A stretch of DNA of 64,000 bases. Origin: Carallia brachiata (taxonomy: Eukaryota > Streptophyta > Magnoliopsida > Malpighiales > Rhizophoraceae). The notes below the pieces were generated by a model that saw only the letters and a program-made list of their open reading frames with translations, was not told the DNA's origin and searched no databases. The stretch is taken from positions 3,217,250 through 3,281,249 of the forward strand of contig JADCRB010000016.1 of the NCBI GenBank assembly GCA_021464245.1. Reading direction: 5' to 3'. Of the stretch, positions 1 through 64,000 are shown piece after piece. The first letter of the stretch is position 1; each line of letters opens with the position of its first letter. Both the position numbers and the translations under genes were made by a program.

Positions 1-103
1 ACTTTTCAAAAAAAAAAAAAAAAACTCTTTATTATTTGTATATATATCCTGCATGCCCGAGTTGTAATATTCACCCCTCAGCTCTTCTTTCTCAAAAAAA
101 AAA

Positions 104-256
104 ATGGCTAGTCTCTGCACTTGTCTCAGGAAGTTCTTCGATCAAGAAGTTGGAGGCGCACGAGCTAAGAAAAGAGGGAGTAGTCTTCTTCGAGGGATCC
201 TCGAAACTCAGTCTCCAACGCCATCGGTGTCATGGAGTTCCAACTACTCTCCTTAG
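104..256 (+). pseudogene. conserved small frame of the Tat 3' region (copy 1)
   Basis: A 50-codon frame starts MASLC and contains the basic stretch RAKKRGSSLLRGIL seen in every other copy of this frame (34294-34500, 44709-44822, 52728-52829). The start was chosen because the same ATG-GCT-AGT context follows a TATATAT box by about 60 bases in all copies. A frameshift after the RGIL motif gives it a different, shorter C-terminus than the 68-residue version at 34294-34500. I do not recognise the protein. It is small, basic and rich in Ser, Lys and Arg, with no membrane segment. Confidence 0.4.
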
Positions 257-742
257 TTCACATCTACCACAGAGGGATGAGAAGCTGCAATTATCCTAAT
301 CTTTCTTTGGATGCAGCGACGTACAGGGAAGTTCCAACTACTCTCCTTACGTCGAAGCAGACTTGGAAATCATCACTACAGTCAGTCTCTCTGTGAGCCG
401 GTCTTGAAGTTCCAAGGTCCTGGGCCTTCCTCTTGGGGAGGTTCAAGTTCTTTGCCTACTGGATCATCCTCACCAGAGCTCTGGAACTTTAAGAGATATA
501 AAAAATCCTTTGCGGGCTATGGAAGCTCGAACGCACCTGGAGCCAAGACTTCAATTTTTATATTGGCTGGGCTGCTAACCTTCTCAAGATCGTATCGGAT
601 TCCTATTGCGATCCAACAACAGCAGGCATGGTCAAAGATAGAAGACTCCAACATTCAACGTTCATTAAGACATCTCAAGTTTCAAACTGGACTTCAAGAC
701 TCGGTTCGGATCATTACGGTAAAATTCTTCCTTACCGACCCT

Positions 743-756
743 TGAAGTGGGGGCAT
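743..756 (+). other. polypurine tract of the Tat element
   Basis: The tract TGAAGTGGGGGCAT lies directly before the LTR start TGTAAAC. The same purine tract, or its reverse complement, borders every LTR start in the window (31535, 44241, 47853, 50683, 58517, 61525), which fixes the orientation of each copy. It would prime plus-strand DNA synthesis. Confidence 0.85.
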
Positions 757-757
757 T

Positions 758-1744
758 TGTAAACACCAAAAAAAAAAAAAAAAAAATCAATGCATGCCCT
801 ACATGAAAGCAACAAGTGCATGCATATGAAAATGATGATTTCCATTTGGTTGATGACCATGCAAAATGTCAAAATTCAACCACCAAAGAGGGTCCTTGCC
901 TTGTAGGATCCTACTCATGATGAATCATATGGAAATTTTAATTTCCATTTGATTGCAAAATGTCAAAATTCAACCACCAAAGAGGGCCCTTGCCATGTAT
1001 GATCCAAGTCATACAATTTTGGCATCCATCCTCCCCCAAAACCCTATAAATAGGGATCCCCTCAAAGCCTTTCAATCCATCCCAAGCAAAGCAAATCATT
1101 CATCTTCTAAAGCTTTGCATCTCTTCCTTTCTCTCTCTAAATATTTTGGGTGTATGCTCTCTAGCTGCCACTAAGTTGGATCCGCTAGATCAAAAACCCA
1201 AGATATTAAATATCCGAGTGGGATCAAGCCTCCTACGGCCCTCACCGGAGTCCAATCAATTCGAGTGGGATCAAGCCTCCTACGGCCCTCACCGAAGTCC
1301 ATCCAGTTCGAGTGGGATCAAGCCTCCTACGGCCCTCACCGAAGTCCATCCAATCCGAGTGGGATCAAGCCTCCTACGGCCCTCACCGGTCCATCCAGTC
1401 CGAGTGGGATCAAGCCTCCTACGGCCCTCACCGAAGTCCATATCCGAGTGGGATCAAGCCTCCTACGGCCCTCACCGGAGTTCAACTAATCCACTTGAGA
1501 TCAAGTCTCGACCCTCAGTGGGATCCATTTCCTATAGTTCAAGTTCACGCTGTGGAAATTCACCATCTCTCGGTCAAGATTAAGCTTTCACGGCCCTTGA
1601 CTAAATTACACAGGAGCATTAATCGGAAGATCTACCCAGAGATCGACCCCACATAAACTTCTTTTTATTTTACAATTTTTTATTGTAATTTGTTTTTATA
1701 TTTTTGAGTCTAACTGTTACAGGCTCGAAATTTACAGCTTCACA
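758..1744 (+). repeat. 3' LTR of a Tat-lineage Ty3/gypsy element
   Basis: About 987 bp, running from TGTAAAC after the polypurine tract to a CACA end after the conserved AAATTTACAG motif. It has a U3 promoter box (CCTATAAATAGG, about 1043-1054), a pyrimidine-rich stretch, an internal tandem repeat (1216-1490) and the U5 motif GAGCATTAATCGGAAGATC. The same end-to-end order recurs in the LTRs at 43349, 46878, 49954 and 60655. The sequence following the end does not contain the primer-binding site found at 22139, so this LTR closes an element and the DNA beyond it is the insertion flank. Confidence 0.85.
1216..1490 (+). repeat. six-copy tandem repeat of about 47 bp inside the LTR
   Basis: The motif GAGTGGGATCAAGCCTCC starts at 1216, 1263, 1310, 1357, 1402 and 1446, giving units of 47, 47, 47, 45 and 44 bp. 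Each unit ends CTACGGCCCTCACCG plus a short variable tail. The same unit, more diverged, recurs in the other LTRs (for example minus strand 46140-46420, 47090-47330, 60840-61040). It explains the overlapping proline- and serine-rich frames here, which are not genes. Confidence 0.95.
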
Positions 1745-2007
1745 CATAATATATTAAAGATTTTATGTCTCATGGTTGCCTACTGATCTTATTCATAATG
1801 TTGTTATGTTAATTGAAAGCCGATTATGGTTATGCCTAAAATCGAAGATATATGATATGATATTTATTGAAAATTTACCCTCAAATAGAGAAATAAATTT
1901 TTCTTCCGAGGGCTTGTTGATGTACATAAACCAGACTGGGAGTGATATGGAAATGGAATTAGCAATGCACTAACTGCCTAATTAGTGATTATAGGCAAAA
2001 AAAACCC

Positions 2008-2023
2008 GGGGGGGGGGGGGGGG
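2008..2023 (+). repeat. 16-base poly-G run
   Basis: An uninterrupted run of 16 G follows AAAAAAAACCC. It stands out in AT-rich surroundings and could be a replication-slippage tract or an assembly error. Confidence 0.9.
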
Positions 2024-2427
2024 AAGGCCTAGTGGGAAGGAAAGGTTTAAGCAAACATAAGGCCTTGTCAAATTTTCCCTTTTACACCTTAATTTTGACA
2101 AAAAAAATGGAATGACCAAAGTATTTAATATTTTGAATTTATTAAAACGTGAATGTTGGCACAAAAATGAATAAAATCTACAGCGTAAATAATATACGTT
2201 AAAAGTTAGCGTAACAAAAAAAAGACACAAAATAATTATGATATTTGGCTGGAGGCAGAGAATTCTGACCCCTTTCCTAAGTCTTCTTTTCTTATGATAA
2301 TTGTCATCTCAACAAAAACACAAAAAAAAAAAAAAAAAAGGCATGCCAAAAGGTTTAATGGGCTTTAAATTATCAATTAAAGGTTGTCAAGCACAACCTT
2401 GAGAAGTTGAACACTTTAAAGCAGCTA

Positions 2428-3025
2428 CACTTTGTTTGGAAACTATGAGAAAGAAAGGAGAAAGGAGAAAGGAGAAATGAAAATTACAGTTTTCAATGTA
2501 AATTCTCGTGTTTGGCATCCAATGGAAAGACATGAGAAAGATGTTGGTCGTATATGTCAGAGTTCATAGATGAAAAAGAAACAAAAAAAAACCAAAACAC
2601 GTGAACTAAAATTAGTAAAATAACCTTAATTTTTTTTTATTAACAAAATTAATTTGTACGCACAAAAGAAGAGGAAAAAAAAAAAAACCAAAGTGAATGC
2701 CAAGATGTTGGCCTACCAACATGAGGTATCTGACGTTCATTTGCAACAAAGGATTTTCAACAATGAGACAAAAAATCAAAACAAAAAAAAAACATTCAAA
2801 ACATTAGGGATAGTTTAATAATTTGACATATATAATTATTTTTTCTATCACCTTTTTTTACAATCCAAATATATCAATTCACTTTCTAATTATTTTCTTT
2901 CTCACATCATCTATTTATTCAAACTACGGATTTATTCACTTTTCTTTCTCAAACTTTCTTTTCAAATTATTTTATTTCTCACCACTTTCTTTCTCACCAA
3001 ATTCTTACAATCCAAACACAACATT
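2428..3025. mobile_element. MITE-like element with imperfect terminal inverted repeats
   Basis: The left end reads CACTTTGTTTGGAAACTATG followed by purine-rich AGAAAGAAAGG tracts. The right end is the mirror image: pyrimidine-rich TTTCTTTCTCACC tracts followed by CAATCCAAACACAAC. The TTTGGA and TCCAAA core near each end is common in plant hAT-like non-autonomous elements. I see no coding capacity and no clear target duplication, so class and exact ends are uncertain. Confidence 0.4.
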
Positions 3026-3871
3026 AAAAATTTTGTCCCCATAAGGTAGGCAGAACCGAGTCTAAAAAAAAAAAAGGAGGAAGGATGCATCTTGCAGCTA
3101 AGCCTATTTTGGTTTGATTTTAATGAGCTAGCTTTTGGGCATATATTTATTCTCAATATTATTACCCTTCCGAGTAAACCAGAACCCCACTGGCAACTGA
3201 GCTAGACACCTCCAAATTTGAGTCATGGTATATACCAAGGGTATAAGCTAAGTTATGATTGACAAGTGGACAAACATCATCAGCATATAACAAAGACGGT
3301 CCAAAACAAGCCTAAATTCTTTGTTTTCTTTGCTGCTGGAATCTCATGCTTCCATTTATTTCCTTCTTGCAAATTACTCATGATGGCCGAATTGCACTGT
3401 GAATTCAATTCAACTTTTACACTCCTCTTCTTTTTCTTTTTTTTTTGGTTATTAATAGCAATTGTCATCTGAATCCCACTGCTTGTTCTATGAAGATTAG
3501 AGCAACCCACGCAAAAATATGAATGGTAATATCAAATATTATTCAAGAGCAAATAGTAGGAAATTACTAAAGCAGCAAAACACATGACAATCTGATAGAC
3601 TCTGAGGCATTTTCAACCCAAACAAAATTGTAGTTGTAGCAAATCAAACAGTTTGACAGAATATTGAGTTTCGAGATAGAACCAACCAACCCACCTAAAT
3701 ACAATGAAAAAAATCATTTCTAACATAACGATAAGCATTCCTATAAAATTACTCGAATCAACAGACCAATTGCAGAAGCAGAATGGTCTCTCAAAAATAT
3801 TTCCAAAAACTGAAATAGAAACGTTCATATCAATATTAAAAGCAAACAACAAAAATAGAAACAAGCAAACC

Positions 3872-4010
3872 ACCACTGCTTTAGTTCAACTGGATATAGG
3901 ATCATAGGTTCAAATTCTACTAAGGTCAACTGCTGGAGTTGAACCTACCCCTGATGCAAGAAACGTCATAAACATACGGGCTTCCCATCTCTCCAAGGCA
4001 TAGAGTTGCA
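3872..4010 (+). mobile_element. possible tRNA-derived SINE remnant
   Basis: TTAGTTCAACTGG resembles a polymerase III box A and GGTTCAAATTC resembles a box B. They are only about 14 bp apart, closer than in functional plant SINEs. There is no clear poly-A or poly-T tail. This is a weak call that rests on two short motifs. Confidence 0.2.
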
Positions 4011-4177
4011 ATGTGTAGAGTTGCTAGCTATTCTGCTTGACAGGCCGTGGGATACAACCTTTTCCCTTTTTATACCAAAAAAGAAACGAGAAAAGCCAAA
4101 AAGAAAAAAAAAAACAAAAACAAGAACAAAAAACTAAGAAAATATCGTGGAAACTAAATCTAACTGGAACTATCGGA

Positions 4178-5113
4178 TTAGTCATCTTCTTGTTCTATAG
4201 TCCGAATGAGAAGTCTTGCATCTGTCTTAAGGAAATCTGCATGCTTCTCGGCAGCAACAATTTGAGCCCATTCCAAATCTTTCCACTTTCTCACCAATTT
4301 GGCGTCCTTGCAAACGGGTTTTTTCATCTTTTCCAGCACATCATGGCCAAGATCGTGCGAACCCGCCAAGCACCTAATGCAGAGTCCATCAACAAAGTCC
4401 CCGCTACTTAAGACGGAACAACCACGGCTGCCTCTAGCAAGAGCGACAGGAGGGTTGTCTTCTTCTTCTATAGATTCAAGATGAGTAGCAGCACCACCCC
4501 ATATCTCGTGAGACAACCCGAAACACACCATCTCGTGCTCATTTAATGAAGTTGTTGTTCTGGGATGATCCTTGAGATTAGTTTCGTATTTTTTCTTGAG
4601 CCTGAACACTTTGTCGCTGAGTTGTCGTTTCGACAAATCGAAAGGGAAAGAATCCTTAATAAATTCCTGAAAATCAACTGAGCGAGACATTGGATTCCGT
4701 AGACCATTCGTTTTCGAAAAGTGAATCATCCCTTGCAAGAGAGCGATTTCATCTTGCTTTCTCCATAAACGATTATGGGCTGCGGTGTTGTGCTTTTCGA
4801 CTTGCAGCTGCTGGTCGGCTGCTAGCTCGTCTTTTTCATAGTCACTCTCGTCAAAATCGTCCTCACTCCGCTTTTTGCGCTTCTTCATACTAAGACCCTC
4901 GCCCTTGTTTCCGCCGGCAGACATGCCATTGTCATCATCAGCATCAGCATCAGCATAAGCATAAGCAGCATCAGCAGCATCATCTTCAATGGCAGTTGCA
5001 ACTGGTCGCTTACCCTTGTCTTCCCTGGATATTGAGGATGAGGAAGAAAGCTTCTTCTTCTTCTTCTTGTGGCTATCTCGAACGGCAGAGGGTAATGTCG
5101 ATTGTAATTCCAT
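4178..5113 (-). CDS. GeBP-like (DUF573) DNA-binding protein, STOREKEEPER/GeBP family
   Basis: An intact single-exon gene of 311 residues; most GeBP-family genes are likewise intronless. The family comprises nuclear, plant-specific transcription regulators. Residues 16-45 are Lys/Ser-rich, 44-62 form an Asp/Ala repeat, and MKKRKKR near 76-82 is a likely nuclear localisation signal. The DUF573 domain spans about 114-206: it opens RLWRKQDEIALLQGMIHF, has the middle block SKRQLSDKVFRLKKKYE and closes with FGLSHEIWG. A helical C-terminal segment (about 273-306, WKDLEWAQ...) fits the family's dimerisation region. The start at 5113 gives the full basic N-terminus with no in-frame upstream alternative. 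It is the only clearly functional host gene in the window. Its target genes cannot be told from sequence. Confidence 0.88.
   Translation of the reverse strand: MELQSTLPSAVRDSHKKKKKKLSSSSSISREDKGKRPVATAIEDDAADAAYAYADADADDDNGMSAGGNKGEGLSMKKRKKRSEDDFDESDYEKDELAADQQLQVEKHNTAAHNRLWRKQDEIALLQGMIHFSKTNGLRNPMSRSVDFQEFIKDSFPFDLSKRQLSDKVFRLKKKYETNLKDHPRTTTSLNEHEMVCFGLSHEIWGGAATHLESIEEEDNPPVALARGSRGCSVLSSGDFVDGLCIRCLAGSHDLGHDVLEKMKKPVCKDAKLVRKWKDLEWAQIVAAEKHADFLKTDARLLIRTIEQEDD
4930..4982 (-). repeat. in-frame trinucleotide-type repeat coding an Asp/Ala tract
   Basis: On the plus strand this reads as repeated CATCAG and CAGCAT triplets. In the GeBP frame it encodes the D/A/Y tract at residues 44-62, so length changes would add or remove residues without a frameshift. 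Confidence 0.7.
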
Positions 5114-5375
5114 ATATTGCTTGGCAAACGGCCAACTTCTATGTCCAGATCGATTTTACTTTCTAGCAGATTGCTTTCTTTGTTTTTTGTGTGTATCGGC
5201 TTCCAATGTGCGGAAATTAGTATTGGGTCATAATATACGTTAGTTATAGAATAGGTTGCATAATTTATCGATTGATTAATTTAAAAGGGCAAACAAGTGA
5301 GTTCAAGGATACCAAGTATCTTGACTGCCAACTTAAGTAACTCTAATATTGTCATATTAATAATAATCCAATGAT

Positions 5376-5419
<44 letters not shown>

Positions 5420-5875
5420 CGAGTTGACTAATTAAGTATGTGTGCACCGAGATGCCTTGTGTATCGGCAACCAGACGACAATTCAGGTTTTAATAATGGT
5501 AGGAATAGTTGTCGCCTGATTAGTAATAGAGGAATGAATAGTTGTCCCCTGATTAGTAATTAGGAACCAAAAGACATCATTTTTGGTATAAAGAATGAAA
5601 AAAGAGCAGTGGTATTCCACAAATTTTGTGAAGAAACATTGTGTCTATTGGAGGATCAAATTCTGTAAGTATAGATTTAGTTCTATCGAATGTTTTGGTG
5701 AAATATCGAGTTTAAAACTTATGGTTTAACAATGAACCATCTTTACTACTTAGACCATATTAGTGCCTACGAGAGGAAAATGTTGACCAAAATATATAAC
5801 TCAATCAAACAAAAAAAAATCATTAATTATAAAAAATAAGCCTTAAATTTTAGTTTTTACTAAATTAACAAGAGG
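5114..5875. other. upstream region of the GeBP gene, with a TA microsatellite
   Basis: This is the presumed promoter and 5' leader side of the minus-strand GeBP gene. I see no convincing TATA box at a standard distance. A pure (TA)n tract of about 39 bp lies at 5379-5417. Confidence 0.5.
5379..5417. repeat. (TA)n microsatellite
   Basis: An uninterrupted TA dinucleotide tract of about 19 units. Confidence 0.95.
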
Positions 5876-6023
5876 TCAAATAGTCGAGGTTCAAAATCAC
5901 TTGATTGTCAATCAAAAGAAATGAATCCAAGCTATAAAAAAATTATTATTATTATTAAATGGTCTCTTGCTCTTACCTATAAGTTACGTACTTGCAAAAC
6001 TAATATATATATATATATATATA

Positions 6024-6056
<33 letters not shown>

Positions 6057-6610
6057 TTTTTTTGCTAAGACCTTTCAAAGTCAAGTTAACAAGAAAATTA
6101 CATATATCAATTCTAAGAAATCTAACATGATCCTCCATTAATTTTCTCGTTATTACTTTATAACAAAGGAATTAAAATCAAGAAATCAAGTAAAAATACC
6201 TGAGACTTTTTATAGTCATCTTCAATTGTTGATTTATTTTCTTAATCTACTTTAGTTGTTTTATTTTTATTTTTATGTTTTAACCATTCAGTCATAAAAA
6301 AATTAATATATAAAAAATTTAATGGATTCAAATAAATAAATTACAATCAAAGGCAAGCGTTGAAATTATAATTTATATGTTAATGTTAACCCAAGAAAAA
6401 GGTTGAGTTGTTCACAACTTGCTAAGCAGTCAATTACTTCTACTGAAGGCAGGTTTTGGGACCATTAATTTTGTTAAATTCAACGGCAAATTCTAACAGA
6501 CCTTGTTTTTATTGAAATTTTATTCATATCAATCGATACATATTTGGATACTTGTTTAAGTCTATGCAAAACACATTAATATTTATAAGTTTTGTAAGAT
6601 TTGGAATGCG
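5875..6610. repeat. left copy of a diverged local duplication
   Basis: Segments around 5875-5940 and 6312-6610 match 7079-7160, 7190-7458 and 8070-8110 in the same order and orientation. Shared runs include AAAAATTTAATGGA, ATTACAATCAAAGGC, AAGCAGTCAATTACTT and TTTGGAATGC. No gene is visible. The divergence suggests an old tandem duplication or two copies of an uncharacterised repeat. Confidence 0.65.
6003..6063. repeat. (TA)n tract followed by a poly-T run
   Basis: Two TA blocks separated by AATA, then about 22 T. Lies inside the left copy of the duplication at 5875-6610. Confidence 0.9.
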
Positions 6611-7078
6611 TGTAATTTCGACTTTTTTTTTTTTGGAATGTGTATAAAATTTTAAATCTAGTCCCAAATAGTTATTTTACTATATAAGCAGTAACAACAA
6701 GTGTCAATTTAATCATATATTATTAGCTTATTTTATTTATTAACAACAACAATGAGCAATTACAAAAAACAATAAAAAATTAAAAATAACAATTAGCAAT
6801 GAGTACCAACTGAATTAAACGGGCCATAAGAGTAATAGTAATCAGTCTTTGATTCTAATATATAATTGTTCCATTTTTTTTCAGTCAATAATATATCACA
6901 TGGCTGCCAATGTAATCTCATGGCCAATTTTATGTCGGAAGCTAATTATAGATGTGGTTCCAATGGAGACATATGATATGTATTTAAATGCAAAACCACT
7001 AGCCTAAAAGAATTAAAGTTGACAAGGTTTTCCCTTTTCTTCAATTCTAGTTTGATGATTTGCCTTCGATTGGATCCA
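6611..7078. other. AT-rich spacer between the two duplication copies
   Basis: No gene, repeat or RNA feature is recognisable. Composition is A/T-rich with short poly-T runs. Confidence 0.5.
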
Positions 7079-8110
7079 AGAGGCCATATAGTCGAAGTTC
7101 TCTGATATGGAATGGATATCACTTGACTGTAAATCAAAATAAATGAATCCAAGCCATAAAATTATGTAATGGTGAAATTAAGATATACAAAAATTTAATG
7201 GACTCAAATGAATTAATTACAATCAAAGGCGAGTGTTGATAGTATAATTTGTATGTTAATATTAATCCCAAGCATAAGCTTGATCACAAATTGCCAAGCA
7301 GTCAATTACTTTTGTTGACAGCCGATTTTGGAACCATCAATTTATTAATCCGCGGCCGTTAAATTCAAATATAATTCTCGGTAGATCGTGTGCGTTAAAA
7401 TTTTATTCAAATCAATCCATACATATTTGTATACTCACGTAAGTCTTTGCAAAACATTTAAGGCACGTTTGTTTTATAAGATAAAATAAAATAATATAAA
7501 CTAGAATTTGCACATTAATCTATATTTGGTTGATTAATAAGACAAAATAATATAAACTTACTATTTTATAAATATAAAATAGTACTCTCTTTCTCAACCT
7601 CATGAGAACCTCATGGGCTAATCTATTAAATTTCATGAAATATTGTTTGACAATATATATATTTACTAAAATACTCTTGTATAACAAAATTTTTCCCCCT
7701 TTTTTTTATTCGTTTTTTTGAAATGATTTTTCGTTTTTCTAAAATTTGAGAAAAAAAATATATTTTTTATAACAAAAAAAAAAGAAAAAATCTCTTCCGT
7801 TGGAACCACCGTAAGAACTGTCATACGCGCCGCCTCAGATGATTTTTGTTGTCACCAAAAACTGTCCCTCGCATCATCGGACATCGAGAACTCTGTTTAT
7901 GGCCTTCACGCGGCCCGATGAAGTCTAAAACGTACCAGAGTTAAAAGAAACCGAACGCTTCCTCCGTCATTTCAATATCGATTTTGAAATCTTCCGCCGG
8001 CTCTAAAGTTCTAAACCATTGTGTATGTACTATCTTATATTATATTATTAATCTACGTACCGCACTCATAAATACTAAGTTTTTGTTCGATTTGGAATGC
8101 ACGTGATCTC
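7079..8110. repeat. right copy of the local duplication, split by an insertion
   Basis: Matches the left copy (5875-6610), but the match is broken between 7458 and 8068 by about 610 bp that the left copy lacks. After the gap the match resumes with ATAAATACTAAGTTTT and GATTTGGAATGCACG. Confidence 0.65.
7459..8068. mobile_element. insertion of about 610 bp, MITE-like, with a GC-richer core
   Basis: The insertion is delimited by comparing the two duplication copies. The left end reads GGCACGTTTG followed by an AT-rich ATAAGATAAAATAAAATAA stretch. The right end reads ATATTATTAATCTACGTACC, so both ends present GGYACGT in inverted orientation. The centre (about 7795-8015) is clearly GC-richer than its surroundings and could be captured genic sequence, though I recognise no protein in it. 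The target duplication is unclear. Confidence 0.45.
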
Positions 8111-8699
8111 ATTTTGAGACAAAAAGGACCATGAACAAAATCTTAGAATCCAAAAACGGACCAGACCAACAAAACTCTTATAAATATCATTGTGTGCTCT
8201 AGTTCAATTAGTTATTGGCTTGTATCTAAGGGAGTGACTCTACTTTCCCCTTTTTCTTTGCATAGACAAATGTCTTCCCCCAGGACCCAAAAAAAAAACA
8301 AAGAAATGCAAACTAGACCAACCGTACAGAGCTAAACACTTTTTTCTTTTCTATTTTTTTTGGTGTTTTTGATTTTTTCTTTTTTTTTATTTTTGGGGAT
8401 TGGACTTGTATAAACAAAAGATAGGCCTAAAGTCCACTTTAAGTTTGTACCCGTTTCAACGCATCAATATTTTCAGCAGTGAGGGGCAAAGCCTTCATGC
8501 TGCCTCTCTGCTAAAGTACATGAAGCTGTTGGGAAACATTCCCAAAAACTTGTCATTCACATTTCGTTAAGCTCCGCTCGTAGTGCTCTATGATCCCACT
8601 TCTCTCGTTCCACATAGCTTTCGCGCCTGGTGCCAAGAGTTCTCAATGTGTGACTCACTAGTCAACTCTCAAACCCACATACTTGCAAGCAGAACTTTC
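8111..8699. other. intergenic stretch bordering the LINE
   Basis: No gene seen. It contains several A and T runs. The part next to 8700 has neither LINE reverse transcriptase nor a LINE tail, so the LINE break lies near here. Confidence 0.4.
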
Positions 8700-9480
8700 G
8701 CAGCTTCTTTGTCTAAGCACTTTGAGGACCAATTAGGCGAGTAAGTATCGAGCTATGATCTGAGCCCCAACGAGATAGGTGACGGACCTGTATATGAGAA
8801 AAAACATGTGTAAAATCAGGGTTAGCCAATATACAGTCTAAACGTTCCTGAATATTTTCACCACCAGATCAACCATTAGTCCATGTGTATTTGAACTCGG
8901 TAAAGCCAAGATCCCTCAGGTCACAATACTGCAATATATTCTGAAAAGCAAGCACTGAAGAAAACGATCTAGCTCGACCACCCCTTTTCAGAGCCAAAGA
9001 GGATTTTGTTAAAATCACCTTCACAAAGCCATAGGTGATTTGATTGATTTTTGAGTGTGACAATGAGATCCGAAGTAAGACATTTATTCTCCTCTTCTGG
9101 CCACCCATACATGCCTGAGAAACACCAATCAATAGGTTGCTGTCCATCTGAGACAATGGCATCAATGTGATGCATGGAAAAAGTCTGCCTAGAAACCGTT
9201 ACGGACTCTTTCCACAAGAAACATAAACTCCACCACGTTTGCGCCCCAACTCTGCACAATCTACTTCCAAAGCATTTGGGAAATTTAGTTGTTATTTAAC
9301 TCTGTTCATCTCGGCCTGTGTTTACCTTGTTTCCATAAAAAAACCCAAGGTAGGAACTTGAAGTTGCAAGAGCTTCTTGAGTCGCTGAATTGTACGTGGG
9401 TTCCCAAGTCCCCAACACTTTCACATCAAGCAGATTCATGGCTGACGGCAGGGCTGCCCCACAGCCTCTGCCGATGATAG
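8700..9480 (-). pseudogene. LINE ORF2 fragment: apurinic/apyrimidinic endonuclease-like domain
   Basis: The domain nicks target DNA for target-primed reverse transcription. It is spread over several frames. Recognisable pieces on the minus strand are an N-terminal LGxxxT...LK segment near 9460-9300, WLCEGDFNKIL with the GDFN motif near 9030-9000, the DLGF-E-KYTWTNG block near 8910-8870, and a QERLD...HLSRWGSDHS segment near 8850-8740, where SDH is the catalytic histidine motif. The domain ends there and no reverse transcriptase follows. Confidence 0.7.
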
Positions 9481-9667
9481 GATGGTGTCATCATTGGAAG
9501 AGAGAGTGGATAGAGCTGTTAATTTGTTAATTTTTTCTATGGAAAATTTTCCTGGTCAGCTTAGTCATCAATAAGTAGACAAGACGTCTTTCTTTTTCCT
9601 ATTAGTGATGCATATTTGCCATACTAAGATACACCCTTGCGCTTGGTAGAGCACCACGTCTTCAAGT

Positions 9668-10986
9668 CTAGACGTTAGAACTGCCACCTTCCTGGCTATG
9701 TATAGAGGAGTCTAATCCAACTGCAAACACTGGAGGGAATATTAACTTGCCCGCTTTTTCCCGTTCAATGCGAACTCTTCTAGCAGGCCTTGGCAGATGT
9801 GGGGTACAATCAGAATATTCCGTCTGTTGTGGCAGTGGGCCCCCAGCTGACTTGTTAGCATGTATGAGATTTCCATGAAAACCCATTTGAGTCTCCTGTA
9901 CAGCTTGGCAATCAATCAAAATTTCCGGAAGCTCCGAGACCTGCGGGATCGTATTTTCCTTGACAGCATCCTTTTCTGCATGGGAAATAAATTCTGTCGT
10001 AATCCCACCCTGATTTACATAACGGTTTTTATCACGGGAATCCCGCTTTTGAATTTCAAGCCTGATAATATCGGCCAAAACTGTCTCCGCCCAATCCGCC
10101 CCTTGTATCTGCACTGATTCTCCGCCTGACCTTATCGCTGACCAATCATGACTAGGGAGACCAAGACCTGAACGAAGGACAGATGATTCCGATGATTCTG
10201 CTGTGCTGCCATATGTATTGAGAGACAAAGACTTTCCCTGAACTCTGCTGTAAATGTCCTGAGGAGTGGTTCTGACAGAAGCCCTTTTGATAGGTGACGC
10301 CCAAAGATTTTCCCCAAAACTGCACATAGGCTCTGGACCTTGATGGTCCCCATCATCATCTCCATTAAGCAGCTCACAATCTTTATTCATGTGACCCAAA
10401 TGTCTGCAAAAATAACAAAAATTTGGAAGCCGTACACATTTGAATTCTATCCACATTACATTGCCATTTTTCTGTTTAATTTTAGTGCCTCTTACCAGTG
10501 GACTACGAACATCAAAAGGAATACGAAAACGTAGAAATCTTCCCCAACCTTCAAGGCTTTCGTCATCAAGCGATATAAACTTACCAACTCGATCTCCAAG
10601 AGCAACAACTGTGCCTTTGGACAAAGCACTAAGAGGCAGATCACACGCTTGCACCCATAGAGGTATCCAGAAGAGTTCAACTTTCGAAGGCTAGTCCTCA
10701 GCTTCAATTTTCTTCAACATTAAGACTTGTCTATCAAAGGACCACTGGGCATTCTCCATAACATACTGTTCATCTTTTGGAGAAGAAACTTGAAACTAAA
10801 AAGGTTGGAATCGATTTCCTTGGCTTCCATTGGTCTTCAGAGCTTCCAAGCCATCTGCATAGTATTCAACAATGCCCTGGCATAAAACGGCTTTTCAGTC
10901 CATAGTTTACCCAATAGAAAAGATTTCCCTTTGGATGGACCTTCGTCATTGGATGTAACACTTAGATCAATTATATCCTCTTCCAT
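9668..10986 (-). pseudogene. LINE ORF1: DUF4283 plus CX2CX4HX4C zinc knuckle
   Basis: ORF1 of plant L1 elements binds element RNA. The frame opens at an ATG at 10984-10986 and reads into a DUF4283-type domain (LLGKLWTEKPF, later QWSFDRQVLML). It is broken by a stop near 10693 and by frame changes. The longest uninterrupted part (10654-9668, 328 residues) carries the knuckle CYFCRHLGHMNKDC at its residues 80-93, giving C-X2-C-X4-H-X4-C. The C-terminal half is polar and low in conservation, as is usual. Not functional. Confidence 0.75.
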
Positions 10987-11635
10987 AGGCAACTGGGAAA
11001 AGGAAAAATAAGGGAAACAAAAAGATAGGGAAAAAGGATATTAAGGTGGAGAAAAAAAAAGGGCATTCAAAGAAAGGACATACGGAAGTTGGGGAAGGAA
11101 GAAAAACCTCTCAGAAACAAGGGAAAAAACTCTCCAGAAAGAGAATCATCTCACATGAGAGAGGGAAGGCTTGCATGAAGACAACGAGAGAATCTCCCAC
11201 AGCACAAAAGTCAAGGGAGGATGGTATGCGTGAAATTCTTGTTGACTAGAAAATATATGGAACATATGAATAAGTGTTTGGGGATGCTACGATGGACAAG
11301 AGCATAATGTTGTTCTTGTAAGTGGTTCAACTAGAATTAAAAAAGTACAACTGTTGAAAGACTTCCTAAAAGAGAATATAGGGGCTTTAAGAGAAAATGA
11401 GAGGAGGAGAGCAAATAAGGTTGCATTCTACAATTATGTTTTTGACTTTTCAATTATATTTAATGGTAAAATGGTCAATTCACAATTTTCACCTAAATTG
11501 ATTGACGTGTGTTAATTTCAGTATTTTTCATAATTTTTAAAAACATATTATGTGAACTATAAATATACTCTAAACTTATGGTGTAAAAAGTAAATTTCTC
11601 GATAAACTACCTATTAGAAGACAATAGAACAACAA

Positions 11636-11665
11636 AAACAATAACAACAACAACAACAACAACAA
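11636..11665 (+). repeat. (AAC)n microsatellite
   Basis: Repeated AAC/ACA triplets with one interruption. Confidence 0.9.
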
Positions 11666-11923
11666 AGCCTCTATTAGGAGACAACGGAAGATAACCCAAA
11701 ATTCCCTTGGGGTTCCTTTTATGAGTTATATGGGTATGGAGACGAAGCCACTCCATTCGGCAAGTCTAATTGTCAATATAAAACCTACTCAAGATTTTAA
11801 GGAGGCCCATCCAATCCACTAGTGGTAGAGACCGGATGTGGACTTTCAATGGAAGGTATAATGGCGTAAATAGGACGAAAAATATATACGGATACGAAAA
11901 AATACAGATGCGGAATAAGCACA

Positions 11924-12013
11924 TTGTGCAACCAAACAATTAACATTTGCAATAAAAATGGACGTATTTTTCATTAAATTTTTATTGCAAATAGTAATAG
12001 TTTGGTTGTACAA
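11924..12013. repeat. foldback with 36-bp inverted arms
   Basis: The left arm (11924-11959) and right arm (11978-12013) are reverse complements with only about four mismatches. The inner 15 bp are perfect (ATTTGCAATAAAAAT and its complement) and the loop is 18 bp. A transcript would fold into a strong hairpin. It could be a tiny MITE or the remnant of one, with GTTTGGTTG near the arm ends. No target duplication is clear. Confidence 0.85.
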
Positions 12014-12297
12014 AATAATCGGTCGACTGCAATATATCTCTTCTATGACTCATATCTACTGTGTCCATATAACGAGACTTATAGCAGGTTGCAATTTGTT
12101 ATGCTTACATTTGTCCTAATTTAATAATTGGGAAAATTTGTGGAAAAGATACAACAATCTTGTACTCTTCATCCTCTTAGCAAGCTGGATCTTAGAATAA
12201 TGCAAGTACATGTAATTGGTATAATCAAGGGATTGTGAAACAACTTGCCAAGAAATTGGAAAGATTATTTTTGATATTGATAATATTATATTGAGTC

Positions 12298-12700
12298 TGT
12301 TAGACCTCAAAACTCAATTCCCATATCCACTATCAGATAAATTTGTTTTGGGTTACACTCATATTATGGACTTTCATGGGCCCTTTGGTCCTTACACCAT
12401 ATCTCCACTACATTAATGGGTGTCATTGGGCATAACTCCTCTACTTCTATAAATAGCAAGGCCTTGCCTTCCTATAGGTAAGCTCTCTCCTCCTAAACTC
12501 CTTTTATTGTTTTCTCCTCACGCTCGAGCTATATACTGACTTAAGCATCGAATGGGGCTTGCCGAGAATAATCTCCAGCTCTCTCTTAGTCATACTTCAT
12601 CTTGTAAGCGTTGGATTCCACATCTAGCCCAACCTAGCATCATCCACCACAAGTCTCTCCCCAAACCGGACCTAAGTTGAGCCCAAAACCAACTGGAATG
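12298..12700 (+). repeat. possible solo LTR
   Basis: It starts TGTTAGACC and has a promoter-like CTATAAATAGCAAGG at about 12450. This is followed by a CT-rich leader and the block GACTTAAGCATCGAATGG, a theme common in plant LTR U5 regions. No primer-binding site or second copy is present in the window and the right end is unclear. Confidence 0.4.
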
Positions 12701-13819
12701 AAAGTGATTCATCAATTTTAAAGGCTAAAAAAGTTGAAAGATCATATACTGTGTTTGTTGTTCAGTGATGACTTTGCTCCTCGACTAGCTGATATCTGAA
12801 TGTTCTTGTTCAATGACTGTAAAATCATGCTAGATATGATTATCTATTGAGTTCCCATGGAGAATGAACATAATAAAAACTTGAGTTTAGAATCACAACT
12901 TTAATACTGCTAAAAGTTGGGTCAACAGATAAGACGGAACATAATGTGATTCAAAGATGGATTTGGTAAATAACGATTGTAGAACTATTACCAACACAGG
13001 CATAGTTTAGTTCTAGATATATGTTAAAATTAGTTCACTTAAATTGGCCCAACAAACTGCGGCCATGTTAGCTAGGAACTGACCCACTTGTAAGCACAAG
13101 ATGCAAAAGAAGAGAACAATGGAAACCAAATCAATTTCAAAGAGAGGCAACTACACCATCACAACTTCTGGGGAAATAGAGATGGAGTGCCTGTTCTGTG
13201 AAAAACATATGGCATTTTAGAAAGTTTCACGAATCTGCCTTGATATGACTTTAGTAGCTAACTAGAAAGTAGATTATCAAAGCTCCTTAAGCCTTTACAT
13301 CCCTGCCATCTAAACAAAAGGGAGGCAAATAGAGTGAAATCAAGTCTTCTTTCCACGAGATAAGAAAAAAATATAAAACCAATACATTGAAAAAAATGAC
13401 AAAAATTTATTGATTAAAGTTTTTATCAAAGAAAGACAATACAAATATTTGAAAAGTTACCACACTTGTGAAAAACTTCCATCAAAGGCAAGTAACTTGT
13501 TTTTTTTTTTTTTTTTTTTTACAACTTTACAAAGACTACTGGAAAAAAGGATCAAGCACTAAAAGAATCAATCTAATTAGATGTTCTACTCATATTATCC
13601 AATAGAACAACTTTGAAACATTTTCAAATCCAATATCGACTACATTTTAGAGGAAGAGAATCCCCCTTGGCAGTTTTTATTTTGGTAGGTATGGTTGATC
13701 ATAAATCCTGGATTAATGCACAATATTATTCTGAATATGTAAGGATAGAATAAACCTAGTAATCTAGTCAAACAACGTAATTTAAATCTATGTTAACTCC
13801 CGAGAATTTAGGCGCAATT
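12701..13819. other. intergenic DNA, nothing recognised
   Basis: AT-rich, with a 22-base poly-T run near 13500. No coding, RNA or repeat feature could be supported. Confidence 0.5.
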
Positions 13820-14254
13820 CTAGGGGAAACTCCGAGGCAGAATGGAGACTTCCTTGCCTAGCCAAACTTCAAGAATGTATGAAACCCCATTTTTTTGAAA
13901 CACACTCTTGACACCTCTGTTGGTGGAACCCAAAAAACCACCAACTAGATTCCTCTTGAGCAATTTAGTGAGACCCAAATACACAATCAAAGTTGCCTTT
14001 TCAATCTTCAATTCATAGCAAGCCATATAGTATTTCAAGATTCCAATATCATAATTGTCACCATCCAACACATATCGGTTATTAATCTTCCTTTTACCAA
14101 GATTGACAAAGAAATTTTTGTCCTCATTGATGCCCATCTCAAGATAGAAATAAACACAAGAATTCACCGCTATCCCCATAAATTTTCATTCTTTCCTGTC
14201 ATATTCTTACTTTCCTCACCCATTTCAGTAGCTACAAAGGAAGAATCGGATGAG
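13820..14254 (-). pseudogene. remnant of the interrupted minus-strand element, downstream part
   Basis: A 119-residue frame (14179-13820) continues what the chromovirus insertion interrupts. Across the duplicated TGAGC target the reading frame from 18513 runs on into 14254 and stops at about 14180, with the longer frame resuming one base over, so an old frameshift lies there. The protein part (NLGKRKINNRYV, VSYILEVWLG) is not one I recognise. Given its position it is probably the region after gag of the older element. Confidence 0.4.
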
Positions 14255-14259
14255 TGAGC
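14255..14259 (+). other. target site duplication TGAGC, left copy
   Basis: TGAGC directly precedes the 5' LTR and the same five bases directly follow the 3' LTR at 18509-18513. Five bases is normal for Ty3/gypsy integrase. Confidence 0.9.
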
Positions 14260-14594
14260 TGTCAGGGATTGTGGAATAGAATAGAGGGAGTTAATGGAAG
14301 TCCAGTTGGCAGATTGTGATTGGTCTTCAAGAAATAGGATAGGAACGGATAGAAGTTGTTATCTACGCTGTTAAGAGAATTACTGTTAGTTGTAATTGTT
14401 CATTCATTGGCTACTAGTATCTACGTGTATAAATACAAATTGTAGAGACAACAACAGAAATAACAAAAGATTAAAAATTCCAATACTTTCTCTAAACTCT
14501 CTCTCTCTCTCTCTCTCTTCCTTTCTTCCTATCTCACTCTCAAAATTCTTTTCCCCGATCTCCCATTTTCTTCTCCAAATCAAGGTCCCTGACA
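14260..14594 (+). repeat. 5' LTR of the chromovirus
   Basis: 335 bp from TGTCAGGGATTG to CCCTGACA. A TATA box (GTATAAATAC) lies near 14428-14437, followed by a (CT)n tract. It pairs with 18176-18508. Confidence 0.95.
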
Positions 14595-14596
14595 AG

Positions 14597-14608
14597 TGGT
14601 ATCAGAGC
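14597..14608 (+). other. primer-binding site for initiator tRNA-Met
   Basis: TGGTATCAGAGC begins two bases after the 5' LTR and is the usual complement of the 3' end of initiator tRNA-Met. Confidence 0.95.
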
Positions 14609-14668
14609 AGTCCGGTTCGGTGGCCTGAGGAACGGATCAATCTGGCGAGAAAACCTCGAAGTGTACCC

Positions 14669-15738
14669 ATGCCAAGCACTTCTTCGTCCCCAGTTTCCGA
14701 CGAGATCTTCAAGAAGATCGAAGAACAAGTATCGCTGCTGCAAAACCAGATTAAGGAACAGGAGGTAAGATTTTCTCAGCAAGATTCTAGGTTTTCGCAG
14801 TTAATGGAGTTTTTGCAAGCGAAATTTGGGGCTTTACCTGGCAATGGTAAAGAAGGAGGGCAAAGTGGGTCTGTACCAGTAGCGGAAAGGGGTGTGGGAA
14901 GAGACCATTCTGGTATTCTACCTACCCCAAAGGAATTCGTCACTGTTAATGGCGGAAATTCTGGAGATAAGGGTTGTTCTGCCGATGTGGCTCAATCTTT
15001 GGTCCTAGGGCAACATTACCATACTTTGAGGGCATTAATCCTCGAGATTGGATAGTGAAGTGTAATCGCTATTTTAGATTGAATAATGTGGCTGAACATT
15101 CTAAGGTAGAAGTAGCAGCGATGTATTTGGGGGAAAAACCGGAAGCGTGGTTCTAGGGATGGTTGTTAGATCAAACTGCAGTCACATGGGATAAATTTTC
15201 TCAGGATTTGTGTCGGAGATTTAATGGTGGTAAATTGCTGGGTATCGTGGAAGAATTTAACAAGCTGAACCAAACTGGGAGTGTCTTGGAATATCAAGAG
15301 AAATTTGAAGAATTAAAGTCCCATATGAAGAACTTGAATCCTTTCCTCAATGAGGAATATTTCATGGACAGTTTTGTGAGTGGCTTGAAGGGATCAATTA
15401 AGGCGGCCGTTAAGATGTCTCAACCGAAGGATCTCTTCCATTTGTATGAGTTGGCTCGTTTGCAAGAAGAAGTGGTGGAGGAGTTGTCCAAGCAAGCTAG
15501 ACCACCTAGATCAACGGGATGGATACCGAGTGGTTCCTCTTATCGAAGCCCTATTCCTATGAACAGGCTTCCAAACACATTTTCTGCAGCCAAAAGTGAG
15601 GGAATTAGTAAATCCATACCAGAGCAAAAGATTACAGCAGAAGGAGGACGAAGGTATAATACCTGTTATAGATGTGGGGACAGGTATTTTCCGGGGCATC
15701 AGTGCACAAAAAAACCAGCGTTGCGGTTGATGGTTTAA
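14669..15738 (+). pseudogene. gag: chromovirus gag
   Basis: Gag packages the element RNA. The ATG at 14669 opens a coiled-coil-like N-terminus (IFKKIEEQVSLLQNQIKEQE). A frameshift near 14990-15050 moves the core into another frame (LPYFEGINPRDWI, MYLGEKPEAWF) and a stop lies at 15154-15156. The rest of the gag core is open from 15163 (TWDKFSQDLCRRF, MDSFVSGLKG) to a zinc knuckle of the C-X2-C...PGH-X-C type near 15660-15705. The frame ends at the deletion point, after ALRLMV. Confidence 0.88.
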
Positions 15739-18146
15739 TGCCATTTGGGCTAACCAATGCCCCATCAACTTTCCAAGCTTTAATGAATGATATCTTTCGA
15801 CCTTACTTGAGGAAATTCATGCTGGTTTTCTTTGATAATTTGCTCATATACAGTCCGGATTTATCTAGTCATGTGCAACATTTGGTAACGGCTTTGAAAG
15901 AGTTGCGGAAACATCAACTCTATGCTAAACGATCTAAATGCTCATTTGGCCAAAGTCAAGTGGAGTATTTAGGTCATATTGTATCTGCGGCAGGCGTATC
16001 TACTGATCCTAGTAAAGTGGAGGCAATGCAGCAATGGCCAACACCCTCAACTGTTAAGGAGCTAAGAAGTTTTTTAGGCTTAACTGGTTACTATCGGAAA
16101 TTTGTGAAAGGCTATGGACAAATCAGTAAACCACTCACTGAATTGCTTAAAAAGGATGCTTTCCAATGGAATGAAGATGCAACAAAAGCCTTCCAAGCTC
16201 TAAAGACAGCAATGAGTACAGCCCCAGTGTTGGCCTTGCCAGACTTTACCAAACCCTTTGTTCTAGAGACAGATGCGAGTGGAAATGGCGTGGGAGCTGT
16301 TTTGATGTAGGACGGGAGGCCCATAGCTTATCTTAGTAAACAGTTGAGTCCAAAAAATCAGCTCCTTTCTATATATGAAAAGGAGTTGCTAGTAATACTC
16401 ATGGCAGTGGACAAGTGGAGACATTACTTAGAAGGAAATTCTTTCGTCATTAAGACAGATCATGAGAGTTTAAAGTATCTACTTCAACAGCAACTGCATA
16501 CTTACATCCAACTCAAGGGAGTCACAAAGCTTTTGGGTTTGGACTATACCATCTTATATAGAAAAGGCATGGAGAATGTTGCTGCTGATGCTTTGTCTAG
16601 GAGATTGGAAGGGTCAAATCAGGGGGAAAATCTTGATAACTCACTCGGGGACCACACTCAGGCCATTGGAAGCTCAGGGAAAACCGAAGCTTGCTTGGCT
16701 ATTACAACAGTGGTACCTAAATGGGTGACTGAGGTGGTAGAGAGCTACACGCAGGACTCTTGGGCAAGAAGTATCATTACTGAATTGACACTTACAGGTG
16801 TTTCCAAACCTCATTACACTTACACCAGTGGGCTTCTTAGATATAAGGGCAAGATTTATTTGGGTGGTACAGGAGAATTGAGGCAACAAATGATCCAAGA
16901 GTTCCACAATTCACCCATGGGAGGGCATTCAGGAGTCAGAGCCACTTGTCATAGGCTCAAACAATATTTCTATTGGCCTAAACTCAAATACACAATCAAA
17001 TCGTATATTCAAACATGTGCAACCTGCCAGCAATGTAAGGATGAACATGTTAAGTACCCAGGATTGCTACAGCCCTTACCAATCCCTCACAGGCCATGGA
17101 CGGCCATTAATATGGACTTCATAGAGGGGCTTCCAAAATCAGAAGGTAAAGATGTTATATTGGTAGTAGTTGACAGATACAGTAAGTATGCCCACTTCAT
17201 TCTTCTTTCCCATCCATTCACTGCCACAACTGTAGCCAAAAGCTTCATGGAAGAAGTCTACAAGCTCCATGGAATGCCAACTTCTATTGTCTCAGATAGA
17301 GATAAGATATTTACTAGCTTGTTTTGGAGGGAACTTTTCAAAATGCTAGGGACTGAGTTGCAATTTAGTTCAGCATATCATCCTGCCACTGATGGGCAAA
17401 CAGAGAGGGTTAACCAATGTGTGGAAGCCTATCTACGGTGTATGGTCTCTCATAGGCCTCACAAATGGGTTAAGTGGTTATAAATGGCAGAATGGTGGTA
17501 CAATAGCACTTACCATACTGCCATAAACATGTCCCCATTTCAGGCCTTGTACGGATACCAACCTCCACAATTGATAGAGTTAGCAGTGCAACAAGCTCAA
17601 GTGGGATCAGTTGGGGAATTCTTACAAGAAAGGCAGTTCATGGCAGCCCTCCTCAAGGAACAATTGCAGAAGGCACAGCAGCGGACAAAGTTTTATGTTG
17701 ATCAAGGGAGATCTGAACGAGAATTTGTTGTGGGGGAATGGGTTTACTTGAAACTACAACCCTACAGACAAACTTCCATAGCTTTGCGCAGGAACTTAAA
17801 GCTTGCTACCAAGTACTATGGGCCTTACTTAGTTGTGGCGAAGGTTGGCGCAGTGCCCAACAAATTGCAGCTACCGGAAGGATCGCCAATTCACCCCATT
17901 TTTCATGTGTCACTTTTAAAGAAGGCTGAGGGGTTCAAGGGTCAAGCAATGACACAGCTTCCCATCACTGGTCCTGATGGTCAGATGTTAGTCGAGCCAG
18001 TAGCAGTTCTGGATCGTCGCCTTGTTAAACGGAACAACGTGGCTGTTATTCAGCTCTTGGTTCAATGGTCCAACCTCCTGCCAGAGGACTCAACTTGGGA
18101 AGACTATCACTCCATTGTGTCTCAGTTTCCTTCATTTAAGCCTTGA
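15736..18146 (+). pseudogene. pol: chromovirus pol: half reverse transcriptase, RNase H, integrase, chromodomain-like end
   Basis: The frame enters at the middle of reverse transcriptase ([13 protein letters not shown]); protease and the upstream fingers are deleted. The catalytic box reads FFDNLLIYS, so the second Asp is Asn. RNase H (16225-16605) shows ETDAS, YEKELL and TDH motifs and has a stop at 16308. Integrase follows: an HHCC zinc region near 16905-17030, then a D,D,E core with MDFIEG, VSDRD and TDGQTE, with a stop at 17481. A GPY-type segment (YYGPYLVV) and a chromodomain-like end (LLVQWSNLLPEDSTWEDY) close the frame at 18146. Confidence 0.92.
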
Positions 18147-18158
18147 GGACAAGGCTCC

Positions 18159-18175
18159 ATTCAGCTGGGGAGTAA
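18159..18175 (+). other. polypurine tract of the chromovirus
   Basis: GCTGGGGAGTAA directly precedes the 3' LTR, at the expected plus-strand priming site. Confidence 0.8.
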
Positions 18176-18508
18176 TGTCAGGGATTGTGGAATAGAATAG
18201 AGGGAGTTAACGGAAGTCCAGTTGGCAGATTGTGATAGGTGTTCAAGAAATAAGATAGGAACGGATAGAAGTTGTTATCTACGCTGTTAAGAGAATTACT
18301 GTTAGTTGTAATTGTTCATTCATTGGCTACTAGTATCTACGTATATAAATACAAATTGTAGAGACAACAACAGAAATAACAAAAGATTAAAAATTCCAAT
18401 ACTTTCTCTAAACTCTCTCTCTCTCTCTCTCTTCCTTTCTTCCTATCTCACTCTCAAAATTCTTCTCCCCGATCTCCCATTTTCTTCTCCAAATCAAGGT
18501 CTCTGACA
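18176..18508 (+). repeat. 3' LTR of the chromovirus
   Basis: 333 bp, TGTCAGGGATTG to TCTCTGACA, nearly identical to 14260-14594, and followed by TGAGC. Confidence 0.95.
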
Positions 18509-19170
18509 TGAGCCTTGCCCCACACACAAGAACTGTTTACTATTTCTGACCGGCCAGCGGTGATAGGACAATCTTTAGACTCAATTTCTCTGATTATGAA
18601 ATCTGTAGGGGCTTCAAAGAATTCTGTGCACTTGTCAGTCATAACAACAGATTCTCTTATTACGATCCCATTATCAACTTCTTGCCCTTCTGCAGAGTTA
18701 ATTTCGTGTACTGCCCCATCAACTTCTATGGCTTCTGTAGTCAGGTTTGTTGGGTTATCATCAAGATACTGCCTTGTCACTCTTGGGTTCTGAAAATCTT
18801 GGTAGCCAGACTTGTAGAAAGTGGTAATATTGGAAGGTGGTTTAGAATGAATGAATTGCAAGGTGGCTTCGGTTAATTTGGCAAGGCAACGAGCATCATC
18901 AAGAATTGTAGGGCAAAATAACCGCACTCCGTTTTGTAATTCTGAGTTTAATCCAGAAACAAAACAATCTACAACATAGACTTCAGGTATGGAATTTAGA
19001 TCATATAGAGAACAAAGTTGATCAAAAAATTCTTGTATGGTACCATTTTGTTTTAGACGACAAAGATTCAATTGCAAGAACGGAGTCAAGTTTTGAACTC
19101 CCATGTCTTCTATTGCCGTGGAAGATGAAAAAGAAGAACTTTGTAAGCAATAAGAAATGAAGATGAACAA
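18509..19170 (-). pseudogene. gag: gag-like remnant of an older minus-strand LTR element
   Basis: The frame opens at 19170, just inside the primer-binding site at 19208-19219. It contains a retrotransposon gag-core pattern: LNLCRLKQNGTIQEFFDQL, then VVDCFVSGLNSELQ, comparable to the FVSGL block in the chromovirus gag. The frame runs uninterrupted into the target duplication at 18509 and continues on the other side of the chromovirus at 14254. The N-terminal part of a normal gag core is missing. Confidence 0.65.
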
Positions 19171-19207
19171 GGTTTAGAAGTAACAGAGAGGGATCCTAGG
19201 ATCAACA

Positions 19208-19219
19208 GCTCTGATACCA
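19208..19219 (-). other. initiator tRNA-Met primer-binding site of the older minus-strand element
   Basis: On the minus strand this reads TGGTATCAGAGC, just inside a CA-ended LTR-like block. It is a primer site and not a tRNA gene: there is no cloverleaf. Confidence 0.85.
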
Positions 19220-19223
19220 AAAT

Positions 19224-19529
19224 TGATATGACCGAAATCTCTCAGGAAATCCTTGAAGAACAAGAAGAGGATTTCGAGGGAAGATTCCCCAAAATTGAAT
19301 TACAGAGATAGAGTTTACAGAGCAGAGAGAAGAGAAGAAAGATGGAAACTCCCTTAATATCTGGCCCTACACGTGTCATCATCTCTACAGTAGACTAGTA
19401 TGACAGTAACAATGTATTTACACTTTGTAACACAGGCAAGGCAAACAAAAATAACTAAGGAAATGCAATTCCTCTTCTCTACTAGTGAAGCAGGAAGAGC
19501 CTTTGATATTTTATTCTAGGGTTCCATCA
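19224..19529 (-). repeat. 5' LTR of the older minus-strand element
   Basis: About 306 bp on the minus strand from TGATGGAACCC to a CATATCA end four bases before the primer-binding site. A CT-rich leader and TCTGTAATTCAATTTTGGGG lie near its end. No matching 3' LTR was found left of 13820, so the element is truncated. Confidence 0.65.
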
Positions 19530-20482
19530 CGGGCATAAAAAAATAGTCTCCATAATATTTAAATTATAATAATTAATATATTTTATATAATCATAATGAA
19601 AACTTTGAATCAAAAACATAATAATATTTTTTTCTCATTTTATTATTATAGTTGTATAAAAGATACTAATTATTGTAATTTAAATATTGTCTAAATAAAT
19701 TTTTGTATGTCTATAGATGTTTACTATCTATTATTTCTAATCGCTTTGTGAGCATAACTTTTTTCTTTTATGTATCTACTAATTTTTTCATCGGTATGAA
19801 TTTTCAATTTTAGTCGGAGTATTATAACTTTAAGATAAAAATTTGAAGGAAAATATGTAGGAAGTGTAAATTAAGTGGGATTAGTATAATTAAAGTGATA
19901 TGAGTTGTTAGATGATTGAAATTTAAAAAATTAAAAAAACAACTATTAAATACAGTCTGATAAATTGCATATTTACCTGTGTCTTCTTAAAATACAATCA
20001 CATAGTGGTACTCAAATTTTAAATTGTAACTTAAAAGAAAATTGGAGAGATTATAAATATTGATAATTTTTGAAGGCTAATGCTTATTTGCTTGCTATTT
20101 TTCTTCATTTTTTAGTATATTTTAATTATGATTTTACAATATACAAATTTATTTTTTTTATTTCAAGTATACTCTATTTATCGTAATATCATTTAAGAGT
20201 TTATACCAAAAAAAAGGAGAGAGAGAAATTAAAAATGGCGGGAATAATGCTGAATGTCACAATCAAAATGGAGAATTAGGAGACAGACCGATCAATGATG
20301 TTTGTTAATTCCTCTACGTTAGGCTTAAAATTTTATATACAATAAATCGATGGGGAGGCATAAATTAATGCACATGTACCAAAAAAATACTTAATGCACA
20401 TGGTTAGTATATGTGCCGAAGCATCAATCCATGCTCCAAAATACGCATATTTATCTGTAAAGAAAAAAAAAAAGAAATTGGT
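19530..20482. other. AT-rich intergenic DNA, nothing recognised
   Basis: Very AT-rich with many A and T runs. No gene or repeat structure could be supported. Confidence 0.5.
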
Positions 20483-20560
20483 TGTAAGAAACAAAAAAAA
20501 CAAAAAAATGAAGCTATGTTGAAAAGTCAAAAAAGGACCTACATCACCGTCACAGGATGC

Positions 20561-20770
20561 TATGGGAGGGTATGCCCATTTTTTGTTATATAGGAAATTT
20601 ATATTGTAACAGTACTTAGACTTTTTTTTATAATAATATACATATTTTATCTAATAAAAAAATAAATTATAAATTTTTATTATAAAAAAATATGCGTGTA
20701 ATTACAAAAAATTTATGTGTTATTGTAATATGACTCCTCCCATATAGCAAAATAATATACCCACCAATAT
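20561..20770. mobile_element. MITE-like insertion within the 5' LTR
   Basis: Alignment with the LTR start at 31549-31675 shows about 210 bp of extra DNA here. The ends are imperfect inverted repeats of about 30 bp (TATGGGAGGGTATGCCCATT at left, the mirror of ATATACCCACCAATA at right). The interior is extremely AT-rich. The outermost TA may be the target duplication, as in Stowaway/mariner-type MITEs. Confidence 0.6.
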
Positions 20771-21054
20771 TTTCCGCAATGAAAATATCAATTTCCACGT
20801 GGGTAGTGTAGTGCATTGTTTTCTCCACGCTAGCTGGCAAAATTAAATGAGGGCATTAGAACAACATCATTGGGGAGCCTATGAATAGACTCAATCTAAA
20901 GCCTTTGAAACACGCCGAAAGCAAGGCAAAATCCCATTAAGATGAAGAGAAGCAAAGCTTTGCTTTCCTCTCCTTTCTCTCTTTTAGTATTTTGGACATA
21001 TGTTCTTTAGACACTACTAATGTGTATCTTTCAGATTAAAAGTCTAAAGTACTA

Positions 21055-21836
21055 AAAGTTTCTCAAAATGTCTAATAGAAATCCAAACATGTATAATTTG
21101 TACCCAAATTCTCAGCCTCATTCTCAGCCTCAATCTACAAAAAGCTAGACCGTTTGAAGGCTATCAATATGTCCCTTTAATTTGTTTCTTACAATTTAAT
21201 AATATCATAAACATTGTTATTACTATTATTACAATTATTTTATTATTGTTATTATCAATATTTGTTGCTCTTGCTAGTGTTGTTGCTATTGTTGTACTTG
21301 TTATTATTGTTATTATTATTATTATCATTATTGTGGTTATTATTGTTATTATTAGTAGTATAGTAGTAGTGTAGTAGTAGTAGTACTGTTAATATTTTTA
21401 TCATGCAATCTTTGTTCCCGCAAGTTATTTAACGCAATAATTTAATATTTTATTTGTTTATTCATGTTATTTTGGTCTAACATTTAAATTTATCTTGTCA
21501 TACATTCAACTCTAGCACACACGCACAATGCCTTGGCACTTGACTTATCCTTTTAAGTTAGGGGGAAGATGATAGGTGGTCCTTTGTGTGGGCTTTAGCT
21601 TCCGTATGGAATGCTCAAGATCCTCAAATTGGTAGCCTAGTCTAGATCCTTTAACCACACTCCCTCATTGTACAACCATGGAGTCGTCCACTCGTTAGAT
21701 CCAATAGGACAAGGAACCGTAGGATAATCTTGACCTAAACCATGCATATTATAAATATGTTGTGTTTTTATTACATGTAAACTTTCAGGGTGTACGTAGG
21801 ACCCTCTACAGTTTTGAAAGATTGAAATTCCCTTCA
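21055..21836. other. insertion of about 780 bp in the 5' LTR, with a TTA/ATT microsatellite
   Basis: Other LTRs of the family pass directly from the ...CTAAAATATTAAA block to the 47-bp units. Here about 780 bp intervene. It contains a long irregular ATT/GTT microsatellite (about 21180-21405) and a GTTAGGGGGAAGATGATAGG purine tract near 21560. I cannot class it. Confidence 0.5.
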
Positions 21837-22138
21837 CCTGAAATCAAACTCATACGGCCCTTGCCAAAGTCAAGCCATTCCGACCAATATCAAGCTTCTA
21901 TAGCCCTTATTGGAGTTAAGTCATCCGTCTGAGATCAAACCTTGGCCCTCAATGAATTTAATTTCTTTCTTTCAAGATTATGCTCACATGGCCCTGACTA
22001 AATCGTAAAGGAACATTAATCAGAGGATTCACACAGAGATTGACCACACAAAATTCAAAAATCATATTTGTAATTTGTATTTGTATTTTTGAAGCCAAAC
22101 TATCGTAAGGCTCAAAATTTACAGCTACCAAAAATTTC

Positions 22139-22156
22139 TGGCATGCCTAGTGAAAC
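22139..22156 (+). other. primer-binding site of the Tat family
   Basis: TGGCATGCCTAGTGAAAC starts eight bases after the LTR end. The same TGGCATGTCC-type site borders the LTR ends on the minus strand at 42683-42700 and, more diverged, near 46845-46870 and 49925-49945. The tRNA it matches is not assigned here. Confidence 0.7.
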
Positions 22157-22260
22157 TTTTGTACCTTCCAATTTTTTCTCCTGTGTAAAAAAAAAAAAAA
22201 AGAGGGTTTGCAAAAAAAATAAAAAAAGGAAAAAAAAAAGAGAAAGAAATTGACACACCC

Positions 22261-24150
22261 ATGGTGTCAAAGAAAAGTACATTAGCCCCCACAAACAAAC
22301 AGGCGATTGCAACCTTACCGGCATCAACTACCATACTTTGGTACACCAGTATAGAAACTGGCGAACGGACAAGATTCCTTGTCTCCCAATCACACCAAAA
22401 TATCAAAATGGAGAATCCGCAACCCACATAGCAGTAAGGTCTCTCACCTGACTCTCTTGCTGAATGAAGAAGTCGACCATCCATCCCAACCGAAGTTGGA
22501 AGCAATGCATCAAATCCTGCACAATATCAAGAACCAACCAATTTTGCCGGAACAAGCATGGAGGAATCAGAAGAGTCTTCTACTCTAGTCTTCTACAGAG
22601 CATCATCTACTAACACCAATGTCGTTGTAGTCATGATCACAAATACAACTAGTACGAAAGATAGGATTATAGAATTGGAAAACAAAATTTCACAGCTGGC
22701 AAAAATTTTGGAGGAAAAAGATCAACAAATTGCCAATCTTAAAAGAAAGGCTCCAATATAAGTTGATCATGAGACCAACGAGGAACGACCATATCCACCT
22801 AGTTTCACCTTATAAGCAACGCCAGCCAACATCTTCACTGTAGAAAAACGTCAAGGTGGTCCCACAGAACTACCGTCTTCAAATTATGTTGCTTTATTAT
22901 TTGTCCAACAATTACAGGACATGATAGTAAATACAATCTGCCTGCAGCAAAGTGCACCATTTCAAGGTCCACAAACGTACATCAAACCGTACACAAGACA
23001 AATTGAAAACTTCAGCATGTTGTTGGGTTGCCAACTGCCCAAACTTCAATAATTCAATGGACGAGATGAACTTAGGCAACATGTTGCCCAGTTTGTTGAA
23101 ACCTGCAATAGCACAGGGTCTCACAGTGTCCTTTTGGCGAAACAGTTTGTCCGTTCACTTAAAGACATAGCCTTCACCTGGTTTATAAACCTCGAACCGG
23201 AATCCATTGATAGTTGGGAATAGCTCCAACATGAGTTTCTCAATAGATTCTTCAGCACTCATCGAATAGTAAGCATAATAGAGCTTATTAACACCAAACA
23301 AAGGAAAAGTGAACTCGTTGTCGAATACATAAACAAATAGCATGCACTCAGCCTAGATTGTAAAGATCGCTTGACAGAGACCTCAGCTATAAAAATGTGC
23401 ATTCAAGGGATGCGTTGGGACTTGTTGTACATCCTACAAGGCATCAAATCTCAAACTTTTGAAGAACTAGCAACTTGGGCCCACGACATTGAGGTAAGCA
23501 TCCAAACTTCACGGGGTAGGGTTCCTTTCTAATTAGACTAGCATAAAAAAATTAGAGAAGTCAAGAAGTGTGACAAACTTGGTAAAGGCAAAGAAGTAAT
23601 GGTTATCAACATCTGACCAATAAGGGTTGCTATTAAAGCAAAAGTAAACCTTCCACCATCAACAAGTCAGCCAAAACAGCAAGAAAATCAAAGGATGGCT
23701 CTACGGGAGTTGAAACAGAAAACGTATGCATTTCCTAACTCTAGCGTTTCAGACATTCTTAATCAACTTTTGAAAGCTAAACTCATAGAACTCCCAGAGT
23801 CCAAGCGACCTAAAGAAAACTATCAGATTAACAATCTGAGATTTTGTAAATATCACTGCATAGTTAGTCATTCGACAGAGAAGTGCTTCATCTTAAAGGA
23901 GCTGATTATGAAACTCAAAAATAAAAGTAAAATCATTTTGGATGGGAAAGACGTGGCCTCAACCAACCAAACTGCTAGCTCTTCAAGTTCATCGTCATGT
24001 AATACTACCCTAAAAGAAATGTCATAGTTCAATATGACGACAAAAAGTGAACAACAAAGGAGGTATCCAAAACTCTTCAAAGTCTTCTTATTGATCCTCA
24101 ATTGCCTTTAGTATTGCAATCATCTAAAACCTTGTGAAACCAGGTCGGCA
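22261..24150 (+). pseudogene. gag: Tat gag, long copy
   Basis: The ATG at 22261 (MVSKKSTLAP) matches the start of the minus-strand copy at 42567. The N-terminal region includes a predicted coiled coil (IIELENKISQLAKILEEKDQQI, about 22665-22745). The core has the Tat patterns FVETCNS, QFVRSLKDIAFTW, LEPESIDSWE and CIQGMRWDLLYILQGI. A zinc-finger-like block (FCKYHCIVSHSTEKCFILKE) lies near 23840-23900. Stops occur near 22430, 23050, 23224, 23338 and 23530, so no full protein can be made. Confidence 0.88.
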
Positions 24151-24189
24151 TAGCCCTTTACAATTTAACATAATCTCTACCTTCAATCG

Positions 24190-24970
24190 ACACTATTTTA
24201 GCAGATAATTAGATAGAACAAATCTCTACCACATGCTACTCTGCCGTCTCATGCACAGATGAGGATCTTTCGTTAGGCTCCAACCCCACAATTGACCATT
24301 GTATGTGTCAAGATATGGAAAGAGCAAAAGATTGGTCCATCCTTATTGATGATGGCTCAGCAATTAACATCATTCCAAAGTCTGCCATGAAGAACTCAAC
24401 ATCAGCATTGATAAATTATCAAAGAGTCACTTGATGATTCATGACTTTAATCAAGGAGGACAATGAGCAATTGACATGTCCTGACTAGACTGACTATTGG
24501 TGACCATACTTCCAATACTCTATTCCATGTGATTGATACACATACCACATACAAGATATTACTAGGATGCCCTTGTATCCATGGAAATGGGATTGTACTT
24601 TAAAGTTTGCATCTGTGCTTCAAATACTACAAAAATGATGTTCAAAAAGTGAACGCTGACTTAAAGCCATTTGATGATGTCAAATCACATTTGGCAGATG
24701 CAATTTTCTACTCTAACTCAAAAAATCCCGAAATCATTCATTCAAAGATTCCTTTGATTGGGGGCATCTTAAAAAAGGTTGAAGCTGCCATAGATGCTTC
24801 CAATACTCTCCCACAAACTCCAATGGATAAAAAACTACGACAGCCTGCAGAGCTTATCTCACATGAGACTAAATCAACTTTGAGTCCTACTTCAATCCTA
24901 TGCTATGCACTAAAGTCACAATGTCAAGATGGTCAACCTCTTTTCTCTTATTTTACTAATCTTAAATAAA
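24190..24970 (+). pseudogene. pro: Tat aspartic protease region, long copy
   Basis: The active-site motif reads LIDDGSAINIIPKS near 24343-24380, with the catalytic DDGSA intact. A later block, VIDTHTTYKILLGCP...HGNGI, near 24530-24590 matches the C-terminal fold region. A frameshift and stops (near 24435 and 24603) separate it into pieces. The frame 24607-24969 is the spacer that follows protease. Confidence 0.8.
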
Positions 24971-25849
24971 AGGAGCAACACAATAAATTTAAACCGAAAG
25001 AGAATCACATTTTGAAAGAAACACATTCCCTACCGAGACCAAAGGTTGACCCAGTTTTGGCTTCTAAACCACTGAAAGGTTTTGTTAGAACACTTGTGGG
25101 GGCAATCAAATATGGCTCATTTCCAAATAAAAGAGCAGATGAAGGATTGATCCTAATGCATACAAGCTCTTGGCTAAAGTAGGCTATGACTTCTCAAAAT
25201 CCAAACACAATTGTTACACTTCCAACTGAATGCGCCTACGGCACCATTGCTCAATTTTCCAAGTCCCGACCCAAACTAGGCTAACAAAAGAAACCACCTG
25301 TGCAAATTATGTTGAAAAGCAAAAGCCAATCAATTGACTCATGTGCCACTATAGTTACTATCATTAATGAAGAAAGCAAGTCTGACTTGAAGTCAATCCA
25401 GTCAGATGAAGAAGTGGAAGTTAAGTCCTCAACATCTCACGTTACAATAAGTGAGAAGGATGAGTCTGATTCATTAGATAGCAAAATAGAATAGGCTCCA
25501 ACATCTCACGTCACAATAAGTGAGAAGGATGAGTCTAATTCATTAGATAGCAAAATAGAATAGGCTCCTCTAAAACTCAAGGATAGTGGCCAAGCCACCG
25601 TAGATGAACTTAAGGAAGTCAATCTCGACTCTCTAGAAGACCCTCAACCCACTCCTGGATGCTTTGCTCACACCACAAAAAGAGCAAGAATACGTCCAAG
25701 TATTAAGTTAATACAATGATGTATTTGCATGGAGTTACAAGGAAATGCCTAGAATTGACCCTAAGATCGTGGTGCACCATTAGTGTGAAGAAGAGCATCT
25801 GTCTAGTCAAACAACCACAACGATGATTCTGTATAGAGTTTATTTCACA
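24970..25849 (+). pseudogene. acidic linker between protease and reverse transcriptase, with a 69-bp tandem duplication
   Basis: The linker encodes acidic Ser/Glu-rich sequence (DLKSIQSDEEVEVKSS), also present in the minus-strand copy near 55785-56024. About 69 bp (25430-25498, CATCTCACGT...GAATAGGCTCC) are repeated in tandem at 25499-25567 with two changes. The minus-strand copy has a single unit, so this is a private duplication. Confidence 0.7.
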
Positions 25850-26960
25850 AATTGAAGAAGAAGTCAACAAGCTAATCAATGCTGATTTCATCCGAGAAGT
25901 CACTTACCCAATATGGATAGCAAATATAGTCCCAGTAAGAAAGAAGAATGGACAGCTAAGGGTTTGTGTTGATTTTAGAGACCTCAATCGGGCATGCCTA
26001 AAGGATGACTTTCCCTTACTTACAACAGAAATCACAGTCGATGTAACTACTGGCCACGAAGCATTATCCTTCATGGATGGCTCTTTAGGATATAACCAAA
26101 TTAGGATGGCACTAGAAGATGAAGAACTCATGGCATTTCACATACCAAAATGGATATACTGTTGCAAAGTCATGCCGTTTGGGCTAGGGAACGCTGACAC
26201 CACTTATTAGCGTGCCATGCAAAAGATTTTCGATGATATGCTTCACAAGATTCTAGAATGCTACGTGAATGACTTGGTGGTAAACATCAAGGAGCGCAAA
26301 GATCGCTTGGAAGACCTCAAAGTAGTGTTTGAAAGACTCTGCAAGTACCAGCTCAAAATGAACTCACTCAAGTGTGCATTTGGTGTGACATTAGGAAAGT
26401 TTCTTGGATTTGTGGTACACCGCTGTGGCATTGAAGTTGATCAATCAAAGGTTGAAGCAATTCAAAAGATGCTTGAACCCAAAAACCTTCACAAGCTGCG
26501 AACTCTACAAGGAAAATTATCTTACATTCGTCATTTCATCTCTAACTTAGCTGAGAGGTGTCAACCTTTCAATCAGTTGATAAAAAAAAATGTCAACTTT
26601 GAGTGGGACAAAACTTGTAGCAAAGCTTTTGAAAGAATAAAAAAGTACCTTTCAAATCCACTAGTTTTAGTTGCTCCAATTTAAAGAAAGCCTTTGATTC
26701 TTTACATTGCAACACAAGAAAGATCTCTAAGAGCTTTGCTTGCCCAAGAAAATGAGCAAGGAAAGGAAGTTGCCTTATACAACCTAAGTAGAATATTAAA
26801 TGGTCCAGAGTTAAACTACTCGACCATTGAAAAGACGTTTTTAGGACTCTTTTTTGCCATTGAAAAGCTGAAGCATTACATACAAGCTCACATGATTCTC
26901 CTCGTTGCTGTAGCTGATCCTATTAAGTACATCTTGTCTAGAGTAGTCTTATAAGGACGA
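25850..26960 (+). pseudogene. pol: Tat reverse transcriptase and first RNase H, long copy
   Basis: Visible blocks in order: EEEVNKLINADFIREV, VCVDFRDLNRACLKDDFPL, SFMDGSLGYNQI, VMPFGLGNA, then the catalytic box as YVNDLVV in place of YVDDLVV. There is a stop just after NADTTY (26210). The thumb continues in KMNSLKCAFGV and GKFLGFVV. RNase H of the Ty3 type follows from about 26690 (YIATQERSLRALLAQENEQGKE, LNYSTIEKTFLGLFFAI). Stops at 26683 and 26952 break the frame. The first catalytic Asp of reverse transcriptase is lost, so this copy would be inactive even without the stops. Confidence 0.9.
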
Positions 26961-26999
26961 CTTGCTAAGTGAGATGTTATACTACAAAGCTATGACATT

Positions 27000-27570
27000 G
27001 TCTACGTGCCTCATAAAGTAGTCAAAGGGCAAGCTTTGGCAAATTTCCTTGCAGATTATCCTGCCTCGTCTAATTGGAAATTTACAGATGATCTCTCAAA
27101 CGAAGAAGTTTTTTACATTGAAACACTGGCACAATGGATGATGTTCTTTGATGGTGCTAGAAGGCATGATAGTGCTAGTGTAGGTGTAGTATTTGTCACC
27201 CCTCAATGACAAGTGCTACCATATGCTATCATTTTTGGTGAATTGTACTCAAATAATGTCGCCGAATACTAGGAGTTAATTATTGCTCTCCAAATGGCTA
27301 TTGACATGAAGATTCCAACAATAGAACTCTATGGAGACTCACAACTCATCATCAACCAACTTGTTGGGTTGTATGATGGGAAGAAACAATATCTAGCACC
27401 CTACTATTGACATACACATTAGTTGATAGATGAATTTAAAAGTATCATCTCAAAACATGTGCCTCATCTAGAAAACTCTCAGGTATACGCATTGGCTAAT
27501 TTGGCTACATCCCTTGCTAAGTCAGAAATCCAGACTACAGTAGTTACTGTGTGTCAAAAGTGAGTTGTAC
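27000..27570 (+). pseudogene. Tat second (archaeal-type) RNase H, long copy
   Basis: A separate RNase H fold lies between the Ty3-type RNase H and integrase. It starts WMMFFDGARRHDSASVGVVF (catalytic D in FDGA), then ELYSNNVAEY, ELYGDSQLIINQLVG (catalytic D in GDS) and a final ALANLATSLA segment. Stops occur near 27207, 27270, 27410 and 27560. This domain position defines the Tat lineage within Ty3/gypsy; in this family it was gained in addition to the original RNase H. Confidence 0.88.
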
Positions 27571-27574
27571 CATA

Positions 27575-28880
27575 GAATGATGATGAAGACAATGAAACAA
27601 TTAATGCAATATTCATACGTATTACTAAGGATGAAGATTGGCATCAACCTATCATTGACTACTTGCAGCACGGAAAGCTATCTAAAGATTGTAGTCACAA
27701 GGCTAAAATATGACATCGAGCATCCCACTTCATATACTTCAAAGACACTTTGTATCGAAGATCTTTTGATGGGGTTTTCCTACGTTGTCTAAGCAATGAA
27801 GAGGCAAAACTAGCTCTTGAAGAAGAACATTTCGGTGTTTGTGGTGGACATCAATTAGGATCCAAACTGCACATTAAACTCAAAAGGATGGGGTACTACT
27901 AGCCGACAATGGTATGTGATGCATCAAAATTTGCCAAAATTTCCCAAGCATGCCAGCTTCATGCCAATTATATGCATCAACTACCAGAGCCGCCACATCA
28001 AACCAAATCATCTTGGCCATTTGAAGCTTGGGGCCTTGATTTAGTAAGGCTTTTGTTGAAGTCCTCCTTGGGTCATCTTTATATTAGGGTAGCAGCAGAT
28101 TACTTCTCAAAATGGGCTGAAGCAATCTCACTTAAAGAAGTAAAGATGGAACATGCGATCAATTTCATCCAGACACATTTAATCTATTATTATGGAGTTC
28201 CTCGATTCATCATTACTAATTACAGGAAGCAATTCTACAATAGTTTGGTGGATAAACTATGCAAAAAGTTCAAGTTTAAGTAGTACAAGTCATCCATGTA
28301 TAATGTCCCAGCTAATGGTTTGGCTGAAGCATTTAATAAGCCCTCATGTAATTTATTGCGAAAGGTAGTGCCCAAATCAAAGAGGGATCGACATAACAAA
28401 ATTCTTGAAGCATTGTGGGCATATTGTACAACTTATCGCACACAAACTCAAGTGACACTACATGCCCTTGTCTACAGTGTTGAGGCTATACTATCATTAG
28501 AAATGCAGTTCTCGTCTCTCTGTATGGCTATCCAAGAAGGCCTCACCCAGGAGGAAAATGCACAATTGTGATTGGATGAATTAGAATCCCATGATGAAAA
28601 AAGGCTTGAAGCACAAAAACTTGAGTGCTATAAGGCGCGACTCACCATGTATTCTACTGTAAAGTCTGCCCACGATCATTTGAAATTGGGGACTTGGTTC
28701 TCACAATGTGACAACCTATCAACTTGAAGCATTGACCTAGTCACAAGCTCACTTCCAAATGGGATGGATTGTACTTGGTATAAGAAGCCTGCACAACTAA
28801 CGCATAAATGTTGTCGGACAAAGAAGGCAACCGAATTGGCCCAATCAATAGTAAGTTTCTTAAATGTTACTATGTTCAGG
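27575..28880 (+). pseudogene. Tat integrase, long copy
   Basis: The zinc-binding region lies around 27830-27980 (HFGVCGGHQLG, then ASKFAKISQACQLHANYMHQ). The core shows WGLDLVR, ADYFSKWAEAISL and NGLAEAFNK. The second catalytic Asp position reads ITNYRKQF where the family normally has ITDNG, so it is lost. The C-terminal domain (28560-28880) keeps ECYKARL, SSLPNGMDCTWYKK and the closing SFLNVTMFR. Several stops and frameshifts. The distal C-terminus is the segment retained in the deletion derivative at 32336-32640. Confidence 0.87.
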
Positions 28881-29162
28881 TAAATTAAGAAAAAAAGAAA
28901 AAAGTTAAAAAAATAAAAAAAAGGTTGGAAAAAAAAATCGAACAAAAAATCCCAATTCTAAGGCCCTTGTTCAAGTCCAAATAAAGCCTAAACCCAAATC
29001 CAAAGTCAAATAAAACCTTAATCCAAAACCCAAATCCACATAAAGCTTAAATCCAAAACCCAAATCCAAATGAAGCCTAATCCTTTGACCCTGGCTCAAA
29101 GCCCAAGTTCAAAGTTAAACCCAAAACCCAAATTCAAAAGCCCAAGTCCAAAAAAATAAAAC
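28881..29162 (+). repeat. low-complexity spacer after integrase (A-rich, then CCCAAATCC-type)
   Basis: Poly-A-rich sequence gives way to irregular repeats of AAAGCCCAAATCC and AAAACCCAAATCC. The same two-part spacer occurs at 32640-32935 (plus), 36570-36870 (minus) and 63700-64000 (minus). Confidence 0.85.
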
Positions 29163-29790
29163 TCAACCCTAAACTCCTGCCCCGCACGAGTATAAAAGGC
29201 AAAAAGTTTAACAACTAAGAAGACTCCTACATCGCACAAGTATAAAAGGCAACAACTCAAACTCCTACCTCACATGGGTATAAAAGACGAAAAGTTCAAT
29301 GATAAAACCAAAGCAAACTCCTGTCTCACACGAGTACAAAAGGCAAAAAGTTCAACAACAAAGAAGACTTCTGCCCCGCATAAGTATAAAAGTTGAGAAC
29401 TCAGACTCTTGTGTCACATGAGTATAAAAGATGACAACTCAACAACAAAAGTAGACTCCTAGCCCATAAGAGTATAAAAACGAGATGACGACAACAACCC
29501 AATAAGACTCCTACCTTGCACGAGTATAAAAGGCAATAGTTCAACAACAAAAGTAGACTCGTAGCTCGCACGAGTATAAAAGGTGAGACGACAACAACAA
29601 CAAAATCGAACTCCTTATCCACAAGAGTATAAAAGACGAGACGACAACAACAACAAAAGCAGACTCCTAGCCTACAAAAGTATAAAAGGCGAGACAGCAA
29701 CAACAACAACAAAAGCAGACTCCTAGCCTGTAAGAGTATAAAAGGTAAGATGACACCAACAAAATAAATCTGATGACCCACATGAGTATA
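29163..29790 (+). repeat. tandem array with TATAAAAG in most units (long Tat copy)
   Basis: About 12 units of roughly 50 bp follow the pattern ACTCCT, about 12 bases, GAGTATAAAAGGCGAGA, then an ACAACAACA tail. The motif TATAAAAG or a one-base variant recurs in nearly every unit, and the last unit reads GTATAAACTATGAACGG. It lies about 130 bp upstream of the WOX start codon. TATAAAAG is a strong match to the plant TATA-box consensus. Confidence 0.9.
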
Positions 29791-29920
29791 AACTATGAAC
29801 GGCCAAAAATGATAAAAGTGATTGAGGGTTTGAGATAAGAATCTGATCATTATTTCAACCTCAACCGTTTTACTAATCTTTTCCGCACCCCAAGCCTTTG
29901 CTCCCATTTCAATAAAAGAG

Positions 29921-30607
29921 ATGAGACCAGCCACAAGGTATTAGAGCATGGGAAATAAGAGGTTACCACGCACTAGGTGGCAACCAAGTCCAACGCAATT
30001 GCAATCTTGGAGAATTTCTTCCGTAATGATAATACTCTTCTCAACTCATCACAGATCTTCCAACTCACTACATGATTATGGTTGTATAGGGCAATGAGAC
30101 AAAGAGTGTATATTTCTAGTTTCAAAATTGTAGAAGTAGGGAGAGAACAATAGAGAGAGCTGCTGCTTCCATAGCACAACATGTTTCTAACACTGCCATT
30201 GTCCTTATTGGAGATCTCACCAGTGCTGGTTAGTCCTCAAATGAGGTCACGAGTCCTAGTTTTGCCACTGCAATAGTCCCTCAAGGCTATTTCAACTAGA
30301 ACCACAGCTTGCTGTGCTACACGTACTGGTTCTCAAGGTTTTACGCCTTATCATATGAAACATTGGGTGCTAGCTAGGGATTCAACCTTTATGGGTACTT
30401 TAACCTGAGAAGAAACCTTACACCAAGGGAAGCTACTCCAACAGTACCTTTTCTCTCTCTCCAAACTACTTAAGTAGGACTCTTCCTCTCTTTCTAGTCT
30501 ACCCTAGTGACGTCAATAGGCGAGCAAATTCCAACAGTGACGACACCAGCAGGCCAAATGAGGACTTGATTGACTTAGAGCTCCGCCTTGAGCTCTGTAA
30601 GAACTGA
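29921..30607 (+). pseudogene. captured WUSCHEL-related homeobox (WOX) gene, long Tat copy
   Basis: WOX proteins are nuclear homeodomain regulators of plant stem cells. The frame starts at the ATG at 29921 and enters the homeodomain with TRWQPSPTQLQ. It shifts frame and continues ILENFF, SSQ and QLT. The middle of the homeodomain is badly decayed here. The C-terminus is clear: TLPLFLVYPSDVN (WUS-box, T-L-P-L-F) followed by LIDLELRLEL (EAR-like L-x-L-x-L) just before the stop at 30605-30607. WUS-box plus EAR together point to the WUS/WOX5/WOX7 type. It lies between the TATA array and the small frame. Not functional as it stands. Confidence 0.85.
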
Positions 30608-30779
30608 TGATAAGGATAAAGTATAACAACTTTTGTGGCACGCAGGATTACCTTGGCTTTCACAATACGCATCGGTCGCCACCTTGTTTGACCCTTACAG
30701 TAGAAGGAGACGAAAAGGAGGAAACCACCTGATTAAATATCTCCTTTTTTTTGGCTTTTGTAGAAGAAAAAGACAAAAA

Positions 30780-30981
30780 GGGAGCGACTTTTGTTGAGTA
30801 TATATTTCCTGCTTGCTTGAGCCAAGAGAACCATGCTTCAGCTCTCACTTCTTTCGGAAGAGAAAAGAAGGTCAGTCCCTATGCTTTCTTTTACAAAAGT
30901 CCTCTAAATCAAGAAGTTGGAGACACACAAGGCAACACACGAAGTTGTGAGAGAAAGAGCAAGAATCATCCTCCTCAATGA
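30780..30981 (+). pseudogene. small conserved frame, relic (long Tat copy)
   Basis: After GAGTATATATTTCCTGC the family leader follows, but the start ATGGCTAGT is changed to AAGGTCAGT. The frame is still readable (VSPYAFFYKS, NQEVGDTQ) and then shifts. Only its position and similarity to 34294-34500 identify it. Confidence 0.5.
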
Positions 30982-31534
30982 GTCTTTAACAGCCCTTGAA
31001 TCTCAGCGTATGACGTCCTCAGTATTATGGGCAATAAAGTTCTGACCACTCTCTTTAGTTTGCATTTATCAAAGCGGGAAGAGAAGTTGTGATCACTTTC
31101 CTTAATTCACAAATGTGGTGATGGGCAAGGAAGTTCCAACTACTCTCCTTACGTCACGTATATTGTAACGGGCGGAGTAATGACACTGTAGCTCATCTTT
31201 TTATGAGCTGGTCTCGAAGTTCTAACGGTTGTTGGATCATCTTTTGCAAGGAAGTTCAAGTTCATTGTTTACTGGATCATCCTCACCTAAACCATGAAAC
31301 TTCGATTTCAATATTGGCTGGATCATTCTTGACTGACTTCAAGAAGCGATGTTTGCAAGGCCATATCAATTTTTACATTTGTAGAAGTATCCTTAGCAAG
31401 TCATGTTCAACATCAGTCAGATCATTCAGAACTGAAAACTTCAAGTTCAATGTTTGCCGAGACATCTCAAGTTTCAAGCAAGACTTCAAGCCTTGGCTTG
31501 AATCACATCTTGAAATATTGTCTCACTAAGTCTT
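30982..31534 (+). other. 3' untranslated stretch between the small frame and the polypurine tract
   Basis: Matches 257-742 and the minus-strand stretches at 33946-34290, 47870-48230 and 61540-61880. Repeated themes such as GTTCCAACTACTCTCCTTA, ACTGGATCATCCTCACC and AACATCAG can be followed in all copies. No conserved reading frame. Confidence 0.6.
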
Positions 31535-31547
31535 GAAGTGGGGGCAT
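31535..31547 (+). other. polypurine tract, long Tat copy
   Basis: GAAGTGGGGGCAT directly before the LTR start TGTAAAA at 31549. Confidence 0.85.
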
Positions 31548-31548
31548 T

Positions 31549-31675
31549 TGTAAAAAAAAAAAAAAAGGAGAAGCCACGTTGAAAACTCAAAGAAAGCCCT
31601 GCATCAATGCCACAAAAGCACGCAATGGAAATATCAATTTCCATGTGGGTGGTATTGTGCATTCTCCCGAAAAAA
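31549..31675 (+). repeat. first part of the 3' LTR, truncated
   Basis: Begins TGTAAAA and matches the 5' LTR of this copy through AATATCAATTTCCATGTGGG and GTGCATTCTCC. It then passes abruptly into gag leader sequence, so the remainder of this LTR, the next primer-binding site and part of the leader are deleted. Confidence 0.75.
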
Positions 31676-31693
31676 GAAAAAGCAAGAAACAGT

Positions 31694-32335
31694 GCATCAA
31701 TGGCACCAAGGAAGAGTAAGACCGCCCCACTAGGAAAAAGGCGATTGCTTCATCGTCTACATCAACTATTATACCTAGGTACGCAAGTCCAGAAACTCTC
31801 GCACAGACATGGTTCCTCACTGCCCAACATATTAAAATAGAGCATTTGCAGTTAACACAACAACAAGATTTCTCACTGGACTCTCTCCCGAATGGACAAG
31901 TTGACTATCTATCTCAACTGAAGTTGGGGACAATGCGTCAAAACTCGTACAATAGCAAAAATTGACCTATTATGCTAAAACAAGTCATGAGAAATCAGAA
32001 GAACCCTCCACTACAGTCTTCTATGGAGCATTATCTAACAACGTCGACGTCACTAGCACGAAAGATATGATTGTAGAATTGGAAAGTATAATTTCACGGC
32101 TAATCAAAGGTTTGGAGGAAATAGATCAACGAATTGCTGACCTCAAAGAAAAAGGTCCATTAAAAGTTGAGGCTTAGACTAGCAAGGAGCAATCATATCT
32201 ACCTGGTTTCACTCCAAAAACAACTTTAGCCAACATTTTCAAAGTAGAAAAACAATAAAACGGTCCCACGTAGTTGCCACCTTCAAATTCTATCGCTTTG
32301 TTATCTGTCCAACAGTTACAGGACATGATAGCCAA
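31694..32335 (+). pseudogene. gag: gag N-terminal fragment of the deletion derivative
   Basis: The ATG at 31694 (MAPRKSKTAPL) matches the gag start MAPNKSMTAS at 42567. A coiled coil (MIVELESIISRLIKGLEEIDQRI) near 32068-32136 matches the long copy. After QLQDMIAND the sequence passes into the integrase end at about 32336. Confidence 0.75.
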
Positions 32336-32640
32336 TGACTTAGAGGCCCTTGACAAGAAAAAACTCCAAGTTGAGTGCTACAAAGCCCAACTCACTAATG
32401 CATTCAACTGCGAAGTTCACCCTTGATCGTTTCAAGTTGGGGCACGGTTCCTATCCAACTAGACTAGCAAAGGGACAGGAGCACTAACTTGAAGACAAGC
32501 CCACTTCCAAGTGGGACAAGTCATACCTAGTTCGAGAAACCTACACAGATAACGCTTACATGCTGTCAGACTAAGAAGACATCCAAATTGGGCTGATCAA
32601 CGATGAATTTCTTAAGCGTTATTATATATAGATTAAAAAA
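32336..32640 (+). pseudogene. integrase C-terminal fragment of the deletion derivative
   Basis: LQVECYKAQLTNAFNCEV is recognisable, followed by SWGT, TSKWDKSYL and the end NDEFLKRYYI; it matches 28590-28880 of the long copy. Frame changes occur inside it. Confidence 0.65.
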
Positions 32641-32935
32641 AAAAGAAAAAAACAAAAAAGAGAAAAAAAAAATAAAAAAATTCAAAAAAAAAACTCGAAG
32701 CACATGTATAGCCCCAAAAACCCAAAGCCAAAGCTCAGAACCCAAGTCCAAAATCCCAACCCAAAGGCAAAGCCCAAAACCCAAGTAAAAATCTAACTCC
32801 AAAGTCCAAGTCCAAAAGCCCATATCCAAAGTCCGATTCCAAACTTAACCCAAAGCCCAAATCCAAAGTCCAAATCCAAACTTGAACCCAAAACCCGAAT
32901 CCAAACTCGAACCCAAAACCCAATCCAAAACTCTT
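32641..32935 (+). repeat. low-complexity spacer of the deletion derivative
   Basis: A-rich, then CCCAAATCC-type irregular repeats. The reverse-strand translation is a Gly/Phe/Leu repeat that should not be taken as a gene. Confidence 0.8.
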
Positions 32936-33065
32936 GACCCGCATGAGTATAAACTGTGAATGGGTTTAAAAGGAAAAAATGATTTAGTCTGAATCATTCT
33001 TCTAGTCTCAACCTTTTACTCGTCTTCATCGTATGTCAAGCTTTTGCTCCCTTTCTACAAGAAAG

Positions 33066-33557
33066 ATGAGGCCTCAGGACTAGGGAGAGTATAGGTCACC
33101 ATGCACTAGATGACAACCAAGTCTGTCGCAAGTGCAAATCTTGGAAGAGCACTTCCCTAACAATGGAGGCTTTTGTCTTAATTCATCACAGCTCTCCCAA
33201 CTTGCTTCGTGACTATAGTTGTATGGGGCAGTCGAAACAAGAAATGTGTATTTTTGATTTCAAACAGGATAAGTAAGGAGAGAGCAATGCAGAGAGCTGC
33301 TGTTTCTGCAGCACAGCCTATTTCTACCGCCACAACCGTTCCCATAATAGATCTCACTAGTATTACTTCGTCCTCAAATGAAGTTATGGGTCCAAGCTCC
33401 ACCACTACAATGGTCCCTCAAGGCTATTTGGAGCAAAGCTATAATCTGCTGCAATACACGTACTAGTTATAAAGGTTTTACTCTCTATCATACACAGCCT
33501 CAAGCTCCAGCCAAGGGTTCATCTTTTACGGGTACTTCAATCCTGGAGGAACTTTCT
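33066..33557 (+). pseudogene. captured WOX gene, copy with the best-kept middle, C-terminus cut
   Basis: The ATG at 33066 leads into TR-stop-QPSLSQVQILEEHF, then NSSQLSQLAS, LYGAVETRNVYF-stop-FQ and KERAMQRAAVSAAQP. In this copy the YGAVETRNVYF stretch most resembles the third-helix region of WOX homeodomains. After the homeodomain the frame is open (ATTVPIIDLTSITSSSNEV, MVPQGYLEQSYNLLQYTY). The WUS-box and EAR end are missing because the copy is cut at the inverted junction near 33557. Confidence 0.85.
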
Positions 33558-33925
33558 GGAAGATCCATTTCCGTAGTGTCCAGAGAGCATACGCAAAAAA
33601 TACTAAACAAGAAAAGGAGATAAGAGAGAAAAGTTTTGTAAACTTATTTTTCTCTCTTTGGAGTGCACTTCAAGGCTTGGTTCATTGGTTATAGTCATTG
33701 CCTATTTATAAACAATGAACCAAGGAAGAGGACAAATTCCTCTTCTTTCTTTTTTGTTGTCTTCAAATGGGGGGCCATTTGTTTATTGTTTTTTGGTCGG
33801 CCAACTTTGAACAATGCACAACACCATCCAAACATTAATTGGTGTGGGTGGGCAATTGGCCTGAAAAGTCAAGCCAATTGCCTACCATTCCTTTTCTTTT
33901 TTTTCCTTTTTTTTTAATATTTATA
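33557..33925 (-). repeat. 3' LTR fragment of minus-strand copy 1
   Basis: On the minus strand it starts after the polypurine tract and shows the U3 themes of 47480-47851 and 61145-61523 (ACAATGCACAACACC, CAATGAACCAAGGAAGAGG, GCATACGCAAAAA on the plus strand). It is cut at 33557, where the plus-strand derivative ends. Confidence 0.8.
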
Positions 33926-34293
33926 AATGCCCTTACTTCAAGACTTGGTGAGGCAGAGCTTTGGGATGTGATCCAAACCAAGTCTTGAAGTCTAGCTTTA
34001 AGCTTGAGATGTCTTCATAAACATTGAACTTGAAGTATTTAGCTTCGATTAGTCCAATTGATGTTGAAATTGAAAGTTTGCAAAGGATATTTTATAGAAC
34101 TCGACGTTCCATGGTTTAGGTAAAGATCATCTAGTATTCAGAGAACTCGAACTTCCTCTTGGATAACCATAGAACTTCAAGGCCAACTCATAGAGAGACA
34201 GATTGTAATTATCACTCCTTTGTCTGTTATGACATAAGGAGAGTAATTGGAACTTCCTCGTCCGTCATCGCATTTGTGAACTGATAAGGGTGA

Positions 34294-34500
34294 TCACAAC
34301 TTGTCTGCACGTTGTGATAGGTGCGAACTAAGGAAAGTGGTTGGAACTTCATCGACCATGGCATCGATTGTGTCAGAGGCTAAGATTTGAGGGCTTTTAA
34401 AGATCCCTTGAAGAGAACAACTCTTTCTCTTTCTAGCTTGTGTGTCTCCAACTTCTTCATTGGATAACTTCTTGAAAAAGATAGCACAGGGACTGGCCAT
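34294..34500 (-). CDS. conserved small frame, longest open copy (68 residues)
   Basis: MASPCAIFFKKLSNEEVG opens a small basic protein with the stretch ARKRKSCSLQGIFKSP. The start lies about 60 bases downstream of a TATATATTTCC box on the minus strand. It follows the WOX gene in the same orientation, and relics of it occur in the same place in all other copies. It is the only copy that stays open to the end of the conserved part. I do not recognise a family. It could be a second captured host gene fragment, a retrotransposon accessory frame or chance. No signal peptide or membrane segment. Confidence 0.45.
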   Translation of the reverse strand: MASPCAIFFKKLSNEEVGDTQARKRKSCSLQGIFKSPQILASDTIDAMVDEVPTTFLSSHLSQRADKL

Positions 34501-34745
34501 CTTCTCTCTTTAGAGAGAAAAAAAGAGCTGAGGGATAAGTTCTGTGACTTGAGAATGTAGGAAATATATACATAACAAAAGTTACTTTTTTTTTTTAAAA
34601 GTAAAAAAAAAAAATATGCTGAACCAGGTGGGGTCCGCCCTCATGTCTCCTTCTGCTATAAGGGACAAATCAGGCGGTGGCTGACGCGTGTTGCAAAAGT
34701 CAAGCTAGTACTACGTGTTGCAAAAGTCGTTGCACATTATCATTG

Positions 34746-35408
34746 TCAGCCGACCTCGTGGGACTCGAGACATAGCTCCAAGTCAATCAGTCCTTGTTTG
34801 GTGGCTGATGACGTCAACGCTGCTGAAACTTTCTGCCGATTGACGTTGCTGGGGTGTACTTGAAAAAGAGGCAAAGTTTCGCTAGAGTGGCTCCTTCCTA
34901 GTGCAAGGTTTTCTGTTGGATTGAAGTACCCATAAGGGATGAACCCCTGGTAGGAGCTTAAGGCTTCGTATGATAAGGAGTAAAATCTCCAGAACCAGTA
35001 TGTGTATTACAGTAGACTAGAACTTTGCTCTAAATAGCCTTGAGGGACCATTGCAGTGGTGGAACTTGGACCCCTAACTTCATTTCAGAACGAAGCAATA
35101 CTAGCGAGGTCAACCATGGGAACAGTTGCAGTAGTAGAAACAGGTTGTACTGTAGAAACAACAGCTTTCTGTGTTGCTCTCTCCTTACTTCCCCAACTTT
35201 GACACCAAAAATACACATTTTTCGTTTTCATTGCTGCGTACTGCCGTAGTCGTGAAGTAAGCTGGGAGAGCTGCGATGAATTAGGACAAGTACCTCCATT
35301 ATTGCGGAAGTGCTCCTCCAAGATTTGCAGTTACGCTGGGCTTGGTTGCCATCTAGTGCATGGTAATATATCATTTCCCTTGTCCTGAGGTTCTACAACT
35401 GGTTCCAT
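34746..35408 (-). pseudogene. captured WOX gene, most complete copy (220 codons, three stops)
   Basis: The frame from the ATG at 35408 to the stop at 34746 stays in one register, broken only by stops after QPSPA, after IASF and before YTYW. The homeodomain (about residues 17-80) aligns without gaps to WOX homeodomains: TRWQPSPA, LQILEEHFRNNGG, SQLTSRLRQY, KTKNVYFWCQ, then SKERATQK. The invariant Phe/Asn of WFQN are changed here (WCQS). Then a Ser/Thr-rich linker, GFIPYGYFN, the WUS-box ETLPLFQVHPSN and the EAR-like IDLELCLE near the end. Length and order fit the WUS-clade WOX proteins. The homeobox is continuous, without an intron. It sits between the TATA array and the small frame. Confidence 0.92.
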
Positions 35409-35519
35409 CTTTCTTGTTGAAAGGGAGCAAAAGCTTGAGATGTAATGAGGACGAGTAAATGGTTGAGGCTGGAATAATGACTCAGACTCAAACACTCAAT
35501 CATTTTTATCTTTTTGGGC

Positions 35520-36560
35520 CGTTCACGGTTTATACTTGTGCGGGTTAGAAGTTTTGGGCTTGATCTTGATTTTTGACCTTTTTGAGCCGTTCACAGTTCA
35601 TACTCATGTTGCCAGGAGTTTTGTTTTGCTGTTGCCGTTTGGCCTTTTATACTCTTGCGGGTTAGGAGTCTGCTTTTGTTGTTGTTGCTATCTCGTCCTT
35701 TATACTTTTGTGGGTTAAGAGTATGTTTTGCTGTTGCCGTCTAGCCTTTTATACTCTTGCATGTAAGGAGCATGCTTTGCTACTGCCGTCTTTCGTTTTA
35801 TACTCGTGCAGGCAAGGAGTATGCTTTGCTATTGCCGTCTCATCTTTTATACTCGTGCGGGTAAGGAGTATGCTTTGCTGTTGCCGTGTCGCATTTTATA
35901 CTCGTACGGGCAAAGAGTATGCTTTCCTATTGCCGTTGCCGTTTTGCCTTTTATACTCTTGCGGGTAAGGAGTATACTTTTGTTATTGTACTTTTTGCCT
36001 TTTATACTCATGAGAGGCAGGAGTTTGCATTAGTTGTTCGCCTTTTATACTTGTGCGAGGCAAGAGTCTGCTTTACTTGTTTGCCTTTTGTACTCATGCG
36101 GGCGAGGAGTCTGCTTTGTTGTTGCTGTCTTCCCTTTTATACTCGTGCGAGTAAGGAGTATGCTTTTGTTGTTGTACTTTTTACCTTTTATACTCATGCA
36201 AGATAGGAGTTTGGTTTAGTTGTTTGCGTTTTATACTCGTACAAGGCAAGAGTTTGCTCTGTTGTTGTTGCCATCTCGCTTTTATACTCGCGCGGGTAAG
36301 GAGCATGCCTTTTTGGTTATGTTGTCGCTTTTTATACTCATGCGATTAAAGAGTCTACTTTTGTTGTTGTTACTGTCTCGCTTTTTATATTTGGGCAGGT
36401 AGAGAGTCTAGTTTTGTTGTTGAACTTTTCGCCTTTTATACTCGTGCAAGGTAAGAGCTTGTTTTTTTTTTTGTTGTTGTGTTGTCACCATTTATACTCG
36501 TGTGAGGCAGGAGTTTGTTTTTACTTTTGAGCTTTTCACAGTTTATACTTGTACGAGGTT
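35520..36560 (-). repeat. TATA-containing tandem array, minus-strand copy 1
   Basis: About 20 units; on the plus strand each reads GCCTTTTATACTCGTGCGGG followed by AGGAGT and a TTGTTGTTG spacer. On the element's own strand that is TATAAAAGGC. It is the longest array in the window and lies directly upstream of the WOX start at 35408. Confidence 0.92.
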
Positions 36561-36569
36561 GGAGCTTAG

Positions 36570-36870
36570 GATCAAGGTCTTTTTTGTGTGGGTTTTTTTT
36601 TTTTGTTTTTTTTGGACTTACGCTTTAAAATTTGGGTTTTGGGTTTTGATTTGGGTTTAGATTAGGATTTTGTCTTTAGATTTGGGCTGTGTATTAAAAC
36701 TATACATGAGCTTCAAAATCTTTTTTTTCCCTTTTATTTTTCTTTTCTTTTTTTTTTTGTCGAAGCTTTTTGCTTTTTTTTGGAAATTTTTTGATTTTTT
36801 TTGAAATTTTTTATTTTTTTATTTTTTTCGATTTTTTTTGCCTTGTTTATACATGGTAACGCTTTAAAAT
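36570..36870 (-). repeat. low-complexity spacer of minus-strand copy 1
   Basis: GATTTGGGTTT-type and poly-T-rich sequence on the plus strand, the reverse of 28881-29162. It joins directly to gag at 36871, marking the pol deletion. Confidence 0.85.
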
Positions 36871-37244
36871 TTACTGTTGGTTGGACCAGTTCAGATGCCT
36901 TCTTGATCTGACAATATGTAAACGAAGATCCATGCTAACTTGGTTCCGTAAGACTTCAAATGATTGCAACACCGAAGGAAGTTGAGGGTCTGTGATGGGG
37001 TTTTGAAGAGCTTTAGATACCTCCTCTATTATTGACTTTCTGTTATCATGTTCTTTTTCTTTGAAGTGTGTCGCTTCTTTTGATGGATTTGAAGAGACAG
37101 TAGTTTGGTTGGCTGAAACTACGTCTTCCTGGTCCAAAATGATTTTATTTTGGTTTTTGAGTTTCATGATCATCTCTTTTATGACGAAGCACTTCTCCGT
37201 TGGTTGGCTGACTATGTGGTGATACTTGCAAAATTTTGGTTCAC
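36871..37244 (-). pseudogene. gag: gag C-terminal fragment, minus-strand copy 1
   Basis: The minus strand reads MKLKNQNKIILDQEDVVSANQ and KALQNPITDPQLPSVLQS, matching 23900-24130 of the long copy. The zinc-finger-like CKYHHIVSQPTEKCFVIKE lies just upstream (37160-37230). It continues across the Copia-like insertion at 41051. Confidence 0.8.
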
Positions 37245-37249
37245 TGACC
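37245..37249 (+). other. target duplication TGACC, left copy
   Basis: TGACC before the left LTR is repeated at 41051-41055 directly after the right LTR. Confidence 0.9.
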
Positions 37250-37902
37250 TGTAAGAAAAATTATTCACAAAATATTTAAATAAATGAAGAATTAGAATTG
37301 TAGAGTTATAATCAATGAATTATATAGACAACATAGAACAAAAAATAAATTACATCATGTTGGAATAAATATAAATTGAGAGGAAAGGATAACATATCTG
37401 AAGCGTGCAAAAGCACTGTCCTTAAGGATAGAGTCGCTCCCCCGCAGACAAGTAAGCACAGTGCATCGGGCTCTGGCGGCTATCCTCCAAGGATACGACA
37501 GATCTTCTCACTAGTGTGCACTTCACAAGTGAGGCAACAGAAACAACATACCTCTTGATTGTTGGTGGAAAATTGCCTCTCAAGGAAGACAAGATGAGTC
37601 ATATTTATACTAGTCGAGTGTTAATAGCACATAAAGTGTATTAACAGCAGGAATAAATCCCAACGGTCATAAACGGCTAATGCCATAATGACTACCACAT
37701 AAAGTGTATTAACAGCAAGAATAAATCCCAACGGTCATAAACGGCTAATGCCATAATGACTAGCACATAAAGTGTATTAACAACAAGAATAAATTCAACG
37801 GTTATAAACGGCTAATGCCATAATGACTAACAACAGACATATAACGACTAATTTCTATTTAATAGGAATTAAGCCTTTTAAAATACACTTTAATTTCCAA
37901 CA
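37250..37902 (-). repeat. 3' LTR (left) of the Copia-like element
   Basis: Plus-strand ends TGTAAGAAAA and TTTCCAACA. It contains three tandem units of about 68 bp (37626-37830, GCACATAAAGTGTATTAACA...). Confidence 0.88.
37626..37830. repeat. 68-bp tandem repeat in the Copia-like LTR
   Basis: Three units of about 68 bp, each starting near CACATAAAGTGTATTAACA and ending CTAATGCCATAATGAC. The same three-unit array lies at 40772-40985 in the other LTR. Confidence 0.92.
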
Positions 37903-40373
37903 ATCCCCCACTATTTTAAAAGGCTAATTCTGCTAGATTAATCAATGAGAATATAACACATTATTTTTGGTGCCTTTTGAGCTATGAACCAAAAATTAGG
38001 AGAATAAGTTGTGATATTTAGAAGTATGGTGAAATAAAAAATTTCTATGAACCATGACTTCTTTATGAATAACAGTGAGTTTGCCACCATATTATATTCT
38101 CTAAGATAATGCTGTTTAACGCAGTTGGGCGATGTTAGGCCATGCGCATGCCTGGTTTATTTTCATGAGAGCTCTAGAGATCATGCCTAAGATCTCATAG
38201 GAGCGGCCCCACTCCACTCTCATATAGTTGATTCTATCAAGTGTGCATTCCAGTAACACACCACCCATAAGGGCTATAGAATTCATTAAGAATATATAAC
38301 TCAACCTCAATCATCAGAATTTTCGCACTATCCACACCATAGGAAGGGACTTTGTAATTTGATAGTGTTCACACTGGGTCAATCAGTGACTTGTTATTAC
38401 CTATATGAACCTACTTCAAGGGATCTCCTATCACATAGGTTGGGTTCCCATCACTCTTGAACATTTCTCCATAGGCATGTCCCATTCCCCTCGATGTAAT
38501 TTTTTTTTAATTTTATATATACAAGCTTTTCGCTTAATAACTTAGTCACAGGATCAGTCAATTTCATCTCTGATCACAAACTCTAGTGATCACTTTATTA
38601 CATATAACTTATTTAGCTATCTCACGAGCTAGACAAGTATGTCTACTCTTCAATTATTCATCTTGCTTTTGTATGAGCAATACAGGCTTGGCTTACACAG
38701 ATCATCGACACTCATAATGTTGGTTTCACACAGAATGAAATATTCATTCTTACCCAATTCACCTCCACATTAGTCATCTCGAAAGTTATAAACTCGAAAT
38801 CCAGGATGGACTGAGTAATACTCATTTATTTATCAGGTTTCAAACCACTACTTCACCTTTAAAGGTAAATTCAAATACATTTGATAGATTTTGTCTCATC
38901 TGAATAAGAATTCAGTTTTCATCATTATACTCCTTCAGTATAACGGGTATTCATTATGAAATATATCATAGTTCATAATATCTTTCAAATAATTCAAAGT
39001 GAAAAATTTTATGAAATAGCGATAGCCACTATCACCATTGAATTTTTTTTTTTTGTTATTAGACAAAGCCCCCGCATGAAAGAAAAATTTTCCAGTTCAC
39101 ATCAAATACCAATTTAAGTATTAGGAAAAACACTAATACCTCAAAAATTACCTTACCATGGTAGAGGAGCAACAACGTGATTCTCGAAAAATCGTACTTC
39201 AACTCCAAGTCTCCAATTATACAAGTCTATATTTTTTCCCAGATTTTTGAAGCTACCAAAAATTATTCCAGCATTTTTGAACTCATCTCACACTAGTCAT
39301 AATATTTAGGACAATATGCTCAATTAGTTGTTGGAAGAAATTATTTCAAATCCTTCCTATGCATAATTCGATGAGATTGAAAGCCATCCAAATAATATTT
39401 CTATGTATGAGACTCCAATAGATAAATGAACGTACTTCATGATATGTAGTATTTGTACTCAAGAATATAAGTTCCTAGTTCCCATGAACAAAAAATGACC
39501 CATTAGAATAAAATAGTAGATGTACACGTTACCTGTGGCCTCGGATAGCCTTAATCGATTTGTAATTTGTTTTCCTTCAAAAACTTTCAACTATGACACT
39601 AAGGTAGTGAAACATTAGTAATTAATTTCGCCTTTAAAATTTATAACTACCTGACAACATTCTAGAACGGGAAATTTTCTAATAAATCATAAATACACTG
39701 AGTATAGATAACCAAATAAAGTTTTGACTCTTCCTCTACAGTGTGTAGATAACAGTCAACAAATAGGCAAGGCAAGTAGCAAGCACGCAAAGAAAAAGAA
39801 TATTCAATAAGTCAATGTAAGTTTAAAGCCTCAACTTTCTTTCTGACATCCCATTCACTGAGCATTTGTTACGGGGTATTATAATTAGAATAAAATATTT
39901 GACCACTCATACCCAAAAGTGGAGTCAACGAGTGAAAGACCAAAAAAATATTAATTCATGCCTCTAATATATATATTTATCATTATAAACAACAATACTT
40001 AAACATAATAGGCACTACTTATCTCGACTTGGTATCAAAAGTAAGTTTTTCGAACAATAAATTAGACTAAATAAAATTGATTGTATTTTCTTACTTATAA
40101 ACGCTTCATAGTCAGAACTGTTAAAGCCAAGCATTGAAGAACCCAAAGCGTCGCCACCTTTCATCATGCTCCCACTGCTTTTTTTTTTTTAGGTTGCGAC
40201 TGTTTCTCTTTTTGGCATTATTTGAATTTGTGATGTGTACACTCTAATACTTCGTCAATCACCAAATACAAGACAAGCAAAATGTGACAAGGAACAACAC
40301 AACAATGGTGTCCAACGAGAACAAAAAAAAAAATGTTTATCACAATTCATACAAAACAATCTATCCTTAAGAT
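37903..40373 (-). other. non-coding interior of the Copia-like element
   Basis: About 2.47 kb between the two LTRs. It begins at the left with the purine tract (37903-37917). No frame longer than about 67 codons and no retroelement motif is visible on either strand. I see no clear tRNA-complementary primer site next to the right LTR. Confidence 0.65.
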
Positions 40374-41050
40374 TGTCAGAAAAATTATTCACAAAATATT
40401 TAAATAAATAAAGAATTAGAATTGTAGAGTTATAATCAATGAATAATACAGACAACATAGAACAAAAAATAAATTATATCATGTTGGAATAAATATAAAT
40501 TGAGAGGAAAGGATAACATATCTGAAGCGTGCAAAAGCATTATCCTTAAGGATAGAGTCGCGCCCCCGCAGACAAGTAATCACAGTGCATCGGGCTCTGG
40601 CGGCTATCCTCCCAGGATACGACAGAACTTCTCACTAGTGTGCACTTCACAAGTGAGGCAACAGAAACAACATATCTGTTGATTAACCCAGCCTTATGCC
40701 TTAGATTGTTGGTGGAAAATTGCCTCTCAAAGAAGACAAGATGAGTCCTATTTATACTAGCCGAGTGTTAATAGCACATAAAGTGTATTAACAGCAGGAA
40801 TAAATCCCAACAGTCATAAACAGCTAATGCCATAATGACTAGCACATAAAGTGTATTAACAGCAAGAATAAATTCCAACGATCATAAACGTCTAATGTCA
40901 TAATGATTAGCACATAAAGTGTGTTAACAGCAAGAATAAATCTCAACGGTTATAAACGGCTAATGCCATAATGACTAACAACGGACATATACTGGCTAAT
41001 TTCTATTTAATAGGAATTAAGCCTTTTAAAATACACTTTAATTTGCAACA
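40374..41050 (-). repeat. 5' LTR (right) of the Copia-like element
   Basis: Plus-strand ends TGTCAGAAAA and TTTGCAACA. Same order of motifs as the left LTR, with about 20 extra bases (AACCCAGCCTTATGCCTTAG) near 40684. Confidence 0.88.
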
Positions 41051-41055
41051 TGACC

Positions 41056-42567
41056 TGGTTCTTCTTATTGGGTCGGTCGGTCTCTAGGAGTTTGACAAGC
41101 TTGGCCTCCAAAAGTTGATCAAGAATGTCTGGAATGTCAGAGTCAAGAAATGGATACTTCTTCTGTTTCAACTCTTGCAATATCACCTTTTGTTTTTCTT
41201 GTTATTTCGGTTGATTTGTTGGCACTGTAGGGTTCACTCTTGCTTTAGCTCCTACTTTTTTAGTGGAGCATTGACGGCCATCACTTCTTTGCCTTTTTCC
41301 AGTTTGTCAAACTTATTGACTTCCTTCATATCCTTATGGTGGTTCAGTTGGATGGGAACCACGCCCCCCAAAGTTTGGATACTTATTTCCATGTCATGGG
41401 CACAAGTCGCCAGCTCTTCAAAAGTTAGAGGTTTGATGTCTTATAGGATATACAATAGCTCCCAGTGCATCCCTTGAATGCACATTTTTACAGCTGAAGT
41501 CTCCATCACACGATCTTTGTCATCCAGACTGAGAGAACGACATCTATTTATGTATTTGACAATAGGCTCTTCTTTCCTTTGCTTAGTGCTTGTAAGTTGC
41601 ATCAAGCTTATTGTTCGACAGGTGCTAAAAAATGTGTTGAGAAATTTGCGTTGCACTTGGTATCCTTGAGTGAACGAAAAAAACTGTTTTACCAAAAGGT
41701 CATCGTAAGTTCCTGCACTATTGTAGATTTCAATGAAGTGAGCAATGTGTTGCTTAGGATCACCTCATCCATCAAAATTTTGAAACTTGTGTGGTTGGTA
41801 TCCCAAAGGCATGTTGAGGTGTTCAATCCATCTCGTGTACAGTTTGACGTGCATTTGTGAATTTTGGAATGGTACATTTTGTTGTATGCAAATTCTATTG
41901 GCTATCATTTCCTGTAGTTATTGGACAGATAATGAAGCGACAGAATTGAAGACGGTAGCTATCCTTGTTGTTTTTCTATTGTGAAGATGTTGGTTGGCAT
42001 TATTTCTAGAGTGAAATTAGGTGGCTATGGTCACTCCTCGCTGGTCTCATGATCAACTTGTATTGGAGCCTTTCCTTTGAGGTTAGCTATTTACTGATTT
42101 TTTCCTCCAAAACTTTGATTAACTGTGAAATTCTGCTTTCCAATTTTGCAAGCCTTTTTTCCATGCTGATTGTGTTTGTCATCATAACTGCAACGATGTC
42201 AGCGTTGGCAGATGATGCTCCATGGAAGATTAGAGTAGAGGGCTCTTCTGATTCCTTCATGCATGTTTTAGCATAATAGGTCAGCTTTTGCTATTGTGAG
42301 GGATTTGAAGCATTGCCCCCAGCTTTGGTCAGGGTGGATGGTCGACTTCTCCATTCGACGAGAGGGTCGGGTCGAGTCGGGTGAGAGATCTTGTTGCTGT
42401 GTGACATGTAGATTCTCCATATCAATATTTTGGTGTGTTTGGGCGGAAAGAAATCGTGTCCTTCTGCGAGTTTTTGGACCTGTGTACCTAAGTAGGGTAG
42501 TTGATGCAGGCAATGAAGCAGTCGCCTTCTTGCTGGAGGAGGCGGTCATACTTTTGTTTGGTGCCAT
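41056..42567 (-). pseudogene. gag: gag N-terminal and core part, minus-strand copy 1
   Basis: The ATG at 42567 opens MAPNKSMTASSSKKA; an upstream in-frame ATG lies in the primer-binding site at 42696. The core reads QGYQVQRKFLNTFFSTCRT, TSTKQRKEEPIVKYINRC and SAVKMCIQGMHWELLYIL (41695-41441). Coiled-coil-type leucine spacing occurs near 42160-42060. Frameshifts separate the parts. The Copia-like insertion at 41050 separates this from 37244. Confidence 0.82.
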
Positions 42568-42682
42568 GGGAGCACTGAATTCTGACTTTTTTTTTAAAAC
42601 TTTTTTGTTGACTTTTTTCGATGATTTTTTTTTCTTCTTGTTTTTTTTTTTTACGAATAAGCAAAAGATGGGAGGCAAAGAT

Positions 42683-42700
42683 GTCCCATTGGACATGCCA
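42683..42700 (-). other. primer-binding site, minus-strand copy 1
   Basis: Reads TGGCATGTCCAATGGGAC on the minus strand, nine bases after the LTR end at 42710. Confidence 0.7.
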
Positions 42701-42709
42701 GAAATTTGA

Positions 42710-43348
42710 TGCGACTATAAATTTTGAGGCTTAAAATAGATAGCCTTTAAAAATACAATTACAAATTGCACATATAAATTTTAAATTTTTGTGAAGCCGA
42801 TCTCTGTGTAGTTCCTCCGATTAATGCTCCTTTGTGATATCATCAAGGGTTATGTGAGCTTGAAATTGAAAGAAAGAAACAAATTCCAGAGCTTGATCTT
42901 AAACAAAAGAACTAAGATTGCCCATCCGTTGCCGCATCTGTGAATCCATAAGGGTGATCACAATTTCTCTACACGTTTTGATGGATGCGAACAAAGGAGA
43001 GTGGAGGGAACTTCATTTGACCATGACATCAATTGCGTTAGAGGTTGAGATTCGAGGGCTTGTAACGATCCCTCGAAGAGAATGACTCTGTTTATTTCAA
43101 GCTTGTGTGTATCCAAATTCTTTATTAGATAACTTTTTTAAAAAGAAAGCACGGGGAGTAGCCATCTTCTCACTTTAGAGAGAAATAAGAGTTGAGGGAT
43201 GAGTTATGTGACTTGAGAATGCAGGAAACACACACACAATAGAAGCTACTTTTTTATTTTTTATGAAAAGTCAAAAAAGAAAATGCTGAATGGAGTCCTC
43301 CCTTATGTTTCCTTTTGCTATAAAAGGTTGGCAATTGGTGAAATTTGA
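42710..43348 (-). mobile_element. rearranged LTR end plus 3'-region fragment
   Basis: 42710-42890 is the last part of an LTR (U5) on the minus strand. 42891-43340 is a piece of the 3' region containing the small frame (MATPRAFFLKKLSN from the ATG at 43165, stop near 43098). The WOX gene is not included. Junctions are abrupt, suggesting recombination between copies. Confidence 0.65.
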
Positions 43349-44239
43349 TGAATCTGTAAATTTTGAGCCTTAAAACAATTAGGCTTCAAAAATACAATTT
43401 CAAATTACAAATAAAAAATTTCGAGTTTTTGTGGTGTCAATCTCTGTGTAGAGCCTTTGATTAATGCTCCTTTGTGATTTCATCAAGGGCTACGTAAGTT
43501 TGATTTTGAACGAAAGAAATAAATTGTTTAGGTTGACCTTGAAAGAAAGAAATGAATTCTACTAAGAGCCGAAACTTGACCTCAGGTAAATACCTTAACT
43601 CTGGTAAGAGCCGTAGAGGCTTGATCTCAGTCAGAATGGCTTGACTCCAATGATGGCCGTAAGGGCTTTATCTCAGACGAATTTACTTCACTCCTCTAAG
43701 GGCCATAGGAGCTTGATCTCAGGCAGATGTTGAATATTTTAATATTTTGAGTTTTTTATCTGGTAGATCCAACTCAGTGGCATTCTAAGAGTATACACCC
43801 AAAATATTAAGATTATAAGTTTGTAGTGGGTATGTTTAGTAGTTTGGACTTTTGATCTAGAAGATCCACCTCAGTGGCGTCCATAAAGCATACACAAAAT
43901 ATAGTAAACGAGAAGAGGAGATCAAAGAAGAAAGTTTTGTAAACTTATTTTTGCTCTCATCGGTGTGCACTTCAAGGCTTGGTTCATTGTCTATATTCAT
44001 TACGTATTTATAGGTAACAAACCAAGGAAGAGGACAAATTCCTCTTTTTTCTTTTTCGTCGTCTTCACATCGGGGGCCATTCGTTTATTTTTCTTTCCAT
44101 CTGCCAACTTTGAACAATGCACAACACCAACCAAACATTAATTGGTATGGGTTGGCAATTGGCTTGCAAAGTCAAGCCAATTGGCTAATTGTCGACCATT
44201 CCTTTTCTTTTCTTTTTTCTTTGTTTTTTTTTCTTTACA
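43349..44239 (-). repeat. LTR shared between minus-strand copies 1 and 2
   Basis: 891 bp from TGTAAAG (44239) after the polypurine tract (44241-44256) to the family LTR end at 43349. The 47-bp-type units lie around 43560-43720. A head-to-tail chain with single LTRs between units is typical of unequal LTR recombination. Confidence 0.82.
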
Positions 44240-44708
44240 AATGCCCCCAATTCAAGGCTTGGTGAGGTAGAATTTTGGGACGTTATCTGAACCCAGTCTT
44301 GAAGTCCAGCTTGAAGGTTGAGATGTTTTGATAAACATTGAACTTGAAGTATCTGATTCCGACTAATCTAATTGATGTTAAACTTGAAAGTTCACAAAAG
44401 ATATTTTATAGAACTTGAAGTTCTATGGTTTAGGTAAGGATGATCTAGTAAATAGAGAACTTGAACCTCCTCCTAGAAAAGGTCTAGTACCATAGAATTT
44501 CAAGGCCAGCGCATAGAGAGACAAGCGATAATTATCACTCCTCTGTCTATTGTCGCATAAGGAGAGCAGTTGGAACTTCCTTGTCTGTCACCTCATCTGT
44601 GAACCCATAAGGGTGATACAACTTCTCTACACGTTGTAATAGATGCGAGATAAAGAAAGTGGTTAGAACTTCATCGACTATGACATCGATGGCCTCAAAG
44701 GTTGAGAT

Positions 44709-44822
44709 TCAAGGACTTTTAAGGATTCCTCGAAGAGAACAACTTTTTCTCTTTCTAACTTGTGTCTCTTTAGCTTCTTCATTAGATAACTTCCTTAAAA
44801 AGAAAGCACAGGGACTAGCCAT
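44709..44822 (-). pseudogene. conserved small frame, minus-strand copy 2
   Basis: MASPCAFFLRKLSNEEAK, then VRKRKSCSLRGILKSP and a stop at residue 38. The start and basic block are the family ones. A TATATATT box lies about 60 bases upstream (near 44890). Confidence 0.45.
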
Positions 44823-44981
44823 CTTCTTTCTAGCCATCTTATCTCTTTAGAAAGAAAGAAGAGCTAAGGGATGAGTTTTGTGACTTGAGAATGCATGAAA
44901 TATATACACATTAGAAGCTACTTTTTTATTTTTTTGAAAAGTAAAAAACAAAAGGATACGCTGAATATGGTGGAGTCCTCC

Positions 44982-45442
44982 CTGGCTAGAGCTTGACGCT
45001 CGATATGACAGAGAGTAAAACCTCCAGAACCAGTATGTGTATTGCAGTAAATTATAACTTTACTCAAAATAGCCTTCAGGGACCATTGCAGTGGTGGAGC
45101 TTGGACCCGTAACTTCATTTGAGGACGAAGCAATACTGGTGAGATCTATCATAGGAACAGCTGCGGTGAAAGAAATAGGTTGTGCTGCAGAAACAGTAGC
45201 TCTCTGTGTTGCTCTATCCTTACTTCTCTAGTTCTAAAACTAGAAATGCACATTTTTCATTTTGACTACTCCATACAGTCGTAGTTGTGAAGTAGGTTGG
45301 GAGAGCTGTGATGAATTAGGACAAGTACCTCAATTGTTGTGGAAGTGCGCCTCCAAGATTTGCAGTTGCACTGGACTTGGTTGCCATTTAGTGCACAGTG
45401 ACCTATCTTTTTCTAGTCTTGAGGTTCTACAACTGGTTCCAT
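44982..45442 (-). pseudogene. captured WOX gene, minus-strand copy 2, C-terminus deleted
   Basis: The start at 45442 and the homeodomain region (about 45390-45240) are recognisable by alignment with 35408-34746. The linker (SSNEVTGPSSTTAMVP) is also kept. The WUS-box and EAR motif are missing: the sequence passes from the linker near 44990 directly to the GGAGTCCTCC stretch that normally follows the stop codon. Confidence 0.75.
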
Positions 45443-45552
45443 TTTTCTAAATGAATGGGAGTAAAAGCTTGACATATAGTAGGGATGAGTAAAAGGTTGA
45501 GGCTGGAATAATGATTCAGACTTGAACTCTCAATTGTTTTTATCTTTTTGGG

Positions 45553-46030
45553 CTGTTCACAGTTTATACTGATGTAGGCTAAAAGTTTTGTTTTGCTGTT
45601 GTCGTCTCACCTTTTATACTTTTGCATTCTAGGAGTCGACTTTTATTGTTGTTGCTGTCTCACCTTTTATGCTCTTATAGGCTAAGAGTATGCTTTGCTG
45701 TTGCCGACTCGCTTTATATACACGTGCGGGTAAGGAGTATGCTTTCCTGTTGCCGTCACGCCTTTTATACACGTGTAAGCAAGGAGTATGCTTTGCTGTT
45801 GCAGTCTCGCCTTTTATACTTGTGCGGGCAAGGAGTATGCTTTACTATTGCCGTTTCGCTTTTTATACTCGTGCGGGTAAGAAGTATGCTTTGTTGTTGC
45901 TGTTTTGCCTTTTACACTCATGCGGGCAAAGAGTAAGCTTTTGTTGTTGTACTTTTCGCTTTTTATACTTGTGCAGGCAAGGAGTTTGCTTTTGTTGTTT
46001 TACTTTTCATTTTTTATACTTGGGCGAGGT
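45553..46030 (-). repeat. TATA-containing tandem array, minus-strand copy 2
   Basis: About nine units with CTTTTATACTCGTGCGGG-type motifs on the plus strand, upstream of the WOX start at 45442. Confidence 0.9.
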
Positions 46031-46690
46031 AGATCCTCCAATTAATGCTTCTTTATGATTTCGTCAAGTGCCATGTGAGCTTGATCTTGAACAAAAGAAA
46101 TAAATTCCTCAGCTTGACCTTGAATGAAAGAAATGAATTCCACTGAGAGTCGAGACTTGATCTCAAGTAGATGCCTTAACTCCGGTGATAGTCCTAGAGG
46201 CTTGATCTCGATCGGACTGGCCTAAATCCATTGAGGGTCGTAGGAGCTTGATATCAAACCGATAGGTTTGACTCCACTGGGGGCAGTAGAAGCTTGATTT
46301 TAGATGGATTGGCTTGACTCATGTGAGGGAGAAAGTAGCTTGACTTCACTGAGGGCCTTATGGGCTTGATCTCAGATCGACCAGTTTGACTCTACTGAGG
46401 GCCGTAGGAGGCTTAATCTTAGATGGATATTTAATATTTTAACATTTGGAGTTTTTTTAATAGACAAATCCAACTTAGTGGCAACCAGAGGGTATACGCC
46501 CAAAATACTAAAATTACAATTTTTAAGAGGAGGGAGGAGGCCTTCTAAAACCTTTTTTTTTTTTTTTTTGGGTTTCCTCTGTTTTGTGAACCAAAGCTTG
46601 GTTCATTGTGTACTAAAAAAGGACAATTTTTTCAAGGTTGGCATTGCCGACTTTGAAAACTTTCCCTTTTTTCTTCTTCGGGCCCTTTTC
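46031..46690 (-). repeat. LTR fragment fused upstream of the array, minus-strand copy 2
   Basis: It carries LTR themes in minus orientation: U5 GATCCTCCAATTAATGC, the 47-bp-type units (46140-46420), CATTTGGAG, and the U3 block GGCATTGCCGACTTTGAAAAC, which also occurs in the LTR at 58090-58515. Then the T-rich leader begins. This is not a second insertion but a fusion inside the copy. Confidence 0.65.
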
Positions 46691-46877
46691 GTCTCTTTTT
46701 TTGTTTTTTTTGTCCTTATCTTTTTGTCTTTTTCTCCTTTTATCCTTTTCTTTTTTTTTCTTTTCTTTTTTTTCTTTTTTTTTCTTTTTCAACTTTCTCT
46801 TCTTTTTTTATGACCTTATTTTTAAGGAGTAAACGATGGGAAGTAAAGAGGTTCCACTGGGCTTGACACACATTTGA

Positions 46878-47851
46878 TGTGACTGTAAATTTTGAGCCTT
46901 AAATAGGTAGGATTCGAAAATACAAATTAAAAATAAAAATTTTAAATTTTTGTAGGGTCGATCTCTATGTGAATCTTTCGATCAATGCTCCTTTGCGATT
47001 TTGTCAAGGACCGCATGAACTTAATCTTTGAACAAAAGAAATAAATTCCATAGCTTGACCTTGAACGAAAGAAATAAATTCCACTAAGGGTCGTAGTTTG
47101 ATCTCAGGTGAATGTCTTAACTCCAGTGAGGGCTGTAGAGGCTTGATCTCTGTTGGATTGGCTTGACTCCGGTGAGGGCTGTAGAGGCTTGATCTCTGTT
47201 GGATTGGCTTGACTCCGGTGAGGGTGTAGAGGCTTGATTTCAGGTAGACTGGTTTGACTCCGGCAAGGGCTGCAGGGGCATGATATCAGACAGAATGGCT
47301 TGACTCCTTTAAGAGCCGTAGGGGCTTGATCTTAGACGAATATTTAATATTTTAATATTTTGAGTTTTTAATCCGGTAGATCCAACTTAGTGGCAACTAG
47401 AAAGCATACACCTAAAATATTAAGATTATAAGTTTGTAATGGATATGTATAGTATTTTGGACTTTTGATCTAAAAGATCCACCTTTGTAGCGTCTAGAGA
47501 GCATACGCAAAAATACTAAACGAGAAGAGAAGATAAGAGAGCAAAGTTTTGTAAACTTATTTTTGCTCTCTTCAATGTGCACTTCAAGGCTTAGTTGATT
47601 GCCCATATTCATTGCCTATTTATAGGCAATGAACTAGAGAAGAGAACAAATTCCTCTTTTTTCTTTTTATTTGTCTTCACATGGAGGCCATTTGTTTTTT
47701 TTTTTTTTTTGTCCGTTAGCCAACTTTGAACAATGCACAACACCAACCAAACATTAATTGGTGCGGGTTGGCAATTGGCTTGCAATGTCAAGCCAATTGT
47801 CAACCACTCCTTTTCTTTTTCTTTTTTTTTCCCCTTTCTTTTGTGTTTACA
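46878..47851 (-). repeat. LTR shared between minus-strand copies 2 and 3
   Basis: 974 bp from TGTAAAC (47851) to the family end at 46878, with the polypurine tract on the outside (47853-47868) and a degenerate primer site on the inside. 47-bp-type units lie at 47090-47330, including one exact unit duplication (47120-47215). Confidence 0.85.
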
Positions 47852-48232
47852 AATGCCCTCATATCAAGGCTTGGCGTGGCGGAACTTTGGGACGTGATCT
47901 GAACTGAGTCTTGAAGTCCAGCTTGAAGCTTGAGATGTCTTGACAAACATTGAATTTGAAGTATTTAACTCCGACTAGTCCAACTAATGTTGAATTTGAG
48001 AGCTCACAAAGGATATATTATAGAACTCGAAGTTCCATGATTTAGGTGAGGATGATCCAGTAAATAGAGAACTTGAACCTCCTCCTAGAGAAGGTCCAAT
48101 ACCATAGAACTTTAAGCCCAGTGCATAGAGAGACGAGTTGTTGTTATCACTCCTCTATTTATTGTGACATAAGGAGAGTAGTTGGAACTTCCTTGTCTGT
48201 CGTCACATCCGAGAACCCATAAAGGTGATCAC

Positions 48233-48450
48233 AACTTCTCTACATATTGTGATAAATGCAAACTAAAGAGAGTGGTTGGAAATCCATCGACTATGACATC
48301 GATGGTGTCAGAGGTTGAAATTTGAGGGCTTTTAAAGATCCCTTGAAGAGAATGATTCTTTCTCTTTCTAAATTGTGTGTTTCCAGCTTCTTCATTAGAT
48401 GACTTCCTTAAAAAAGAAAACTGGGACTAAAGAGCATAGGGACTAGCCAT
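48233..48450 (-). pseudogene. conserved small frame, minus-strand copy 3
   Basis: Starts MASPYAL then hits a stop caused by a short local duplication near 48425-48440. The rest is readable (RKRKNHSLQGIFKSPQIST, DTIDVIVDGFPTTL), very close to the 68-residue version at 34294-34500. Confidence 0.5.
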
Positions 48451-48689
48451 CTTCTCTCTTCAGAGAAAAAGAAGAGTTGAGAGATGAGTTTTATGACTTG
48501 AGAATGAAGGAAATATATAATAGAAGTTGCTTTTTTTGTAATAGTCAAAACAAAAGGATATATTGAATTAGGTGGGGTCCTCTCTTATATCTCCTTCTGC
48601 TATAAGGGATGAGCCAGGCAGCGGCTAATGCGTGTTGTAAACGTCAAGGCAATATTGTGTGCCACAAAAGTCATTGCACCTTATCCTTG

Positions 48690-49355
48690 TCAGCTGACCT
48701 CACGGGGCTTGAGTTGTAGCTCCAAGTCAATCGAGTCCACGTTTGGTGGGTTGATGACGTCGATGCTATTGGAACTTTTTAGCCGATTGAATTCACCAAT
48801 GTATACTGGAAAAAGAGACAAAATCTCACCAAAGTGGTTCCCTCCTGGCGCAAGGTTTCTTCTCGGATTGAAGTATGCATGAGGGATGAACCCCTGGCTG
48901 GAGCTTGAGGCTCTGTATGATAGGGATTAAAACCTCCAGAACCAGTATATGTATTGTAGTAAACTATAGCTTTGCTCGAAATAGCCTTGAGGGACTATTG
49001 CAGTGGTGGGACTTGGACCCGTAACTTCATTTGAGGATAAAGCAATACTGGTGAGATCCACCATGGGAATAGTTGCAGTGGTAGAAATAAGCTGTGCTGT
49101 AGAAACAACAGCTCTATGTGTTGCTTTTTCCTTACTTCTCTAGTTCTAAAACTAGAAATACACATTTTTCATTTTGACTGCTCCGTACAGCGATAGTCGT
49201 GAAGTAAGTAGGGAGAGTTGTGATGAATTAGGACAAGTACCTCTATTGATGGGAAAGTGCTCCTCCAAGATTTGTAGTTGCGCTAGACTTGGTTGCTATT
49301 TAGTGCGTGGTGACATATCATGTTCTTGGTCCTAAGGTTCTGCAACTAGTTCCAT
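48690..49355 (-). pseudogene. captured WOX gene, minus-strand copy 3, C-terminus well kept
   Basis: The start is at 49355 and the stop at 48690, about 222 codons. The homeodomain region lies at about 49305-49115 and is interrupted. The C-terminal half is clean: AYFNPRRNLAPGG, then EILSLFPVY (WUS-box with L-S-L-F-P) and VDSIDLELQLKPREVS before the stop, with the EAR-like LELQL. This copy shows that the normal C-terminus ends a few residues after the EAR motif. Confidence 0.86.
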
Positions 49356-49449
49356 CATTCTTATTGAAAGGGAGTAAAAGCTTGACATCCAGTAAGATGA
49401 GTAAAAGGTTGAGGCTGGAATAATGATTCAGACTCAAACTCTCAATCAT

Positions 49450-49700
49450 TTTTATCTTTTGCATAATTTATACTTATGCAGGTCAGGAGTTTTTAACTGA
49501 ATTTTGATTTTTGGTTCGTTAGGCAGTTTATAATTTATACTCATGCAGGCTAGGAGTTTTGTTTTTCTGTTGCCGTCTCGCCTTTTATACTCTTATGGGT
49601 TAGGAGTCTGCTTTTGTTGTTGTTACTGTATCACCTTTTATACTCTTGTGGCATAGGAATATGCTTTGCTGTTGTCATTTGGCCTTTTATACTTGTGTTT
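49450..49700 (-). repeat. short TATA-containing tandem array, minus-strand copy 3
   Basis: Four to five units with TTTATACTCTTG-type motifs on the plus strand. The array ends where the LTR-like block and leader begin. Confidence 0.85.
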
Positions 49701-49953
49701 TTTTTTTCTTGCAGGCATTGCCGACTTTGAAAACTTTCCTATATTTTTTTTCTTCTTCGGGCCCTTTTCTTCTCTTTCTTTGGTTTTTTGTCCTTTTCTC
49801 TTTTTTGCCTTTTTATCTTTTTGTCTTTTTCTCCTTTTGTTCTTTTCTTTTTTTTTCCTTTTTTTTCGACTTTATATTCTTCTTTTTTCGATTTTTTTTA
49901 AGGAGCAAAAGATGGGAGGCAAAGATGTCATACTAAGCATGTCAGAAATTTGA

Positions 49954-50681
49954 TGTGACCGTAAATTTCAAGTTTTAAACAGTTAGACTTCGAAAATATA
50001 AATACAATTTACAAATAAAAATTTTGAATTTCCGTGCAGTCGATCTCTATATGGATCCTTCTCTTAATTTCGTCAAAGGTCTCGTGAGCTTGATCTTGGA
50101 CAAAAAAAATAAATTCTATAGCTTGATTTTGAATAGAGCAAATAAATTCCACTAAGGACCGAGGCTTGATCTCAGCCCGATGTCTTCGCGCCGGTGAGGG
50201 CTATAGAGGCTTGATCTCGATCGAACTGGCTTGACTCCACTGAGGGCGGTAGGGACTTGATCTTAGATAGATATTTAATAATTTAATTTTTTGAGTTTTT
50301 TTTTTGCAGATCCAACTCATTGACGGCCGATGAGCATACACTCAAAATATTAGGGTTATAAGTTTATAGTGGGTATGCTTCGTATTTTGAGTTTTTAGTA
50401 TGGTAGATCCAACTCAGTGGCACCCAGAGAATATAAACCCAAAATATTAGAACTTAGAGATTTTGAAAAGAGGAAGAGAGGAGGAAAGAATTGCAAAGTT
50501 TAGCAATTTGCTGGGGATTTGGAAATTGCTTCCAATGCCTTGTCTAGACATTTCATGGCCTTTATAGGCTATGTAATGGCCACTGTACCACCAATCCTGT
50601 GACATTTTCATTTTTTTTTCTTTGGTCGGTTAGACCTTTGAAAATTTCTTTTTGTCTTTTTCCCTTTTTATTGTGTTAACA
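49954..50681 (-). repeat. 5' LTR of minus-strand copy 3
   Basis: 728 bp from TGTTAAC (50681) to the family end at 49954. It is shorter than its partner at 46878-47851 because fewer 47-bp-type units are present. A polypurine tract lies on its outer side (50683-50698), so it was also the 3' LTR of a further copy, now truncated at about 50790. Confidence 0.8.
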
Positions 50682-50794
50682 AATGCCCCCACTTCAAGAT
50701 TAGGTGAGGAGAAATTTTGGGACGCAATCCGAACCGAGTCTTGAAGTCCAACTTGAAGTTTGAGTTGTCTTGACAAACATTGAATTCCACTGAG

Positions 50795-51690
50795 TATAAA
50801 AGGTGAAAAATTCAACAACAGAATCAAACTCTTATCTCACATGAGTATAAAAGGCAAGCAACTCAGCAGCAAATTTAGACTCCTGTTTTGCACGATTATA
50901 AAAGGCAATAAGTTAAACAACAAAAGCAAACTCCTACCTCGTACGAGTATAAAAGGAAAAAAACTCAGAAGTAAAACCAGACTCCTGCTTTGCATGAGTA
51001 TAAAAGGTGAAAAGTTTAACAATAGAATTAGACTCTTACCTCGCATGAGTATAAAAGGCAAACAACTCAGTAGCAAATTTTAGAATCTTGCCTCACAAGA
51101 ATATAAAAGGCAAGATAGAAACAACAACAAAACTAGACTCCTTTTCCGCACGAGTATAAAAGATGAGACGACAATAGTAAAGCATACTCCTTCACCCACA
51201 TGAGTATAAAAGGTGAGATGGTAACAACAAAGTATTCTCCTTTCTCGCACGAGTATAAAATGTGAGACAACAACAACAACAAAACCATACTCCTTACCCG
51301 TTTAAGTATAAAAGGCGAGAAAGCAACAACAAGAAAGGTATACTCCTTACCTGCATGAGTATAAAAGGTGGGATAGAAATATCAAAGCATATTCCTCACT
51401 CGCACGAATATAAAAGGCGAGACAACGACAACAAAGCATACTCCTTGCCTACACAAGTATAAAAGGCGAGACAGCAATAGCAAAGCATAATCCTTACTCG
51501 CATGAGTATAAAAGGCGAGATGGCAATAGCAAAGTAGACTCCTAGCCTGCAAGAGTATGAAAGGCGAGACAGCAATAACAAAACAAGACTCTTGGCCCAC
51601 ATGAGTATAAACTGTGAACGGTCCAAAAACCAAAAATCAAAACCCAATCCAAAACTTCTAACCTGTATGAGTATAAACTGTAAACGGCCA
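50795..51690 (+). repeat. TATA-containing tandem array, plus-strand copy after an inverted junction
   Basis: About 17 units; GAGTATAAAAGGCGAGA recurs roughly every 45-55 bp with CAACAACAA spacers. It ends with two GTATAAACTGTRAACGG units. It begins right after the minus-strand 3'-region piece at 50790, so the strand switches here. Confidence 0.92.
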
Positions 51691-51807
51691 AAAAGGTAAA
51701 AAAAAAAAAAAAGAGATTGAGGGGTTGAGTCTGAATCATTATTCCAGTCTCAACCTTTTACTTGTCTTTAGTGCACCTCAAGCTTTTGCACCCTTCTAGC
51801 AAGAAAG

Positions 51808-52509
51808 ATAGAACCAGCTGCAAAACCCCAAAACTAGGAAAAAATAGGTCACCAGGAACTTGATGGCAACCAAGTTTAGCGCAGCTGCAAATCTTGGAGG
51901 AGCACTTCCGCAACAATGGAGGTACTTGCCCTAATTCATCACAGGTCTCCCAACTTACTTCATGACTGTGGGTGTACAAAGTAGTCGGAACAAAAAGTAT
52001 GTATTTCTAGTTTCAGAGCCAGAGAATTAAGAAGAGAGCAACATAGTGAGTTGCTATTTATGCAACACAACATGTTTCTACCATTGCCGCTATTTCCATG
52101 GTAGATGTCACCAGTATTGATTCATCCTCAAATAAAGTTGTGGGTATAAGCTCCACCACTGCAATGGTCCCTCAAGGCTATTTGGACCAAAGCTATAACT
52201 TGCTGCAATACATATACTGGCTCCAGAGGTTTTACTCCTTATCATGTAGAGCTTCAAGCTCTGGCTAGGGATTCATCCCTTATGGGTACTTTAATTTGGG
52301 AGGAAACCTTGCACCAGGAAGTAGCTACTCTGACAAGACTCTCTCTTTTTTCAGTATGCCCTAGCGACATCAATCAGCAAGAAAGTTCCAATAATATCAA
52401 CGTCGCCAACCAGTTGAACGAGGACTCGATTGACTCGGAGCTACGCCTCGAGTCCCTTGAGGTTGGCCAATCAGGAAAAGTTGCAACAACTTTTGCAACA
52501 CGATATTAA
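51808..52509 (+). pseudogene. captured WOX gene, plus-strand copy between inverted junctions
   Basis: The start codon is changed to ATA (51808). The homeodomain is readable in one frame with stops: WQPSLAQLQILEEHFRNNGG, NSSQVSQLTS, then MYF-stop-FQ. The linker is open (SMVDVTSIDSSSNKV, MVPQGYLDQSYNLLQYIYW). The WUS-box reads KTLSFFSVCPSDIN and the EAR-like motif SIDSELRLESLEVGQ. The frame then runs on to 52509, because the usual stop is lost. ILEEHFRNNGG is identical to 34746-35408. Confidence 0.88.
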
Positions 52510-52727
52510 CTTTTGTAATACGTGTCAGTCGCTACCTCATTTGTCTGTTATAGTAGAAAGAGATGTAAAGGAGGACCCCATCTAATTCGACATATCCTTT
52601 TTTTTTTTTTTTTGACTTTTGCAAAAGCAAAAAAAGCAAAAAAAGTAGTTTTTTTGTGTATATATTTCCTGCATTCTCAAGTCACAAAACTTATACCTCA
52701 GCTCTTCTTTCTCTATGAAGAAAGAAA

Positions 52728-52829
52728 ATGGCTAGTCCCTGTTCTCTTTTTCTCAAGAAGTTGTTTAATGAAGAAGCTAGAGACACAAGCTTCAAAGAGA
52801 AAGAGTCGTTCTCTTCGAGGCATCCTTAA
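52728..52829 (+). pseudogene. conserved small frame, plus-strand copy
   Basis: MASPCSLFLKKLFNEEAR, then a frameshift and a stop at 52829. A TATATATTTCC box lies at about 52660, and the leader between them is the family one. The region is cut at about 52868 by an inverted LTR. Confidence 0.5.
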
Positions 52830-52867
52830 AAGCTCTCGAATTTCAGCATCTGATGCCATCGACGTCA

Positions 52868-53567
52868 TGGTCGATCTCTATGTGAATCCTCCGATCAATG
52901 CTCTTTTGTGATTTCGTCAAGGGCTATGTGAGCTTGGTCTTGAACGAAACAAAGAAATTCCACGGTTTGATCTTGAATATAATAAATTCCACTGAGGATC
53001 GAGTCTTGATCTCAGGCAGGTGTCTTAACTCCAGTGAGGGCCATAGAGGCTTGATCTTGATCGAACTTGCTTGACTCCACTAAGGACTGTAGGGGCCTGA
53101 TCTCAGATAGATATTTAATATTTTAATATTTTGAATTTTTGATCTAGTAGATCCACCTCAGTGGCGACCAAAGAGCATGCACCCAAAATATTAAAATTAT
53201 AAGTTTAGAGTGGGTACGTTTAATATTTTGATCTTTTGATTTGGAAGATCCACCTTAGTGGCGTCCAGAGGGCATACACCCAAAATACTAAATTTAAAAA
53301 TTAGATTCAGAAGAAGAGATGGGCCAAGGAGCTTGAAATGCTCTATTTTTGGGATGGTTTTCTTCCTCTGGATTGTCTTTTCCAAGCTCATAGCACTACC
53401 TATTTATAAGCTTTAAAATTCCACTGTGTCGACAACCGTAAATTTGCCAACAATGTAAGGTCATTGGTCAGTAGCCAACCTTTGAATTCTTGCATAGAAA
53501 TTGCACGCATCTGTAACTTCATGTGGGGCCATGATGACTTTTTTGTTGTTGTTTAGAAGCCCACTAA
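52868..53567 (-). repeat. LTR following the integrase break, minus strand
   Basis: U5 theme GATCCTCCGATCAATGC at the low end, 47-bp-type units (52980-53100), U3 with CTTATAAATAGG on the minus strand near 53400. The usual TGTAAAC start and polypurine tract are missing; instead broken integrase sequence abuts near 53567. Confidence 0.7.
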
Positions 53568-53903
53568 ATTGAGTCCCCAAGCTTCAATGGGCCAAGACGA
53601 AATGGTTAGATGTGGCAGCTCTAGTGGTTGATGTATGTAATTTGCACAAAACTAACAAGTTTCATAAGTTTTGGCAAATTCCTATTGCATCACGTACCAT
53701 AGTTGGCTAGCAGTACCTCATCCTTCTGAGTTTGAAGTGCAACTTGGGTCCTGATTGATGTCCACAACAAATGCCAGACTGTACTTTTTTGAGAGCTTGT
53801 TTTTTCTTTTCATTGCCTAAACAATGAAGGAATACTCCATCAAAAAACCTTCGATACAAAGTTTCTTTGAGACATATGAAGTAGGAAGCTCAGCGCTAAA
53901 TCC
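53567..53903 (-). pseudogene. integrase N-terminal fragment, minus-strand copy 4
   Basis: The minus strand carries a CLNNEKK/AFVVDINQD-like zinc region, a CKLHTSTTRAA segment and then sequence resembling the WGLDLV start of the core, after which LTR sequence begins. Core catalytic residues are absent. Confidence 0.55.
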
Positions 53904-54500
53904 CTATCTTATGACAACAATCTTCAGGTAGTTTGGACTCTGTGGCACAATCCACTTATGACATACAGCAACTACTGTGGTTTGGATTTTTAACTTTACA
54001 AGAGATATAGCCAAGTTAGCCAATGCGTTTGCCTGAGAGTTTTCTCGACAAGGAACATGTTCCAAGGTGATGCTTTCAAATTCATCCATCAGCTTTCTAG
54101 CGGGTCGATAGTAAGGTGCAAGGTCTTTTTTCTTCACGTCATATAACCTAGTAAGTTGATTGATAATGAGCTAAGAATCTCCGTGGACTTTTATTGTTGA
54201 AATCTTCATATCAAATTGTCATTTGGAGACCAATGATTAATGCTTGCTACTCTATGATATTATTTGAGCATAACTTGCTAAGGATAATACTATATGGTAG
54301 TATTTGTCTATGGGGAATGAAAAATACTATGTTGGCACTAGCACCATCATGCCTTGTTGGACCATCAAAAAAATATTTTCTACAGTGGCAATGTCTCAAT
54401 GTAAGAGACCTCTTCATTTAGAAGATCATCTGTAAACTCCCAATTAGACAGTGTAGGATGATCCACAGGGAAATCTGTTAGAGCTTGCCCTTTGACTACT
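53904..54500 (-). pseudogene. archaeal-type RNase H, minus-strand copy 4
   Basis: Position between RNase H and integrase as in 27000-27570. Readable pieces include FFDGPTRHDGASANIVF-like sequence near 54350, a VHGDS motif near 54190-54170, and the closing FESITLEHVPCRENSQANAL with ALANLAISLVK (54070-53990). Frameshifted. Confidence 0.7.
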
Positions 54501-54599
54501 TTTTGAGGCACAGACAATATCATAACTTTGTAGTATTATTACCCACTTAGCAAGTCATCTAAGAGGACTGTTCTAGACAAAATGTATTTGATAGGGTAG

Positions 54600-55640
54600 C
54601 TCTAGCAATGAGGTGAATCATGTGAGCTTGCTAATAGTGCTTCAAGTTATCAATGGTGAAGAAGAGCACTAGACATGTCTTTTCGATGGGCAAGTAGTTC
54701 AATTCTGGACCGTTTAATGTTCTACTCAGGTAGTATAAAGCAACTTCCTTCCCTTGTTCATTCTCCTGTGAAAATAGGGCTCCTAAAGATCTTTCTTGTG
54801 CTGCAACATAGAGAATCAATGGCTTCCCTTGAATTGGAGCACCTTAGACTGGTGGATTTAAAGGTAATTCTTTATGCTTTCGAAGGCTTTGCTACAAGCT
54901 TTTCCCACTCGAAGTTGACATCCTTTTTTATAAATCGATAGAAAGTTTGACACCTTCCAGCTTAGTTGGAAATGAAACGACGAATTTAGGCCAATTTTCC
55001 TTGTAGACTTTGCAACTCGAGAAGGTTTTTAGGTTCAGGCACATTTTGAATTGCCTTAACTTTTGATTGACCAACTTCGATGCCATAATGGCGCGCCTCA
55101 AATCTAAAGAACTTTCCTGATGTAATGCCAAATGCATACTTGAGAAGGTTCATCTTGAGTCAGTGTTTGCAAAGTCTTTCAAACACCACTTTGAGGTCCT
55201 CCAGATGATCTTTGTGCTTCTTAGTCTTTACCACCAGGTCATTGACACGACATTCTACTATTTTGTGATAAGTGGCGCTAGCATTCTTTAGCCTAAATGG
55301 CATGACTTTGTAGTAGTATATTCCTTTTGGTATGCAGAATGCCATCAACTCCTTATCTTTGGGTGCTGTCCTGATCTGCTTATAGCCTGAAGAACCATCC
55401 ATGAAGGATAATGCCTCATGGCTAGCGGTTGCATCGATTGTGATTTCTGTTATGGGTAATGAAAAGTCATCTTTTGGGCAGGCTCAATTAAAGTCTCTAA
55501 AGTCGACATAAACCCTTAGCTGCCCATTTTTCTTTTTCATTGGGAGTATATTTGCTATCCATGTTGGGTAGGTAATTTCTCGGATGAGGCTAGCATTGAT
55601 TAAGTTTTTGACTTCTTCCTCAATTTGTGGAATAAGCTCC
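54600..55640 (-). pseudogene. pol: reverse transcriptase and first RNase H, minus-strand copy 4
   Basis: MDGSSGYKQIRTAPKDKELM and VMPFRLKNASATY are followed by a deletion of about a dozen codons and then ECRVNDLVVKTKKHKDHLED. The catalytic box therefore reads RVND, with the first Asp replaced by Asn as in the long copy. RNase H: ILYVAAQERSLGALFSQENE and LNYLPIEKTCLVLFF (54819-54631). Confidence 0.85.
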
Positions 55641-56480
55641 GGGAAGAACCCTCGTTGTGGTTGCTTGACTGGATGGACACCCTTCTTTACTGCTAGACGG
55701 GTGCATCACGATCTTCGAGTTGAGTCAAGGCATTTTATTATAACTCTATGCGAATACATCTTTGTATTGACTTAATGCCTGGATCTATTCTTGATCCTCT
55801 TTTGGTGTGAGTAAGGTACACGTGAATGTAGGTCGAGGATCTTCTGGGGAACCAAGATTGACTTCCTTGGGTTCACCAACGTTGGCTTGGCCACCATCTT
55901 CGGGTTCTGGAGGAGCCACTTTTATTTCACCATCTAATGAATTAGACTCAGCCTCCTCACTAATTATGACGTGAAATGTAGAGGACTTGACTTCCTCTTC
56001 TTCATTTGATAGGATTGTCTTCAAGTCAGGCCTCTCTTGTTTGTTTATAACAGTGATGGCACGTGCATCAACTGATCAATTTTGACTTTTCAATGTGATC
56101 TGCACAAGCGACTTCTCTTGATAGCCTAGACTGGGCTGAGACTTTGAAGATTGAACAGTGGTGCCATGTGTGCATTCAGTTGGCAGTGTGCCCATTATGT
56201 TTGAGTTTGAGAAGTCATAGCCTGCCTTAGTAAGAAACCTGTATGCATTAGGATCAAATCCTTCATTTGCTTTTTTCTCTAAAAGTGAGTCGCATGCAAT
56301 TGCCCCCATGAGTGGTCTAACAAAACCTTTTAGTGGTTTGAGGCCAAGATTGGGTCAATCTTCGGTATGTGTAGGGTATGAGTTTCCTTCAAACTGTGAC
56401 GCTCTTTTGTCTTGGGTACTGTATCCTTCATTTTGTTTGAGATCAGCACAATAAGAGAACGAAGGCTAACTTTCTTGACA
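55640..56480 (-). pseudogene. linker between protease and reverse transcriptase, minus-strand copy 4
   Basis: Family segments GFDPNAYRFLTKAGYDFSN (about 56255-56200) and an acidic stretch (NEEEEVKSSTFHVIISEEAES, near 56000-55940). It carries one unit of the block duplicated at 25430-25567 in the long copy. Confidence 0.7.
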
Positions 56481-56559
56481 CTGCGACTTTAGCACATAGC
56501 GTAAGATTGGAGTAGAACTCAAAGATGAGGTCTCATGTGAGCAAAGCTCAACAGTCTGT

Positions 56560-57230
56560 CACAGCTTTTTGTCTTTTAGAGTCTGAGAGTGAGCATTGGG
56601 AGAGTCTTTGGTAATTTCAACCTTTTCAAATCACCTCCAATCGAGGAAATTTTTGAAGGAATGATTGTAGGGTTGTCTAAGTTGGTGTAAAAGATTGCAT
56701 CTACTAAATGTGATTTAGCATCATCAAACAACTTTAAATCAACATTGACTTTTTTAATGCCATCCTTGTAGTACTTGAAGCATTGATGCAAACATGAAAG
56801 CACAACTCCATTTCTATGAATCCATGGATGACCTAGTAGCATTTTGTATGCGGTACGTGCATCGATCACATGGAACATAATGCTAGAAGTGAATCACTGA
56901 TGGTCAAATCCATGTGAATCATTCCAATTGCTTTTTGTCCTCCTTGATTGAAGCCACAAATCATCAATTGGCATTTTGATAATTCATCAATGCTGATGCC
57001 AAGCTCCTTCATGGTTGATTTTGGAATGATATTGACTACTGAGACATCGTCAATAAGGATGCGATGAATCTTCTACTCTTTTAAGTACCCTGACACATAG
57101 AGTGGTCGATTGTGGGGCTTGAAACCTAACAAAAGAGTCTCATATGAGAATGAGATAGTAGAGTAGCATGTGATGTGATTTTGGGCCAGATCATCTATTG
57201 AATTGGAATCACTTGAAGGTAGAGATTCTG
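56560..57230 (-). pseudogene. pro: protease region, minus-strand copy 4
   Basis: The active-site segment reads RILIDDVSVVNIIPKSTMKEL near 57060-57000: the Gly after Asp in the DDGSA motif is Val. Downstream FHVIDARTAYKMLLGHPWIHRNG (56880-56800) is well kept. A stop lies near 57075. Confidence 0.8.
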
Positions 57231-57249
57231 TTGAGGTATGAAGAGCCTT

Positions 57250-58088
57250 GTTGACTTGGTTCCACTAGACTTCGGATGATTGCAACACCAAAAGCATTTG
57301 AGGGTCAACGAGAAGGTTGCGAAGAGCTTTAGATACCTTCTTTATTGTCGACTTTTTGTCGTCGCATTGTTCCTCTTTGTAGTGTGACGCTTCTTTTGAT
57401 GGACTTGAAGAGATAGTGGTTTGGTTGGCCGAGGTTACATTTTTTTTGTCCAAAATGATTTTATTTTGGCTTTTGAGTTTCATGATCAGTTCTTTCAAGA
57501 TGAAACATTTCTCGGTTGGATGCCTGACTATGTAGTGATATTTGCAGAATTTCGAATCACTGATCTGATCCTTCTCATTGGGCCACTTGGACTCCGGGAG
57601 TTTGATCAGCTTCGCTTCCAAAAATTGGTTAAGAATGTTTGGGATGTCAAAGTCGGGAAATGGATATTTCTTCTGCTCCAATTCTTGCTACGTCACCTTT
57701 CCCCTTTCTTATTGTTTTAGTGGATTTGTTGGTACTGGAGGGCTCGCTTTTGCTTTAGCTTCCACCTTTATTGGTGAAGCGTCAACAGTCATCACTTCCT
57801 TACCTTTTCCCGATTTGTTAGACTTCTTAACTTCCTTTCTACCCCTATGCTGGTCCAGTTGGATGGGAACCATGCCCCAGAAGTCTGGATGCTTATCTCA
57901 TGTCATCCGTTGTAGTCACCAGTTCTTCTAAACTTCGAGGTTTGATGCCCTACAAGATGTATAACAACTCTTAGTGTATCCCTTGAATGCACATTTTTAC
58001 AACAAAGGTTTCAGTTAGACGATCTTTGCAATCTAGACTGAGAGGGTGCCATCTATTTGTGTTTTTAACAATAGGCTCTTCATTCCTT
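57250..58088 (-). pseudogene. gag: gag, minus-strand copy 4
   Basis: Gag C-terminal half: PFPDFDIPNILNQFLEAKLI, the zinc-finger-like FCKYHYIVRHPTEKCFILKE (about 57560-57500), and KALRNLLVDPQMLLVLQS. The upstream core (CIQGIH, THDMR) is frameshifted. The N-terminus is replaced at 58088 by an LTR fragment. Confidence 0.82.
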
Positions 58089-58089
58089 T

Positions 58090-58515
58090 GTTTGACTCCG
58101 ATGAGGGCCGTAGGAGCTTAATCTTAGACAGACTGGCTTGACTTCACTAAGGCCTTTATGGGCTTGATCTCGAACAAACTGATTTGACTCCACTAAGGGC
58201 CACAAGAGGCTTAGTCTCAAACGGATATTTAATATTTTAATATCTTCGGCTTTTGATCTGGCAAACCCAACTCAGTGGTAACCAAAGAGCATGCACCCAA
58301 AATACTTAAATTATAATTTTTAAAAGGGAGAGGGGAGAAGGCCTTCTGAAGCCTTTTTTTGTTTTATTTTTTTTGTTCCCTTCGTTCTGTGAACCAAGGA
58401 AAAGGACAAATGTCCATTTCCTTTGTTCAAGGTCAGCATTGCCGACTTTGAAAACTTTTCCTTTTTTTTTTCTCTGGCCAACTGCTGGACTTTTGACTTT
58501 TTATTTTGTGTTTAC
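58090..58515 (-). repeat. LTR fragment between minus-strand copies 4 and 5
   Basis: Starts at 58515 (TGTAAAC on the minus strand) next to a polypurine tract (58517-58530). Contains GGCAGTGCTGAC-type U3 sequence (plus-strand CAGCATTGCCGACTTTGAAAAC) and the 47-bp-type units, then fuses to gag at about 58088. The second half of the LTR and the primer site are gone. Confidence 0.75.
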
Positions 58516-58639
58516 AAATGCCCCCACTCAAGGCTTGGTGAGGAACAACCTTAGGACGTGATCCAAACCGAGTCTTGAAGGGAGTGGGTTGAACTTCATC
58601 GACCATGACATCAATGGCATGGTTGGAACTTATTCGATC

Positions 58640-58778
58640 ATGACATCGATGGCATCATAGGCTGATATTCAAGGGCTTTTAACGATCCCTCGAAGAGAAT
58701 TACTCTTTCTCTTTCTAGCTTGTGTGGCTCTAGCTTCTTCATAAAGAGCTTCCTGGAAAAGAAAGCACAGGGACTAGC
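58640..58778 (-). pseudogene. conserved small frame relic, minus-strand copy 5
   Basis: The start ATG is changed to ATT. After it SPCAFFSRKLFM and the basic block are readable with frame changes. A TATATATTTCC box lies near 58850. Confidence 0.45.
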
Positions 58779-58979
58779 AATCTTCTTTCTTCAAAGAGAA
58801 AGAAGAGCAAAGGTATGAGTTCTGTGACTTGAGAATTCAGGAAATATATACACAATAAAAACTGCTTTTTTTTGCCTTTTTTTTTGTTTTTTTACAAAAG
58901 CTAAAAAAAAGAGGATATGTCGAACCAGATGGGGTCCTCCTTTACATCACCTTTTGCTATAAGAGACAAATGAGGCAGC

Positions 58980-59704
58980 GACTGATGCTTATTACAAAAG
59001 TTAATACCATGTTGTAAAAGTTGTTGCACCTTATCCTTATCGTTGACCTTATGGTGCTCGAGGCGTAACTCCAAGTCAATTGAGTCTTCGTTAAGCAGGT
59101 ATGTGACGTTAACGTTATTGAAATTTTCTTACCGATTGACGTCATCGGGGTGTACTGAAAAAAGAGACAGAGTCTCGTTAGAGTAGCTTTCTCTTGGTGT
59201 AACATTTCTTTCTGGATAGAAGTACCCATAAGGGATGTATCCCTGGATGGAGCTTGAACCTCTGTATGATAAGGAGTATAACATCTAAAACTAGTATGTG
59301 TATTGCAGTAGGCTATAACTTTGGCCAAAATAGCCTTGAGGGACCATTGCGGTGGTGGAGCTCGGGCTCATAACTTCATTTGAGGACAAATAAATACTAG
59401 TAAGATCTACCATAGGAACAGCTGCGAGGGTGGGAACAAGTGATGCTGTAGAAATAGCAGCTCTCTGTGTTGCTCTCTCCTTACTTCTCTAGTTCTAAAA
59501 CCAGAAATACACATTTCCTATTTTGATTGCTTAGTACAACTATAGTTGTGAAGCAAGTCGGGAGATCTGTGATGAACTAGGATAAGTACCTCCATTGTTG
59601 TGGAAGTACTCCTCCAAGATTTGCAATTACGCCAGATTTGGTTGCCATCAAGTGCGTGGTGACCTATTCTTTCCTTGGTCTTGAGGCTCTGCAACTGGTT
59701 TCAT
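58980..59704 (-). pseudogene. captured WOX gene, minus-strand copy 5
   Basis: Start at 59704. The homeodomain keeps LQILEEYFHNNGG, PSSSQISRLAS with stops in the third helix. The C-terminal half reads GYIPYGYFYPERNV, ESYSNETLSLFSVHPDDVN (WUS-box) and NEDSIDLELRLEHHKVN (EAR-like LELRL). The usual stop is changed, so the frame would extend further, to about 58900. The motif spacing equals that at 34746-35408. Confidence 0.88.
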
Positions 59705-59809
59705 ATTTATTGTTGGAAGGGTGCAAAAGCTTGAGATGCGCTAAAAACGTGTAAAGGTTGAGACTGGAATAATGATTCAGGTTCAAACCCTCAATCATTT
59801 TTTTTAAAC

Positions 59810-60555
59810 TTTTTTAACTATTCACAATTTATACTCATACAGATCAGGAGTTTTGGACTAGGTTTTGATTTTTGGTTTTTGGACCATTTATAGTTTATAC
59901 TCATGTGGGCCAAGATTCTTATTTTGCTATTATTGTCTTGTCTTTTATACTCTTGTGGGCAAGGAGTATGTTTTACTTTTGCCATCTCGCCTTTTATACT
60001 CGTGCGGGTAAGGAGTATGCTTTTATTGTTGTTGTTGTTTCGCCTTTTATACTCGTACAGGCAAGGAGTCTGGCTTTGTTGTGTTGTTGTCTTGCCTTTA
60101 TACTCTTCTCGGCAAGGAGTATGCTTTGCTGTTGCCGTCATGCCTTTTATACTTTTATGGGCAAGGAGTTTGCTTTGCTATTGTTGTCTCGTCTTTTATA
60201 CTTATCTAGGCAAGGAGCATGATTTGTTGTTGTCGTCTTGCCTTTTATACTCATGTAGGCAAGAAGTATGCTTTGCAGTTGCTACCTCGCCTTTTATACT
60301 CTTGTGGGTAAGGAGTATTTTTTTGTCGTTGTTCTCTCTTGCCTTTTATACTCGTGCGGGTAAAGAGTATACTTTTGTTGTTGCACTTTTTGCCTTTTAT
60401 ACTCTTGCGAGCAAGGAGTCTGCCTTTATTGTTGTTGCCATCTCATTTTTTATACTCGTGCGGGCTAAGAGTCTGCTTTTGTTGTCAAACTTTTCACCTT
60501 TTATACTTGTGTGAAGCAGGAGTCTAAATTTATTGCTGAGTTGTTCGCCTTTTAT
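59810..60555 (-). repeat. TATA-containing tandem array, minus-strand copy 5
   Basis: About 14 units of GCCTTTTATACTCGTGCGGG type on the plus strand, each about 50 bp. It stops at 60555, where LTR sequence of the opposite strand begins. Confidence 0.92.
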
Positions 60556-60654
60556 AAGTAAAAATAAGTTTACAAAACTTTGGTCTCTTATCTCCTCTTC
60601 TCGTTTAGTATTTTTTTCATATGCTCTTTGGACACTACTAAGGTGGATCTTCGA
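60556..60654 (+). repeat. plus-strand LTR fragment at an inverted junction
   Basis: About 100 bp whose order (AAATAAGTTTACAAAAC..., TATGCTCTTTGGACACTACT, AAGGTGGATCTTC) is the reverse complement of 61145-61245. The next base on starts the minus-strand LTR end, so two LTR pieces face each other. Confidence 0.75.
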
Positions 60655-61523
60655 AACTGTAAATTTTGAGCCTCAAATAATTAGGTTTCGAAAATACAAT
60701 TACAAATTACAAATAAGAATTTTAAATTCTTGTGGGGTCGATCTTTGTGTAGATCCTCCGATTAATACTCCTTTGTATTTTAGTCAAGGGGTACATGAAT
60801 TTAATCTTGAACGAAAGAGAATAAATCCCGTTAAGGCAAAGGCTTGATCTTAGGTGGATGTCTTAACTCTGGTGAGGGCCGTAGAGGCTTGATCTCGATC
60901 GGAATGGCTTGACTCTGATGAGGGCCATAGGGATCTGATCTCAAGTAGACTGGTTTGACTCTAGCGAGGGCCGTAGGAGCTTGATCCCAGACGGACTGGG
61001 TTGACTCCTCTGAGGGCCGTAGGGGCTTGATCTCTGACGAATATTTAATATTTTAAGTTTTTGATTTGGTAGATCCAACTCAGTGGCAACTAGAGAGCAT
61101 ACACCCAAAATATTAAGATTATAAGTAGGTAGGTTTAGTATTTTGGACTTTTGATCTGGAAGATCCACCTCAGTGGCGTCCAAAGAGCATACGCAAAAAT
61201 TACTAAATGGGAAGAGAAGATAACAGAGTAAAGTTTTGTAAACATATTTTTTCTTTCTTCGGTGTGCACTTCAAGGTTTAGTTTATTGCCTATATTCATT
61301 GCCTATTTATGGGCAATGAACCAAGGAAGAAGACAAATTCCTCTTCTTTCTTTTTATCGTCTTCACATGGGGGCCATGTGTTTATTTTTTTCTGCTGGCC
61401 AACCTCGAACAATGCACAACACCAACCAAACATTAATTGGTGTAAGTTGGCAATTGGCTAGCAAAGTCATGCCAATTGCTGACCACTCATTTTCTTTTTT
61501 TTTTCTTTTTTTTTATGTTTACA
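60655..61523 (-). repeat. 3' LTR of minus-strand copy 6
   Basis: 869 bp from TGTAAAC (61523) after the polypurine tract (61525-61540) to the family end at about 60655. 47-bp-type units lie at 60840-61040. A TATA-like CCTATTTAT theme on the plus strand near 61300 marks U3. Confidence 0.82.
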
Positions 61524-61869
61524 AATGCCCCCACTTCAAGGCTTGGTGAGGCGGAACTTTGGAATGTGATCCGAACCGAGTCTTGAAGTCCATCTTAAAG
61601 CTTGAGATGTCTTGAAAAACATTGAACTTGAAGCATTTAGGTCTGACTAGTCCAACTGATGTTGAATTTGAAAGCTCACAAAGGATATTTTGTAGAACTC
61701 GAAGTTCCATGGTTTTGGTGAGCATGGTCCAATAAACAGAGAACTTGAACCACATCTTGGAAAATGTCTAGTACCATAGAACTTCAAGGCCAACACATAG
61801 AGAGACAAGTTGTAGTTATCACTCCTCTCCCTGTCATGACATAAGGAGAGTAGTTGGAACTTCCCCAAC

Positions 61870-62108
61870 TGTCATCATATCCACGAGTCCATAAGGGTGC
61901 TCACAACTTCTTTGAACGTTGTGATAGATTGGAACTAAGGAGAGTGGTTGGAACTTCGTCGACCATGGCATCGATGGCATCAGAGGTTGAGATTTAAGGG
62001 CTTTTAAGGATCCCTCCAAAAGAACGACTCTTTTTCGTTCTAACTTGTGTGTCTCCAGCTTCTTTATTAGAGAATTTCTTGCAAAATGAAAGTATAGGGA
62101 CTAGTCAT
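61870..62108 (-). pseudogene. conserved small frame relic, minus-strand copy 6
   Basis: Opens MTSPYTFILQEIL and hits stops. The later basic block and DAIDAMVDEVPTTLL-type segment near 61990-61930 are recognisable. A TATATATTCCC-type box lies near 62170. Confidence 0.45.
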
Positions 62109-62361
62109 CTTCTCTTTTTAGAGAGACAGAAGAGTTGAGGGGTGAGTTCTGTGACTTGAGAATGTAGGGAATATATAAAGAATAGAAACCACTTTTTATT
62201 TTTTTGCAAAAGTCAGAAAAAAATACTGAATCAGATGGGGTCCTTCTTTGTGTTTCCTTCTACCATAAGGGACAAATGAGGCTGCGTGTTGCACAAGTCA
62301 AGGTAATAACATGTGCCGCAAAAGTTGTTGCACCTTTTCTTTCTCGGCCGACCTCGCAAGG

Positions 62362-62993
62362 CTAGTGGTGTAGCTCCAAGTCTATTGAGTACTCGTTCGG
62401 CAGGCTAGTGACGTCGACGTTGCTGTAACTTTCTTTCTGATTGAGGTCACTAGGGTGTACTAGGAAGAGAGACAGAGTCTCATCAGAGTAGATTCCTCCT
62501 AGTGCAAGGTTCCTTCTTAGATTGAAGTACCCATAGGGATGAATCCATGGCTGGAGCTTGAGGCTCTGTATGATAAGGAGTAAAACCTCCAGAACTAGTA
62601 TTTGTATTGCAACAGGATATAGCTTTGTTTGAAATATCCTTGAGGAACCATTGCAGTGGTGAGTTTGGACTCGTAACTTCATTTGGGGATGAAGCAATAT
62701 TGGTGAGATCTATCATAGGAACAGTTGCGGTGGTAAAAACAGGCTGTGCTGCAGAAATAGCAGCTCTATGTGTTGCCCTCTCCTTACTTCTCCTGTTCTA
62801 AAATCAGAAAGACACATCTCATTTTGACTACTTCGTACAGCCACAGTCGTGAAGCAAGTTGGAAGAGCTGTGATGAATTATGACAAATAAATCCATTGTT
62901 GCAGAAGTGCTCCTCCAAGATTTACAATTGCGCTGGGCTTGGTTGCCATCTGGTCTGTGGTACCCTATCCTTTCCTTGGTCCTAAGGTCTCAT
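62362..62993 (-). pseudogene. captured WOX gene, minus-strand copy 6
   Basis: Start at 62993, stop at 62362. The homeodomain spans about 62950-62760 and is damaged. The linker reads TIPMIDLTNIASSPNEV with a frameshift behind it. The C-terminus is clear: IHPYGYFNLRRNLALGG, SDETLSLFLVHPSDLN (WUS-box) and NEYSIDLELHH, where the EAR-like motif is shortened to LEL by a premature stop. Confidence 0.85.
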
Positions 62994-63099
62994 CTTTCTT
63001 GCTAAAATGGAGCAAAAGCTTGACATGTAGTAAGGACGAGTAAAAGGTTGAGGCTGGAATATTGATTCAGATAAAAACTTTCAATCGTTTTTATCCTTT

Positions 63100-63690
63100 G
63101 GGTCGTTAACAGTTTATACTCATGCGGGCTAGTAGTTTTGGACTAGGTTTTGATTTTCTTGTGCCGTTCATAGTTTATACTTATGTGGGCCAAGAGTTTT
63201 ATGTTGTTGTTGCCGTCTCGCCCTTTATACTCTTGCGGGTAAGGAGTATGCTTTTATTGTTGTTGTTTCTCGCCTTTTGTACTCATACGAGCAAAGATTA
63301 TAATTTTGCTGTTGTTGCCGTCTTGCCTTTTATACTTGTGTGGGTAAAGAGTTTGCTTTTGTTGCTTTTGCCATCTCACCTTTTATACTTGTGTGGGTTA
63401 GGAGTATGCTTTTGTTGTTGTTGCTGTTTTGCCTTTTATACTTGTGCGGTTAAAGAGTCTACTTTGTTGTTACTATCTCGCAAGGAATCTAGCTTTGTTA
63501 TTATTGCCATCTCGATTTTATACTCGTGCGGGCAAGGAGTATGTTTTGCTGTTGCCGTCTCGCTTTTATACATGTGTAGGCTAGGAGTATGCTTTTGTTG
63601 TTGCTGCTGTCTCATCTTTTATACTGTGCAAAGCAGGAGTCTGATTTTATTTCTGAGCTTTTTACATTTATAGTCATGCGAGGCAAGAGT
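63100..63690 (-). repeat. TATA-containing tandem array, minus-strand copy 6
   Basis: About 11 units with GCCTTTTATACTTGTG-type motifs on the plus strand. Confidence 0.9.
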
Positions 63691-63699
63691 TTGGGATCG

Positions 63700-64000
63700 A
63701 GGCCTTTTTGGTGTGGGCTTTTTTTTTTTGAACTTGCGTTTTTAAATTTGGGTTTTGGATTTAGATTTTGGCTTTGGATTTGAATTTTAGCTTTGGATTT
63801 GGATTTGGTCTTTGGTTTTGGATTTGGATGTTGGATTTGAAATTGGGCTTTAAGCTTTATTTGGGCCTGTACATGAGCATTAGAAATTTTTTTCTCCATT
63901 TTTTTCAAACTTTTTTTTCGAAATTATTTTGGAATTTTTTTTTTTTTTCTTTTGAATTTTTTTCTTTTTTTATTTTTTTGAATTTTTTTTCCTTTTTCTT
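63700..64000 (-). repeat. low-complexity spacer, minus-strand copy 6
   Basis: TTTGGATTTGG-type irregular repeats then T-rich sequence up to the window edge, the reverse of 28881-29162. Confidence 0.85.

Follow-up and report, generated by a model that had tools for sequence, protein, structure and literature searches.

A family of Ty3/gypsy retrotransposons of the Tat lineage in the genome of Carallia brachiata carries a WUSCHEL-type homeobox gene, and we think it fairly probable that this is a captured, spliced host WUSCHEL that the family has kept as an accessory gene with a predicted repressor role. The gene was first noticed as a frame in the 64-kb stretch of DNA analysed here (the window), in a preliminary description made from its letters alone. 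The stronger part of the finding is the open frame in recent copies, which was beyond the reach of such a reader.

Results

Decayed WUSCHEL-type copies in the window

The frame first described, copy C (34746–35408, minus strand), is a WUS-type gene with a homeodomain, the WUS-box ETLPLF and the EAR-like LELCLE. All motifs claimed for it (TRWQPSP, LQILEEHFRNNGG, RLRQY, KNVYFWCQ, ETLPLF and LELCLE) read back from the sequence, and its homeodomain, described as aligning to the WOX type without gaps, indeed does so with WUSCHEL 6ry3 (E 2.4e-11). In this search among solved structures, which the translation entered with X in place of stops, STENOFOLIA 6wig matched at E 2.3e-11 with one gap. Copy C is, however, a pseudogene with three in-frame stops, and the Pfam Homeodomain score of this decayed copy, 18.8 bits, lies under the cut-off of 22.9. 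The seven further copies that had been reported are all DNA homologues of copy C (blastn pieces 73–83% identical), and the window holds eight mutually related WUSCHEL-type (WOX) sequences. Copies A (29921–30592, plus strand), E (48690–49355, minus), F (51808–52467, plus), G (59042–59704, minus) and H (62347–62993, minus) are WUS-type genes, with the start codon lost in F. The remaining two are truncated: copy B (33066–33544, plus) lacks the C-terminal part, and copy D (44980–45442, minus) lacks the WUS-box and EAR region.

When proteins of young elements were compared with the window, gag, the gag–RT interval, RT to the second RNase H, and integrase were found upstream of copy A only, which makes element A (plus strand) the one window element keeping gag-to-integrase matches. 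Its gag (22846–23406) is 69% identical to that of the young element L011. The following gag–RT stretch (24490–25149) is 58% identical to young L010 and is assigned to the protease by position only, with no Pfam match for protease. RT, RNase H and a second RNase H-like domain occupy 26031–27786 (76% identity to young element L009 over 519 residues and 49% over the last 67), followed by integrase in two pieces of 74% and 66% identity (27873–28873). Upstream of the WOX gene lies a tandem array of ~53-bp units with TATAAAAGG (29440–29762), and downstream of it the polypurine tract with the first 3' LTR bases (31536–31555). A position downstream of pol, claimed for the WOX genes in general, is thus shown in the window for copy A alone, copy C having no adjoining RT or integrase match. 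A repeat at 22229–22927 and 31669–32331 was considered as the LTR pair of element A for dating and rejected, as it overlaps the gag matches. Between the protease-region and RT matches of this element there is also a 69-bp near-exact tandem duplication (25430–25568, 97% match).

The motif of polypurine tract and LTR start, AAGTGGGGGCATTTGTAAAC, was found at seven places in the window when at most three mismatches were allowed, whereas 0.03 would be expected. Five of these junctions lie downstream of WOX copies, namely A, D (44233–44252), E (47845–47864), G (58510–58529) and H (61517–61536), the last four on the minus strand. The placement of the genes before a polypurine tract was therefore borne out for these five copies but not for B, C and F at this mismatch limit.

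Several other features were observed in the window. Two direct repeats (37250–37902 and 40374–41050), 92% identical and with three 68-bp units in each, are probably the LTRs of an insertion nested in the copy-C element. Another Ty3/gypsy element (14260–18508, plus strand) has 335-bp direct repeats that are 97.3% identical and retains gag, RNase H and integrase pieces, with an RT region 35% identical to that of the WOX-carrying family. At 4181–5155 (minus strand), 325 codons stay open and include a DNA-binding domain of the GeBP-like kind (Pfam PF04504, E 1.4e-23); this frame is probably an ordinary host transcription factor gene. A frame at 9671–10690 (minus strand) has a zinc knuckle and DUF4283 and is of a kind known from plant LINE-type elements.

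Young elements belong to the Tat lineage

LTRs were present in all four young elements examined, two of which (L011 and L012) also have matching 5-bp target-site duplications (TSDs). The full element at L012 (with L032) is 10,470 bp long; its two LTRs, of 826 and 847 bp, are separated by a K2P distance of 0.016, and its TSD is TGTCC. That at L011 (with L031) has a length of 10,133 bp, an LTR K2P of 0.055 and the TSD CGAGT. L009 and L010 have LTRs, at K2P distances of 0.023 (computed from part of the LTR) and 0.088, and no matching TSD. In a young element the 5' LTR is followed by TTGGCACGC...GTGGGAC, in the place of the primer-binding site. The 3' LTR of L012 starts with several palindromic TGAATTCA units, which are absent from the printed LTR starts of L009, L010 and L011.

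The order of Pfam domains in L009 (3442–5217) is RVT_1, RT_RNaseH and RVT_3, with rve in the next frame; gag is likewise recognized by Pfam in the young elements. From its kind and its place between RNase H and integrase, we read RVT_3 as the additional RNase H (aRH). According to the text of a survey of plant elements, an aRH besides the RH is a hallmark of Tat elements, and in Ogre and Retand it separates RH from IN (PMC6317226); the succession of RT, RNase H, RVT_3 and integrase is thus the Tat arrangement of angiosperm elements (PMC6317226). Together with the LTRs, the polypurine tract and the TSD in two of four elements, this second RNase H-like domain agrees with the Tat assignment of the preliminary description; our classification of the WOX-carrying elements is made at the level of the lineage. 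None of the four young elements has an uninterrupted gag-pol frame among the frames listed. In the young elements examined, the WOX frame is separate, located after integrase and before the 3' LTR in sense orientation, and it ends ~950–970 bp upstream of the 3' LTR in L011 and L012.

The encoded protein is of the WUSCHEL type

The element WOX protein has 207 residues and comprises a WUS-type homeodomain, the WUS-box ETLPLFP, an acidic stretch and LDLELHLGPR at its end; we take ETLPLFP and the LELHL-type motifs to be what is called the WUS-box and EAR-like motif. The homeodomain of a young copy scores 47 bits with Pfam PF00046, well over the cut-off, and aligns gap-free to WUSCHEL 6ry3 (E 2.9e-18) and with a one-residue gap to STENOFOLIA (E 7.1e-16). 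Its loop has the length found in WUS, one residue longer than in STENOFOLIA, giving 64 columns compared with 63 in four host genes of other WOX kinds (the labels WOX5-, WOX9/11- and WOX13-like being our own). A homeodomain of WUS length was found in all 182 proteins listed by the searches with the element protein and with the host gene L016. L009 has both ETLPLFP and LDLELHL, and the same or close variants occur in the other complete copies, while incomplete copies lack both; L012, which has the cleanest LTR pair, has a scrambled WUS-box.

Database relatives are in line with the claim that the best matches would be WOX proteins. The 120 listed of 419 relatives are plant homeobox proteins, most of them named WUSCHEL and the rest unnamed or hypothetical homeobox proteins, plus one odd label. 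Identity reaches 53% over part of the query among the matches listed, and none of these 120 is named as an element protein. No relatives were confirmed in IMG/VR viral contigs.

A probable single capture from spliced RNA

The same genome contains host WOX genes (L013, L016, L017, L023, L024 and L039), of which L016 and L017 are WUS genes. According to frames and splice signals, both have an uninterrupted homeobox and two introns between homeobox and WUS-box. The earlier argument for capture from spliced RNA was that the homeobox of WUS-clade genes is usually split by an intron, which fails for both WUS genes found here. The conclusion nevertheless holds by another route, because neither of the two host introns is present in the element frame. 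With its exons joined, L016 encodes ~308 residues, and its best matches among those listed are Erythroxylum novogranatense proteins (64–66% identity), which would suggest a host within or close to Erythroxylaceae/Rhizophoraceae. The two host WUS genes share with the element gene the homeodomain length of 64 columns and the WUS-box ETLPLFP, and L016 also the LELxL-type C-terminus; they differ from it in having two introns and, for L016, ~308 rather than 207 residues. Between host and element homeodomains, about one-third of first and second codon positions differ and 0.6 of third positions.

The 11 element rows tested, of which eight are young and three come from the window, cluster together in the homeodomain tree with support of 100/98 and 100/99, as expected from the earlier proposal of a single capture before amplification. 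The tree, built on 64 columns, does not place this group inside WUS: its union with WUS has a support of 40/4, and a union with WOX13/WOX9 is not rejected (p-AU 0.53).

Open frames and constraint across the genome

The 337.5-Mb genome holding the window contains many copies. A Pfam homeodomain search, in which the best 150 of 1347 candidates were scored, gave many hits of 183 bp with near-equal scores, and 60 fetched stretches comprised 47 element WOX frames, 9 host homeobox genes and 4 upstream element pieces. With the 207-residue protein as query, the best 150 of 2317 candidates all had at least 85% identity. Among these best-scoring copies, which are no random sample, 115 are stop-free in the matched part (counted by hand; some of these matches fall short of full length), and in 23 the match has the top score and extends over all 207 residues. 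The open stretch between stops spans 229 codons in most top copies and is longer in some. When the 3'-UTR DNA of L009 alone was used, the 40 scored of 1291 candidates all belonged to the youngest subfamily (at least 97% identity), and a stop-free WOX match lies beside 33 of these 40 loci (paired by hand; some matches are incomplete on one side).

At first, second and third codon positions, window and young copies differed by 0.303/0.318/0.354 (homeodomain) and by 0.392/0.349/0.342 (WOX tail), compared with 0.156/0.116/0.342 in RT-RH-aRH and 0.196/0.126/0.436 in integrase; gag (0.168/0.226/0.350) falls between WOX and pol. Silent divergence is of one order across the genes and replacement divergence is greatest in the WOX gene, which changes much faster than RT and integrase.

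We determined pN/pS among 17 young copies, consisting of L009 and 16 stop-free copies that we picked, mostly from the lower ranks of the 150, a choice that lowers pN in all blocks. The homeodomain gave 0.33 (0.19–0.58 by bootstrap over codons) and the N-terminus 0.38. Values for the EAR block, the WUS-box (seven codons) and the linker were 0.18, 0.54 and 0.78, and the whole tail gave 0.63 (0.43–0.97, an interval overlapping that of the homeodomain). The eight window copies differ about equally over the three codon positions and have a pN/pS of 0.63 in homeodomain and tail alike, which is inside the wrong-frame range of 0.57–0.98 and thus gives no sign of constraint among them. Since the intervals overlap and decay alone gives 0.63, constraint is likely for the homeodomain and the EAR motif, and the remaining blocks are without such a sign. 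Another codon analysis used copies selected for their homeodomain score and covered 22 of the 47 element loci, those in which the start or the EAR pattern was missing being excluded; its pN/pS values (0.16 in the homeodomain and 0.79 in the tail) were set aside as biased by that choice.

We also simulated neutral change at 0.145 substitutions per site, the estimate for the young lineage since the subfamily split; the transition bias and the indel rate were assumptions. The probability of no stop was 0.04, and that of neither stop nor frameshift ~0.002; under this model, it is unlikely that the 207-codon frame would have stayed open by chance.

A conserved TATA segment upstream of the WOX frame

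TATAAA is located 94–136 bp before the start in all 13 tabulated copies (6 from the window and 7 young). In the 40-base segment surrounding it, window and young copies share 82% identity, compared with 62–75% in nine other segments, and this short segment is 77% identical among the window copies themselves; it is the best-conserved stretch compared. The TATA unit recurs, mostly every 44–53 bp, in L041 as well as in the window copies. The repeat search delimited an array of ~49-bp TATA-containing units upstream of the WOX gene in copy C (35625–36455, minus strand) and further TATA-containing arrays for copies D (45592–45992, minus), F (50787–51611, plus) and G (59894–60485, minus), as well as arrays of a similar unit for copy H (63174–63648, minus), TATA positions being tabulated for other copies and not for H. 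Tandem repeats in non-coding parts are known for large elements of the superclade, as the text of the survey describes (PMC6317226). An internal promoter may fairly be inferred upstream of the WOX frame.

The protein could also act on the element itself. We counted motifs that we take to be of WUS type in three LTRs, one 3' UTR and one upstream stretch, and these showed no clear enrichment; the largest excess was that of TTAATSS in one LTR (2 compared with 0.43). Action on the element itself thus gains little support from these counts. The altered element homeodomain may, however, read other DNA sites than the motifs tried.

Discussion

We propose that a Tat-lineage Ty3/gypsy element would have picked up a host WUSCHEL mRNA, without introns, between integrase and polypurine tract, and that this capture would precede the parting of the old (window) and young subfamilies. 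The family may have kept the WUS gene as a separate accessory gene, an eORF-3'F in the terms of Neumann et al. The predicted protein would be made from its own internal promoter, enter the nucleus and bind WUS-type DNA sites, with WUS-box and EAR recruiting TOPLESS-type co-repressors. The element would then be favoured in shoot-meristem cells, from where new insertions could reach the germ line. That the family has domesticated a stem-cell regulator in this sense, with a WUSCHEL-like repressor from an internal TATA promoter shifting meristem cells to favour the spread of the element, is a tentative idea that we regard as rather doubtful at present.

The main rival to the accessory-gene reading is that WUS was captured once as a passenger, useless to the element, and is open only because one open master amplified lately. 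Much of what we observed on constraint fits such a passenger: the pooled tail pN/pS of 0.63 equals that of the decayed window copies, codon positions are alike between the subfamilies, the gene has changed faster than RT and integrase, and one sequence is common to many young copies, with 23 of the 150 best-scoring ones at full identity. A useless frame, however, would have had a neutral chance of ~0.04 of remaining stop-free since the subfamily split, or 0.002 if frameshifts are considered, and less since the capture. Moreover, homeodomain, WUS-box and EAR persist in young copies, with homeodomain and EAR among the blocks of lowest pN/pS, and we therefore judge a mere passenger to be fairly unlikely.

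Alternatively, the protein might tune the transcription of its own element via the LTR or the internal promoter, with no action on the host cell. The TATA segment upstream, which is best conserved and whose units are tandemly multiplied in window copies, would suit this role, yet none of the WUS-type motifs tried showed clear enrichment in the three LTRs, the 3' UTR or the upstream stretch; we consider such self-regulation possible at best. Host WOX genes do exist in the genome, and the copies might in principle stem from several independent captures or from a host WOX cluster with inserted elements. This seems highly improbable given that the 11 element rows fall into one group (100/98, 100/99), that integrase and 3' LTR flank the WOX frame in the young elements examined, and that window and young copies have upstream sequence in common; host WOX genes with inserted elements were rejected on the LTRs, the TSDs and the common position. 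An accessory gene derived from one spliced host WUSCHEL thus remains the reading that we favour.

Compared with the Tat eORF-3'F as described in the text of Neumann et al. 2019 (PMC6317226), the elements reported here are alike in the aRH between RH and IN, in the extra sense-strand frame downstream of pol and in the non-coding tandem repeats, but differ in that their cargo is a recognisable WUSCHEL protein. The same text characterizes the extra frames of the superclade as frequent and highly divergent, with a function that is 'rather speculative' (PMC6317226). That survey considered eORFs from 250 codons upwards and excluded those located within tandem repeats (PMC6317226), and the 207-codon gene (229 between stops in most top copies) therefore lies below its limit. 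A similar case of an extra ORF with a host-like domain is the AlkB m6A demethylase of Phalaenopsis Ty3/gypsy elements, which concerns another cargo and another host and for which demethylase activity was shown in vitro, according to its main text (PMC9289625). In the accompanying screen of 121 angiosperm genomes, 15 extra domains passed the filter, including B3 and YgdH; its main text uses none of the words homeobox, homeodomain and WUSCHEL (PMC9289625).

The preliminary description knew of no WOX-carrying LTR family, and we likewise found none among the titles and abstract openings listed. What appears to be new is the WUSCHEL cargo; that Tat elements can have extra frames and that gypsy elements can carry host domains was known before. 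Capture of meristem genes by elements is a possible pattern worth looking for. LONELY GUY acts in shoot meristems. The YgdH domain, as in LONELY GUY proteins, is reported in the main text of the same screen for Citrus gypsy elements (PMC9289625). In the present family, a cargo with a well-known normal role and a frame open in more than 100 copies allows predictions on expression, binding and meristem effect. Acute transforming retroviruses carry captured cell-fate genes. They resemble the elements described here as retroelements with a spliced, altered host cell-fate gene, and differ in that here a plant LTR element has carried the gene for long, with an effect on the host cell that is so far only proposed. 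If the family has truly domesticated a stem-cell regulator, it would be the equivalent in plants of such retroviruses, with the difference that the gene is stably carried.
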